Positions 1 through 64,000 of a stretch of 64,000 bases of DNA are shown here, piece after piece. The position numbers were made by a program, and so were the translations under genes. Position 1 is the stretch's first letter; every line of letters starts with the position of its first letter. This stretch comes from Capniomyces stellatus (lineage: Eukaryota > Kickxellomycota > Harpellomycetes > Harpellales > Legeriomycetaceae). The stretch spans positions 20,177-84,176 of the forward strand of contig LUVW01000018.1 in the NCBI GenBank assembly GCA_001661515.1, given 5' to 3'. The notes beneath the pieces were generated by a model. That model was not told the DNA's origin. It did no database searches and saw only the letters and a program-made list of their open reading frames with translations.

Positions 1-1159
1 ATCTACAAACCTCGTTGTTGGCTGTGTTTAACCAAAAGCCAGGTGGGTGTTCTTGGACACACTTGGCAAACAGTCTGGGGTCATTGACTCCTTCAGTGCA
101 AGCATCAGGAACAGTTGGGATGTCTTTACATTCTTCACATCCGTCTTCAGTACACTTGCAAGCGGCATTAGTGGTTTGGTCAATCCAGATACCTGGTGGG
201 TGGTTAATGATGCATTTAGCGAGCAGCATCAGGTTTGGCGTTCCTTTGGTGCATGTGGTTGGTGGGATAACAATATCTTTACATTCTTCACATCCGTCTT
301 CAGCACACTTGCAGACTTTGTTGTTTTCCTTGTCAACCCAGACTCCAAGTGGATGATCAATGATACATTTTGCAAGTGCGATTGGGTTTGGTGTTCCTTG
401 GGTGCATGTAGTTGGTGGAAGAGTAACTCCCTTGCATTGTTCACATCCATCAATTGTGCATCTGCAGATTTCCTTGTCAGCTTTGTTAACCCAGATTCCG
501 AATGGATGTTTGATGAGACATTTGGCGAGTAAGTAGATATCTGGCTTTCCTTCGGTGCAAGTGGTTGGTGGTTCAGGCAGCTGCTTGCATTCTTCGCATC
601 CGTCTTCAAGGCATTTGCAGACTGACATGGTGCTGTGGTCAAACCAGACGCCGAATGGGTGTCTGTGTTTACAAGCCTTGTACAGTTGGTGGTTTGGTAC
701 ACCTGGCACACAGGTGGTAGGTGGAACTACTTCGCAGGTCTCGCATCCGTCTTCAGTGCACAAGCAGGCTTCATTGGTATCTGGATCAATCCAGGAACCT
801 CCTGGGTGCTTGGCGATACACTCCTCAAGAAGTCCAGCATCTGGTTGTCCTGGAGTGCAAGTGGCTGGTGGTACTGTGGTGGTTGTGGTGTCAGTTGTGG
901 TTGTGTTGGTTGTGGTACTGACTGATGGGTACACATCACTAGTCGTGATTATTGTGGTTGTTGGGTAAGTATTTTTGGATGTGGTTATTGTAGTTGTTGG
1001 GTAAACATATTTAGATGTGGTTGTTGGGTAAATCGATACCGCCCTAGTCACATACACGGTAACAGGAACTTTGCAGATGAAAGGTTCAACTGTGACTGTA
1101 AGCTCTCTAGCATTGGCACCAATTAGCGAGGTTATGGCAAGCGTTTTTAAAAGTCGCAT
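1..1159 (-). CDS. Secreted protein with tandem six-cysteine modules (5' part; runs off the window)
   Basis: I do not recognise the family. The frame opens at ATG 1159 and stays open to base 1, so the C-terminus lies outside the window. Residues 1-17 (MRLLKTLAITSLIGANA) look like a signal peptide. A stalk of about 85 residues follows, rich in Thr with repeated YPTTT units, likely O-glycosylated. Then come five complete modules of about 50 residues and part of a sixth. Each begins PPTTC and holds six cysteines, with the conserved core HPxGxW and the ending DGCExC. Module architecture plus signal peptide suggests a secreted or wall-associated protein, possibly an adhesin; that role is inference. 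Long frames on the opposite strand here are antisense shadows of the repeats. TATAAATA sits 21 nt upstream of the ATG. Confidence 0.8.
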   Translation of the reverse strand, partial: MRLLKTLAITSLIGANARELTVTVEPFICKVPVTVYVTRAVSIYPTTTSKYVYPTTTITTSKNTYPTTTIITTSDVYPSVSTTTNTTTTDTTTTTVPPATCTPGQPDAGLLEECIAKHPGGSWIDPDTNEACLCTEDGCETCEVVPPTTCVPGVPNHQLYKACKHRHPFGVWFDHSTMSVCKCLEDGCEECKQLPEPPTTCTEGKPDIYLLAKCLIKHPFGIWVNKADKEICRCTIDGCEQCKGVTLPPTTCTQGTPNPIALAKCIIDHPLGVWVDKENNKVCKCAEDGCEECKDIVIPPTTCTKGTPNLMLLAKCIINHPPGIWIDQTTNAACKCTEDGCEECKDIPTVPDACTEGVNDPRLFAKCVQEHPPGFWLNTANNEVCR

Positions 1160-1179
1160 CTTAAGGGATAAAACTATAG

Positions 1180-1187
1180 TATTTATA
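1180..1187 (-). promoter_or_regulatory. TATA-like box upstream of the six-cysteine module gene
   Basis: TATAAATA on the minus strand, 21 nt before the start codon at 1159. The spacing would leave almost no 5' leader, so it may be a chance match in AT-rich DNA. Confidence 0.25.
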
Positions 1188-1415
1188 GCTATTTGACAAA
1201 TTAAAAGATTTGGAATAGTTTTTTCTGCTGTTGTGCTGTGTCTCCACATTTATACGCTTTTTTTACTTCAAAAATAACAGCGTGTTCCATAAACTTGATT
1301 TCCATTTCCAATGCTACTGTTGCTGTTGCTTTTTCTTCTTTGGATTTGACTTCAATTTATATAGTGAACTACATTATTTATTTTTGTTGGAATTATTGTG
1401 AGACAAAATTAGTGC

Positions 1416-1442
1416 GATATGGATATGGATATGGATATGGAT
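1416..1442. repeat. GATATG hexanucleotide microsatellite
   Basis: Four perfect copies of GATATG followed by a partial copy. It falls at the end of a 68-residue open frame that I treat as non-coding. Confidence 0.85.
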
Positions 1443-3650
1443 AGCACTCCGATGGCCTTGTCATTCCCCATATTTATTAGCTAGTGCGAATAAATTCTAA
1501 AAGACTTTTTGCTTGCTTTTTTATGCTTGGGATGTTTTCACAGCTATTGAGGATATGTAAGAATTCAACAAATCTATGGCATATTTCTGTTTAACTACCA
1601 CTCCAATTTTTTATACGAGTTTCGCGGATTTTACCAGCACTGGTTAATCTTGTAATTCCGCTAACTTTTTCAACTCAGTTCTACCAGCTCTCTAATTTGG
1701 TTCGATCGTCTTATTCTGGCCACACTTATTAATCTTTATACAGGTGAGGAATCGTTGTAGCCTGAAATGCAGTAGTGAATTTCAATAAAAAAAGACAAAA
1801 ATGCAATAGTGGATTTCAAAAATCAAAATGTTAACGTCTGTTTTGCTTTTGGATCTACCAACCTTTTTTTTTCCTACACCTATTGTTATTGATGCTTCTT
1901 GCCAATAAGCTTGGAAGTTGGAGCACAGCTATAGTGTAAATCACTGCACCGTTTGTAAATATAACTTAAATGGTTAAAGGCAAAGTGCCCAAATTTCTTT
2001 TATTGGACAGTATCTAAACTTGAAATATAACTTTAATAGTCGTGATTTATTGATAAACTTCGCTTTTTTTTTTGTAAACTAACATTGTTTTTTTTTATTT
2101 AACATTACTAGTGTACATGGGTTGAGATTAAATGCAATGGGAGGAAAGTTGTTAGTAATGCCATTGCCAAAAAAAGATAAACAGTGACTTCCAGGATCTC
2201 GTTAATCGTATACTCAAAATATCTGATTCGAAGTTAAATAAATTCAGCTTCGAAAGCAACGCTGAGCTGCGCATATACCAATTTTATAATAACACAGCAA
2301 CGGGATTCCAGTTGATGTTTAAAATTGGCTGCCATCCCAACTTTTTGTCAACGGTCGCTGTATTAATTTATCAACTCGGATGATTTTGAATGGTACTTTT
2401 GTAAATCGGAAAGCATGATGCAAAAACAAAATTCAAAATAGAATCGAAATGACCATTCAACTTTAATAAAGAAAAAAATTTGAAAATCTTAACGCACTTG
2501 ATATAAGCCAATCAGTCAATTGGTTAAGGTTTGAGCCCGTTTCTTTTTGTTTTTTTTCGCACCCTCGCTTTGCTGCTAAAGATATAGATTTGCAATGCTA
2601 AGCCGGCGACAACTTGTTAGCGACACATGGGAATACCTGCCAAGTGTATCAACTCTAATTTATTGAGTTGCTTAGTAAATTTCTACAAAGAGACAAAGGT
2701 ACTCTACCTCCTCCGAAAAGTCTATTTTGTCCAGTTGAAACTACGATGTAATCCTTGCTCACGCCATATCGGCTTTTGAAAAAGGGGTTTTGAAGATAGC
2801 AATCGTTGGGTTCAAGTGTTTTGACTAAAAGGGGTTGATGCCTATAATTAACTTTTTTTTAATCAGTACTGTTACTAATAGTCAACAAATGAACAGGGAT
2901 AAAAGTATGTGATTTGTGTGATTTTTTCGGATTTTTTTAAAATCAAAGCCGTTAGCAAGACTTTGATAATATTATCTCGTTAAATTTTTTTTTTTAACAT
3001 AACGAGGTAAAGCCGGGTTTGATTTATAGGCCTTATATATATTTTTTACAGTTTGGTTTGTCAGTCGTCGCATTTTAAAGTGGAACCATTGGTGTTAAGT
3101 GTGAACTTTTAATCAAAATATATAATATATGCGGAAAAATAGGAATACCAAACGGTTCATATCTCAATATAAAAAGTCAAAAAAGCGAGATGAAACAACG
3201 CAATAAAGTAGGACCAGAAGTTTGGGGCTCGTCTTACAAAGAAATAATGGGATTGGGATCATAAGGTGATACAGTCCCAGCAGAAGGTTGTAAAATTTGC
3301 TTTTTTTTTTGTTAGTTTAGTTGGTGCTTAACATGTAATGTTTGGCTTTTTTCAAAGTATGTTCTAACGGTAAAGCTTTAAATGCTAGATTCTATATAAC
3401 GAATTTCTTTTTTTACTAAAGCTAAAAAGTGGACTTTATCATCAAAAAAAACAATACTTTAATAGCCTTCACTAGTTAATAACATAGAAAGGTATTAAAA
3501 AAAACTCAGTATGCGTCTTTATTTTACTAAGCTTTACTAAGGGATCTTTATAGTCTGCGCCAAAAGTCATTTATAAAAAAAAGATTGGAAATCGGTACAA
3601 GCTCAAGAAAAAGAAAAAGAGCAAAGGAGTTGGTATAGAGCAAATTGGGA

Positions 3651-6600
3651 ATGGAGGCCTACAACAACAATGTTGGGTTTTGCACTGATGGTTTGGGATA
3701 TGTAAGAATTTTCAAACCAACATACGTGTATATATATATATCAAATATAAAGCTACAAATGAACGGAGTAACTATACCTTTATTGAGTTTTATGAACATA
3801 AATTTTAATTGTGAGTGTGTATTGATAACCAGTTCACTGCTTTTAAAAAACAAAATAGATGTATCTTATGGGATCAGACCACTTCGCAGTTCCTATCTGT
3901 GCTGTCCAGATACCAATTGAGCAGTCAATAAACATGATGTTATTCTGCTATGGGGCGTATCGGCTGATATATCTCAAAGGGCTCAAGCCTATTCCGCCTC
4001 AAGTATTCAAAGACACAAAGTATTGTATTCAAATGAGTTTGATAAGTGCAATGTTTATGGTCAAAGGGGCAGAGATAGTAACGTCTAAAATGATCGGGGT
4101 AGGCTCTAGATTCAATGTAAACACAGCCTCGGCAATCATAGGGTTATTTTCAACGACATTCGCATTTGTGATGCATTACTACGAGCAGTCGCGTTCTTGT
4201 AGTAGATCACATTTTTTGACAATTTATTGGGGTTTGATTCTTGGGAAAATGACGCTGTTGATATACTCTTTAAATATGATTAGGTTTGAAGGTCTAAGAG
4301 TATCAGAACTAATTATATGTGTTGTAGTTGACGCAGTGTTGGTATTATTTGTATGGATTTTAGAATTGTTGGAGAAAGAAAAAATTTATAGATATAAAGT
4401 GGGAGTTGGAGAAGCGAGGCAGAAAAGATCACTTGAAGAGAAATCAAACATATACTCTATTATTATTTTTGGATGGACGAGAGGTCTGTTCAAGTACCGC
4501 AACTACAAAAAAGTGCGGATAGCGGACTTGGACCCAGTACCAAAAACACTGGACTCGGAGAAGTGTATAGAAAGGTTTTCTAAAAACTGGAAGAAGGAGA
4601 TCGAGATCAGGGGAAGTAGTGCAAAGTTATGGAAGGTGATATTTAAGACATTTGGGCACTCAATTATAATTTCTGGGATATATAAGTTTCTTTACGACGT
4701 TTCCCGGTATTGCCTTTTGATTGTGTTCTATTTGTTCTTGGAGGTAATACAGACAAGTTGGATCTGGAAAGAACGTAGGTTTTATTTTGGCTTTTCGATC
4801 ACGTCAGTGTACCTGTGCCTGTCGATTTTCCAGTCATTGTTTATAGCGCAACATTACCAGGTTAGCATGAAATTGAAGCTGAAAGTCAAAATAGTGCTTT
4901 CATCGGCAATATACAGCAAAGCGCTTACAATTCCCAATTCAAAAAGGCTGGGAATGACAAATGATAAAATAGCTAGCCTAGTTAGCAAGGACGTTAAGGA
5001 GATATCAGATCTTGCTGAAAGCATGCATATGCTGTGGAGCACTCCGGCTGTGGTGGCTTTTTCGGTAACTACCTTGGTGTATTCGATGGGAGCGACTTCA
5101 CTTGGGTCTGTGGTGTTAGTAGTTCTGTCTATTCCCATAGTGCGCATTTTTGCAAAGTTGGTCAGTAGCTATAAAGACAAAAGGGATAAAAAGAGAGATA
5201 CGCGAGTGGGAATAATCAAGGAGTATCTTTTAAATGTAAAGTCAATCAAGGAGTATCTTTTAAATGTAAAGTCAATCAAGCTTTTTTCATGGGAAGAATA
5301 TTTCAGAAAAAAGATTAAGAGGATACGAAATAATAAGGAGGTCCCGATGATAAGAAGATACGGGTTACTGCTGACAGCCCAGACGTTTACATTGTTAACA
5401 GTGGTTCTTTCTATTCCTATAGCAGCGTTTACGCTATACCTAATATTTGAAGTGGATTCTGGAAGTGGAAATAGGATACTGGAAACGCTGGTGTATTTTG
5501 CTCTTGTATTAATGGCTCAAATAAGTACGTATGCCACACAGTTTCCAGTTGCTTACAGAGGGGTCAAGGCAGCAAATGGAAGCGCGAAAAGAGTAGTGGA
5601 TTTTCTGTTGATTCAAGATATAGAAAGCATAGCACATGGCAAGGAATACTTTGACGGTTTAAATAGCGAGAAAATAGACCGCTCTAAAGTTAGGGTAATT
5701 AGTATTAAGGGAGGTGATTTTTCTTGGGATTACTCTGAGAAAGGAGACAGTGATAGCATAAAAAAAACCAAAAGTGCTAGTAGTTTTGTAAGCAAAATGC
5801 TTAAAAAAACCTCCACAAAAACCACCAATGAATCGGCCAGTTCAGAAAAAACCAATATCAGTGCAGCCATTGAGGAGGATAAAGGCGGTGAAAGTTGTAT
5901 TGGAAACCAAGATGTTAAACAAAGTGGCACAGAAAGTCCAGATAAAGTAGAAAAACTCAACTGCTTAAAAAACATCGACTTCAGCGCTAACTATGGAGAA
6001 ATGGTGGCTGTTGTGGGGAAAATAGGTTCAGGGAAATCATCGTTGCTATCGGCAATGTTAGGGGAAATGGAAGTGCTGAGAGGAAGCATTGAATTAAAGG
6101 GAAGAGTGGCGTATGTGCCTCAGTCAGCACTGATTATGAACGACACTATACGTGAGAATATTCTTTTTGGAAACAAGTTTGACAAAGAATTTTACCTGAA
6201 AGTCGTAAAGCTGTGCAAACTGGAAAGATATTTTGTTAGGCTTCCTCAAGGAGACTTGACAATAGTGGGCAGAAGCGGAATAAATCTTTCAGGAGGCCAG
6301 GGCACACGGATATCGATGGCCAGAGCTGTGTATTCTAAAGCCCAGGTGTATCTGTTTGACGACCCGCTTGCCAATTTGGACGCTCGTGTTGGATTTAAAA
6401 TTATGAAAAATGTGATTGGAAACAAAGGGTTTCTGAAAGATCATACTCGGATGATGGTGACTAAAACAGTAGTTTATTTGTCTAGTTTTGATAAAATTTG
6501 CGTTATGGACCATGGCTCAATAGTCCAACAGGGAGGTTTTGAAGAGCTTATGGAGAATACGGATGGAATTCTTTACAAACTGCTCTCAACAAAGTACTTT

Positions 6601-8715
6601 AAGGGCACTGAAATAAAGTCGGAAATCGAGCCTGATGGAAAAGAAAAAATCAGGGTTGTTTACAGCTCAAAACTTTTGAGGTTGGACAGCGGGGTATTTA
6701 TTTCAAATAGGAGCATGAACAATTTGTTGGAAAGTAAGTCGTTTGGTCCGCAAGATTCTGACTTTGACGGCAGCGATAATATTTCTTTAGACGCTACCGT
6801 CTACAAAAACTCGAGCACTAACTTGGAGAGTATGTTGGATAACCAAAAGTATGCAGACCCAATCGAGCTAATGAGACTGATGAGCACGCATGACGAAATA
6901 AACAAAGTTGATCGGATAAATGAAGGCAATTTTAAATGGGTGCTAATGTGGAGATACCTAAGATACTCATCATATCTAGGGTTTGTTCTATACTTGGTTG
7001 CTCTTGGATTCTCTCAATCCATAATCGTTGGAGCTGGTGTTTGGGTAGACAGTTATATCAATGTTGATTTCAAGAATGCCACCAAATTCGACATAATACA
7101 GTACTCTTTAATTATCTTTTCGATCACAACTGTTTTTGCACTTTTCTACTCCATCCAGCATCTGTTCATGTGGTGTCTGTGTGCCACCAGTGCTGCAAAA
7201 TCAACACATAAAAGACTCCTCAATTCTGTTATCCGCTCTCCATCGTCGTTCTTTGACGTTACGCTAACAGAAACCATTCTTGATCAATTTAAAGCTGATC
7301 AAGACATCCTTGATTTTACTCTACCAAACACCTTTGACTCTTGGATAGGCTCCACAGTAGCTTCAATTTCTTTCCTCGTTGTTGTTATTGCATCGCTTCC
7401 AGAGTTTGGGTACGCATCCATTCCACTCATTATTGCCATCATCACAATTTACCATTTATACACCAAACCAAGCAGAAAGCTGAAAATTCTTGAAAATAAG
7501 ACAAAATTGGCCATGGAGACCGAATTTGGCGAGCTGTTGGCAGGAATGACATCTTTTCAATCGTATAAAATGACTAGTGAGTTTTACAAAAAGAATCTAG
7601 CTTTACTGAACTACAACATCATGGCAAGCTACCCTCTTTTTTCGCTGAAAAACTGGCTGCGGTTAAGGATAGAATTTATGAGTGTATACCTGATCTTTAT
7701 CGGCTCTCTGATCTCCACTCTTGACATTTTTTTGAAGTTTGACACCGACAAAGATACAATTAGCCCAACTAAAATTGCGCTAGTCACTTCATTCAGTTTA
7801 AGCATAACGCCATTGCTTATTTCTAGCGTTGAAAAGTTTGTTGATTTGGAGTCTATTCTAAACTCTATCCAAAGAAACTTTGAATTCTCTAAACTTCCAA
7901 CAGAATCTCCCCAGATAATACCCGGAAACGAACCCCCTAAGGACTGGCCCCAAAACGGAAACATTGTTTTCAGCAACTACAGTGCCAGATACCGCCCTGA
8001 ATTAGAACCAGCACTGATAGATATCAATCTAAACATTCCTTCAAACTCCAAAATCGGAGTGGTAGGGAGAACCGGGTCGGGAAAGACCAGCTTGGCTCTA
8101 GCATTGTTTAGAATATTTGAAGCCTCCGAGGAATCAATTATCATTGATGGCATTAATGTCAGTGAAATCGGATTGCATGACCTTCGCTCTAAAATGCAGA
8201 TCATTCCGCAGGATCCTGTTCTTATTTCTGGAACTCTGAGAGAAAACCTTGATCCATTTAACGAGTACACAGACTTGGAGATTTGGAAATCACTAAAAGT
8301 TGCTGATATCAAGTCTTGGGCAAGCTCAAGTAGCACAGAAAACCTTACTTATGGGTCCGAGTCTGGCTTGATGATGGTGATCCACTCAAGGGGATCCAAT
8401 CTGTCTATGGGTCAGCGTCAGTTGCTCTGTTTGGCGCGTGCAGTGCTGCACAAGTCAAAGATTCTGATTCTGGACGAGGCAACATCAGCAATCGATGTAT
8501 TGACCAGCCAAAAGGTTCAAGATATAATCAGAACCGAGTTTATGGATTGCACTGTTATCACTATAGCACACAGACTTAAAACGATCATGCTATACGACAA
8601 AATCGTTGTGATTGATGATGGTAGAGTCATAGAGTACGATGATAGAGAAAAGTTGCTGGAAGACCCCGATTCCACTTTTTACAAGTTGGTTAACGATGAC
8701 ATTAGCTTCTCGTAA
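3651..8715 (+). CDS. ABC transporter, ABCC/MRP family (long form with TMD0)
   Basis: Full-length ABCC exporter, the family of yeast Ycf1 and human MRP1, which pump glutathione conjugates and organic anions across vacuolar or plasma membranes. The main exon (3859-8715) encodes 1618 residues. A first exon 3651-3701 (17 residues) spliced phase 0 to 3859 gives the FC..G start typical of long MRPs; it is inferred. Five N-terminal helices form TMD0, then two six-helix domains. NBD1 has Walker A GKIGSGKSS (about residue 720 of the main exon), signature LSGGQ, and a Walker B ending in FDD rather than Glu, as usual in ABCC. Its H-loop His is Lys (VTKT). NBD2 has GRTGSGKTS (about 1402), LSMGQ, LILDEA and the H-loop TIAHR, so it looks catalytic. 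A basic, Ser/Thr-rich insert of about 75 residues separates the NBD1 A-loop from Walker A. The substrate cannot be read from sequence. Confidence 0.93.
5214..5280 (+). repeat. Exact in-frame 30-bp tandem duplication inside the ABC transporter
   Basis: Two perfect 30-bp copies plus 7 bp encode IKEYLLNVKS twice, just before KLFSWEEYF. ABCC relatives have one copy of this intracellular-helix segment, so the duplication adds ten residues to TMD1. Perfect identity implies a recent event or an assembly artefact. Confidence 0.95.
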
Positions 8716-9656
8716 TAACCTCGCCAATATGCTTACATCAGATAGTTTTGGAGCATGCACGGGGTTTTCAATATTATTTTGTTTATTTATGTGGTTTATT
8801 GGCAACAGAATCAACACAACAAAACATTCAATATCAAACAATACCATGAAAATTCTATAAAACACTGTGCTATTTTGATATGTTAAATGACTCTACTAGC
8901 CAACACCCTTCGGTGTTTTGGTATATTTTGATGTATCACAACTAACAATGCAAAATGAATAAAAGCAAGGCAAACTCGATGGGTAATAATCCGATCTGTT
9001 AATAGTGCAACTAAAACCGCAATCGTTATTGCTAGATTTTTTTAATGTCGATTTTAGATATCAACTTTGAAAGACTTTGAATGGTGTAGGTACTGGGGAA
9101 AAGAAAAAAAAAAAGCTGCAAAATATCTTCAAAGAAAAAGTCAAGCAATTTAAGCAATATGCATTATTGTTGATTGGTGAGATTTCTATTTTTAATATTG
9201 TGATTAAAAAAGAACGCGCAAGAAACGATTTGAAGGTTAGAATGTTGCGATTTTATGAATTATGTTTGGTCAATAATTATCAATCCAACCCGAATCAATT
9301 TATTTACATTGCCATGTTTCCTAAATAATTTTTTAAAGAAAAAAAGTAGGAAAGATCACCTTATTAAAAGTCGATCCAAGTCAAAAGTAAAATAAAAATA
9401 AAAGTAAAAATAAAAAACAAATAAAAAATTTTCAAATCAAAATCCCAAAACTAATGCAGTGTCGAAAGATTGGCAAGAAAAAAAAATTTTTTTTTTCTAT
9501 ATTTTCACAATAAACCGAGTTATTTATAAATTATAACATTCGGGATTAAAGCCATTAACCATAAATTGTTTAAAAAGCGACCAAGTTCAAAATAACATTG
9601 ATTTGCTTAACTCACATCACCAATATACTAGCGAGATAAACATACAAATTATAAAA
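8716..9656. other. AT-rich intergenic region
   Basis: Holds the 3' end of the transporter transcript and the 5' region of the dehydrogenase. It has long A runs and AAAGT/AAAAT-rich low-complexity DNA near 9380-9500. No gene is supported; an 83-residue Lys-rich frame at 9077-9328 looks like chance. Confidence 0.6.
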
Positions 9657-10709
9657 ATGTCGTCAAATACAACTGAACAGATTAAAGCTTGGGCTTGCAA
9701 AGAAAACGGCGGAGGATTGGTAGAGTGGAGCTACGAGCCAAGAGAGTTGGGCTGCAACGATGTAGAGATAAAGATAAGCTGTTGCGGTATTTGTGGATCA
9801 GATATTCACACAATGGACTCTGACTGGGGACTAGCTAAATATCCTGTGGTTGTTGGCCATGAAATTGTTGGAAAAGTTGTTTCCAAAGGTGCAAGTGTTT
9901 CAAATCTAGAAATTGGCGATATAGTAGGTGTGGGAGCGCAGGTACACGCCTGTCTGAAGTCTGATTGCAAAGCATGTAGCAGGAATCTTGATCCTCACTG
10001 CCCTAGTGGCGTCTACACCTACAATTCGTCGTACCCGGACAATAAAAGCGCTTATGGAGGGTATGCAGAAGCAGTTAGAGTAAGCTCTAACTACGCTTTT
10101 AAAATCCCAAAGGAGATTAGCATGGCTGAGGCAGCACCACTTATGTGTGCAGGAACAACTGTCTTTACACCAATGCTAAACTTTAAAATCGAAAAGGGTG
10201 ATAGAGTGGGTGTTGTTGGTATTGGAGGGCTAGGTCACTTGGCGTTGCAATTTGCTAGCGCGTTGGGATGTGAAGTTACAGCCTTTTCGCACTCATTGAA
10301 CAAAAAGGAGGAGTGCCTTGGCCTTGGCGCAACTAATTTCGTTTACACAAAAAACACAGAAGAAACCAAGCTGTTTGCCAAGTCATTGGACTACCTTTTC
10401 ATAACATCAAATTCCGAATCAAGCGACTATGAGGAGTATTTCAGCTGGGTGGATTTCCATGGAAAGATATGTTTGCTAGCTGCGCCAGCAAGCAAGCTTG
10501 TGTTGAGACCATCACTATTTATAAGAAATGAGGTTTATTTGGGCGGGTCTCTTATTGGTAGTATTGATACAATTAAAAAGACTTTGGACTTTGCTGCAAA
10601 ACACAACATTCGACCAATCATTGAAAAGATGCCAATGAGTCAGTGTAACGAAGGCGTCCAACGAGTGAGAGATGGTAAGGTCAGATATAGAGTTGTTCTT
10701 GAAAACTGA
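9657..10709 (+). CDS. Zinc-dependent alcohol dehydrogenase, cinnamyl-alcohol/ADH6-like
   Basis: Medium-chain NADP(H)-type alcohol dehydrogenase of 350 residues, normal length for the family. It interconverts aldehydes and alcohols, with broad substrates in fungal ADH6/ADH7 relatives. I chose ATG 9657; the frame stays open further upstream but with no ATG that fits the family. The catalytic-zinc motif CGICGSD and GHE are present. The structural-zinc loop carries four cysteines spaced C-x4-C-x2-C-x7-C, two residues longer in the first interval than in yeast ADH6. The Rossmann glycine motif GIGGLG follows at mid-protein. No intron is evident. Exact substrate is not determinable. Confidence 0.93.
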   Translation: MSSNTTEQIKAWACKENGGGLVEWSYEPRELGCNDVEIKISCCGICGSDIHTMDSDWGLAKYPVVVGHEIVGKVVSKGASVSNLEIGDIVGVGAQVHACLKSDCKACSRNLDPHCPSGVYTYNSSYPDNKSAYGGYAEAVRVSSNYAFKIPKEISMAEAAPLMCAGTTVFTPMLNFKIEKGDRVGVVGIGGLGHLALQFASALGCEVTAFSHSLNKKEECLGLGATNFVYTKNTEETKLFAKSLDYLFITSNSESSDYEEYFSWVDFHGKICLLAAPASKLVLRPSLFIRNEVYLGGSLIGSIDTIKKTLDFAAKHNIRPIIEKMPMSQCNEGVQRVRDGKVRYRVVLEN

Positions 10710-12166
10710 GGTGCATACTGGCTGCAATATACTCTCTTGCTTCTCTTACTTCAAGTTTTATAGCATAGATATAGTTTATAACCCTTATACTCTTTGATTG
10801 TATAACTTTTAAGTTTCTTGAAAAAAATGTATTTCAAAAATAATTAGTACCAACTTGACCAATTAAAACCATGAAAAAAAGCCTTGAACGCGCCTTTTCT
10901 TTATAAAATTATAAGTTTGTTGTAATTGCCACTGCAATGGTTGGCGTAACAATTGTTTTTTTTTTTTTTTGCTATTTCTTGCACGTATTTATACTACTTT
11001 GATTGCAATTAATAAATCGGGGTGGCCACGAAGGTATATTGATCGAATTAGCGGGTTTAGTGCTGCTAAAAAGGGTAGTTATACAACTTGGCCATAGATC
11101 TGAGTGCGTTCAAAAGAAAAGGGTTGGTTCCGTTGATTAAATCCTCGTATCCGGTTTCTAAGCAATTCAATACTAGTGTTAGCCTACTGTATTAAAAGTA
11201 CTTGGCTAAACGCAATGAAATGTTTTATGAGCATCATGATCCGCAGTACTATTCGAAAAATGCACAACTCGGCACATTACTAAATGTTTTTAAAAAAGAC
11301 TTCACAATGTTGTTGAGACGCAAATAAGAGTCTAATGCAGTTAATTAGAGGATGTCAAATGGAGTGCAAGTATAACTTGGAGTAAACCCAGATCGAACAA
11401 AGTAATCTTACAAAGTTCCGGGTTCAAATTCAAGCACCGTAGGGACATGTAGTCGAGTATTTTGAACAATAGAGCTATAGTGTTAATGTAGAGATAGTTT
11501 AGAGATAGTTTAGAGATAGTTTAAAAGTGAATGGTAAAGTGGCATATTGTATTGGATTTTGTTATGGTTGCACTGATTTATAAATTAATTAAAATGTATT
11601 TTTAGAAGTAAACAATAAAAACAGTAGAAAATTATTAGCCAATAAATCAACTATAAGTAAGAACAAATCTAAACAAATTTAATCGAGTATTCCCTCGTAA
11701 AAATTTATAGGCGGTTAGGAATGGGAATAAATATTGATTTATAATGAAATTACACAAATAATTAAAGCCGTAAAAATGCTAAATTTAAAAAAAGATATAA
11801 ATAAATAAATAATTAACGATTTAAAAAATCAAAAAAGAATCAAAAAAATATATAGGAAACTAGTAAATATATTCTAGCTCCAACAGATGTGAAATATAAA
11901 ATCATATTTTGGCTTGAATCGCCTTACAAAGCAAATAACTAAACCAAACCATACCAAACTGAATTAAATTAAACTTAGCTGACCTAAACTAAACCAAATC
12001 TAATACAATCGATTAGAGAGATATAAAACGGAATACGCTAAACCAGAGTTAAACCACGCTTGCTTCATTTGATTAATTAATTCAAGTCTTCTTTTGTAAT
12101 AAAAAAATCATCATTAAAGAAAAACCACATTTTTAAATAATTAGCATATATACAGCTTTAAAAACA
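10710..12166. other. AT-rich intergenic region upstream of the fatty acid synthase
   Basis: About 1.45 kb with no frame resembling a known protein. Contains an 11-bp triplet repeat at 11489-11521 and tracts rich in AAACCAAAC-like words at 11940-12010. It presumably includes the FAS promoter and leader, but I see no firm regulatory motif. Confidence 0.6.
11489..11523. repeat. 11-bp direct repeat, three copies
   Basis: Three exact tandem copies of TAGAGATAGTT, followed by a two-base partial copy, in non-coding DNA. Confidence 0.85.
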
Positions 12167-15100
12167 ATGGAAAGCGTTAACTATACAGCCCAGAATCCCC
12201 TAAAAGAAATGGATGGGGAGTCCGCTCTGAGAAGCTGCGAGGAGCCGAAAGTTCAAGATACCTACAGCATATTTAGGAACAGCTGTGTAATCACTGTACC
12301 TAAGCGTCACAGAAGCTTCATAACCCGTGCCATTGATAAGTTTGATTTATCGGAAGGTTACAATAATACACCTTTAGAAGAGCTGGTAAAAAGCGATGTT
12401 GGTGTTATGCTCTGCTTTCTTGACTACTTTATAAACAGTTTTGAACATGTCCATAGCAGCAAGAATGACTTTGTTGGGCTATTGAGGATTCTAGTATCAC
12501 AGATATATACGCGGTATATGGAAAATAACGACGTACACGTGGCCACCGAGGAGTTTGATTTCGAAACAAAAAAAAGATTTATAAACACGTTTTACAAATC
12601 AGAGCTCATATTGAATAAAAAAGCAGGTGATTTTGAAGATAGCAAAAGCCAACCTGATGAATCAAAAAGTGCCCTGATGAACTTGACTCTGGTTAACAGA
12701 GCAGCGCTTTTGGGCACGTTTGGGGGCCAAGGAATCACAGACAGCTACATAGAAGAAATCAGAGATTGTTACGAAACGTATGCGCCGATTGTTGGGCCAT
12801 TTTTGCTAAAGATGTCTGACTTTTTGAACAACTTGTCAAAAAAGACCAACAAACACTTTTTCTTGTCGCACGGCCTGGATATTATGAAGTGGATAACCGC
12901 AGACGAAAGTTTGGTCCCCGATAAAGGCTACATAACCCAGTCTCCAATAAGCTTTCCATTGATCGGACTGATCCAGCTGCTAAACTTTTTGGTGATTTGC
13001 AAAAGCTTAAACAAACATCCAAATTGGGTTGCAAGCAGGTTCAAAGAGTTTGCCGGGCACAGTCAAGGCACAATCGCGGCGGTAGCAATAGCCTCATCAA
13101 CAGACGAAGATAGCTTTTACAAAAATGCTGAAAAGGCCCTTGGCTTGCTATTCATTATTGGAACCAGATCGCAAATAGAGTTCTCGCAGGAAGCTCTAAA
13201 CCCAAACACAATAAAGGACTCTATTAAAAGTGGCTTTGGAAGCCCAACTCCAATGCTGCTAATAAGCAATATAAAAAAGCAGATGCTAATAAACAACATA
13301 CAGAGAATCAACCAGCATTTGCCAGTAGATAGACACATATCAATCTCAATCAAGAACAGCATCAGGTCGTACGTAGTATCAGGACCATCATCAACCCTAT
13401 ACTCGCTATCCAAGGCTATCGATGCATTACGAGCAAAGAGTGACGTTGACCAGTCAAGAGTGCCATTCTCGAGCCGAAACGCGGTAATCAACATTGACTT
13501 TTTGCACGTGTCTGCGCCATTCCACAGCAAATACTTGGCAGGTTCCGTAGAGAAGATACTTGGCGATGCCACAGAGCACGGCTTTTTGTTCAGCAGCAAT
13601 GATCTGAATATTCCAGTAGTATCCTCGTTTAACGGAGGCAAGCTGAACAAGTGCACAGATTTGACGGAGGTTATTGTCAGCGAGATCTGTGTAAAGGAGT
13701 TGGATTGGACAAAGGCTACAGAAATCAAAGAAATCACACATATAGTAGACTTTGGTCCAGGCGGAATTTCAGGAATTGGTGCATTGACATCAAACAACAA
13801 AGAGGGAACAGGAGTTGATGTGATATTTGCTGGGGTGAATGAGCGCAAGCTGCGAAACACCAAGATAATGACAGAAATATTTAACCGAAACACAGAGCTG
13901 GTCCAGTTTTCGCAAAATTGGGAAAAGGAGTTTGGGCCAAAGCTAGTTGTCAACAAGTACAGCAACAAGATATTTGTAAACACTCGAATGAGCCAGATGT
14001 TGGGCAAGCCCCATCTGATGGTTGCTGGAATGACGCCATCAACAGTGGGTTCAGAGTTTGTATCGGCAGTCACAAATGCAGGATACCACATTGAGCTGGC
14101 AGGAGGCGGCCATTTTAGCGAAGAGTCGGTCAGAAATGTGGTTGAGGAAATCAGAAACAAGGTTGACCCTGGGAACGGAATAACAATGAATGTTATTTAT
14201 CTAAACGCGAGAGTAGCTGGGCTCCAGATCCCGCTGTTGCAAACTCTATGCAGGGAAGGAGCCCCAATAGATGGAATCTGTATTTCAGCTGGAGTCCCCT
14301 CACTAGAAACCTGCAACGACCTGATTGATGGTATGCTGGCTGCGGGAATGAAGCATATATCTTTCAAGCCAGGATCCACCGACACCATTCGCCAAGTAGT
14401 CAGAATTGCTAGTAGCAACCCCAAAATACACGTGATAATCCAGTGGACTGGCGGAAGGGGAGGGGGTCACCATAGCTTTGAGGACTTTAACCATCCAATA
14501 CTGGACACATATGGAGAGATTCGACAGTGCAGAAACGTCATACTAGTTGCTGGCTCAGGGTTTGGAGGTGCTGAGGACACTTTGCCGTATATTACTGGAG
14601 ACTGGAGTCTGCAGTTTGATAAAGCCAGAATGCCGTTTGACGGGATACTGCTGGGGTCCAGGGTAATGGTTGCCAAGGAGTGCCCAACTAGCGACAAGGT
14701 AAAGCAGCTGATTGTTGACACGCCAGGTGTATCAGACGCCGAGTGGGAAAAGACTTACAAGGGAGCAGCAGGCGGGGTGATTACGGTTGTTTCTGAGCTT
14801 GGACAGCCAATACACATGGTGGCAAATAGAGGAGTAATGCTGTGGAGCGAATTTGACCAAACAATATTCAATCTGCCAAAGGACCAGCGACTGCCAGTGA
14901 TCAACAAGAAGAGAGACTATATTATAAAACGACTAAACGAGGACTACCAGAAGCCGTGGTTTGGAAGGAAAGAAAGTGGTTTGGTTTGCGATCTTGGCGA
15001 CATGACATACTCTGAGGTTGTTTATAGACTGATTGATCTGATGTACCTGAAGAAGAGCGGCAGCTGGATCAACGAGTCGTACAGAGACATAGTTGGCGAT

Positions 15101-18100
15101 ATGCTAAGAAGGATTGACGAGAGGTTCAGTATGACTTTGCACGAGATGATTTTGCAGTCAAACGAGCAGCTCAACAACCCATTTGAAATCTCGCAAAAGG
15201 TTATAGACGCATTCCCAGAGTCAAAGTCCAGGATCTTGTTGGTTGAGGACCTGCACTATTTTATAAACATATGTTCAACACCTGGCCGCAAACCAGTTCC
15301 GTTTGTTCCTGTGCTTGACGAGAACTTTGACGTTTGGTTTAAAAAGGATGGTTTGTGGCAGTCAGAGTTCCTAGAGTCTGTTGTGGGTGAAGACGAGGGA
15401 CGGGTTTGTATTCTGCAGGGTCCGGTTTCAATCAGATACTGCGACAAAGTCAACGAGCCAGTGGCCGAGATACTCGACAGCATCAACAATAGCCACATTG
15501 AATCAATTGTAAAGCTTGTTTATGGTGGGGATAAAAGCAAAATACCCGCAGTCGAGTATCTGAGCCCATTTTCAGAAAACACCTGCAGTCTAGAGTCAGA
15601 CAACTTGAAGATTGAAAAAAGCAATAGAACAACGGTTTATAAGGTGGGGGCAGACATAGGCGATTTGGAGTCTAATGAGGTGTGGTTTGAGCTGCTATCT
15701 GGCTCGAGTCTATCTTGGCTGTCAGCACTCTTGAGGTCAAAAACCATCTATCGAGGAGACAAGGTCACGCCCAACAATATCCGATCTATAGTAGCGCCAC
15801 AGCCAAACACCACTGTCACTATTATCAGCGATGACAACGATGATAAGTTGCCGATGTACTTGATGGTTGAGAATAACAAAGGGTTCAAGAGCATTGAGAT
15901 GTTTTATAACCAGGCAACAAGGACCATCAAGGTAGTGATGCACGACAACCCAAACAGCAACGTTTACAGTTTGGAGTTCAACTTTACGTACAACCCAACG
16001 CACTCGTACTCATTGATCCATGAGATAGTTGAGGGCAGAAACAGGAGAGTCACCGAGTTTTACTCCAAGCTGTGGATCCACAACCCTGAATACTTGACTG
16101 AAAAAGTCACAGACGATGGAACTTTTACAATCCAGCACAGCAATATCAGAGTGCTGCCCAAGGACATTGCAAGGTTCTGTCAGGTGGTTGGAAACAACTC
16201 GAACAGCTACTCGAACAAAGAAGGAAAAGGGTACACAAGAATACCAATGGACTACACGTTCAATATGCTGTGGGGAGCCATTTGCTCGGTTTCAAACAAC
16301 TGCGCAGACGCAAACATGCTGGATATTGTTCACTACTCAATAAGCTTTGAGTCACTAGTGAATTACGAGCTGCTAAAAACTAGCGATGAGTTGAATGCTG
16401 TTACCAGGGTTTTGTCAGTAACAAACGACTCTATGGGGAAAATGATGACCATTGAAGGTGTTTTGATGAAGGGCACAACGCCACACTACAGACTTGTGAC
16501 GTCTTCGCTGTACCGAGGAAGCTATACTGATTATCAAACCACGTACCGCAAAGAGGACGAGACGCCTATAAAGTTAACGCTGGCTGAGGAAAAGGACATT
16601 TCCACCTTGTTTAGTAAAGAGTGGTTTATTGTTAATGATGACAGCGAAGAACTAATTAAACTGGGGTCATCGTTGGTATTTAGACTGAATAGTGAGATCA
16701 AGTACAGAAACACCAAGGAGTTCAACAGTGTAAAGACTTGTGGGACAGTCGAGCTGATAACCCAGAACAGAACGTTTGTGCAGGTAGCAACTGTAGATTA
16801 CGCCAGCGGACATGCCCATGGAAACCCGGTTTTGGGGTACTTGAATAGGAACGGAGAAAAGTATGACCAGGCAATTATGTTTGAAAACGGTGGCTATTCT
16901 ATTATTCCCCAGGAGGATCGGTATTTGGCAACATGTTACGCCCACAGCTCAAACCGGGAGTTTGCATTGATAACAGGAGACTTGAATCCAATACACACTA
17001 ACAAGTACTTTGCCAATCTTAGCGGACTGCCTGGAACTATTGTGCATGGAATGTGGACGTCTGCAGCAGCAAGAAAAGTGGTGGAGATCTTTGCAGCCGA
17101 CAACCACCCAGAACGGGTAGCTACTTACAATGTTAGGTTTTTGGATATGGTTCTGCCTGGAGACAAGCTGGAGACAAAGCTGACACATATTGGAATGAAG
17201 TATGGGCGAAAGGTCATTAAGGTTGAAACATTTAATGAGGCTGGACACAAGATTCTGGAGGGGACATCTGAGGTGAATCCGCCCAAGACAGCATACGTGT
17301 TTACTGGGCAGGGGTCGCAGGTGGCAAACATGGGCATGGACCTGTACAACAGCTCGGACAACATCAAGAAGCTGTGGGACGAGGCCGACCGCCACATGCA
17401 AAACATGTATGGATTCTCGCTACTAGAAATACTGGTTCTTAACCCCAAAGAGAAAACGGTCTACTTTGGCGGTGTCAAGGGAGCAAAGATTAGAGAGAAC
17501 TACATGAACATGAAGTACGAGATGATAGACAGTAACGGAAAGGTGCAGACTTTGAGTCTGTTTCCAGACATCAACAGGAGCTGTACATGTTACACATTTA
17601 GATCGCCAACTGGGCTGCTGTCGGCTACGCAGTTTACCCAGCCAACATTGATGTTGTACGAAATGGCAGCATTCCAGGACATGATTGACAAACAGTTGGT
17701 TCACAGGGACATGATATTTGCAGGACACTCGCTTGGTGAGTTCTGTGCACTTTTGGCAATTGGCCAGGTAGTGAAGCTTGAGACTATGCTTGAACTGGTG
17801 TTTTATCGTGGATTGGCAATGCAGATGTCGGTTGAGCGTGACGAGTTGGGATTCAGTGAGTATGGAATGGTTGCTTTTAACCCGGCCCGGATATCGCCAG
17901 GATTTATGGAGAGTGGGTTTGACATTGTGGTCAAATCAATCAAAAAGTTTGGAAATGGGCTGATTGAAATAGTCAACTACAACGTGGAAAACTGGCAGTA
18001 TGTGATTGCTGGTGAGCTGAGACTTCTTTCAGTGTTTGCCAAGGTTACTGATTTGCTCGTTAAAAACAAGTCTACCCTATTGCAGCTCAGTTCTAAGGCA

Positions 18101-21100
18101 GGAAATTTGGAAAGCGAGTTTAGCGGTTTGGTTGAAAGGATCGTGGTTGAGGTGATTGAGCTAGTGGACAGAGAGAAGAAAAGAGAGAAGGGCAGAATTG
18201 TGCTGGATAGAAGTCAGTGCACTATACCATTGCCAGGAATCGATGTGCCGTTCCACTCGTCGTTTTTGCTGCCAGGGGTAAACCTGATGCGCGAGTTTAT
18301 GCACAAAACAATCAGTGTTGGCAATGTAGACGTTGATCTGCTGGAAAACAGGTACATTCCAAATGTGGTTGCCAGACCGTTTAAAGTGGACAGAGGATAC
18401 TTTGAGTTGGCGTACAAAGCAACCAGCTCATTGAATCTGAAAAAGACATTGGATACATGGAACGATTCGATACTGAATGTTGGTTTAGAAAAAAAGAGGC
18501 TGGGATACGTGCTGCTTGTTGAGTTGCTGTCGTACCAGTTTGCCAGTGCGGTAAAGTGGATTGAGACTCAGGACGTGATGTTTAGAGACTATGGAATTGA
18601 ACAGCTGATTGAAATTGGACCAGGCCCAATACTGACAGGCATGGCGTCCAGAACGCTTAAATCAAAGTACGCCGAGTACGACAATGCAAAACTGATAAAA
18701 CGGACCTTGCTGAACTATTCTAGCGATAAGGATGCTTTGTACTTTAACGTCAAACAGGATTCAAGCTCAAACTTGGCTGAAGTTCCAGCTGAAAAAAGTG
18801 TCAAGCCCAAGTCTGCAGCCAAGGAAAAGAAAAAGAAATTGCCAAAAACACAAGTAGCTGAAGTCCCCAAAGTCCAAAAAAGTGCTGCGGTTGCAGCTGA
18901 GTCAACGGGGGGTGCCCCTGAAGCCAAAGCACCAAGCTTTGCCGTTCAGTCTGGTGGAGTGGCTAACCCGATTGAGGACGCAAAGATCAAATCAAGTGAG
19001 ATTATAATATCTATTATCGCGCAGAAGCTGAAGAAAAGCTTTGAGGACATTCCAGCAACCAAGTCGATCAAGGAGCTGGTGAACGGAAAGTCGGCTATGC
19101 AGAACGAGATAGTTGGTGATTTGCAAAAGGAGTTTGTGAACCAGATCCCCGATAAGGCTGAGGAGCTGCCACTGAGCGACCTGTTTAACATGGTTCACAA
19201 CGACTCTGGCAAATTGGGTGCATTCTCGTCAGTAAAGGTTTCAAGATTGGTAAACTCAAAAATGCCAGGCGGGTTCAGTCTTCCAATGATCAAAACGCAT
19301 CTAACCAAAACCTATGGACTGGGATCATTGAGATCAGATGCCATGCTGCTGCTGGGAACAACTTTGGAGCCGGAGACACGGGTTGGGTCAGAAAGCGAAG
19401 CCTTTGTGTGGCTGGCATCGGTTGCTAAACAGTATGCGGCAATAAACAGTTTAGAGTACACAATGTCTTCGGGCAGTTCAGGACAAGGACCCTCGAGCTC
19501 GCAAAGTGTTTCTATAAACTCTGAAGAGTTCAAAAAGTATCAAGAGACTGAGCGTAAAATGATACTGTCTCAATTCAACTCAATGGCAAAGTACCTGGAT
19601 ATTGACACCAATGAAAGTTATCAAACAATAAACGACACCAAAGATAACCTAAATGCACTGCAAGCACAGCTTGATCTATGGACCAAGGAGCAGGGCGAGG
19701 CTTATGCTGAGGGAATAAAGCCTGTGTTTAGTGTAGAAAAGGTTAGGATATTTGACTCTTACTGGAACTGGGCTCAAAGCAATGCTGAATCTATGTTCTA
19801 TACGCTTTTTACAGGAGGGTATTTAAACAACATGGCTGCATTTGAAAAAGAATGCAGAGCCCTGATAAACTGTTCCAGTATTAGGTTGGTTGATTTCCTA
19901 ACGTACAAATTAAAACATGTTGATTCAAATCTATTCTCTAAATGTAAATCTTCACTTTCAGTTGGTGACAAAAAAGCAATTATTCAGACTGTTATTGATA
20001 AATGCAGAGATAACGTGAACAAACCTCCGTTTTACTTTGGCACAACCGAGTTCTTGGGACCCAACACCAGCATCACCAACAAAGGCGAGATAGTGTATAC
20101 TGAGCTGCCTAGGAGCGGTATCAACGACTGCAGAGACTATTTGGAGTCGATTGTTAAGGGCTTTCCAAGTGTCAAGTTCCAGTACGAAGGTGTCGAGGAC
20201 TTGGTTTCAGAGCCTAGCATGGATAATATGTTGGAGCTTATTAAGACGCAGGAGGAGTTTAGGGGAATTGATGTTAGCACGCTTTCAAGGCTTATAGCAA
20301 TGTCCAAGGGAGGCAAACACGCTTCAAGTGATACTCCTCATGTAAAGCCTAAAACTTTAGGAACTGATTTGAAAAGCTACAAAGACTATGTTGAGTTTTC
20401 CAGGTCGATTCAAGTTGAGGGGAGAACGCCGTTTTTAAATCTCCGAAGAAAAGTGGCGTCTGACTTTTGGGAGTACAATACTGAACAGACTTCGAGGTAC
20501 TTGGGTGCATTGCTTGACATTTCAAACCATGGAATATCGTTTGTTGGTAGAAATGTGTTGATCACAGGCTGTGGAAGAAACTCAATTGGAATGGCTGTTT
20601 TAAAGGCGCTTATATCAGCTGGTGCCAATGTTGTGGTAACCACGTCAAGCTTTAGCTATGATGTAGTAAAGATGTACGAAGATGTTTACAAGACTTTGGG
20701 CTCCAAAAACTCGTCGTTATTCGTGGTTCCGTTTAACCAGTCCTCGCAAACCGATGTCAACAATCTGATTGATTTTATCTATGAATCTAAAGAAAACGGG
20801 GGGCTGGGGCTGGACTTGGACGTATTTGTGCCATTTGCTGCTATTTCTGAGACTGACCGTGATATTTCTGAAATAGATTCCTACTCTGAGCTATCGCATC
20901 GAACAATGCTTACAAATTTAATCAGAATGGTTGGTAGAATAAAGTTCAACAAGCAAAAGCAGAATATACTAAACAGGCCTACTCAGGTGATTGTCCCACT
21001 TTCGCTTAATCACGGAGCATTTGGAAACGATGGTTTGTACGCTGAGAGCAAAGTTGGTCTCGAAACACTGTTTGATAAATGGAGAGCTGAAACGTGGAGA

Positions 21101-24100
21101 GATTTCATTAGTATTTCAGGCACGGTTGTGGGATGGGCAAGGGGCACTTCGCTGATGAACCAAAATAACATTCTGGCTCAAGGGATGGAAAAGCATGGAG
21201 GGAGGACCTTTTCGACCGAAGAAACAGCGTTTAATATTATTGGGCTGCTACATCCCGAGATTAGAGCAATGTGCGATAGGAGCCCAATTTACGCGGACAT
21301 AAGTGGTGGTTTTGGGATATTGGAGGGATTCAATGACTGTTGCATTAAAATAAGAGACAGTATAATGAGCCAAAGCGCCACTCAGAAACAGATTGTTGCC
21401 GAAACGTCGTTTGACTTTAACCTAGTGGAGGGCGACCATGTAGAGAGACTTTACAAGACAGTAGAATCACATCCCAAAGCAAAGCTGGTGCTTGACTTTC
21501 CTGAGCTTAAGGCGCAAGACGAGCTAAAGGACAAGAGCTATATGAAGGGCATGTTGAACTTGGAAAAAACAGTGGTTATAGTTGGCTATGGCGAAGTAAG
21601 TCCGTTTGGAAACGCAGAAACTCGTTGGGACATGGAAGTAAACGGAGAGTTTTCCAATGAGAGCTGCATAATGCTAGGTTGGATCATGGGCCACATTAAA
21701 TATTACAACGGTAGACTGAAAGACGGGTCTTTTTACATTGGCTGGGTAGATTTTAACACCGAACAACCGATTGAGGACAGAAAGATAAAGGCGGTATACG
21801 AAAAAAAGATTATTGAGGACTCGTGTATCCGTATAATGGATCCAGATCGTATTTGGGGCTATGACCCAAATGTCAAAACAACGATCCAAGAGATAGAAAT
21901 CAAAGAACATATGCACCCAATAATCACAACATTTGATGAGGCGGAGCATTTCAAGCTAAGAAACGGCGACAAGGTAAAGACGTGGAAAAATGATGACGAC
22001 TCCTGGTCGGTACAGTTTCTGCCGGGTGCTAGGCTCTATTTTCCTAAAGCGCGCAAATTCGACTCAAATGTTGCAGGGCTACTGCCCAAAGGCTGGTCGG
22101 CACAAAGGTTTGGAATTGATAAAGAAACGGTTAACCAGGTTGACAACCTGACTCTTCACGTGCTGGTCTCCACCTGTGATGCCTTGATGAGGGCTGGAGT
22201 TGAAGATCCGTACGAATTTTACAAGTATGTCCATTTGACCCAGGTTGGAAACTCTGTTGGATCGTGTTTGGGGGGAGCAAAATCCTTTGTTGATACTGTT
22301 ATTGATAGGTTTAGGGATACAGATGTTCAAAAGGATATTCTGCAGGAAACATTCCCCTCGTCAATGTCGGGATGGGTTAATTTGCTTCTTTTGTCGTCGG
22401 CAGGGCCAATTAAGGTTCCAAGTTTGTCATACTCTACTGGAGTTGCATCTATCAGCATAGCCGTTGAGTCTATACAAACAGGAAAAGCTAAAATCATGGT
22501 TGCTGGAAGCCAGGACGATTTTTTGGAGGAAACAAACACAGAGCTAGTATTCAATGAAGAACTTGTCTCTGCTTCTAAAGAACTAAGAGCTGGCAGAACA
22601 ACCAAAGACAACACTCGTCCACTTACAAGCACGAGCGATGGGTTCATAGAGTCACAAGGTTCTGCCACTATGATACTAATGTCTGCTGCAATCGCATTGG
22701 AGATGGGTGTTCCGATTTATGGTGTTGTGGCGTACTGCAACACAAGCTCGAGCAAGCCAGAAAACTCAATAAATGACCCAGGAAATGGCATCTTATCAAG
22801 TGCCCGAGAATTCAACTATTGTTCTAACAATCCTCTGTTAGACTTTAGCTACCGCAAACGCCAGCTGTCAAAGAGATTAAAAGATATAAAGGAATGGGTT
22901 AAAACCGAGCTGGATTCTTTAAGCTCAGCAAGCAGCAATGACTACTTTCAGACAAAGAACATTGATTTTGAAAGTGCAGAAAAAACTAGCAAAACCACCG
23001 GCTCATGTGAGGCTGCGCAGATGCTAGACGACAAGCTGAACTGCATTCAGTATGAAGCAGATGCGATGGCGAGGGATGCTGTCGACTATTGGGGAAGCGA
23101 CTTCTGGAAGGAAGAGTATGGAATCGCGCCTATAAGGGGTGCGCTGGCCTCGTTTGGGTTATCTGTTGACGATATTGACATTATCAGTCTTTATGCTAGT
23201 TCAATCAAAAATATTGACGATTTGGAGATGAATATGATAAATAATCAGTTTAAACACTTGGGGAGGTCCAAAGGAAACGAGTGCCCGGCTGTTTGCCAGA
23301 AAGGGCTGATCGGACACACCAAAAGTGCATCGGCTTCTTTTGAGCTCAACGGGTTGGTGCAGTCTATTTGCTCGGGCATTGTTCCTGGGAACCGAGTTTC
23401 AGACAACATTTCTAGTGACTATAAATCCCACGAGTATATTTTTCATCCTAGAAAAACGTACAAAAGGCCCATGATCAAAGCTGGTATGCTGAAGTCGTTT
23501 GGAAAGAACAACAGTTCTGGTGAGATTATCGTTGTCCACCCTGATTATGTTCTAGCCTCGCTTGATGAGAACGTATATAAAGACTATAAAGTCCGTGTGG
23601 TAGGTAGACAGAATACAGCCAACAGATACCTACAAAACACACTAACAGGATCCAAGCTACACGTAAACATCAAAGTCAACCCACCATTTGACGAGAGCAT
23701 TGAGGAACAGGTATACCTCAACCCTAACGCTCGTGTAGAGTATGATCCCGATACCAACAGCTACTACTTTAAAAAAGTTGATCAACCAACACAAAGAACG
23801 CCAAGCTCTCGTTATATTACCGAGTTCAAGAAAGAAGCCTGCACAGATCCGGTGCAGCCTGTTGCTTCTAGTGGTTTAATACAGGGTGTTGGAATGGATA
23901 TAGAGGTGACAACCGCAATAAACATTGACAACGACAACTTTATTGAGCGGAACTTTACCAAAAACGAAATCGAATACTGTTTGAAAAAACCAAACTCCCG
24001 ATCTCGTTTCACAGGCAAATGGTGTGCAAAAGAAGCTGTTATAAAAGCGATCACCAATTTTAACGACCAAACCAACCCAAACCAGAATCTATGGACCAAG

Positions 24101-24286
24101 GGATCCGCTGCACCATTGGCAGATATTGAAATAGTGGAGCGTGATGGCCAAGATGGCACAAAATTGATTACTGCCAGCTTCCATAATGATGTTCAGAAAA
24201 TTGTAGAAAAGGTTGGCATTAAACATACCAGCATAACTGTAAATTTGACTGATTCACAAGCAGTAGCCGTCGCTATCGTCAGCTAG
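12167..24286 (+). CDS. FAS: Fungal type I fatty acid synthase, fused beta-alpha, with an atypical ketosynthase site
   Basis: One intronless frame of 4039 residues with both fungal FAS subunits in order, fused near residue 2110. Beta part: acetyltransferase (GHSQG, Ser299), enoyl reductase (VAGMTP near 617; GGRGGGHHSF near 762), dehydratase (GDLNPIH near 1609) and malonyl/palmitoyl transferase (GHSLG, Ser1855). Alpha part: Lys/Pro/Ala-rich linker, acyl carrier domain (GKS, Ser2309), ketoreductase (LITGCGRNSIG near 2800; YAESK, Tyr2958 and Lys2962), ketosynthase, and C-terminal phosphopantetheinyl transferase (GMDIE, Asp3911 and Glu3913; WCAKEA). It should build palmitate and stearate in the cytosol. 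The oddity is the ketosynthase: GPIKVPSLSYSTGV puts Tyr3422 at the catalytic Cys, and SLYASS puts Tyr3676 at the first catalytic His; the second His (GHTK, His3717) remains. The frame is otherwise intact, so this may be a paralogue with altered function rather than a pseudogene. Confidence 0.97.
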   Translation: MESVNYTAQNPLKEMDGESALRSCEEPKVQDTYSIFRNSCVITVPKRHRSFITRAIDKFDLSEGYNNTPLEELVKSDVGVMLCFLDYFINSFEHVHSSKNDFVGLLRILVSQIYTRYMENNDVHVATEEFDFETKKRFINTFYKSELILNKKAGDFEDSKSQPDESKSALMNLTLVNRAALLGTFGGQGITDSYIEEIRDCYETYAPIVGPFLLKMSDFLNNLSKKTNKHFFLSHGLDIMKWITADESLVPDKGYITQSPISFPLIGLIQLLNFLVICKSLNKHPNWVASRFKEFAGHSQGTIAAVAIASSTDEDSFYKNAEKALGLLFIIGTRSQIEFSQEALNPNTIKDSIKSGFGSPTPMLLISNIKKQMLINNIQRINQHLPVDRHISISIKNSIRSYVVSGPSSTLYSLSKAIDALRAKSDVDQSRVPFSSRNAVINIDFLHVSAPFHSKYLAGSVEKILGDATEHGFLFSSNDLNIPVVSSFNGGKLNKCTDLTEVIVSEICVKELDWTKATEIKEITHIVDFGPGGISGIGALTSNNKEGTGVDVIFAGVNERKLRNTKIMTEIFNRNTELVQFSQNWEKEFGPKLVVNKYSNKIFVNTRMSQMLGKPHLMVAGMTPSTVGSEFVSAVTNAGYHIELAGGGHFSEESVRNVVEEIRNKVDPGNGITMNVIYLNARVAGLQIPLLQTLCREGAPIDGICISAGVPSLETCNDLIDGMLAAGMKHISFKPGSTDTIRQVVRIASSNPKIHVIIQWTGGRGGGHHSFEDFNHPILDTYGEIRQCRNVILVAGSGFGGAEDTLPYITGDWSLQFDKARMPFDGILLGSRVMVAKECPTSDKVKQLIVDTPGVSDAEWEKTYKGAAGGVITVVSELGQPIHMVANRGVMLWSEFDQTIFNLPKDQRLPVINKKRDYIIKRLNEDYQKPWFGRKESGLVCDLGDMTYSEVVYRLIDLMYLKKSGSWINESYRDIVGDMLRRIDERFSMTLHEMILQSNEQLNNPFEISQKVIDAFPESKSRILLVEDLHYFINICSTPGRKPVPFVPVLDENFDVWFKKDGLWQSEFLESVVGEDEGRVCILQGPVSIRYCDKVNEPVAEILDSINNSHIESIVKLVYGGDKSKIPAVEYLSPFSENTCSLESDNLKIEKSNRTTVYKVGADIGDLESNEVWFELLSGSSLSWLSALLRSKTIYRGDKVTPNNIRSIVAPQPNTTVTIISDDNDDKLPMYLMVENNKGFKSIEMFYNQATRTIKVVMHDNPNSNVYSLEFNFTYNPTHSYSLIHEIVEGRNRRVTEFYSKLWIHNPEYLTEKVTDDGTFTIQHSNIRVLPKDIARFCQVVGNNSNSYSNKEGKGYTRIPMDYTFNMLWGAICSVSNNCADANMLDIVHYSISFESLVNYELLKTSDELNAVTRVLSVTNDSMGKMMTIEGVLMKGTTPHYRLVTSSLYRGSYTDYQTTYRKEDETPIKLTLAEEKDISTLFSKEWFIVNDDSEELIKLGSSLVFRLNSEIKYRNTKEFNSVKTCGTVELITQNRTFVQVATVDYASGHAHGNPVLGYLNRNGEKYDQAIMFENGGYSIIPQEDRYLATCYAHSSNREFALITGDLNPIHTNKYFANLSGLPGTIVHGMWTSAAARKVVEIFAADNHPERVATYNVRFLDMVLPGDKLETKLTHIGMKYGRKVIKVETFNEAGHKILEGTSEVNPPKTAYVFTGQGSQVANMGMDLYNSSDNIKKLWDEADRHMQNMYGFSLLEILVLNPKEKTVYFGGVKGAKIRENYMNMKYEMIDSNGKVQTLSLFPDINRSCTCYTFRSPTGLLSATQFTQPTLMLYEMAAFQDMIDKQLVHRDMIFAGHSLGEFCALLAIGQVVKLETMLELVFYRGLAMQMSVERDELGFSEYGMVAFNPARISPGFMESGFDIVVKSIKKFGNGLIEIVNYNVENWQYVIAGELRLLSVFAKVTDLLVKNKSTLLQLSSKAGNLESEFSGLVERIVVEVIELVDREKKREKGRIVLDRSQCTIPLPGIDVPFHSSFLLPGVNLMREFMHKTISVGNVDVDLLENRYIPNVVARPFKVDRGYFELAYKATSSLNLKKTLDTWNDSILNVGLEKKRLGYVLLVELLSYQFASAVKWIETQDVMFRDYGIEQLIEIGPGPILTGMASRTLKSKYAEYDNAKLIKRTLLNYSSDKDALYFNVKQDSSSNLAEVPAEKSVKPKSAAKEKKKKLPKTQVAEVPKVQKSAAVAAESTGGAPEAKAPSFAVQSGGVANPIEDAKIKSSEIIISIIAQKLKKSFEDIPATKSIKELVNGKSAMQNEIVGDLQKEFVNQIPDKAEELPLSDLFNMVHNDSGKLGAFSSVKVSRLVNSKMPGGFSLPMIKTHLTKTYGLGSLRSDAMLLLGTTLEPETRVGSESEAFVWLASVAKQYAAINSLEYTMSSGSSGQGPSSSQSVSINSEEFKKYQETERKMILSQFNSMAKYLDIDTNESYQTINDTKDNLNALQAQLDLWTKEQGEAYAEGIKPVFSVEKVRIFDSYWNWAQSNAESMFYTLFTGGYLNNMAAFEKECRALINCSSIRLVDFLTYKLKHVDSNLFSKCKSSLSVGDKKAIIQTVIDKCRDNVNKPPFYFGTTEFLGPNTSITNKGEIVYTELPRSGINDCRDYLESIVKGFPSVKFQYEGVEDLVSEPSMDNMLELIKTQEEFRGIDVSTLSRLIAMSKGGKHASSDTPHVKPKTLGTDLKSYKDYVEFSRSIQVEGRTPFLNLRRKVASDFWEYNTEQTSRYLGALLDISNHGISFVGRNVLITGCGRNSIGMAVLKALISAGANVVVTTSSFSYDVVKMYEDVYKTLGSKNSSLFVVPFNQSSQTDVNNLIDFIYESKENGGLGLDLDVFVPFAAISETDRDISEIDSYSELSHRTMLTNLIRMVGRIKFNKQKQNILNRPTQVIVPLSLNHGAFGNDGLYAESKVGLETLFDKWRAETWRDFISISGTVVGWARGTSLMNQNNILAQGMEKHGGRTFSTEETAFNIIGLLHPEIRAMCDRSPIYADISGGFGILEGFNDCCIKIRDSIMSQSATQKQIVAETSFDFNLVEGDHVERLYKTVESHPKAKLVLDFPELKAQDELKDKSYMKGMLNLEKTVVIVGYGEVSPFGNAETRWDMEVNGEFSNESCIMLGWIMGHIKYYNGRLKDGSFYIGWVDFNTEQPIEDRKIKAVYEKKIIEDSCIRIMDPDRIWGYDPNVKTTIQEIEIKEHMHPIITTFDEAEHFKLRNGDKVKTWKNDDDSWSVQFLPGARLYFPKARKFDSNVAGLLPKGWSAQRFGIDKETVNQVDNLTLHVLVSTCDALMRAGVEDPYEFYKYVHLTQVGNSVGSCLGGAKSFVDTVIDRFRDTDVQKDILQETFPSSMSGWVNLLLLSSAGPIKVPSLSYSTGVASISIAVESIQTGKAKIMVAGSQDDFLEETNTELVFNEELVSASKELRAGRTTKDNTRPLTSTSDGFIESQGSATMILMSAAIALEMGVPIYGVVAYCNTSSSKPENSINDPGNGILSSAREFNYCSNNPLLDFSYRKRQLSKRLKDIKEWVKTELDSLSSASSNDYFQTKNIDFESAEKTSKTTGSCEAAQMLDDKLNCIQYEADAMARDAVDYWGSDFWKEEYGIAPIRGALASFGLSVDDIDIISLYASSIKNIDDLEMNMINNQFKHLGRSKGNECPAVCQKGLIGHTKSASASFELNGLVQSICSGIVPGNRVSDNISSDYKSHEYIFHPRKTYKRPMIKAGMLKSFGKNNSSGEIIVVHPDYVLASLDENVYKDYKVRVVGRQNTANRYLQNTLTGSKLHVNIKVNPPFDESIEEQVYLNPNARVEYDPDTNSYYFKKVDQPTQRTPSSRYITEFKKEACTDPVQPVASSGLIQGVGMDIEVTTAINIDNDNFIERNFTKNEIEYCLKKPNSRSRFTGKWCAKEAVIKAITNFNDQTNPNQNLWTKGSAAPLADIEIVERDGQDGTKLITASFHNDVQKIVEKVGIKHTSITVNLTDSQAVAVAIVS

Positions 24287-24913
24287 ACGTCTGAGCCATT
24301 GATTATTTCACTTTAACTTTAACTTTAACTTTTACTCTTACTTTAACTTTAGCTTTAACTTTTACTTTTACTTTTAATTTTACTTTTACTTTTACTTTTA
24401 CTTCATAATAATAATATATCACTTTTAAATAGCACATGTCATGGCCTGAATTACATCGGTGTTATCATACTAGTTATTGCTGTGACTTACAACCATCAAG
24501 AATAAATTACTAGCGACTTCTTGTTGATTGGTATAAATTTGGTCAATTCCAAGTTGTTCTTTTGAATATGCAAAGTAAAGCCGATTCTATTACACTTTCC
24601 CAAACCAAGCCAAAATATTTTAATACCGATCCACGCAAATAGAGCTAGTAGTATAAGAACATTGACTCAAATACACATTAGTTATAACTGTTAAAAATCC
24701 ATATTGACGGCTTAAATAGCTTGAATAAATAGCCAATTGACAAATTTGAGTTTATAAAAAATACCTAAAACTATTTTAAATAATACACAAGAAAATAAAT
24801 AATAAAAAGGCAGTTTAAACACACCAAGCGAATGGAATAATTGCGCTAACCCGAATATCAGTTTGCATAACCGCAAAATTGGTTATCACCTACCTATACT
24901 TTACAAATATAGT
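24287..24913. other. Intergenic region between convergent FAS and SNARE genes
   Basis: Shared 3' flank. It holds a hexamer-like CTTTAA/CTTTTA repeat tract at 24310-24404 and otherwise featureless AT-rich DNA. Confidence 0.6.
24310..24404. repeat. CTTTAA/CTTTTA low-complexity repeat
   Basis: About fifteen imperfect six-base units of CTTTAA or CTTTTA just downstream of the FAS stop codon. Confidence 0.85.
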
Positions 24914-26163
24914 TTATTTAATCTTTTTAAGTTGGTGTTGTGAAACTGCAATCTTGGCAGAGGTATCGTCAGCTCTATTCTGAATACGCTCGATCTGTTT
25001 GTTCTGGGTGCTGAGCTCTTGACCCATTCCTAATGCCATTCGCTTTAACCCACCAACAGCATCTCCAATGTCGTTAAGATTTTCGTTGATTTCATCCTCA
25101 ATCTCCGGGTCCTCGTCTTCAAACGTATACTTGGCTCTTTCTTCGGCGGTAAGCTTGGAGCGGCCAGCATTAGATTTTCCTACACCCTTGACTGAATTTT
25201 CTACTCTCTTCTTTGACTCATAGTCCTGTTTTCTAACTCTTTCGTTTTCTTCAATGCTCTTCCCGTGCGCCAACTGGGCCTTCTCTAATTCTTCTTGGCG
25301 CTTTTTCTTGCTTGAAAATGGGTTGCCCAAGCTTATGGAGAAGATAGATTTATTCAATGTCTTCAACTTATTCGTCTTGTCGATGGACTCCTGGGCATGG
25401 ATGTTGGTAACCTCAATAGATTTGTCAACCTTATTAAGTTGAGCTAATTAGTTTTTTTTATATAAAAAAGAAAAGAAAAAAAATAGAAAGTTAGTACTAG
25501 AGCAATAAACTAAAGTGTAATTCTTGACAGGTTTGCAAATACCAAAGCCTATGTCTATTCCAAAGTTACGTCAATAGCTCTTTAAGGGCAATTGATTCGC
25601 ATAACTAATCATTTCACATCTGCCCAACAGCTGGAATATTCCCCAAAGTACGAGGAAACACTCCATTATATGCATACTTTTTTACTTGGAAAACAAGCAA
25701 GCTGTTTAAACAAAATCCAAAAGCTTGCAATGTGTTGGGCAGTATTACCAAAAAAAAAAAAGATAAGCCAATCAAGATAAAGTGTGGAAAGTGGAATAAG
25801 GCGACTCCAATCTCACTCTCACAAATGGTAATGGTACCATTACACTATGGCTGAAACAATTAATTTAACAAAAAAACTCACCAGCCAGTATTATAATATA
25901 AAAAAAATTAAAAAAAATGCCTTACCAGACTGTTCGCCCAGCTTATTCATCGTTTTAGAAGCTGTGCTTTCTGTTTCCCTTATTTGTCTCAAAGCATTTC
26001 TGGTGGATTTCAAAGTATCCTGCTTGGTGTCTTGGATGCGGGATTTGATGACATCGACCTCCTCATCTGATTCGTTTTCGGTATTTGAATAATTCTGGGT
26101 GGGCTTGGGCTCACTTGGTGGAGCTCCTCCACGGCTTGTTTGGTACTTTTTAAAATCGTTCAT
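24914..26163 (-). CDS. SEC9: SNAP-25/Sec9-type t-SNARE (Qbc)
   Basis: Two exons, 26163-25926 and 25443-24914, give 255 residues; the 482-nt intron has a GTAAG donor, a TTAG acceptor and phase 1. SNAP-25/Sec9 proteins supply two helices to the exocytic SNARE bundle that fuses secretory vesicles with the plasma membrane. The Qb motif spans the splice junction and joins into LGEQSAQLNKV, matching the family. The Qc motif near the C-terminus contains MGQELSTQNKQIERI, including the central-layer Gln. The linker between the motifs is charged and lacks a cysteine palmitoylation cluster, as in yeast Sec9. Yeast Sec9 has a long N-terminal extension; this one is short and closer to animal SNAP-25 in size. 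The start at 26163 is the first ATG of the frame. Confidence 0.9.
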
Positions 26164-28469
26164 ATTTATGTAATCACAAAGCTTTGGTTTAACAACTCAC
26201 TAGAAAAAAAAATACTGGAAATTTAGTAAAACGTTCGCTATTGATATATTAAAATGAGAATGGTGGTAGTAATAAAATAAGTAAGCTATTCAACCAAGTA
26301 AGTGTCTAACTGTTTTTAGTGTAAAGTCAGTTTATAAAACGGTTTGTTTGAGAAAAAGTGGGAAAATGCCAACTTGTTTTATATTACCGACATGTTTTTT
26401 TTTTTTCAAATCCCTATGAATTATTATGCATTTTATATAATTACCAAAACTTTGTAAGTCTACATTATAAACAATAATAACTTCTAATTATAGTGCAAAG
26501 CTGGGATAAAAGGCGAATAACCTTAAATAAGCTTTGTGAATTTTAAAAGTTTTAGTCAATCTAATTGGTAATTATATTCAAACTATAATAATCTAATGCA
26601 ATTATTTCTTTTCATTGAACGAGCCTTTTTTTCAATTAAACCGTTTGTTTATTCCGCTTTTTTATTTTTTTGTTTTTTTACTTTTTTGCTTTTTTACTTT
26701 TTTACTTTTTTACTTTTTTGCACTCAATTGACTCGCTCTGGTCAGGTCAGTCAGCAAGTATTCTGTTTATTTTAAGCTAATAATTATAAAAAATCGCTTT
26801 GTTTGGTTTGGCAAAATAATTAAACACCATTCAAGTTGCAGATGGAAATAAACACTAGGCAAACCTTTAAACACAAAAGGAATTCTAATCAGACTAATAT
26901 CCTTATTGTCGTATATAATAAATATCGTTACTCGCTTGGCGAATTAGCATTCAAACTAAGTAGATCATGTAAACTGTTTGTCTGAATTTTCAATTGACCA
27001 CTTGACTGAAATGGTAAGCTAGTTCTATTAATTGAGCTTGACTTCTCAATCAGCAACTAAATCATACCCTTTCCTATCCTAAATCACACTTTTAGAATTT
27101 GTGCAAACATTCACAATGTGATAAAAAACTGTTTTTTTTAACTTTTATTTACTTTATTTCGTTTTACTATAGTTTCAGTGTATTGTATGAACCCGCTCAT
27201 TCTCTAAGCGCCAGGAAACCTTGGTCACCGGACCTTATTTTCTTTTTTTTCTTTTATTATTGAAATCTTATTTCTTTCTTTCCTTTCATATTTTATTTTT
27301 CATGTACAGTAATTATTTGTAGCGTGGAAAAGGACACCAGTAAAAGCTTAAACAGGCCCTCAGCGGGCCATTGCATTTACCTGCGCCAAATAACGTCATC
27401 TCATTTTAAATCTATCAACTGGTGTTGAATTTTGTTCTCATTAGAAAAACCAAATATAAACACAAATACACTAAAGTGCTCTGTCTCTGCTGTTTAAAAT
27501 GTGCTGCTATTAATGAGCCGATGGCTGTAAAAGCATGGAAAATGTGCGTTCTTTTGTATATTTGGGTAAACATTCGAGTCTTAATTGCGATGAAAGCCGA
27601 CCTATTTGGTCAAGTTGGGGAATTCCTTCCTTCTCCATCAACAAGTCGCTATACTTGGTTCATGGGTTACTTTTAAAATGTATCCTAGGCTCTATATTTA
27701 TTCTATAGCAGTCTTGGGCTCTAATCAGATTTTTGGCGACGCACACCGCCATGAAAGCTTGAGGTACCCTTAGTATATAGCCATGAAGTTGATGCTAAAA
27801 TAAATAGAACCTAAGAAACGGCTTTTACTGAACAGTTACTTAGCAAATACGACAATTTAGTTTAATTGGCCGAAACACGGACTAGGATTGGTTATTTCAT
27901 TTCTTCTATTTTTTTTTAAAAAAATATCATTTGGATCTTGAACTCGAATTTAAATCAATTAAAGAAAATAAAATAAAATTTTTTACATTATTTTATTGAT
28001 CGCTTGGTAATGAAATCTGAAAAAAAAAAGTCGAAGTCCAAGTTGTATTGAGCGTACAACGAAAAAAATAATATAAAAAAAACTTTTTTTTTTAAAAAAA
28101 AAGAGTACTTGAAAAATTGAAAAAGGGAAAAAAAAGTTGTGTAGAATCACAATAGAATTGGCTGAATCTGCTATTAGAAATCCAAAGTTGCAATTAGCAG
28201 TATATTGATTCACAAAACTAAATCAAAAGTAGCAAACTGGCAATTCTACAGAAACCCGGAAATTCAACTCTTGTGTAGATAGAGTTGAATCGAGCTAGCA
28301 ATAGAAAACTGCGCAATTGGAACCTGTTATTAAGGACTCTTTTATTTGAACAATTCAACCGAAAATCGCATACACTACATAGCGACGTTTTTTATTGCAA
28401 GAAAGGATATACGAATTAAACATACAGACACCTAATTAAAAGCAATTGGAAATTGGAAATAACCTAACG
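26164..28469. other. Long AT-rich intergenic region
   Basis: About 2.3 kb between divergent genes. It has a tract of ten-base CTTTTTTACT-like repeats near 26655-26720 and several A/T homopolymers. Short frames at 27422-27676 and 27983-28213 show no family resemblance. No RNA gene is recognised. Confidence 0.55.
26655..26720. repeat. T-rich 10-bp tandem repeat
   Basis: Repeated units of the form ACTTTTTT with small variations, about six to seven copies. Confidence 0.75.
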
Positions 28470-29936
28470 ATGCAAGTACAAAAGCCAATAAAAAAGTATG
28501 AAGGGCATAAATTTATGAGACAGAGAATAGTAATGTCGATTCTGAGCGGGATACCAGTCAGAATAGATAATATTCGATCGGACGAAGATAATCCCGGACT
28601 TAAAGGTAGGTCATGGAGAATGAGCTGATTACTTTTGTTTTTGCATAAAAGCACGTGAAAGGAAAAAATGAAGAAAAACGTGTACTTAAAACACTTTTAA
28701 AACCGGGTTGGGTCACAATACTAAAAATGCAATTATTTGTTGGTTGTGATGTTCTTGCTCTTTATTAGACTACGAGGTAACACTGCTACAAATTGCCGAG
28801 AAAATGACTAACGGATCTATCATAGATATAAGTTATACGGGTAAGTTTGGAAAATCATCTGCTTGGTAATACGGAACACCTGTAAAATGTTCTGGAACAT
28901 CGACCTGGTATTCTGAAGTACCTTAAATTCGTATTGGAGGATGTATCTTATAGTTAAATAAATCTTATAGTTACATAAACCTTGTGGTTACTCTGGTGAT
29001 TGATGAGTTGTGTTTTAAAGACAAACTAAGTCGTCTACTTTTACTTTGACTATAGGTACAACTATATTATTTAGACCAGGAAGCATTATAGGTGGAAAGA
29101 TAGACCAAACATGTGCAGTTTCTCGGGGTTTGGGATATTATCTGGAATTTATCCTGGGGCTAGCACCGTTTGCAAAGAACACTGTTACGGCTATACTTCG
29201 GGGAATAACAAACAACAACATAGACTTGACAGTAGATACCATCAGAACAGTAACGCTACCAACATTCAGAAACTTTGGGATTTCTGAGGGAGTGGAGCTA
29301 TCTATAGTAAAAAGAGGTGCGCCGCCTTTGGGTGGCGGAGAGGTGAAGCTTGTGTGTCCATCGGTACGAAGCGTAAAGCCAGTCCAGCTTACTGATAGTG
29401 GGTATGTGAAAAGAATTAGAGGAATTGCGTACAGCACTAGAGTGTCCCCTCAAACAACAAACCGTATAGTAGAGGCGGCGAGAGGGGTAATAAACAAATA
29501 CTCTCCAGACATATACCTATACACTGATGTCTATAAAGGAGCTGAGTCGGGTCTATCGCCAGGATATGGGCTTTCTTTGGTTGCAGAATCGACAACAGGA
29601 GCATACTACTCGGCAGAGATATGTGCTGAAGCCATGGAGACTCCTGAGGAGCTGGGGAAACTGTGTGGGCAAAATCTGCTTGCAGAGATATATAAAGGCG
29701 GGTATTTTGATTCGTACCACCAGTGGGTTGCATTGCTACTGATGACACTGAGTTCGGAGGATGTGTCAAAGACAACTTTTGGAAAGCTAAGCGGGTTCTC
29801 AGTTCAGTACTTGAGGGATTTGAAGGATTTCTTCAACGTCACATTTAAAATAGAACCTAGCAAGAACCACGAGGGGCTTATTGACATGACTTGTGTTGGC
29901 GTTGGATACACTAATGTTAATAAGAAGATGGCATAG
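28470..29936 (+). CDS. RCL1: RNA 3'-terminal phosphate cyclase-like protein (18S rRNA processing)
   Basis: Three exons (28470-28605, 28769-28840, 29056-29936) give 362 residues, normal for Rcl1. Both introns are phase 1 with GTAGG and GTAAG donors. Rcl1 is a nucleolar factor of the small-subunit processome that works with the GTPase Bms1 in early pre-18S cleavage. It has the cyclase fold but lacks cyclase activity. Family landmarks are YEGHKFMRQRIVMSIL at the start, DNPGL across the first junction, GGGEV in the middle, KRIRGIAYSTRVSP, and LSPGYGLSLVAE. The cyclase catalytic His of true RtcA enzymes is not apparent, consistent with Rcl1. The small 72-nt second exon supplies the TNGS segment. 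Confidence 0.93.
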
Positions 29937-31058
29937 TGTTTTTACCATAGAATAATCAATCCATTTACAACACCATATACTTTTATTACAGCCATGAGAA
30001 TAAAGATAAACTAAATACCACAGTGCTTTGCTAAAACATAGTCTTCAATCGAAATACGTTGGTGCTTTTCAGCTAATCAGCCTTTTTTTTCGGCGCAACA
30101 GCTGGTATTCACCATTGTTAATGTGTCGAGTAGCCTGGATTTTTTGTATGCGCTTAAACTGAACAATTAAACAGTTGAGCAACTTGTGGATGTCAAAGTG
30201 GGTGTTGTTGTTTTTGTATTACTGGCGGCGTAAACTCGTGGATTATAGCATACATAGGAGCAAAGCTGCCAATTATGTTGAATGAGGTGTTAAAATTCCT
30301 GAACGCATTATTAAGCTCCATATAAAAATGGTGTTATACAAACGATAGTTAAGCTCCTAACGTCAGATTTAATTGAAATGTGTAGGTTTTTTTTTACATT
30401 GATAAATGTGTAAGTTTTATAATCAACCTCGAACTGAAATTGAAAGAAAAACAGAGTGGATTGGCCGAATGTTGGAATTGGCTGGGGGATTTCTTTGTTT
30501 ATTTGTTAATAACTTTCTAGAAATTAACCAAGAATCCTTTTTACGATTTATTATAAATTAGAACAATTCTCGAAAATTAAGTTGCTAAAGTGGAAGAAAA
30601 AAATTGAAGGAAAAAAAACACTATTGAATTAGTATTATTAGGCTGTCAAATCATGAATTTGCAAAAACAAAACAGAAAACAAAAAAAGACAAAAAAGACA
30701 AAAAGTGTAAATTTCCAAGTTCAAGTTGTCAAAGTTCTAATATTTTAATGCTCTACTTTCTGTTTGATCAAGTAAAACCCTGCTTGAAGTAGAATTTTGA
30801 TAACAAAAACTCGGAATCTGTATTTTATTAGATACTTTGAGAGATAAAATAAAAAGAACAGTTCCGGCAAAAGCTAATAAGTATATTGCTTAATACTACC
30901 ACAAGAGCTATCAATATTAGACAAATCTCAAAGTGTTTAAAGCCCAACCACTAGGCCAACGTTAGAAAAACAATATCAGCCACTCTTACTTTCTTCAAGA
31001 AGAAAACAAAAGTATTTTTATTCTAAAAGTCGACAAAAATAAAGAAATAAAAACAGAA
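29937..31058. other. AT-rich intergenic region
   Basis: About 1.1 kb between two forward genes. No credible frame or RNA gene; A-rich word repeats near 30660-30710 only. Confidence 0.6.
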
Positions 31059-31801
31059 ATGGCGTCGGTTCAGTATACTATAGTCTTTGGCATGATGATT
31101 ACGGAGATTGCGGTATTCCTAATAATCATGCTTCCATTTCCAGACCGCTGGAGACAAGGAGCACTGAAAGCAATTACAGGAAACGCTAAAATCAAGAGCT
31201 TTGCAAAGTATTTAGGGTTGCTTTACCTGCTTGTGGTTATTCTGCTTGCAGACTCGGTAAATAAGCTGATAAGGGTAAAGAAAAGTAGCGGTGACTCGCT
31301 GGGAGATACTACAGCGGCGGCGGCGGCAAAAATTACGATGAAGCTGTACGCACAAAGGAACTTTTACCTGTGTGGGATCACCTTGATTCTTGGGATGTAA
31401 GGACTTTGCTTTTACATGTTATATACTTTTCTGGCTAAACTATAACTAAAACATGACTATTAACAATGATATTTAGGATACTTTTATCGACTTTTAACAT
31501 TCTGGTAAAACTGCTGGAAGCCAAGGTACAGCTTAAAAGTGCCAAGTCGGTTAGAATGGCATCGACTACAGAAAAGATGAGCGCAGAACTGAGGCTGGTT
31601 GGGGAGTTGGATGCAGCCAATAAGGAATTGGTAAAGGTGAATAAGAAGCTGGAAGAACTTAAAAAGAGAGAGGTCGACTTTGTAGCAATGAAGAAACAGA
31701 CTGAGAACTCGCAAAGAGAGTTTGAAAAGCTAGCTGATGAAAACGCAAAGTTGAGAGCACAGCTGGGCAGCGACTCTAGCGAGAACAGAAAGGACATTTG
31801 A
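31059..31801 (+). CDS. BAP31/Yet3-like ER membrane protein
   Basis: Two exons (31059-31396 and 31477-31801, 80-nt intron with GTAAGG donor, phase 2) give 220 residues. BAP31-family proteins span the ER membrane three times and have a cytosolic coiled coil. They take part in ER export and quality control of membrane proteins. Seen here: an N-terminal helix starting VQYTIVFGMM, a second near LGLLYLLVVILLADSV, and a third formed across the splice site (CGITLILGMILLSTFNIL). The family motif AQRNFYL precedes the third helix. A Lys/Glu-rich heptad region follows. The last four residues RKDI fit a dilysine-type ER retrieval signal. Yeast has three paralogues (YET1-3); I cannot tell which is closest. 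Confidence 0.9.
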
Positions 31802-31845
31802 TAGTATGAATGAAACCAGCTTTATCGGATGTGCTTTTAATCGTT

Positions 31846-31880
31846 GTTTTTGATTTTGATTTTGATTTTGATTTTGATTA
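31846..31880. repeat. TTTTGA hexanucleotide repeat
   Basis: About five to six copies of TTTTGA between the convergent BAP31-like and UTP6 genes. A run of nine G follows near 31930. Confidence 0.85.
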
Positions 31881-32081
31881 AAAACCATTTACTTTTATTG
31901 CTTGTTAAAAGTGAGCAAAGAGTGTGTTAGGGGGGGGGTGTTTAAATTGGTATAAAAATAAAAGTAATTTTAAAGTAAAGATGATAGTATCTAATCCAAA
32001 AAGTTTGATTGATTTGGATGGAGGAAAAAAAAAGTGGGGGGAAAAAGAAAGATATGAAAATAAAATAAAGATAGATGAGAA

Positions 32082-34716
32082 TTAAGCAGACTGTTGCAGT
32101 TTGGCTTGGAAGCGGGCGATGGCAGAAGTCGAGTTCTTTAAAGCCAGCTCAGCGGCAAAGCGAATGTCCATGGCAGATTGCATGTTGCCGCACGAAACCA
32201 AAAACGAAAAATAGTCGATCCAGTGTTGTTCGTTTAATGGGTCAATACCAACAAGAGTGTTGTAGAGGGAGGAGATTCTGTTGAAGCAAAGGAGGGTTGG
32301 GGAGTTGGACTGGATGTATGCAAAGCTGTTTTGTTTGGTTGGGTCGGCAATAGACTTGAAGTGGGCGGTTTCAGTGTTGATCATGTAGAAGGTGGAAGCA
32401 ACAGTTGGGCGGTTGTTTTTCTGGATGGTGGCAAAAGCAGAGCGTAGCGATAGCAATGGGTCGGAGCTGTGGGATTTGGTCCAGTTGAGGTATCTGATTT
32501 GCAGGGCTGAGTTGTCGGGAACTGAGGTTGAGTCGTTGAAAAGTCTGGCGACAGCGGTGGTGTATCTTGAGTCAACATCAGAACGCTGCAGTAAATTTTG
32601 TTTGAATAGAAGTTCGGTCATGTCCAGGTAGATTGAGTAGATACCAAAGGTGACAGTTTGGACCTTTCTTGTGCATCGGTTGAACTCGGCGTCAAACTTG
32701 AGTCCAAGGTCCTTTGAAACTGCAATGTTTGAGATGGATTCCTTGTACTTGGCAAACAGGATGCTTAGCTTTTCCTGCCACAATAAGCCAAATGAAGCAT
32801 CGTCCTTGCTCGACTTTTCTATCGCCCTGCTGATAATCTCAATGCTCGAATCAAAGTCTTTCAGCTTAAAGTAGGCAAACTCTGCCCATTGGACATACAT
32901 GTCCACGTCCAACTTGCAAAGTGTGGCTTCTGCGGTTTCATATCCCACAACAACAACGTTTTCAACGTACACTTTGACCTGCTTGTTGTGCAGCGCCTTG
33001 TAGTTGCTGTTTACCCAGCCAAAGTACTCTTTCCACAACTGCACCTTCAACCCCCCTGTTTGGCCGGCTGTACCCGCTTGCTCAAACCGCTTATCCCCGC
33101 AAACTGACTCGATTTCCCCAACTAATTCGCTGTTAACTGATGCAAACATATCCACCCACTCAACCGACTCCTTATTCACATTCTCAAGCCCTACAGTGAA
33201 TCTATATACAAACGCCATCACCAACTTTCCAACATCCAGCTTGTCCTCCTCCACACTGCTTCCCATACCTATTCCCTTATAGATATCAAAGTCATCTTTG
33301 ATTCCCTCAAGAACCATCTCCACTCCTGCCTCAAACTTGAATTTGTAGAACAGCTCAATAAACATCTTTCTGAACTCCATGCTGTATTTAATCGACTGGA
33401 TCGCGTATTTGTAAATCAGCAACGCTACTTTTCCTTGCAGATAAGCATTGTTTTCTGTCTCCATCACGTCCTGCTCATCATCCTGCTCCACCTCGCCAAT
33501 ACTCCTCTTTGCCGAGTTTTTGTTCTTTAGGTCGTTTTTCTCCATGTTCAGCCTCTTTGTCTCCTTCTTTTTATACTCTTTCTCTGCCACTTTCTGCGCA
33601 TCTACAAACTCATCCTCTTCAAAATTTAAACTATTCGCGTTTCGCTCCTCCTCCATAACCGGAATCATCACCATATCCGCATCTCTATCCTTATCACCAT
33701 TCTCCTCCTCACTATCAGCCTCATCCTCCTGCTCTTCGTCGATTTTGAGAATCTTTCTTCGAAGCTTCACCTTTTCCGCAAACATCAGCTCCAGCTTACA
33801 GTACTCCAGCCACACCTTTTCATCCTTTCTGTTTATCCGGAGTGCTCTCTGCATCAGCTTACGCCCATTTTCCATATCCCCATTCATCTCCACCTCTATC
33901 TTTGCCGCCTCTATCCACAATCCCCCGTTCCTAGGGAATGTCTGTATCGCTCTTGCAAACAGCTTCATCACCTCCTTGTACTGCGTCAACTGCCCTTGTT
34001 GCTGATGTCTCTTGTGCTTTTCTGAAAACTTTTCTTCGTCCTTTTTGAACTCTATATACTGCAGCCACAGCTTCACATTTCCTCGGTGCTTTAGGATGGC
34101 TCGCTCAAACAAACTCTCTATTCTTTGCTTTATTGTTATGTCACTCACAGTCTCCCCCTCTTTTATTTCTATTATTCATGTTTACACACATACATTCACA
34201 CCATTTCAATATCTTGCTTCATGATAAGCTCGCATATTTGACAAACCATGTATATATATTCCTCTCCCCCTTTTGTTTATCTTTATTCTCTTTACTGTCT
34301 TCTCCAACTTACCTAATCTTTGTCTTCTCTTTATTCTTAGCAGATCCAAATTCATCTCATACTCTATATATCTTAGGAAATCTTCTAGTGGCGGTTGTCT
34401 TCTCTTTATCAGATACTCGTGTCGAGTTCTTTTCTTTACTATTGCCCTGATCTCTGTCTATTTGGCCATTCAAAGTTTTATTTTCTTTAAAATTGTTTTA
34501 TTTCCATTATAACTGTTTTATTTTATTTTTCCAAATCCAAGTGCTCTTGTTTCTCGTGGTTTCAACCTGATACTCCTCCGCCTTATGTCGTGAGTATCAG
34601 CAATGCCCCAAATTTTAAATGAAATTCGTTATTACCTTGTTAAATATTCCTTTCCTCTCAAAATCCTCAAGCTCCGGGATCATTCCCTCAAGCTTAAATT
34701 GTACGGATTCTGCCAT
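32082..34716 (-). CDS. UTP6: U3 small nucleolar RNP protein Utp6 (HAT repeats)
   Basis: Three exons on the minus strand (34716-34636, 34457-34313, 34168-32082) give 770 residues. Introns are 178 and 144 nt, phases 0 and 1. Utp6 belongs to the UtpB subcomplex of the small-subunit processome and acts in pre-18S rRNA maturation in the nucleolus. Exon 1 encodes the conserved start MAESVQFKLEGMIPELEDFE, and exon 2 continues KTEIRAIVKKR and the EDFLRYIEYE segment. Exon 3 carries HAT helices such as LWLQYIEFKK and VWLEYCKLELMFAEK. At 770 residues it is much longer than yeast Utp6 (440). Much of the excess is an acidic then Lys-rich insert of roughly 100 residues after the conserved MFAEK segment. 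The gene converges with the BAP31-like gene. Confidence 0.92.
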
Positions 34717-36092
34717 TATTTGCTGGTTTTTATTTTACTTTTTCTTCAATCGTGTTTTTAAACCCCTATTTTCTCCTTCCAATTGTTAAATAGTACTGTA
34801 CTTTGGCGTATGTGTAGTCCTGCGTGTATACGTAGCTTATTTGAATTGGGATTTCTGTCAAATCTATATCCTTGTAATTAAACCGAATTTATCTTTTGTT
34901 ATTCCAACTGCTAATAAATCTTGACTCTTTTGATCAACACTTGCGTTTGAAAAAAATTTAATAGAAAAATTTTCAAGTCAATTGATCAATTACAATCATC
35001 AATAAAAAAATACCAATTAATCAAAAAAAAAAAAAAGTTGAAATGAAAAAGTTTGTAAAAAAATGAAGAAAAAAAATATATTAACCAATAAACACATCTG
35101 AACTGTAATTACAATTAGAACTAATGAAATATCTTGATTATATTCCATTCTTGATTTTTTTTTGTTTTCTTTCGGCAGTAATTAAAACCGAAAAATGTTT
35201 AGTGTGTTCCTACTTGCAAAGCTAATTATGAACCTACCCCCAGCTATGTACGATCCAGTAGAGCCAACTCGGGCGCCAAAGCCGTTTCGACGTCCAAACA
35301 CATTAATATGTATAATGTGCACCAGTGAGCCCTTAGTTAGGCCATTCGCAGTACCAATAAAAGTATATTTCAGAGCGGGTGCATATCGCTCATATAGACA
35401 TGCGATCAAGGCTTTAGGAGAAAAAAATTCACTAATATTCAGTTGAGCCCAAGTGACTAGATTTTGCTGGGAGGCTTTGGTTTAAACTTAAACTATTTGC
35501 TTTAAAATGTTTCTTGATATCTGACCTTGTTGCATTTTAGGCAGAGTTTGGTATCAAGACAAATTGTCAACTAAATCTTGCAAAAGGACACTTTGACCTT
35601 GGTGAAAGTCAAGGGAAAAGCGACGTTTGAGTTTTACCAACTAATACACAGCTTCGGTGAAACGAGAAACGCAGTCCTCAGGCTCAAGCCAGGACTTGAG
35701 CGTTGGTTTTACCAAACTAGGCGTAGCTACCAACATGAACATTTAACTTTGGCAAGAAAATGCGCAATTAATTGATTGATCTTTGAGAAAAGAATAATTC
35801 AAAGAAATAACTGGAAGCAATTTTGGTAAGACCAAAAAGATACGAAAGTTCGAAATGTCCCTAGGAAATTTGGCGGGAAGAGGAGGAGGGGGGGGAAGAG
35901 AATGTTTGGTATTACTATGACAGATTTATAACATGTAAAGCTTTTGGCGACTAATCAAAAGTGGGTATGGAAGGACAAAGCTTGAAATTCCTTACATAAT
36001 AATTTGGTTTTTTTTTTTTTTACTTGCTTTGGAATCTAAAAGAAAGAATTGGAACAAAATGGTTAAAGCAAAAAAAAAAAAAAATTACAATT
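34717..36092. other. AT-rich region upstream of UTP6 and of the assembly gap
   Basis: No certain gene. Around 35182-35446 base composition becomes more coding-like on both strands (listed separately). Another frame at 35578-35775 shows no family resemblance. A run of ten G lies near 35885. Confidence 0.5.
35195..35446 (+). CDS. Unassigned small open frame (83 codons)
   Basis: ATG to TGA, with less AT bias than its surroundings. The residues are Pro/Arg-rich in the middle. I do not recognise it, and the opposite strand is also open over 35182-35409, so coding strand is uncertain. It could be a relic of a gene or mobile element, or chance. Confidence 0.2.
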   Translation: MFSVFLLAKLIMNLPPAMYDPVEPTRAPKPFRRPNTLICIMCTSEPLVRPFAVPIKVYFRAGAYRSYRHAIKALGEKNSLIFS

Positions 36093-36565
36093 NNNNNNNN
36101 NNNNNNNNNNNNNNNNNNNNNNNNNNNNNNNNNNNNNNNNNNNNNNNNNNNNNNNNNNNNNNNNNNNNNNNNNNNNNNNNNNNNNNNNNNNNNNNNNNNN
36201 NNNNNNNNNNNNNNNNNNNNNNNNNNNNNNNNNNNNNNNNNNNNNNNNNNNNNNNNNNNNNNNNNNNNNNNNNNNNNNNNNNNNNNNNNNNNNNNNNNNN
36301 NNNNNNNNNNNNNNNNNNNNNNNNNNNNNNNNNNNNNNNNNNNNNNNNNNNNNNNNNNNNNNNNNNNNNNNNNNNNNNNNNNNNNNNNNNNNNNNNNNNN
36401 NNNNNNNNNNNNNNNNNNNNNNNNNNNNNNNNNNNNNNNNNNNNNNNNNNNNNNNNNNNNNNNNNNNNNNNNNNNNNNNNNNNNNNNNNNNNNNNNNNNN
36501 NNNNNNNNNNNNNNNNNNNNNNNNNNNNNNNNNNNNNNNNNNNNNNNNNNNNNNNNNNNNNNNNN
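36093..36565. other. Assembly gap (473 N)
   Basis: Run of N bounded on the right by a 12-base poly-G. It very likely hides the first exon of the DnaJ gene that follows. Frames that appear to cross it are artefacts. Confidence 0.99.
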
Positions 36566-36577
36566 GGGGGGGGGGGG
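36566..36577. repeat. Poly-G run at the gap edge
   Basis: Twelve consecutive G directly after the gap. Such tracts commonly stall sequencing or assembly. Confidence 0.95.
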
Positions 36578-36689
36578 TAGCAAACCTAATAGTCAAGGTT
36601 TGGAGAGGCAGTTTGTGAGAGGTAGACGTAGATATTAATATGATATGATGTGATATTGTTGGTAAAATAGAACAGGGACGAATCTGTAG

Positions 36690-37798
36690 TTGATAAATTC
36701 AAAGAGATTTCACATGCGTATGATATCCTGTCAGACTCACAAAGAAGAGAAGCCTATGACGCCTATGGCGAGGCAGGCATGGGAAGTGAGGGAATGGGAG
36801 GAGGAATGACAGCTGAAGATTTGTTCTCGCAATTCTTTGGAGGAGGAGGTATGTTTGGCGGCGGTGGACAGCGTAGAGGTCCACAAGGTCCACGAAAGGG
36901 AAGAGATATGGCACACGCATTAAAGGTGTCGTTGGAGGATCTGTATAACGGCAAGGTGTCTAAACTGCAAGTGACCAGATCAGTAATCTGCAAGGCTTGC
37001 GATGGTAAAGGAGGCAAAGAAGGAGCGGTCAGACGCTGCTCTACATGCGATGGTTCAGGAACCAAAGTGTCGCTTCGTCAAATCGGACCAATGGTTCAAC
37101 AGATCCAGCAACAATGCCCAAGCTGCCACGGAAGAGGAGAGATTATTAACGATAAGGATAGATGCAAGGGCTGCCATGCCGAAAAGGTGGTTACTGAACG
37201 CAAACAGCTTGAGGTACACATTGAGAAGGGCATGAAGGATGGCCACAAAATCACATTCACTGGGGAAGCTGACCAGGCACCAAATACAATCCCTGGAGAC
37301 ATCATCATTGTTGTTGAGGAAAAGGCTCACCCAAGATTCAAGCGTAAGGGCGATGACTTGGTTACCGATGTTCAAATCAACCTGGTAACTGCTTTAACCG
37401 GAGGCCAAGTCCACATTGAACACCTGGACAACAGAGTTCTTATTGTCGACATCTTGCCAGGTGAGGTTATCAGCCACACTGAAATCAAGTCTGTCAATGG
37501 CCAAGGTATGCCTTCGCACCGACACCACAACAAAGGTAACTTGTACATAAAATTCAACGTTGTGTTCCCCGAAAGCAACTGGACCACTCCTGAGAACCTC
37601 GAAGCTCTTGCCAAGCTGTTGCCCCCACCTGCCCCACTGTCAAAAATCCCCTCCAACTATACAACTGAAGAGGTTGTTCTCTCAACCCTCGACTCCAGCA
37701 TGAACTCTCGCTTCGATAGATCTCACGATGAAATGATGGACGAGGATGAAGAGGGCGGTCATGGTGGACCAGCTGGTGTCCAGTGTGCTCAACAGTAA
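36690..37798 (+). CDS. YDJ1: Type I DnaJ/Hsp40 co-chaperone, Ydj1-like (5' exon lost in the gap)
   Basis: Partial gene. The visible exon follows a TGTAG acceptor at 36689 and starts late in the J domain (DKFKEISHAYDILSD). The HPD motif and helices I-II should lie in the 36093-36565 gap. Next come a Gly/Phe-rich region, four zinc-finger repeats (CKACDGKG, CSTCDGSG, CPSCHGRG, CKGCHAEK), and two substrate-binding barrel domains. An acidic tail ends in the CaaX box CAQQ. Ydj1 proteins stimulate the ATPase of cytosolic Hsp70 and are farnesylated for ER and mitochondrial surface work; Ydj1 itself ends CASQ. An internal ATG at 36779 keeps frame but would give a protein without a J domain, so I reject it as the start. 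Confidence 0.95.
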
Positions 37799-38228
37799 TT
37801 CAAGTACCCCACTCTTATACTATTGCACACACACACACACACTGTCTCTCTCCTTTTCACCAAATCTTTTTAAAATGCCTTTCTTTTTCTTTTCTCTCAA
37901 CCCCCCTCAGTCATCCTTTCAAAAACTAAAAGTAAACTGTCATTATTTTTTTTTGTACTTAATTTTATTTTTTTTTACTGTTTTCCAGGTTCGTCTTTTT
38001 TATACAAATAAAAAGAAAAGAAAAAGCTCAATCCAACTCCATTTACTTACTCTCTTAACTATAACAAGATCGCATCAATTATAAAAATTAATAATGTTGT
38101 TAACCTCCCAGTCTAAATTTCTGGTTTGTAAAAAGTTCTATGTTACTAAATCCTGCCAGTAAGTTGGTGAAAAGTTGATAGGGCAAGGGCTTGGTGTATA
38201 TACAAATTGCAGCACGCTGGTCTTAGCT
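37799..38228. other. 3' flank of DnaJ and GatC genes
   Basis: Convergent 3' region with a short CA dinucleotide run near 37826-37842 and T-rich tracts. No gene seen. Confidence 0.6.
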
Positions 38229-38872
38229 TTACACAACAAAAAATGATTCGTGGGTCTTTGCTGCTGATTTCAACAGCAGTTTGTTTGGCTCGTTTGACGT
38301 GTCTCCATCCACACTTGTCCCGCTCTGTTCTATTGTATCTAATTCTGGTATGTCTATAACTACTGGTAAACACAAGCTTCCAAGCGGCTGGACATCTTGT
38401 AGATCAACATTTTTAATGTGTTCGATAAAGTAAACAAGCTCGTTGATCGATTTTGTGATCAATCTTTCTGACTCCCCTGTTTTGTTTAGTCCGCTTTGTT
38501 CTAGCAATGCCCTTATTGTCTCTTCGTCGATGCTTTTTAGCTCATTTCCGTTTTTCGGAATCAAGGTTGAAACTGACCAAACTGGTGATTTAGGCTACAT
38601 TTTTTACATTCGGATTTAATACAAATTAATAAAACAGAAACAAACAAACAAACAAACAAAAGGATCTTTCAGTTCTTGCACATTGCTTTTATTATAAACG
38701 CCTTCAGCTTTATGCTCTTGTATTTCAAATCCGTTTTAATACCGTATTAGTCGTATTGTATCATCCATTCTTATTCTCTTACAAATGCATTTAGGTACGT
38801 GCTGCTAAATCGCTTGGCGCTGGCTCTGAAAATAGAGCGATGGACCCCAATTCTATGAAATGTATGCCTCAT
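38229..38872 (-). CDS. GATC: Mitochondrial glutamyl-tRNA(Gln) amidotransferase subunit C
   Basis: Two exons (38872-38783 and 38594-38229, 188-nt intron, phase 0, GTAAG donor) give 151 residues. GatC stabilises the GatAB complex that converts Glu-tRNA(Gln) to Gln-tRNA(Gln) in mitochondria. Exon 1 is a textbook matrix-targeting peptide: no acidic residues, many Arg/His/Ser, starting MRHTFHRIGVHRS and containing RFSST. Exon 2 starts PKSPVWSVSTLIP, like fungal GatC. It has the helical segment ELVYFIEHIKNVDLQDVQPL and ends ESFFVV, a family hallmark. The first exon is my reconstruction from frame phase and targeting character. Yeast has a divergent functional substitute (GatF), but this protein looks like canonical GatC. 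The intron holds an AAAC microsatellite near 38640. Confidence 0.82.
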
Positions 38873-39477
38873 TACCCCCGCTGACTTTTGTTTTTAATAA
38901 AAACTAGAAAGTGTTGGTACGTTGCTACTGTGTCTGTATTATTGATTCGTTTAATCCATATCACTCTCAGTAGTCGTGATTTGTTTGTTGATCAAGAAAA
39001 ACGAACTGCGCTAACCTTCGTATTATTTAATAGTACAAGAATAAATCGCTCTTGGTGGTTTTTTTTTTTTAAAAATGTCACAATTGGGTTTTTGCTCTTT
39101 ACGAGCTATGATTGGTCCATTATTCCAGGCATGGTATTCGTTTTGCATCAAGAAATAAGTCCTCTTTGCCTTCAATACATCAGATAAACCAAAGGCATAT
39201 ATGACTCCTGTTCTGGGTTCTCACATACTAGTAACTTTGTGTTCTATTTTTTCAAAGTAAGTACAATATACGTTGTTTAGCTTAAAAGCTCTCCATACTG
39301 AATCGGGTTTGTCCTGTCAGGCATACTGAACGGTAAATCAAAACACAGCCAAAGCAGAAGAGACTAGGAAAGAGCAGCAAATGACACAAAAATCTTTAGC
39401 TTTACATGCATCAGTTTGCTACAAAAGTATAATACACTTCTCCATCCTTCCTTGCAACCACCATTTATGCACAAAAG
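38873..39477. other. Intergenic region
   Basis: A 99-codon frame at 38888-39187 is hydrophobic and low-complexity, without family resemblance, and I do not call it. Nothing else stands out. Confidence 0.5.
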
Positions 39478-39738
39478 CTAATGTGGAGTATATTTTTTTC
39501 TATTAGTAAATGTTGCTTTGATTGTTTGGCTTTTCATGCGTGGTTCTGCGCTATTTCCCCCATAACCAGCCAGGCCCACTCTTGGATCTCTTGCTAATAA
39601 AATATATGGACAATCTGCATACTTACGCTCAATTAGCAGCGGAATGTCAAATTCGCTAAACCACAATATACAACATGGCTTTATTTTGATGTCAGCGATA
39701 ACAAGGCGGTTTTCAATATACTTTATTATAGCTAACAA
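39478..39738 (-). CDS. Unassigned small protein, probably the last exon of a gene
   Basis: An 86-codon frame ending at 39478 whose C-terminal half looks genuinely protein-like: ERKYADCPYILLARDPRVG, then a Gly-rich turn and a basic tail. The frame starts at TTG, so a spliced first exon is likely. Near 39768 a short ATG segment exists, but I could not find a splice combination with matching phase and credible intron length. I do not recognise the family. It lies head to head with the forward candidate at 39951. Confidence 0.4.
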   Translation of the reverse strand: MLAIIKYIENRLVIADIKIKPCCILWFSEFDIPLLIERKYADCPYILLARDPRVGLAGYGGNSAEPRMKSQTIKATFTNRKKYTPH

Positions 39739-39950
39739 TCACTTTCATTTGTTTCAACTTAAACCCCGTACTTGAAACATTGTTACAGCGAAATGGCTAC
39801 TCAAAGCCTGAGCTCGCTTGATAAATAGTGCAATTCTTTTTTTGAGCAAAGCTTCTCTTCCGAACTCCCTATCTCATTTCAGCCACCTTATCATTTCTCT
39901 GCAGACGCACCCGCTTTCTTCGTCTAGTTTATTGTTTTAATCTTGCAAAA

Positions 39951-40530
39951 ATGCACGCAGAAATGAGTTTTGGTTGGAGGAAAAAAGAATATCCTTTGAG
40001 ATTACCAATCACCGGCAAATTGACGAATTATCAAAAAAAAGAACACGCTTTGTCAATAAATAGAGCAACGAAATCTAAACCAGATGGGATTCTCCAAGTT
40101 GACTGGCTGTTTCGACAGGGAATTTGGATTTTAAGGAGACTATTAATTTCGAATAAACGAGAATACTACAACTTTTTCATATTCCTAAACAACGCCTGTT
40201 CTCCTCGAAGGCATGCAAAACAAACTCAGTACATAATCTGGCCCGAGAAATTTCCAAAAGAATCAAAGTCAGAACAGGTAAACCTACTTTAACATGGACC
40301 AGTACAACTGTTTATCGATTTATATCATCCTGCGCTTGACGATTGTATTGGCCATTGTTTGGCAGACTGCATCAAATATAGTTAATATCTACCTTAGTAT
40401 GATATTTACTAAATCAGTCAGCAGTACAAAAAGATATTTGGACTCAAAACAGGAGGCATTTGACCAGATTTGTGATCAGCATAGCATATTGAGTCTGATG
40501 AATATTAACAGCAGACAGCAATACGTATAG
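39951..40530 (+). CDS. Unassigned small protein, two-exon model
   Basis: Exon 39951-40277 joined to 40453-40530 (175-nt intron, CAG/GTAAAC donor, AACAG acceptor, phase 0) gives 134 residues. Without the intron the frame stops at 40292, and a separate 78-codon frame starts at 40294 in another frame; the splice joins them cleanly. The protein is basic with a Trp/Leu/Arg-rich central segment (WLFRQGIWILRRLL) and a WPEKFPKE segment. Small size and basic character would fit a mitochondrial protein, but that is a guess. I do not recognise a family. Confidence 0.4.
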
Positions 40531-41302
40531 TGCTTATTGTCGTTTTTCGACATCTCTTTTGCCTTTTCTTGACCTTTTATTGTTCAAAAAGAGCGATTGG
40601 ATCCGCTATTCTCAAAGTGCACAGTTTTTTATTATAGTAGTGTGAATGAATTGTAGCTGTTTTTGGTTGTGAAAACGAAAACCGTGGTTGAATATGAAAC
40701 AAAATAATACAAATCCAGGCTGGGAGAATAAATGAATAAGATTATAAAAAAAGACAAACATTTTCATGATATCCTCAAGTTGCGCTAATGAAAAAAAAAG
40801 AAACGTAAACTCAATACAAATTAAATTCCATGTGAAAGTAATGATGGCGATTTTTAGGGGTCAAGAAGCTTCCAGCAACCAGCAAATAATATTATTTATA
40901 TGTATTTAAGCATATTAACGCTATTTGCCATAACCACCCTGTAAATTAAATGGCATAAAACTTTCTATGAAAAAGCCAAATTTGAAATAATGTTTACTTT
41001 TTATCAAACCTCCAAGAAAAAGAAAAAAAAAGGGCTAAAACAACTATTAGAAACAACAACAACAACATCAAAGTCAGGAGTAGTAATTAAAGACTGTAAA
41101 AAAACAACTGGAATTTTTAATTTTACATTCTAATAATTTATATTTCTTGTATAAAAACTACAAATTCACTACACTACAACCCTTTTTTTATTACTTTTGA
41201 CACTTTTCTTGTAAATTTAACTCTCAACTCTGTAGCGCTATTTTTTTAGGGTTAATAAAAAGGAAGAAACTAAACAAAGCAGAAAAAAACAATTGATTTA
41301 TA
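40531..41302. other. Intergenic region upstream of the thiolase
   Basis: AT-rich with a CAA repeat near 41055. No gene or clear regulatory motif. It should contain the thiolase promoter. Confidence 0.55.
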
Positions 41303-42559
41303 ATGGCTTCACAAAGACTTAACCAGATCGCCTCCCACTTTTCAGGAGATTCAAAGAACTCTGTTCAAATCGGCGTCAAGAATCCTGAAGATGTTGTTAT
41401 CGTCTGTGCTTTGAGAACAGCGCTGACTAGAGCACGCCGTGGTGGGTTTAAAGACACATCGGCAGAGTACTTGCTTTCAACCGTACTTAGAGGTGTAGTT
41501 GAAAAAGCCAAGCTCGAGCCAGCACTTGTTGACGATATTGTTGTAGGAAACGTATGCCCACCAGGCGGTGGTGCTGCTTTGGCACGTATGGCTATGTTGT
41601 ATGCTGGGTTCCCAGAATCCGGAAGTGTTATGACTGTCAACAGACAATGCTCAAGTGGCCTGCAAGCCGTTTCGCAAATTGCATCGGCAATCAGAGACGG
41701 AACTATTGAAATTGGTATTGCTGCTGGAGTTGAAAGCATGACCCAGTACTTTGGACCAAAGAACAACATGACCCGCGCCGAGTTTGACCAGGATATGCTT
41801 AAACACAAAGCCGCCGCTGACTGTTTGCTTCCTATGGGAATCACATCAGAAAACGTTGCTAGTGACTTTGGCGTCAGCCGTGAGAAACAAGACAGATTCG
41901 CTGCATCGTCGTTCGATAAGGCCACCAAGGCTCAAAAGGCTGGCCACTTCAAAGAGGAAATCCTCCCAGTCAAGACCAAGTACATTGACGCCGATGGCAA
42001 AGTACAAACCATCATTGTATCAGAAGACGACGGCATCCGTGCTGGAACTACATTTGAAACTCTTAGCAAACTTAAACCAGCCTTCATTCCAAACGGTGGA
42101 TCCACCGCAGGAAACTCATCGCAAGTATCTGACGGTGCTGCCGCTGTTCTGTTGATGAAGCGCAAGAAGGCCATCGAGCTTGGTCTCCCAATTGAAGGAA
42201 AATTCATCACTTCTGCTGTCATCGGTGTACCACCACGCATCATGGGTGTTGGACCAGCATACGCCATCCCACTTGCCGTGAAGAAGGCCGGAATCACAAT
42301 CGAGGATCTTGATATCATTGAGCTGAACGAAGCCTTTGCCTCCCAAGCCATTTACACCATAGAAAAACTCAACCTGAACATTAACAAGGTCAACCCAAAG
42401 GGAGGTGCCATCGCTTTTGGCCATCCTCTCGGATGCACTGGTGCTAGACAAGTCTCTACCCTTTTGACTGAACTCAAACGCCAAAACAAGCGCGTTGGAG
42501 CTACATCCATGTGTATTGGTTCTGGTATGGGTATGTGCGGTATTTTTGAAAGCGAATAA
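41303..42559 (+). CDS. POT1: Peroxisomal 3-ketoacyl-CoA thiolase
   Basis: Intronless, 418 residues, normal for the family. It catalyses the last step of fatty acid beta-oxidation: thiolytic cleavage of 3-ketoacyl-CoA to acetyl-CoA and a shortened acyl-CoA. The N-terminus has RLNQIASHF, matching the extended PTS2 peroxisomal signal (R-L-x5-H-F) read by Pex7. Catalytic residues are visible: nucleophile Cys116 in NRQCSSG, His374 in GHPLG, and Cys404 in CIGSGMG. Codon use is more GC-rich at third positions than in neighbours, as expected for a strongly expressed gene. The PTS2 separates it from cytosolic acetoacetyl-CoA thiolase. Confidence 0.96.
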   Translation: MASQRLNQIASHFSGDSKNSVQIGVKNPEDVVIVCALRTALTRARRGGFKDTSAEYLLSTVLRGVVEKAKLEPALVDDIVVGNVCPPGGGAALARMAMLYAGFPESGSVMTVNRQCSSGLQAVSQIASAIRDGTIEIGIAAGVESMTQYFGPKNNMTRAEFDQDMLKHKAAADCLLPMGITSENVASDFGVSREKQDRFAASSFDKATKAQKAGHFKEEILPVKTKYIDADGKVQTIIVSEDDGIRAGTTFETLSKLKPAFIPNGGSTAGNSSQVSDGAAAVLLMKRKKAIELGLPIEGKFITSAVIGVPPRIMGVGPAYAIPLAVKKAGITIEDLDIIELNEAFASQAIYTIEKLNLNINKVNPKGGAIAFGHPLGCTGARQVSTLLTELKRQNKRVGATSMCIGSGMGMCGIFESE

Positions 42560-43298
42560 ACTTTATGGGTTTTAAACCTTAGCTTTATGCTTCCTTCTGC
42601 CTTCTTTTTCTTGAAAAAAAAATTCTTGTTGTACTTTGACTTTAATTAGGCCTCTTTTTTTTTTTTTTTACTCGCTTCGATAATAAATCACATTTTCTTT
42701 TGTATCGATATCTGGATTAATCGTCACGTTATAGTTGTTTGATGTAATGTCATACCTGATGAGAGGGCCTGCTCGTGCCCAACTTTAGTATCTAGTATTG
42801 CATTTTAACTGTTATAAAGTAACAGTATTATTGGCGCTATAGCCAACTAAAAAGTAAAGTTAAACTGGTTAGCACAGAGAAAGATAAGAAGAATGGGCAG
42901 AAGAGGTCAATTCTAGCAATCAGATTGAGCTTTTTACAGAAATAAATAAATAAAAGATTGTAAATTGCCCTTTATTATTAACGAAATGTATCGTCGATTT
43001 TTTTTTTTGCTTTCACAATAGAATTATCAATTTAATTTTTTTTATTGAAATTTAGAATTACCAATTTAAATTGATAACACTTTTTAACTAGATTGAATCT
43101 AAATTGATAGTTCTATTTAATATAGTTTGAAATATAGCCCGTTTTTCAGTAGACATTTCCCCCCTAAGGGTATAAATGCTATAGCTCTGAAAAAAAAACA
43201 ACAGAGATCAACACAAGCCAAGAAATTGTCTGTAAACAAGTTTCGTGTAAAGCAAGGAGCAAGTTACTAAAAACACATACCATAAAAGCCGTTCAATC
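42560..43298. other. Intergenic region
   Basis: 3' flank of the thiolase and promoter side of the kinase-like gene. Contains several near-repeats of AATTTAAATTGAT-like words at 43010-43110. No gene seen. Confidence 0.55.
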
Positions 43299-45236
43299 AT
43301 GCTAGTCTTTAGAAATGCAAGAGTTTTTAGCAGAAAGTCGATTAATACGCTGAGAATCCAAACACCAGCACATAATGCACAGCAATTTACCACGCCAAGC
43401 TATAGAAGCGCTATTTTACCGAGCAGTGATGTTTGCTTTGATAGAACCGAAGCGCGGATTGGCGCCGCTTTTCAAATGCGAAATCTAGCCACCACAAACA
43501 ATTACCTGAGATCTGAGAAACAGGATAGTAATTACAGCGGTAATCTGGATAAAAAGACCAAACCGAGCCAGAGTGACAGAAAAGAAAGCGGCGGACGTAA
43601 AAAAGGCGGCTCAAAATGGTACAGAATAAGTGCTGGAGTGGCTGCTTTATCAGCGGGGGTATACAGTTTTGGCGATCAGGAAGCAATCGAGTTTAAATGG
43701 TTGTCGTTTAGAAGGATATCGGTATCTATTGATGTAGCACTGTTTGCAATATACAGCTACTATCTGCACTTTCCCGACCTGCTAAGCGAAGAGGAAGAGC
43801 TAAAGAACCCCGAGGAGCAGCTAGATAGACTGAGGAGACGCAAGGAAACGCACAAAATATGTGCCGAAAAAGTCCGTGATGGTATGCTGCGTAATGGAGG
43901 AGTGTATATAAAGTTTGGACAGCATTTGTCAGCAATGACGTACATTTTGCCAGAGGAGTGGACACAAGCTATGGTGCCACTTCAGGATAGTTGTGTGAGC
44001 TCAAGTCTCGAGTCGGTTAACGAGACTGTTTCAAAGGAGCTAGGCAAGGGCTTGGACGAGCTGTTTGAGTGGTTTGATGAAACTCCGTTGGGAGTTGCAT
44101 CGTTGGCACAAGTACATCAGGGGAAACTGCGAGAAACAGGTGAACATGTAGCAATAAAGGTCCAGCATCCCGATGTGCGCAAATACGCATATGTTGACAT
44201 TGCCACAGTGTCAGTGCTGTTCAAGCTGGTGTATAAGGCGTTCCCCGACTTCCAGTTTATGTGGTTGGCTGATGAAATGCGGTCATCGTTGCCGGTGGAG
44301 CTAGACTTTACCAACGAAAAGGAAAATGCAGAGGAAATCGCCTCGAATTTTATAAACAGAGCAAGCATTCCATTAAAAGTACCAAAGATGATCTACGCAA
44401 CCCAGAGAGTCTTGATTATGGAGTTTGTCAAGGGGTGCAGACTTGACGACCTGGAGTTTCTAAAAAAAAACAACATCAGCCCCACACAAGTAAGCAAGCA
44501 GGTTGGCCGGATATTTGGCGAAATGACGTTTAATGATGGATTTGTGCACTGCGACCCTCACCCCGGAAACATTATAATTCGTCCATCAAAGAATAGATCA
44601 GGGCACAACTTTGATCTGGTGCTGCTTGATCATGGTCTGTACCGCAGACTTACAAAAGAGTTCAGACTGAGCTATGCCAAGCTGTGGTCTTCGTTGCTGC
44701 GCGGCGATGAAAAGGATATCCGCAAAGTGTCTTATGAGCTAACAGGAACCGACCTATACATAATCTTCTCGTGTATAATAACTGGCCAAAGCTGGGATAG
44801 TATTTCTCAGGGCAGGCTAACAGAGACAAACATAAACACCAAGTACGACGCAGGCGCGTTGCTGAAACAGTCAGAGACTTTCTTTGCCGATGTATCCAAG
44901 GTCATGTCCTCTGTTCCTAGAGACCTTGTCCTTTTAATCAAAACCAACGACCTAATTCGGCTGGTAGACAGGTCATTGTTTGCCGATATTTCTGCAAACA
45001 GCCAAGAGCGGGCTTGTACACAAACGTGGCTGTTGCTTTCCCACTACTGCTTGTCCTATTTGAATACGGATGCTCAAAACTCCATATACCAGTCTAATTC
45101 TCTTGTTGTAGGCGACTCTTTCCTGTGCACTCTATTTTCTTTGCCCCAATATCTGGTAGCATACTTCAAGTACTTGTCCCTCGATCTTCCTATTTCCATC
45201 TACTCTATCTGGCTGACGGTTTGTGATTTGCTTTAA
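43299..45236 (+). CDS. MCP2: UbiB/ABC1 atypical kinase, ADCK1/Mcp2-like, mitochondrial
   Basis: Intronless frame of 645 residues. The N-terminus (MLVFRNARVFSRKS) is basic and lacks acidic residues, consistent with mitochondrial targeting; a hydrophobic segment follows near residues 108-160. The UbiB domain shows the KxGQ motif (KFGQHLSA), the Ala-rich nucleotide loop (ASLAQVH), VAIKVQHP, the ELDFTNEKEN stretch, and VHCDPHPGN. The metal-binding motif is DHG (LLDHGLY) rather than DFG, as in ADCK1/Mcp2 and unlike Coq8. Relatives act at the inner mitochondrial membrane in lipid homeostasis; substrate is unknown. The C-terminus has hydrophobic segments. Confidence 0.92.
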   Translation: MLVFRNARVFSRKSINTLRIQTPAHNAQQFTTPSYRSAILPSSDVCFDRTEARIGAAFQMRNLATTNNYLRSEKQDSNYSGNLDKKTKPSQSDRKESGGRKKGGSKWYRISAGVAALSAGVYSFGDQEAIEFKWLSFRRISVSIDVALFAIYSYYLHFPDLLSEEEELKNPEEQLDRLRRRKETHKICAEKVRDGMLRNGGVYIKFGQHLSAMTYILPEEWTQAMVPLQDSCVSSSLESVNETVSKELGKGLDELFEWFDETPLGVASLAQVHQGKLRETGEHVAIKVQHPDVRKYAYVDIATVSVLFKLVYKAFPDFQFMWLADEMRSSLPVELDFTNEKENAEEIASNFINRASIPLKVPKMIYATQRVLIMEFVKGCRLDDLEFLKKNNISPTQVSKQVGRIFGEMTFNDGFVHCDPHPGNIIIRPSKNRSGHNFDLVLLDHGLYRRLTKEFRLSYAKLWSSLLRGDEKDIRKVSYELTGTDLYIIFSCIITGQSWDSISQGRLTETNINTKYDAGALLKQSETFFADVSKVMSSVPRDLVLLIKTNDLIRLVDRSLFADISANSQERACTQTWLLLSHYCLSYLNTDAQNSIYQSNSLVVGDSFLCTLFSLPQYLVAYFKYLSLDLPISIYSIWLTVCDLL

Positions 45237-46153
45237 CGTACAAAAACACCTGACCAGCTTCGCACTCTTGCTTGTGCAAACGTTTATATTACACTCGGTC
45301 GTCTTTAAATCGACTGTGTTCTCTCATTCCCACTCTTCCTTTTTTTTTCTATCAAAGTCAGCCATTTTACTCTTAAGCAAATATCGAGAACTATCAATCA
45401 AGCCATGGTCTGTACGACTACTGGCTCACTAATCCTGCCTACTTTATTTTTAGATGATTATTAGAAAGAAAAATAAATCCAAACTAGACAAAATTAACTA
45501 AATAAAACCCAGCACGGGCCATATTCCAGTAAAACATAAAACCCCAATTCTAAAAATCGCTTTATTTTCCCGCCTTTTATTGAAACCATACAATGCAAGT
45601 TATACCCTAACCCTTGTAAAATATATTAATGGCAAAGTTCAACTTGATCCTAGTCTACATATATATTGCATAAATAGCATACAACGTTAACGTGGTCGAT
45701 GTCAAAGTGGAATCATAATTAATCGTGGCAGTAGCTATATTATGGTAGCATGATGCGGGCTTGGAATATACTTTGGTGCTGGTAATTAAACACGCTGTAC
45801 AACTCGGAAGCAGTACGTGCTTAGTATCGAGTCAGTGTATTGTGTTCTTTGTAGCTTGGCTAGATACAAGTGCAAATGTGCATTCAGGAATTTTGAGAAG
45901 AGCCTATAGTTATATTTCTTTTTTTTCTCTCTACATCGTTTTTCTTGTTATACCACAGCCGTTGGCGTCAATGGGCCCAGACCACCTTACTCGGTTGAGG
46001 TTAGCTCAAAATTATCTACCGTTACTAGCTCTCTAACTAATCGAAGTGCAATTACAGCAGAGTAAAAATAGAATCAAATAATAGAAAATATAAAACAGAA
46101 AGTATAAAACAGTGATATCTGTTATATATGCCGAAACACATACCACTTGCGCT
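45237..46153. other. Intergenic region
   Basis: No convincing gene; frames at 45223-45432 and 45761-46036 are low-complexity and unsupported. Confidence 0.5.
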
Positions 46154-46606
46154 CTAATATATCCGTTGTATTCGGACATGACACTTTTTGCAAGTCTGTG
46201 ATTTATAGCAAAATGCGCCTATATTGTTGAAGCATATTGTTCCTAAATAGACATATAGATTCATTCATTATTACAGATACCGGTTTGTATGTGGTTTACA
46301 TTACCTCACACCCCTTGTTTTGTATATTACTGTCTTCATTTGTATTTGTAACATGGACTTACCACAGCACAAGTCGCCAAATACACCCGATCTTACCCAA
46401 GAATGCTCACCACCATCAATGCATGTCCCACTGCCATCAGAACGTACCAAAACTGGATTAGCATGCATTTCTGTACTTGGAGGACTTATGTCGCTATGGT
46501 ACCCCCTGTGTATTTCCCGAGTTTCCTCCATTGCATTCGGCTGTATTTTCGGGCCTGTTAATAGTGCTGTGTTTTCATCAATTTGTTTGGGTGTTTCGAT
46601 ATTCAT
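46154..46606 (-). CDS. Small cysteine-rich candidate protein, two-exon model
   Basis: Exon 46606-46363 ends at a good donor (GTAAGTCC, phase 1). Joined to 46242-46154 after a TTTAG acceptor, it gives 110 residues. The N-terminal part is polar and carries DENTALL, resembling an acidic dileucine sorting signal. The C-terminal part turns Cys-rich (GDLCCGTICF, then YKSQTCKKCH), vaguely like PLAC8-type proteins (HSWVRSGVFGDLCC). The family is not established. The forward strand is also open over the same DNA (46320-46739), so the strand call rests on the donor and composition. Confidence 0.4.
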
Positions 46607-47638
46607 TATCTACACAAGTTATTATTGCTGTTTTCTTGCTTTCTTGCTTTCTTATTTTATATTATTTTGTTTCAAAAAGTGTTGTAAAGCAAAGACGGTT
46701 TGTTTTGTTGAAAAAAGAGCTGGCTTTTATTATTTGTGAAATTTGGAGTGTTGAAAATGTCATAAACGCAAGAGCTAGTACTAAAGCTAAAGAAAGTTTG
46801 CTGGTTTGTCAGTCCAATTTGTCAACTGGATTTTATACTATTTTTATGCTATTATTATGCTATTATTTAATTGTGTAAGCTGGCCTTTGACAATACTTTT
46901 TCTACACACTCTGTAACTGGCAACCCATATACGAGGATATTGTTAATAATGTAAAATGTATTGTTTTGTTGTGAACTTCTTGTTAGATTATTGTTCTGTT
47001 TTCTGAATTATATTGAAATTTATTAATTTGAATGTTAATGAACGTGAAATCTTCTGTATTTATTTAGTCTAAAAGGCAGCGAGCGTTTTAGAGCCAATTC
47101 AAGTAGTCAAATTTAATACTCTTGCTCTAGATGCAACTTAATTAACAATATAAACCAACTCAATGGCTCAATGGCTCAGTGGTCGCAAATCTGGTATATT
47201 CTGTTTTAGTACTAGAGAGTCCCCGCTCTTCTAAATATCAACTAGCCAAGGTTTGACATTAACTGAATTTCATTTTCAACCATGAACATAATATGGACTT
47301 TTTCAAAACAAAATAGTTTGTTTTCGATAGTGACAAAGTAATTTAAATGCAGCAGAAAGTAATCAAGTCATAAACTGAGTTTTAAAACATCGACTAAATG
47401 TCAGTATATGATACGATAAGTGAAATTTGCTATTTGAAGATTTATTGGCTGCTGTGACACGAACACAATTTGATAGTTTATTGACTTTCAAAATGAAAAT
47501 AAAAAACAAGCCGCAACACTGTTTATTTACGCTGACAATGCTCTGAACAATGCCGAGACCAGTCTTTGATCAGCTTTAGAAACAAGTTATGATTTAGGAG
47601 CTAAATGGTAGCAAGTAATTATAAAATAAGAAAGGAAG
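46607..47638. other. AT-rich intergenic region
   Basis: No gene. A short tRNA D-arm-like string near 47163-47185 was considered and rejected. Confidence 0.5.
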
Positions 47639-49161
47639 ATGTTTTACCAGAACAAGGTAAGAAGATTAATTTCAATTTTTGAAAACAACACCAATAGCAC
47701 CAACAGACAGTTACAAATAAAGCTAAATTTGCCATTTGAATAAAAAATGTCGATAGAGAATATGGACGTCGAATGATTTTAACGACTCTGCTGATTCCTC
47801 GAGAATAAAAAGAAAAATCAGGCTTTTTTATAGAGATGTGGAGCTGAATAGACCAAAGAGATATCTGTTGATACAGTCGGTGGCAGTGGCGTTATACATA
47901 ATATTATATTGCATTCAAACCATTCCAAGTACACATTCGAATAAAGTATGGACCTCGCTTTTATTTGTGTTGGATTTGGGACTGTCTACGGTGTTTTTTG
48001 GAGAGTACTTGCTAAAGCTGTACGCGTCGAATTCAAAGATCAATTTTGTGCTGGGATTTCGAAATATGTTTGACTTGACAACCACGTTGCCGCTGTTTAT
48101 AGAGATGGCATTCATAGCGATGAATAGCGAGACTATTGTACCTCTACAGTATATCAGAGTACTAAAGGTTTTTAGAGTATTGCAGCTGTATAAGTTTGGA
48201 GAGGCGGATTTGTCGGTTCGGATAGCCGTGTTGGCGTTGATTCGGAGCGCACAACAAATCATGGCAGTACTTATCTCTTTGGTTGTGCTGATTGTTACAT
48301 CTTCTAGCATCATGTTTTTGGTTGAGAACTACAAGTATGTTGAAGAGGAGATGGTGTGGTATAGAATTGTAGAGGGAGAGCTAAAAAAAAGGTAAATAAA
48401 AAAATAAAGTAGAGGGTAGAGTGTAGAGTGTAGAAAATAAACTCTATGCGTATCTAAATGATGTATAATCTTTGTTCTTTATCCAGATTTGGCTATATTT
48501 ATATATACAGCAAGCCTAACGTTGAATAACCAAAACAATACCAAATTTAAATAGTCCTTTCCAATCGGTACCAGGCACGTTCTATTGGGCGATGGTGACG
48601 CTTACTACGACCGGGTATGGCGATGAGTACCCTGTTACGTCTTTAGGAAAGTTTGTTGCTGGAATTACTATGATATTCGGCGTTGCGGTAATTGCGCTTC
48701 CAACATCAATAGTGGGGTCCAATCTGTCGTATGAGTGGAATGCGATGTCCAAGGCAAGCAGATCGATTCCAGAAAACTCTGAATCCAATGGTTATGTCGA
48801 CAGAGATTCGCTTGTTTGGTTTGGAGACGACTTTCCAGCTTCTTCAAACTCAAACTATGTGGGTGATAACTCCAATGATCAAAGTGGAGCTGCAAGCGAC
48901 TCTGACCAGCACTTTGACGACAATGATATGTACTCTGAAAATATAAAATTGACACTGGCCAACAGAAGAAAATCAGAGAATGCTGGCGATGCCCAACACA
49001 CTGAGTCTGTCCAGGCCCAAAACTTCTCAAACGTTTCAAAGAACACCACCGCCTCTAACAGAAAGCGATCGGGCTCGACTAACGAAATAAACGAAATCAA
49101 ACTGGCACTACTTGATATTCAGGCTAAGCTCAGTCAGGTAAACAGACACCAGCAAACATAA
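47639..49161 (+). CDS. Voltage-gated potassium channel, six-helix Kv type
   Basis: Exons 47757-48391 and 48555-49161 are well supported (163-nt intron, phase 2, joining KKS to PFQSVPGTFYWAMV). A short first exon 47639-47656 (MFYQNK) is inferred from phase. Total 419 residues. Helices S1-S6 are visible. S4 carries regularly spaced charges (IRVLKVFRVLQLYK), the voltage-sensor pattern. The pore ends in the K+ selectivity filter TTTGYGD. The S6 hinge is ALPTSIV rather than the PVP of Shaker channels. The cytosolic tail is Asp/Ser/Asn-rich and ends in a short possible coiled coil. There is no N-terminal T1 domain. The protein should pass K+ across the plasma membrane on depolarisation; four subunits would be needed. 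Confidence 0.9.
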
Positions 49162-49826
49162 TTCAGCATCTTAATAATATTTTAGAGTGCCTGATTGATA
49201 TTTCAGAGCGCTTGATTGATATTCCATAACGCTTGGTTGATACTCCAGAACGCTTTATTTAACGCACACAATGTTTATCATTCTTGATAAATAGTTGACA
49301 AGCCAGAACCGATCTTCCTAGTCAGAAATGGGCCACCATTTGACATATTGCTAAAATAATCGTTGATTCGTTTATCAGCCTATTTTATTTTCCGGCGCTG
49401 GTTCAATCGTAGAAAATGATTATAGGATATGAGCCAACAATGATCACATAGAATATATATATATATAAACAGTAAATAAAAGCTTGCCGTCTCTTCATTG
49501 TCTAGAATTTTGTCTTTTTAATGATATTTTTTTTTGCTAGTACCACTTGTTTATAAATAGCCCCAATCCACTATAATTTGACATTACTCAAGTTTGTATG
49601 AACCTAATGACAAAACAAACATCGCATATACGACTTTTGATCATGTTGGTGCACTAAATGGCAAGGTTGTTTACAGCTACTTTTACCATTATTACCGTTG
49701 ATGTCGTTGTTGCTGACTCGAGGTGGTGGTATAATTGTTGATTATTAAACTAATAATTTTTTTGAACAATTACTAAAATTGGAATGGAAGGAAAAATAAA
49801 CGAAAAATAAATATAAAACTGAAAAT
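49162..49826. other. Shared 3' flank of the Kv channel and TOM40
   Basis: Begins with a degenerate 21-bp repeat (49181-49263). A TA run lies near 49456-49466. No gene. Confidence 0.6.
49181..49263. repeat. Degenerate 21-bp tandem repeat, about four units
   Basis: Units read TTTCAGAGCGCTTGATTGAT with scattered changes, starting 20 nt after the Kv channel stop codon, so probably in its 3' UTR. Confidence 0.75.
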
Positions 49827-51239
49827 TTAGCTCTCTAGTTGCAACCCAAATCCAAATTTATTTTCGCCCTTGACATAATCAATTTCGCCTGACAAAAGGA
49901 ATGAGAACCCTGGAGCAATTTTTTCTTCCAACAGCATTGCCAGTTTGAATCCACTATCAAGCTGGGCGCGATAGGTGGCGGCAGCAAATTCGTATTTAGC
50001 GCCAAACGTACACACGGCATCGCGGCGGTTTTGGGAAGGCATATTTACAATCTGGAGTTCGGCACCAGCATCACACTTTTGGTTGATTTTTTGCCAGTAA
50101 GAGGCTGTCAACACATTTGATCCTTGTGTTTGTGCAACCCATACGGATTTGTTGTCTGGAGTATAACGCAGCGCAAGCGAGCTTACACACTCTTCATAGT
50201 TTGGCATTGGCTTCTGCAACATAAACTCGGCTCCTACTGCTAGCTTTCTTGTGACTGATTGCAAGTAGTTAATCAAATAGACACCTGTTCCGTCAACAGG
50301 CGAAGGATTGACTGCCTTTGCGTTGACAATGTAATCGTCTCCGTCATATTCCGTTTCGGCTTGGAGCATAGACTGGCCTTCAGTTTGCGCAATCTGTGCC
50401 TGGAACTTTGTCGATAAACGTGGTGTCCATGAATAGTGCAGTCTTGATTGGAGGTTACCTGCTGTATCCATAGAGCCATGCATCAATGTCTAATAAGTTT
50501 ATGTCAAGTCAATCGTTAGTCGCCAATAATTAATACTGCTTTTTTTTTATAATCCCAACACCAACAACATCAAGGTTTGTCAAATTCGTCTGTAGAGAAG
50601 GAGTGACTTGATATATTTTCTCATTTCCCCCCCCCCCCCCNNNNNNNNNNNNNNNNCCCCCCCCCCCCCTTTTCTTTTCCACAATCCTTTTAATTAAAAA
50701 AAACAGTTTTTAAATATTTAAAGTTACCTTTTCATTGGCAAATACTGCTGCAAAATTGAATGAGGATGGTTGTCCAGGTAAACCGAGTTGGAATGTATGC
50801 ATTACTTGGAAATTTTGCGATAGTACTTTTGTGAGATCTGCTCTTCCTCCATCAAAAGTATAATTTGTCAAAAGTGTGGCTGCAAGAGAAATAAAGTAAC
50901 AACATTATAAATGTTAGAATTGTGAGAAAGTAAAAGCAATATATTTGCGCTTTAAACCTCCGGGTGGAGCTGTCATTTGGAAAACCAAATTCCAATATTA
51001 ATACACGAATAGCCCATCCTCACCTCCGCCAAATAACATGATTAATAAATTCAACCAACTTTACCTTTGATCTCTTTGTGGAGCTGGTCAAATTGACCAG
51101 GCTTAGGAAGAGATATTCTTTCTTGGTGCTTTCCCAATGCGTTAACATACGACATTGGGTTCCAGTACTGGAATGGAACAGATGGATCTTCAACACTGTT
51201 CAGCAGTGATTCTGTGGTTTCGATCTCTAATTTGGCCAT
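49827..51239 (-). CDS. TOM40: Mitochondrial import channel Tom40
   Basis: Three exons (51239-51065, 50879-50728, 50489-49827) give 329 residues, phases 1 and 0. Tom40 is the beta-barrel pore of the outer-membrane TOM complex and admits nearly all nuclear-encoded mitochondrial proteins. Landmarks are the short N-terminal segment with PGQFDQLHKEIK, then YTFDGGRADLTK, and FNFAAVFANEK at the second junction. The C-terminal barrel strands end KFGFGLQLES, with the usual terminal beta-signal character (polar-x-Gly-xx-hydrophobic-x-hydrophobic). Intron 2 contains the 50641-50656 assembly gap inside a poly-C tract; the coding exons are unaffected. The start ATG follows AT-rich upstream DNA. Confidence 0.93.
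50641..50656. other. Assembly gap (16 N) inside a poly-C tract
   Basis: N run with about 12 to 13 C on each side, inside TOM40 intron 2. The true C-run length is unknown. Confidence 0.98.
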
Positions 51240-52736
51240 TTTGTGCTTTTTTTGTTAGAGCGTTTTTCTTATTACTACTTGGATATATGTGCGAATGGTG
51301 TATTGACAACAGAGTTAAATTTCAAATCTAAACTTTGATTGAATTCTATCTATGCTTTAAAGCAGAATCCAGATACTATCTAGTAAATAAATCGGCTGAA
51401 AAATACTATCTCAGGAATTACGGTATCAAATAATATCTAATATTAAATGTTCAAGTTTTTTTTTTTTTCTTTCGCTTTTTTTCCATGCTTTTTTCGACTT
51501 GGTTATTTTTCTGATTAGCGGTTTTTATGGTTTTTATCATAAAATTTTACACCAAGCTTTGATTTAATTCCGTTTGATTTGATTTGGCATGATTGGTAAA
51601 AGCATCTTTTTCTTTTTTTTCTTTATTGCTATTAACTTGTGTTTTTTCTTTATTAATTTATTTTACTTTTCACTAGCCTAGTTTAAAATTGTGACTTTTT
51701 TAGTAACAAATGACACATAATTTAGGGAGTACTATGTTTGGTAAGGTTTAAATAAGTGAGCTCCTTGTTTTTGTTTTGTCTCAAGAGAATACAAACTGCT
51801 ATTTTGTTTTGAACATTACTTTGTATTGGAACTCTCATTTAATACCAACATAATATTATGATATAGTTTGAGTTTGAGTTTGAGTTTTCAGCTACAGTCT
51901 TAAATTGGAGTTTGTTATTATTTCTGTAGCATACAACTAATAGAATGTCGAAACTTTTATGATCTGTGCTTTGGTTATAATTCTACCAAAACTTATGGGT
52001 AATGTTGTAACTAACCTTCACCAAAGCCAAACTTGGGCGATACTCGGTTTAGCTTGCGCAAAGGCCCGATTAATTTCTCAATTCTCGCTGTGCACCAAGT
52101 TTATAGGCTATTGGCGGGTAAATATTAGCTTAAAAAAAAGCATAATAAGGCCTAATTATTGACGAGTCTATTGTTTATGACACAAGTCTATTGGTTTACC
52201 AATAGGCCAAAACTTTTTATTGGCCTACTCTAAAAATTGAGTAATTCATTGAGGCGAAAACTAAGATGGTTTACGCTCTTATTTGCAAGGAGCCAAAAGT
52301 TACTGATAGTTTTGTTCTTGGGAATTTGCGGCAAAAGCACCGTTTGGTATTTAGTTTTGGGCATTTTACACTGAAAATAATAAAATTGCTTTGTTTGTTA
52401 GTTCAACTGTTGTGTTGTTTTACTATATCCTTTCAAAAGAATAATATATATGTTTAACTTGGGGTTTAACAAGAAGTTTGAGCGTAATTGAAGGTAGAAA
52501 GCAAGAGAAGTATATTTTAAAATCAGCTATAATCATCTGGAAATAAGACAGGGGTTTGTGAATTTGAGTTTGCTAGGTTGCAGGATTGTAAACAGACCTT
52601 CAAGCAAATATCATCTAAAGCGTACACATTGAAATTCGAGTGCTAGAGAGAGCCGAACTTTGTTTAGGGGCTTGTTTGCCAACATTTAACAGTAGTAGAG
52701 AAAAGCAGCTGGGAGTACAAATCGAGTTGATATAAA
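51240..52736. other. AT-rich intergenic region between divergent genes
   Basis: About 1.5 kb. Holds a GTTTGA repeat near 51865-51888. Short frames at 51959-52162 and 52266-52457 are unsupported. Promoters of TOM40 and the EH-domain gene should lie here. Confidence 0.55.
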
Positions 52737-55235
52737 ATGAGCAATAGTCATCCATCCTTTATCAGAGAGGAGGACTTTAACAATTATGTACAGGTGTTTG
52801 AAAGTAGTAGAATAGGACCTGGGACTAGAATAGGGGGAGCGGAGGTACGGGCAGTGTTGGTGAAGTCGGGACTTCCCAATGCAACTTTGCACAAGATATG
52901 GACACTATCGGATATTGAGCAGAATGGGTCACTAACAAAAACCGAATTTGCAATGGCGTTACATTTGGCAAAGACTGTTCTTGGCGGGGGAGAAGTGCCA
53001 GCTGTTTTGCCAGAGTCGGTAAAAAAGGAGATTTTAGGGTTCGATGCAGCGAAGCTTAACAGGAGCTATAGCTTGTCTTCAAGCGCAGGGCAATTTGATC
53101 CATCCTTAAGCTCGGCGATGAGGACAACTACGAGCTTGACCTATAGCCAAGACAATAAGGATGAGATCAACAAGCTGACAGAGGATTTTGCGACTAGATT
53201 TCCAGGAGTAGAGGAGATTTTGGGGGGAGCAGTGGGAGATGGTGGCATAAAAACAGATAGCCAGACAAGTTTGAATCACAGCGGCTCGTTGATGGCTAAT
53301 AGAAGTGTTGGGGAGTGGGATATTGAGGAAGGGGAGCGGAGGAATTATGAACAAATATTTATGGGGCTTGATACGGAAAATACAGGACAGCTGGACGGGG
53401 CACAGCTAATGGATGTTTTTATACAAACCGGGTTGCAGCAAGCCGATCTTTCGCAGATTTGGCAGCTGGCTGACCAGGGTCAAAAGGGGTGTTTGACTAA
53501 AGAAGAGTTTGTTGTGGCTTTTAAGCTAGTTTCGGGCAAACTGATGGGCAGGCCGGTTCCAAAAACATTGCCAGTCGAGCTTGAGTTTGGATCCGCAGCC
53601 GAAGAGATGAGAAGGCAGCTGCTAAAGGGTAAGGATGGACCGGCTGCTGGTAGTAGATGGGACACAGTAGCTGGGAATCAAAGCTTTACAGGCATATATG
53701 GCAATCAAAATGCAAAGGAGAATGCTGGGGATAGACGCAGTAGCGAAGCGTTTACTCGGACAGAAGTTGGATCACGCGATGTAGGGGTGTTGCACGGTGC
53801 TGGCATTGATGGTTTGAAGAAGGAAATTGCTGAACAGAAAAGACAACTTGTGAAGCTAAAAGAAGAAAAGGGAGTGATGGATGGCCCAGCAGCAAACTCA
53901 GGGTTGGGAAAGGAGACGTGTATTGAAGAAATATCAAGAGAGCATGCAAAAACATACGATTTAGCAGACTTTGGCAGCCGAAATTTCAAGAGTGTGGGGA
54001 GTGAGGACTACACTAAGGTAGAGGAGCTGGGCGACTTGGGAATAGGCATGATATTTAAATACCAATCAACAGTGAGTCTCTTGCTAAAGTACTTTGAGCT
54101 ACAGAGAATACTGAGTGTTTATAGCACTAAAGTTGATGAGCTGACCGAGAAATACCGGCTAGAAAAGTTAGCTACTACTACCGCCGAGGCTGAAAAGCCA
54201 AAGCCAGATGACAGAACTTCCCGTGCAGCAGTCATGTTGGCTGAAAGAATGAAGGCGCTGACAGGCGAAACGTTTGACAGTTCGTTGACGGCGTCGCCTG
54301 ATATGTCGAATCCATTTGGGTCTGGGACAGGGACAGGGACAGGGACAGGGATAGGGGTAAGTTCGTCGGATACCAAAAACTCGAGCATACTTAAGGCGCA
54401 TGTTTCACGGATTGAGTCAATTAGAAGCTCGCTTCAAAAAGTTAGAGTTGAGCTGGAAAGCTCGGGCGTGGGGATGAGAGAGCTTTTATCAAGTGGGGCT
54501 TTGGACGAGCTTGAAAATGCGGCCAACTGGGATAGGTTTGAATTAGGCAATGGCAACATGGATAGCCAGATTTCTGCTCTTGTTGACAAGCTTGAAACAG
54601 CCAAGATGGTCAAGGTGGATGTTTTGGACATAATTCCAGCAAAAAAAACAACCTCCTCGCCATTTGTCGCGTCAACAGCCCAGTCTAGCGTAGGAAGACC
54701 AGGCTTTACAGCAACCAATCTGGGCACCACCAACACTCCCTCTCCAAAACTATCATCCGCAAGGACCCCTGAGGAAAGAGCCCAAATGCTCAAGAAGCTT
54801 GCCGAGGAAAGACTGCTGGAGAGGCAGCGAGCTCTTGGTCTTATTGTTGAGTCTGACCCTGTACCTATTCAGGCTCCTGTGCCTAAACCTGCTGCCACTG
54901 CTGCTCACTCTGATTTTGACGGCGTTTTTGGTTCCGCTTTAAATGACTCGGAACAAGCTGATAGATCAACTGTCAAAACCCAACCACCCACCCAAAACCC
55001 ATTTGGAATTAGCACTACAGCTGTCACCAAATCTCTTAGCACCTCTCCACAAAAGTCTGCTGCTATGGGCCATCTGGACAACAACGCTGCAGACTTGTTT
55101 TCCAAGTTGTATGGTTCCAAATCAAACGATCCCGAGTATAGATTTAGCGGTTCGCTGGAACTCACCGTCGCTGAAGACGATTCTTCCGAATCCGAGTTTG
55201 ACTTGTCTGGTGACGAGGGCCCTAATACAAAGTAG
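52737..55235 (+). CDS. EH-domain endocytic adaptor, Eps15/Ede1/Pan1-like
   Basis: Intronless, 832 residues. Two EH domains occupy residues about 1-100 and 198-290; both end in typical EF-hand-derived segments (LTKTEFAMALHLA; LTKEEFVVAFKLV). The second has a canonical-looking EF loop DTENTGQLDG. EH domains bind NPF peptides, and this protein has two NPF motifs itself (SNPFGSG and QNPFGIS), allowing self- or partner interaction. Possible coiled-coil segments and an acidic tail (SSESEFDLSGDEGP) follow. It should act at cortical actin/clathrin sites in endocytosis. It is shorter than yeast Ede1 or Pan1, and I see no UBA domain, so orthology is open. A GGGACA microsatellite encodes a Gly-Thr run near residues 527-537. 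Confidence 0.88.
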   Translation: MSNSHPSFIREEDFNNYVQVFESSRIGPGTRIGGAEVRAVLVKSGLPNATLHKIWTLSDIEQNGSLTKTEFAMALHLAKTVLGGGEVPAVLPESVKKEILGFDAAKLNRSYSLSSSAGQFDPSLSSAMRTTTSLTYSQDNKDEINKLTEDFATRFPGVEEILGGAVGDGGIKTDSQTSLNHSGSLMANRSVGEWDIEEGERRNYEQIFMGLDTENTGQLDGAQLMDVFIQTGLQQADLSQIWQLADQGQKGCLTKEEFVVAFKLVSGKLMGRPVPKTLPVELEFGSAAEEMRRQLLKGKDGPAAGSRWDTVAGNQSFTGIYGNQNAKENAGDRRSSEAFTRTEVGSRDVGVLHGAGIDGLKKEIAEQKRQLVKLKEEKGVMDGPAANSGLGKETCIEEISREHAKTYDLADFGSRNFKSVGSEDYTKVEELGDLGIGMIFKYQSTVSLLLKYFELQRILSVYSTKVDELTEKYRLEKLATTTAEAEKPKPDDRTSRAAVMLAERMKALTGETFDSSLTASPDMSNPFGSGTGTGTGTGIGVSSSDTKNSSILKAHVSRIESIRSSLQKVRVELESSGVGMRELLSSGALDELENAANWDRFELGNGNMDSQISALVDKLETAKMVKVDVLDIIPAKKTTSSPFVASTAQSSVGRPGFTATNLGTTNTPSPKLSSARTPEERAQMLKKLAEERLLERQRALGLIVESDPVPIQAPVPKPAATAAHSDFDGVFGSALNDSEQADRSTVKTQPPTQNPFGISTTAVTKSLSTSPQKSAAMGHLDNNAADLFSKLYGSKSNDPEYRFSGSLELTVAEDDSSESEFDLSGDEGPNTK
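54326..54352 (+). repeat. In-frame GGGACA microsatellite in the EH-domain gene
   Basis: About four to five copies encoding alternating Gly-Thr. In-frame hexamer changes would alter linker length without breaking the frame. Confidence 0.85.
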
Positions 55236-55801
55236 TATTGTTTTTTGCTTTTGTTTTTGTTTTTTTACTTTTATTCTGCTTTGCTTTTTTTACTTTTATT
55301 AATTTACACCTTTACTTTCTAGAGCTATTAACGAGTTGATTCTCTTTCACACTTTTCTGTTTTATTTTTATTTTAGTTTTAGTTTATCTTTTGATTTTGT
55401 TTCTAGTTCTTTATCTTTCCTTTTTTTTCATTTTTACCAACGTCAACTCATCATTGTTTAGTATGCGGGTATACTTGTCCATATTTTTTCCTTTTTCTTT
55501 TTTATTACCGAATATTGAAAGCAACAGCCTTTATCCTTGCGAGTAATTAAATACCCTATTTGATAAATCCCATATTTGGCCACTTTACATATTGCTATTT
55601 AAACTTTAAACTTTAAAATTATTTTCTTTATTCATCGACTTGCTTATTTTTGAATTAGAGTTGTTACAGCAATCGTGCTTTGTATAACCAATTCTGTTCA
55701 TTTTGAAGTCTAATATATCAAAAACCTCAAGGTTGCCAATCCCTTAACAATATTGAACCACACAAGCGGGAAAACTATTATAAACAACTGTAAAAATATC
55801 A
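55236..55801. other. T-rich intergenic region
   Basis: 3' flank of the EH-domain gene with T-rich low complexity. No gene. Confidence 0.6.
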
Positions 55802-56869
55802 ATGTTCGACAATGTAAAACCAATTCCCAACGCTGCGAATGTAAAACCTGAAAATTGCGGTACAGAGAAAATATTCAAGCTTTACAAACCGGTGAAACGG
55901 AAGCTCATGCCTGAAGATCCTTTTTTTACACAGGGCAACATTGATGCTGGCTTGGATTATTACTTGAACAAAGCCTCATTGAAATCTAAACTGCTGTCCA
56001 AACTCCTCGATGCTCCAGAATTTAATCAGTAACAATTTACGTTATCTATTTTTTTGTTTTTTTAAAAAATACTTTATTATCCCATACCTGAGACTATAGA
56101 TAACACTTTTGCTAAATTGAAAATAAAAAGAGGAGAGAGAGATGGTAATCACAATCTTTATAAATTCCCAATCGCCTGTGATTACAAGAATCTAAGTTCA
56201 AATATTCTGATTTAGCTTTTGTACATTTTATTTTTACCATATTAGATTAGAATCTAACCACATAACCTGCGACCTTGCACCATGTTTTGGCTCGATAACA
56301 TTGCCCAATCCTAATGCCTACGAACAGCACTACCAATTTGCCCACAGATACTTGTGCAAGGTTTGTCATGTTGTTTTACCAAGTGCCCATTTTCTCGATC
56401 TTCACATTTCTGAACTTCACGACTCTTATTTCCAAGCTTGTGTTTCCAAAGGATCCAAAATGGTAAGCCGCCCCCTGAACCATGAGTCATGAACCATGAG
56501 CAACTATCGCTTCTTTATACTTTACTACAAGTGGTGCTGTAAGATTAGCTATTCCGCAACATCATTCAAACAGTTTTGAAAGGCAACAGTTAATTAGTGC
56601 TTGTGTGCCAATAATAGTACAAATGCTTCATTCCTTCATGCTCAAAAGTGACAAGCTCTGCAAAGACTCGGAAGCTACACATGATACACAAGCACCTTTA
56701 TCCAAAGTCATTCAACTGGCTTATTATCTCTAAAGGCCTACGCTCGCACTCGAAAGCTCAGAGAGACTACTTGAAAAGACACAATAGACCGCCTATTTCC
56801 GCAAACAGCGATCTAAAACCAGTCTCGATTGACCTGTTATCATCTCATATGGAGTCGATGCAGCTTTAG
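55802..56869 (+). CDS. ZNF511: C2H2 zinc-finger protein, ZNF511-like
   Basis: Three exons (55802-56028, 56246-56462, 56618-56869) give 231 residues; introns are 217 and 155 nt, phases 2 and 0. The order of landmarks matches the ZNF511 family: an N-terminal KPVKRKLMPEDPFFTQGN segment, a first C2H2 finger (CDLAPC with a QHYQFAHR helix), and a second (CKVCHVVLPSAHFLDLHISELHD). A third (YKCFIPSCSK, ending HMIHKHLYP) follows. Each finger is partly non-canonical in spacing, as in the family. The molecular role is poorly defined; nuclear nucleic-acid binding is assumed from the fingers. No exon alone shows the whole pattern. Confidence 0.85.
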
Positions 56870-57158
56870 ATTTATTTTTATGTCAATTTAGACTTCCATC
56901 ACTGGCCTATTGTATACAAAACAAACCCACCAAACCTTTTTTGGATTTCAATAAACCTGATCACACTTTTTAAACCGGTTTGGTTGACAATGCAACACCG
57001 ACCAATTTAGTTATATCAACATTACCGAGCTAACTTTAAAAGAAAAACAAAAAGGTGAGGACAGCTCGTATTTAAACGCTTTATTTAACTAATACATTAC
57101 AATTTATACATACTAGCAATAAATAAATACTACTAAAAGTAATCAAAGATTAACCAGA

Positions 57159-58325
57159 TTAATCAAAGAGTCCGAAACCCATATCATCATCTGATTCCTC
57201 CTCTTCTTCAACTACAGCAGCGGCAGCTGGGGCAGCAGATCCGGATGAAGCAACTGGAGCAGCAGCGGCAGCGGCAGCAGCAGCAAGAGCCTCTGGGTTA
57301 GCAAGCAATTCCTTGATCTATTGGTTTTCAGGCAAAACAAAGCTTGAATTTAGTATTTTGCTTTTTAAAAATATCAATCAAGCTCAACAAAGGATATCCA
57401 AAAATAATATTGTCAGTAAAAAATTAAAGTGTTGATAGGTTTTTGTAATCGGCCAGACTTAGTCTGTCAGTGATTGTTCGAAATCATCATTTATATTTTA
57501 GTTTGAATGTCAGGTTTGAAGCAATAATAGTGGAATACTTACAGCAGCTGAGGCCTTGAAGGTGTACTCGGTACCAACGGAGATGGACAAAAGATCTTTG
57601 AATCCGTTGATGAGCAAGTGTGGAACAGCTGGGAGGGTTGGGATTCCAGTAGCCAATGAGACACAGGCGATATCGGTAACACCAGCAAGGAAGTGTGTGA
57701 TCAAATCATCATCAGTGATATCCAAAACGGATGGCTTGAAGATGGTTCCATCGTCATAGACCTCTTCGATGGCCAAACCATAAGTGAATGGAGAGATGTT
57801 AAGCTTGTTGAGCAAAGTGGCTTCTGAAGCTCCGACCTTGTCTCCGACCTTAACAAGATGCACATCACCAGTGATTTCAATAGTACCACGGGAAATCTTG
57901 GTTGGGATACCGAGAGCCTGGAAGAAGGATGTCTGTCCAGGTTCCATACCAGTGTTACCGGCTGGGACGTATACGTCAACTGGGGCAATAGCACCTGCAC
58001 GAGCTGGGGCAAGGACACGGTTTGAAACAATCAAGTCACGTACTTCCTTAAGATCCTTGTTGGTGAAGACAAAACCAATGTTTCCCTTAACAAATGGCAT
58101 GATCTTTTCGTAGTTTGGGTTGGCTGGGCCCAAAATTCTCAAAGCACGACGGACCATGGTGTTCTTTCCCATGATAACATCTCCGTATTCACGAATGGAA
58201 CGACGGATCTGATGCATCTGGTTGGAACCAACATTGTCAACGTTGACAATGAAGATTGAGCGGTAGGTCTCCAAGTATCTCTGGAGACGATCAAAGTATT
58301 CGGCTTTACGTTCTCCCTTTGACAT
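57159..58325 (-). CDS. RPP0: 60S acidic ribosomal protein P0
   Basis: Two exons (58325-57543 and 57317-57159; 225-nt intron, GTAAGT donor, phase 0) give 313 residues, the usual length. P0 is the base of the ribosomal stalk; it binds 25S rRNA and P1/P2 dimers and recruits translation GTPases. The N-terminal MSKGERKAEYFDRLQ and NTMVRRAL rRNA-binding segment are typical. The second exon has an Ala-rich hinge, an acidic run and the P-protein terminus DDDMGFGLFD. The start is ATG 58325, since an upstream TTG in frame is not used in this family. GC-rich codon choice fits high expression. Confidence 0.97.
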
Positions 58326-61190
58326 CTTTAGTATTGTGTTCAAGGGGTTTCTTGGTGAATTTTAAAGATCTAAAAGATAAACAACAATCGAGATTTCATG
58401 GTTAGGTATATTTCTCTTTATCTGCATTCCCTCGGATTCGAATAACATTATTATGTATATGTTTATAATTATGTTTATGTTAATACTTACTTTTATAAGC
58501 TGAAAGAGCATGTATTTCTAATTACTTCATTTCGAATCCTTTTATACATGGTTTTTTTTATTTTTTATTATGGTTTTTGGTTTTGGTTTTTTTTTTTGTG
58601 CTTTTTTGCTAGCCTTGCTTTTACTCAATAAAATATAATTCAAGATTCCAGCAGGTTTTATTTGCTCGCTTTCAAAAAATAAAAAATCTTTCCATTCTTT
58701 CCCCCTCCGCTGCTAAAGATTTCGAAAGCTCCACTTGGGGCTCAGCTTCAACTTACCCTTACTTAAAGGCAAATTATTGCTTTTTCTTATTTTTTTTCCT
58801 CCTCATCGCCAAATAAGCTTGACCGATTACAAGTTTGAATCCGCAAACCAAAATGCATGCACAATACTGATGGGAAATTTATTGGCTAAATTAATTCAAG
58901 TTAAACTATATTTAATATTTACTTTGGCTTATTATTGGATTAGGCACAAGACTATTTGCTTTTTTGGCCAATAATTGTAGGTCTAAAAAGCAAAATAGTT
59001 GCACTTAAAAATCAAAATGAACTCTCTCAAGGCTTCTAATGTTTTATTGCCGAAATGTGTGAATTCAAGTTATTGATCGGCTCATTCAACTAGGCTTGGC
59101 TGTTTTCAAAGTAATTATTTTGAATATTGCTTATAACTTCATCACGTTCAACGCAAGCAAACTCGAAAATTTTGTCAAAGACCATTAGAATAGTAATATA
59201 ACACACTCACTTAAATATCAAGTGTACACATTGTCATGACAAAAAAATAAAATAACAATAATAATAACCAACCCTCCTGGTGTTTGGTTTTCATGGCCGA
59301 ATAAGCGAGTGTGTCTTCAACTAAGCCCGTAAAATTAATCGGAGTTGCAAAAACCAGCTTTAAAAAAGACCATTCAATATCTCAGACTCGATTCTAGATG
59401 GTGCTACAGTGTAAACTGTGGTGGCTTTTTTTTAGTTTAAATGCAGATATGTAAAGATTGTGTGATTCACTTGTAATTAATCTCGTTTTGTTTTTGTTTT
59501 GAGCTGAATTTGGATTACAGGCCGAGTGATTTATATGATATAGTTGGCTACATAAACAAACACAACATTTTCCTATTTAACTAATGCGGTTCTTGAGGCT
59601 GGATCGTAATACCTGGTTTGTTTAATGCATGAGTCAGAAAGTACATGTAGCCTACTCAGTCAACCACAATTGGCAATGTTAACCTTACCTACACAAAGCA
59701 AGATTCCAAACCATTAATAATAATTTGAGCTAAAAGTAAATTTAAACGTCACTTCAATAGTAATAAAAAAGTACATTGACTGTTGGTCTTGTGATATTAA
59801 CAACAGCAGTAGCAAATCAATAGCAGTAGCAAATCAACAGCAGTAACAAATCGATGGTAGCAATTAGCAGCAACAACCAAACACATTTTGAACTTTTCCT
59901 GTAAACAAAAACAACAAAAGTGCTTATATGGTAAATTCTGAATTAAATGGCATGTTACAAAGCTTGATTTTAATTTTGATTTTAATTTTGATATTGCCTA
60001 AAGAGCCTCTCTTCGTCCAAAATTAAATATAAAGTAAAGTAACAGGTCAAAAGTACTAAAACCAAAAATAGAAGCTATTTGTCTACAACTTGCTGCACTT
60101 ACAAACAAAACATTCATGCAACATCACATTGAGATATTTGATTGTGAAATATAACCAACTAGCTTTTTAATGGATCTGAGATAGTTTGGGATCATTTTTG
60201 CTAACCAAACATTGATAATATCAACTATTACTTATTCAACTTTCCTCAGGGGCACTTATACATCAATTAGTCAACAGGAAGATACCATCAACTAACATAT
60301 AGCATGGGAAGCTTGGCAGAGCAGCATCTAAATGCACATTAAGCATTATGACCTATCGTTTAGACAAACAAATAAGCAAAAAAAACAAAGTAACAAATGA
60401 CACAAGGCTAACATTAAAATGATCAGCGCCAGTTCGAAATGCCCAGTTGTTTTTATTTTTTTTGTTTATAAATAGTGTGGTAATTTTTAAAATGGCACCC
60501 AACAATGCGGAAACATCCATTTGTCACACCCACCATGATCTGTAAGAATATAGTAATAACCTACTGTTTGGGTCAGATGAATATCGAGGAAATATGATTA
60601 GCGGAATTAAATAGAAGTTTAACACGAAAGCAAACAAAACGATAAATCCAGTGGCTGGAAGTTGTTCTAATTATCATCTTGTTTTGGTTAAGGTACAACA
60701 TTGGTTGGCTAGCCTTAATTGTACCAGTAGCGGCTGTAATAAATACTGTGTATACTATTATATCTCATTCTAGAATCGCCAAACCTATACTAATCAGGCT
60801 GGCATTAACTAAATACGTTGCATTAGTAGCTTAGCGTCTCACTTTTAATTTTTACACGAGTATAACTGTTATGAGTAAATGACTAGCCAAATAAACACAA
60901 GTATTAGTTTTAAACATTTTAACATGTGTAATACATTTTGAAAATTAACATAATTGCATAAAGGCAGTTTTTTTATAAAAATGATATTTGGCAAAACAGA
61001 ACAAAACTTATATAAAGTTTAAGCGGACCAAAGTTGTACCACTAACTAATTCAAAAAAAGTTCTGGGATACTTATTTATACATTACTGACAGGAAAAGAA
61101 TACCTTAAAGCTCTTTATTTTACAAAACTAGATTTTGAATTCTTACTTTCAATTCAAAACCAAGGTATACAATCAATTGAAAAATACAAA
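58326..61190. other. Long AT-rich intergenic region
   Basis: About 2.9 kb, the largest gene-free stretch. It contains a 17-bp tandem repeat at 59804-59854 and a TTTTGA/TTTTAA repeat near 59967-59997. No protein-like frame and no recognised RNA gene; the 79-codon frame at 58735-58974 is unsupported. Confidence 0.55.
59804..59854. repeat. 17-bp tandem repeat, three units
   Basis: Units of the form AGCAGTAGCAAATCAAT with small changes, three in a row, in non-coding DNA. Confidence 0.8.
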
Positions 61191-61622
61191 ATGGGATCAG
61201 ATAATTCTAATAACGTTACTACTGCTGTCACTGATACAGCCAAGCCTGCAGCAAGAAAGCCATCGTTGAAGGATAGAGTCATGAACATACAAGGGATGAT
61301 CGAGACTAAAGCAGGAAAGCTCATGAACAATCCGGCCATGGTCGAAAAAGGTGAACAACACATGAAGGCAGGAAAGTGCGGTGATCAAGTATGCAAAGAC
61401 GCTAAAGATTCCAAGGATGCTGCTCAATGCGCTGTCGATAAAGCTGGCAGCGCAATAAGTGGGGCAGGAAAGATGGCGAGCGAAAAAGGTCAAGACGCAC
61501 AACAGGCATGCCAAGATGCCGGCACAGACGCAGCCGGCAAAGCAAGATCAATCTCCAAAAGCGTAACAGATTGTGCAAAGGATATCAAAAACCAAGTCAT
61601 GAGCTCTGAAACCGGGAAATAA
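61191..61622 (+). CDS. Hydrophilic CsbD/LEA-like stress protein
   Basis: Intronless, 143 residues, very rich in Ala, Lys, Asp, Ser and Gly and lacking any hydrophobic segment. The N-terminal half contains KDRVMNIQGMIETKAGKL then VEKGEQHMKAGK, which resembles the CsbD fold repeat. The second half is an Ala/Lys/Asp-rich amphipathic region like group 3 LEA proteins, with several cysteines spaced among the helix-like repeats. Such proteins accumulate under osmotic or stationary-phase stress and are largely disordered until dried. Cysteines are unusual for LEA proteins. Family placement is by composition and pattern only. Confidence 0.7.
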   Translation: MGSDNSNNVTTAVTDTAKPAARKPSLKDRVMNIQGMIETKAGKLMNNPAMVEKGEQHMKAGKCGDQVCKDAKDSKDAAQCAVDKAGSAISGAGKMASEKGQDAQQACQDAGTDAAGKARSISKSVTDCAKDIKNQVMSSETGK

Positions 61623-62087
61623 TTTATTCTAGCTTTTTTTTATTTTATCTTCCTTATACTTTGTGTTTTTAGTTTAAATTACTCATATTTTTTTTTTATT
61701 AAGAAAAAAAGTCGTTTGATATAATTTAAAGTGTACCAAATATTGACCAAAACAAACCAAGACAAGCGTAAAGTGAAATTAAGTACCAAGTCAACAACCA
61801 CAACAATATAAGGGAAATATTCGAGACGACTCACCAAAAGCCAAAGTAAAAGTTTGGGGTCGATATAATATTGTACAACTTGACTTGACAACCAAGTAAT
61901 CGACGGATGGATAAAGTAGTGGTATCCAAAATGATAATTGGTAAAAAGTGGGATAAGATAAAGAGCGAGACTGGGTTATTTATAATCAAGTAAAACCAAA
62001 TTTCGAAGCAAAAGAGTAAACAAAAATAAAATAAAGACCAACTAATGAATCAAATATACAGCGCGAATGCGAGTGTGGATATGGCTG
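61623..62087. other. Intergenic region
   Basis: Convergent 3' flanks, AT-rich, no gene seen. Confidence 0.6.
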
Positions 62088-64000
62088 TTACTGCCGGGAT
62101 CCAACACCTAAATGATCCATTTCGAATGCAGAATAGTCCATCTCATTGTCAGTATCGTTTATATTGCCAAGAAACCGACTTTTAACAGTGTTAGTGCCAT
62201 TGCTAGCGTTGGTTGATCTGGAATCAGCTAAAAGGGATGCTGGTGTTGTTAGGAACAAGTAGTCGGCATATGAAGGAAACCAAAAACTTTTACAATTATT
62301 GAAGCAACCAGAATCGTAAGGGTTTTGGTTAAATACAGACTGTGAAGAGTGTGACAATTTGTTCATATTGGATTCAATGTCATCATAGACAGAATTGAGA
62401 TGTTGACGGTTATTGTTTCTTGATAGACAGGGACATAATTTTGCAAATGGGCCTGGTGCCCTGCGGTATTTTTGGCGAGTGGATACACTGGAGTAGCCTG
62501 CAACACCAGAAACGACGGAGCCTAGATTTATGCCAGTAAGATCGCCTGCGTTGTCGTCGCTATCGGACTCGGTTTCCATTTCGCTTCCAGAGTCTATGTT
62601 TAGATCAGCAGGGTCAATATCCTCGTCCTCGGATTCTGGGTTGGCAGCATTCTCGTCGTTGTCGTAAATGATATAACTGCTGGATTTGTGGCTTTTGCTG
62701 CTGTATTTGGGGATCCTAATGCCAGACTTATTCTCGGCAGTGGTGATGTTTACAGAGATTTGATAGAATTGCGATATGAACAGAACGGTGGTCCAGGACA
62801 GATTTAGCAATGACCAGAAAAACACATCTAAAACCCAGGCACCACTTTGGAAGACACCGCAGACATACTGGCCCAGATAACATGGCCTGCCAGGGATTGG
62901 CTCGTAGAGGACAAAGGTGCGATCCAAGTAGACTAGGGCCAGGAACAGAGTTGTGTACCCGCTGACCAATAGCAACGTAACAAAGACAAAAAATGTCTTG
63001 TAGTTTGTTAAGCCAACGCAGTTGTTGGTCCATGGGCAATGGTGGTCCAGCTTTGCAACACATCTGTTGCATATCTTGCAGTGCTTTGACCTTAGTGGTC
63101 TAATAATCAGACATGTCCTGCAAAAGTTGGAGTAGTCGTAGATCCGTCTATCCGCCAGCTTTTCAATCGATACAGCTGCATCCTCCATAGATGTGTTGTA
63201 CGGTAGGTACCCAGGGTCAAAAAACACCAGCTTAACATACGACACCAAACACCCAACTATGCTGACAAAAACAAGCAGGTTAAGGCCCCACCGGGAAACT
63301 ACAGTTCGCCCGTTAGTCGATGTTTCTAAAGTGACAGGTAGTATATAAAACATCCAAGTATAAATCGCTACCAAGTAAGAGGACATGAAGACGCTGGAGT
63401 AGAATGGACTAGCGATCACTCGCTCTGAATTCATTGCCTTTATTAAGAAAATAGACGTTGATACAAGCATCGCCAGTATCAGCGCAATAAACATCGGAAG
63501 TCCAATCATCCACGGGTAAACCGACAGTGCCTTTAGCGCCAACGGAATAAATATAAACGGCCATGCGATCACCGCTAAATGAGACCTTAGCTTCCATCTT
63601 AAAATCTTGATTTCTCTCGGCGACCCTTCTGGCAAAGATTTCGCCTTCATTTCGGCTACATTCAGCAGATTGTTGATGTTGAACTCTATAGAAATGTCCC
63701 GTGCACTTTTACCCTTTTGGCCCCCTAGCCCGCTGTCAATCTCTCCGTTTGCCAACGTACTATACTCGCAAATGTCCGGATCTCCCCCCGACTTAACCAG
63801 CTCCTCCAAAACCACCGAGTCTCCACGAACCATGGCATAATGCAGCGCTGTTTTTCCCTGGCAGTCTTGCAGGTTGATACTTGCCCCCAGCCTGATTAAA
63901 ATACTAACAACATCTCCATTTCCTTGATACGCTGCCCACATCAATGGTGTCAAGCCGTGGTTATCCGGTTTGTCCAAAGTCCTCCCCAACGCCGCCCACT
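62088..64000 (-). CDS. AKR1: Ankyrin-repeat DHHC palmitoyltransferase, Akr1-like (5' end outside the window)
   Basis: The frame is open through the window end, so the N-terminal ankyrin repeats are incomplete; at least 633 residues are present. Visible ankyrin units are [18 protein letters not shown] and [13 protein letters not shown]. Four hydrophobic helices follow, then the Cys-rich DHHC domain (NFCRTC, then [20 protein letters not shown]; minus strand around 63140-63000). Two more helices and the TTxE motif (TTAE) come next. The catalytic Cys is in DHHC, and it S-acylates membrane-associated proteins at Golgi or endosomes. The C-terminus is longer than in yeast Akr1: an acidic stretch followed by a Ser/Asn-rich tail. 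First in-frame codon in the window is not a start. Confidence 0.94.

Follow-up and report, generated by a model that had tools for sequence, protein, structure and literature searches.

A single-chain fatty acid synthase (FAS) encoded in the genome of Capniomyces stellatus is, as read from its sequence, a pseudo-ketosynthase paralogue within a FAS family in which a sister copy has lost metal-site residues of its phosphopantetheine transferase (PPT) domain, and the function proposed for it below is conditional. The gene lies at 12167-24286 of the window, which is the whole stretch of 64,000 nucleotides that was analysed (C10:20177-84176; C labels are contigs of the assembly searched, 24.5 Mb in 59 contigs), and all coordinates given for its parts are on the + strand. 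Its uninterrupted frame (4039 aa) has 4039 codons without a stop and contains no N. Pfam recognises 14 families in this chain, which are those of a fused yeast-type FAS: FAS_N, SAT, the Fas1-AflB-like helical, meander, thioesterase-like insertion, MaoC and acyl transferase families, together with the alpha ACP, FAS_I_H, adh_short, both ketosynthase (KS) halves, ACPS and adh_short_C2, the last with a score under its own cut-off. Solved fungal chains match it with E=0, the beta chain over residues ~80-2100 and the alpha chain over residues ~2110-4037, and the domain order is that of the beta plus alpha chains of fungal type I (yeast-type) FAS. The sequence-only reading had held the motifs of AT, ER, DH, MPT, ACP, KR and PPT to be intact. 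For the first six, the catalytic motifs that were checked, by comparison with the paralogue on contig C7, are all in place. They include the active Ser in GHSQG (residues 297-301) of the acetyl transferase (AT) domain core (Pfam SAT, residues 185-436; 12719-13474), the ACP serine Ser2309 in NGKSAMQNE (19091-19093), and TGCGRNSIG and YAESK of the aligned ketoacyl reductase (KR) region (residues 2781-3060; 20507-21346). In the PPT domain, located by Pfam and alignment at 23885-24283, the statement holds for GVGMDIE and WCAKEAV, with Asp3911 and Glu3956 kept, and fails for the SISH motif, whose His is replaced by Leu4027 (24245-24247). About 20 bases past the FAS stop codon stands a hexamer array of the TTTTAC/TTTAAC type (24306-24403, 16.3 units by TRF).

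The KS region (residues 3161-3800; 21647-23566), delimited by Pfam and alignments, has lost its catalytic residues. It was compared with five references, namely the solved alpha chains 7bc4, 6u5w and 4v58, which we take to be of fungal origin, the bacterial sequence L021 and the paralogue C7. In all five, Tyr3422 (TAC, 22430-22432) aligns without gaps with the active-site Cys of GPIKTPVGACAT, and Tyr3676 (TAT, 23192-23194) aligns with the first catalytic His in SFHGTSTK/V. The second catalytic His is retained as His3717 (CAC, 23315-23317), and so is Lys3712 (23300-23302), these Cys, His, Lys and His positions being the catalytic residues of a KS. The gating loops of the KS, as defined in PMC7138838, were mapped onto the window KS by inspection of the alignment. 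Ser3529 (22751-22753) stands for an invariant Asp taken by inspection as the one that starts loop 2, and Lys3780-Asn3781 (23504-23509) stand for Phe-Gly of loop 1, so that SFGFGQ reads SFGKNN. Besides D3529S, the other losses at reference-invariant positions are A3421S, A3423S, G3677A and T3678S, and GRSVPAPG has become ENSINDPG. Eight KS positions were scored, namely Cys, His, Lys, His, the loop-2 Asp and the Gly-Phe-Gly of loop 1; five of them are lost in the window chain and none in the sister half on contig C3. The five references agree at 226 columns, and from these the window KS departs at 78 and the C3 KS at 57, with 34 common to both. The replacement of Cys and of the first His by Tyr, with the second His surviving, and the change of neighbouring active-site residues had all been claimed from the sequence and are confirmed by codons and alignments. 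So is the claim that no single sequencing error or frameshift lies behind them, because 78 of 226 invariant columns deviate in a continuous frame, the changes affecting both catalytic codons and numerous positions within the motifs; this cause is ruled out. A check for another Cys taking over found no substitute within the Cys motif of the window KS. The FabF profile TIGR03150 gives 115.4 bits to C3, 107.9 to C7 and 68.0 to the window. The Pfam KS models separate the copies poorly, with 47.8, 63.4 and 41.9 bits for ketoacyl-synt and 56.6, 34.1 and 35.0 for Ketoacyl-synt_C in C3, the canonical C7 and the window, respectively. An AlphaFold model of the window KS from a two-row alignment is weak (pLDDT 34). 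The chain does not have a KS with Cys-His-His (and Lys), and by these residues it is a FAS homologue that would not make a complete FAS alone.

The genome holds at least two complete FAS copies (C10 and C7), one split copy (C1/C3) and one decayed copy (C35), these counts being lower bounds because the search lists score best candidates only. A protein search with the window KS gave, among the matches listed, the window itself, C3:18917-20584 (-) and C7:363097-364740 (+). The copy at C7:353248-365223 (+) is a complete FAS with canonical KS and PPT, whose uninterrupted frame of 3992 codons has GPIKIPVGACAT, SFHGTSTK, GHPKGAA and the PPT motifs in place. The C3 part is an open 3' half of 1782 codons and one holding N, which begins at N just before the ACP region, and its KS retains all four catalytic residues, Cys-His-Lys-His. 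Directly next to its broken end, at C3:23747-24500, lie two pieces of trypsin-like genes (named by eye), each of which stops at a single N, and the scaffold order at this place is doubtful. The search with the beta part added, among the matches listed, C1:1-1830 (-), which is an open 5' FAS part running off the contig end, and C35:34.2-35.6 kb. The latter belongs to a fragmented fourth copy with stops at ~32.1-35.6 kb, which looks like a pseudogene. Among its 3'-half pieces the PPT end is closer to C3 (97% DNA identity) and the KR closer to the window gene (91% vs 82%), so this copy (L031) is a mosaic of window-like and C3-like parts; it adjoins a long N run (37065 onward). Separate FabF-type KS genes serve mitochondria, and a genome search with PF00109 and PF02801 added, among the matches listed, only such a gene, in pieces suggesting introns (C2:507.6-510 kb), and a frame of the window (41303-42559), 17 kb downstream, which was first matched as a ketosynthase and proved to be a thiolase by profile check. 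A scan of contigs from other genomes returned one relative, L021, from a bacterial MAG, in which the Cys is present. This contig, titled Deltaproteobacteria, encodes at 1-2370 the KS portion of a FAS of the yeast type, whose Cys and His residues are canonical and whose best segment shares 56% identity with C7; next to it lies a radical-SAM-like gene, named by eye. The sequence-only reading had offered a paralogue with a new role, a KS supplied in trans or an assembly-line partner to a normal FAS. Of this, the paralogy stands, given C7 and C1/C3 in the same genome, as does the normal FAS elsewhere, complete in C7 and as a half with the four residues in C3; the roles are taken up in the readings weighed below.

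The sister copy C3 differs from the window gene in its PPT domain, where GVGVDVEL is replaced by KIGSAVVP and W(S/C)AKEAV by LAAKKAV. The Asp and Glu of the presumed metal-binding site are thereby gone (D3911A and E3956K in window numbering), and the window keeps both. The SISH His, replaced by Leu in the window, is kept in C3. Pfam ACPS scores 56.1 bits in C7 and 48.5 in the window and has no match in the C3 PPT at E<=1, and a six-frame genome search with it at E<=0.001 returned C7, C10, C13 and C21 only, with nothing at C3. TIGR00556, whose cut-off is 45.35 bits, gives 97.2 to C7, 58.9 to the window and 36.4 to C3. The case for PPT loss in C3 is built on the metal-site residues and on these two models. 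Counts of changes lend no support to a reciprocal decay, as C10 deviates at 20 and C3 at 26 of 58 invariant PPT positions (p=0.36), which is no difference. Bacterial AcpS models give C3 and the window 40.6 vs 38.8 (NF011254), 28.6 vs 22.5 (NF000831) and 22.9 vs 20.7 bits (TIGR00516), all below cut-off. A reciprocal loss of KS in C10 and PPT in C3 would not be clean, because the window PPT has lost the SISH His and some AcpS models score C3 equally high. The PPT domains of both C10 and C3 may be weak, and a composite PPT site across the two chains is conceivable, since C10 is without the His that C3 has and C3 without the Asp and Glu that C10 has.

The central part of the window gene, from the end of AT through ER, DH, MPT and ACP to the start of the helical region (13355-19533), is probably near-identical in the sister copy, with 1 mismatch in 1339 comparable bases. 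These bases cover both ends of the ~6.2-kb tract only (13355-14095 and 18936-19533), the sister's middle being unassembled. C1 shares 47-82% of bases per 100 with the 5' part of the window gene up to ~13400, and over the 741 bases that lead up to the contig end (13355-14095) it differs by 1 mismatch. C3 has no mismatch in 598 bases from 18936 to 19533 and is divergent afterwards. Both outer ends of the tract are sharp, one within AT (residue ~396) and the other past ACP (residue ~2456). Outside it, identical residues between C10 and C3 amount to 34% in the helical region, 73% in KR, 51% in KS and 29% in PPT. In full length, the 4.8 kb that separate the compared ends occur once in the assembly, and elsewhere there are 89-95% pieces on C35 and 64-80% on C7. 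The simplest reading of this sequence pattern is that C1 and C3 would be the 5' and 3' halves of one third gene, whose middle would have collapsed into the window copy. The near-identity at the tract ends would come from recent gene conversion, the direct mismatch count behind this proposal being limited to 1339 bases. The sisters have lost different residues, C10 in KS and C3 in the PPT metal site, and their central part is apparently recently homogenised; the sequence-only reading had foreseen neither.

A stop-free frame alone is no sign of selection on the KS, because the PPT domain lies downstream of it. At the 226 invariant KS columns the window has 44 private changes and C3 has 23 (p=0.014). 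Inside seven active-site motif blocks, whose limits were guided by family motifs but also set in sight of the alignment and are partly post hoc, 50 of 86 positions deviate in the window and 19 of 86 in C3, whereas outside them the figures are 28 and 38 of 140. Private changes number 36 in the window vs 5 in C3 inside the blocks and 8 vs 18 outside (Fisher p=2.7e-6). When the columns are instead split by a set distance (+-5 to +-20 residues) from the four catalytic residues, the sign of the bias is unchanged and significance is not reached (Fisher p 0.14-0.40), so that the statistic for an active site dismantled on a kept scaffold hinges on the chosen blocks. Window-private changes are clustered, forming 18 adjacent pairs where 8.4 would be expected, and 2 of 5000 shuffles give as many; those of C3 form 6, against 2.3 (77 of 5000). 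It is likely that the active site of the window KS has been selectively dismantled and the remainder kept, and its fold would be under continuing selection. In a KS tree of seven rows C10 and C3 are split from the other five with 100/100 support; the branch of C10 (0.88) is the longest of the seven, that of C3 measures 0.55, and the program treekit flags C10 as a long branch of unsure placement. Fourfold sites of the KS differ between C10 and C3 at 94 of 135. NG86 dS between them, computed for the 3' parts, exceeds 1.9 or is too large to be estimated in all 10 parts, and no dN/dS ratio is quoted because dS is saturated; YN00 (Biopython) yielded an estimate for 1 of the 30 comparisons.

The reading placed foremost here, which is put forward tentatively and falls short of being probable, proposes that the window KS would be a pseudoenzyme with a structural role, in barrels that also contain a KS-competent chain, the sister C1/C3 in the first place and C7 in the second. 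Its fold would be retained as a structural part despite the dead site, because the KS dimer would form the core of the alpha wheel and bring the PPT domains together in assembly. Condensation would be carried out by the C3-type KS or that of C7, the PPT activity needed for ACP activation would come from the window chain or C7, and both chains would contribute AT, ER, DH, MPT and ACP. A dead KS can still be relevant as a scaffold, and PMC7300031 describes 'physical and/or metabolic crosstalk' when wild-type and engineered FAS share a yeast cell, also for a single-chain version; from these two points we infer mixed barrels. The isolated yeast PPT is active as a trimer according to PMC6972935, so that the KS would not be strictly required for PPT activity, which weakens the argument from reciprocal loss. 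In favour of mixed barrels count the loss of KS residues in the window chain and of PPT metal-site residues in C3, the supported split of these two from the other KS rows, the concentration of the window's KS changes in the motif blocks, and the stop-free 4039 codons despite the saturated silent sites between C10 and C3. Against them count the fixed-distance statistic, the PPT counts, the AcpS and Pfam KS scores and the long C10 branch, all given above, as well as that C7 alone could do all fatty-acid synthesis, and that the pairing of the 5' and 3' halves as C1/C3 is itself presumed. A stricter version, which appears rather unlikely, makes the mixed barrels obligate, every KS dimer joining an active KS to a dead, CLF-like one, with ACP activation from the other chain, gene conversion keeping the domes alike and perhaps a fatty acid of unusual length made beside the C7 FAS. 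The two sisters would in that case have the same domes and different wheels.

It could also be argued that the window gene is a degenerating duplicate, the load being carried by C7 while the sisters drift, and that the loss of its KS is a first step to a pseudogene. The fragmented copy with stops on C35, the long KS branch, the loss of the SISH His in PPT and the excess of private changes at invariant KS columns all speak for this. Nevertheless, the frame is unbroken, unlike that of C35, although silent sites are saturated against C3; the checked motifs of the six other domains are in place, outside the motif blocks the window KS preserves invariant residues about as well as C3 does, and the near-identical tract points to a sequence exchange with a second copy not long ago, which together make such a drift unlikely. 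Another proposal is that barrels of the window chain alone have acquired a new function, taking over a preformed beta-ketoacyl or acyl chain made by a different condensing enzyme and then only reducing, dehydrating or transferring it. This would agree with the presence of the AT, ER, DH, MPT, ACP and KR motifs and with the separate FabF-type KS gene on C2. It is quite improbable, as the closed reaction chamber of fungal FAS makes hand-over in trans hard, and as no condensing enzyme but the thiolase was found among the window frames reaching 120 or 150 aa, where genes cut by introns may escape.

The assembly itself has to be considered as well, since the window gene could be a 5'/3' chimera in which two loci were fused at the near-identical tract, or else the tract could be a collapse. 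The end of C1 and the N of C3 both fall inside the tract, and a full copy of its middle is present only once in the assembly. However, no break or N interrupts the 3' half (19534-24286), and the window KS has no near-identical copy in the assembly, the next best being 49% identical. The dead KS would therefore stand whichever 5' half it is joined to, and an artefact is the least probable of these explanations, being very unlikely.

Among known systems, the window chain resembles fungal type I FAS, with AT-ER-DH-MPT-ACP-KR-KS-PPT in one chain and E=0 to solved alpha and beta chains. It differs in that the C10 KS is without the Cys, the first His, the gate Phe/Gly and the loop-2 Asp, and in that C10 coexists with a sister that has lost the PPT metal-site residues instead. 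The other likeness is to KS/CLF of type II PKS, an obligate heterodimer that sets chain length, in that the same genome has one KS with catalytic residues (C3) and a related KS without them (C10). In type II PKS the KS and CLF genes are adjacent and Gln is the usual replacement of Cys in CLF, whereas C10 and C3 are domains of megasynthase chains on separate contigs, the lost Cys is a Tyr and the heterodimer is a candidate. Eukaryotic PUFA synthases, for example those of thraustochytrids, have KSB-CLF in subunit B, with a CLF domain beside the KS domain (PMC9702510). They share with the present case a eukaryotic megasynthase context with a KS-type and a CLF-type domain, and differ in holding both in one PKS-like polypeptide and not in two paralogous yeast-type FAS chains. 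In the open-licence literature, within titles and starts of abstracts, neither a fungal FAS with a dead KS nor a division of KS and PPT between paralogues was found among the matches listed. Gene duplications in core fatty-acid metabolism in Mucorales and FAS loss in Glomeromycotina are mentioned in PMC10629195.

The fungal FAS barrel is commonly treated as built of identical asymmetric units, and a pair of KS loss and PPT loss, if true, would suggest that the barrel can share out its activities between paralogous chains. Such a pair would put to a natural test if a single KS site in each dimer suffices, what the KS dimer contributes to PPT activity and if a dead KS can shape the product as CLF does. 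It would also mean that gene conversion acts on part of a megasynthase gene while the remainder diverges. Obligate mixed barrels, if true, would be a type I eukaryotic counterpart of KS/CLF.

Around the FAS gene, window frames that reach 120 or 150 aa look like ABC transporter, alcohol dehydrogenase, RCL1-like and Crooked-neck-like genes, among others, all named by eye except the thiolase. The ABC-transporter-like frame (3859-8715) contains a perfect 30-base tandem duplication at 5214-5280, which repeats KEYLLNVKSI. At 123-530 there are overlapping arrays of a 153-base unit, with ~1.9-2.0 copies each by TRF, which sit in a minus-strand open frame (2-1249) that by eye encodes a cysteine-rich repeat protein.
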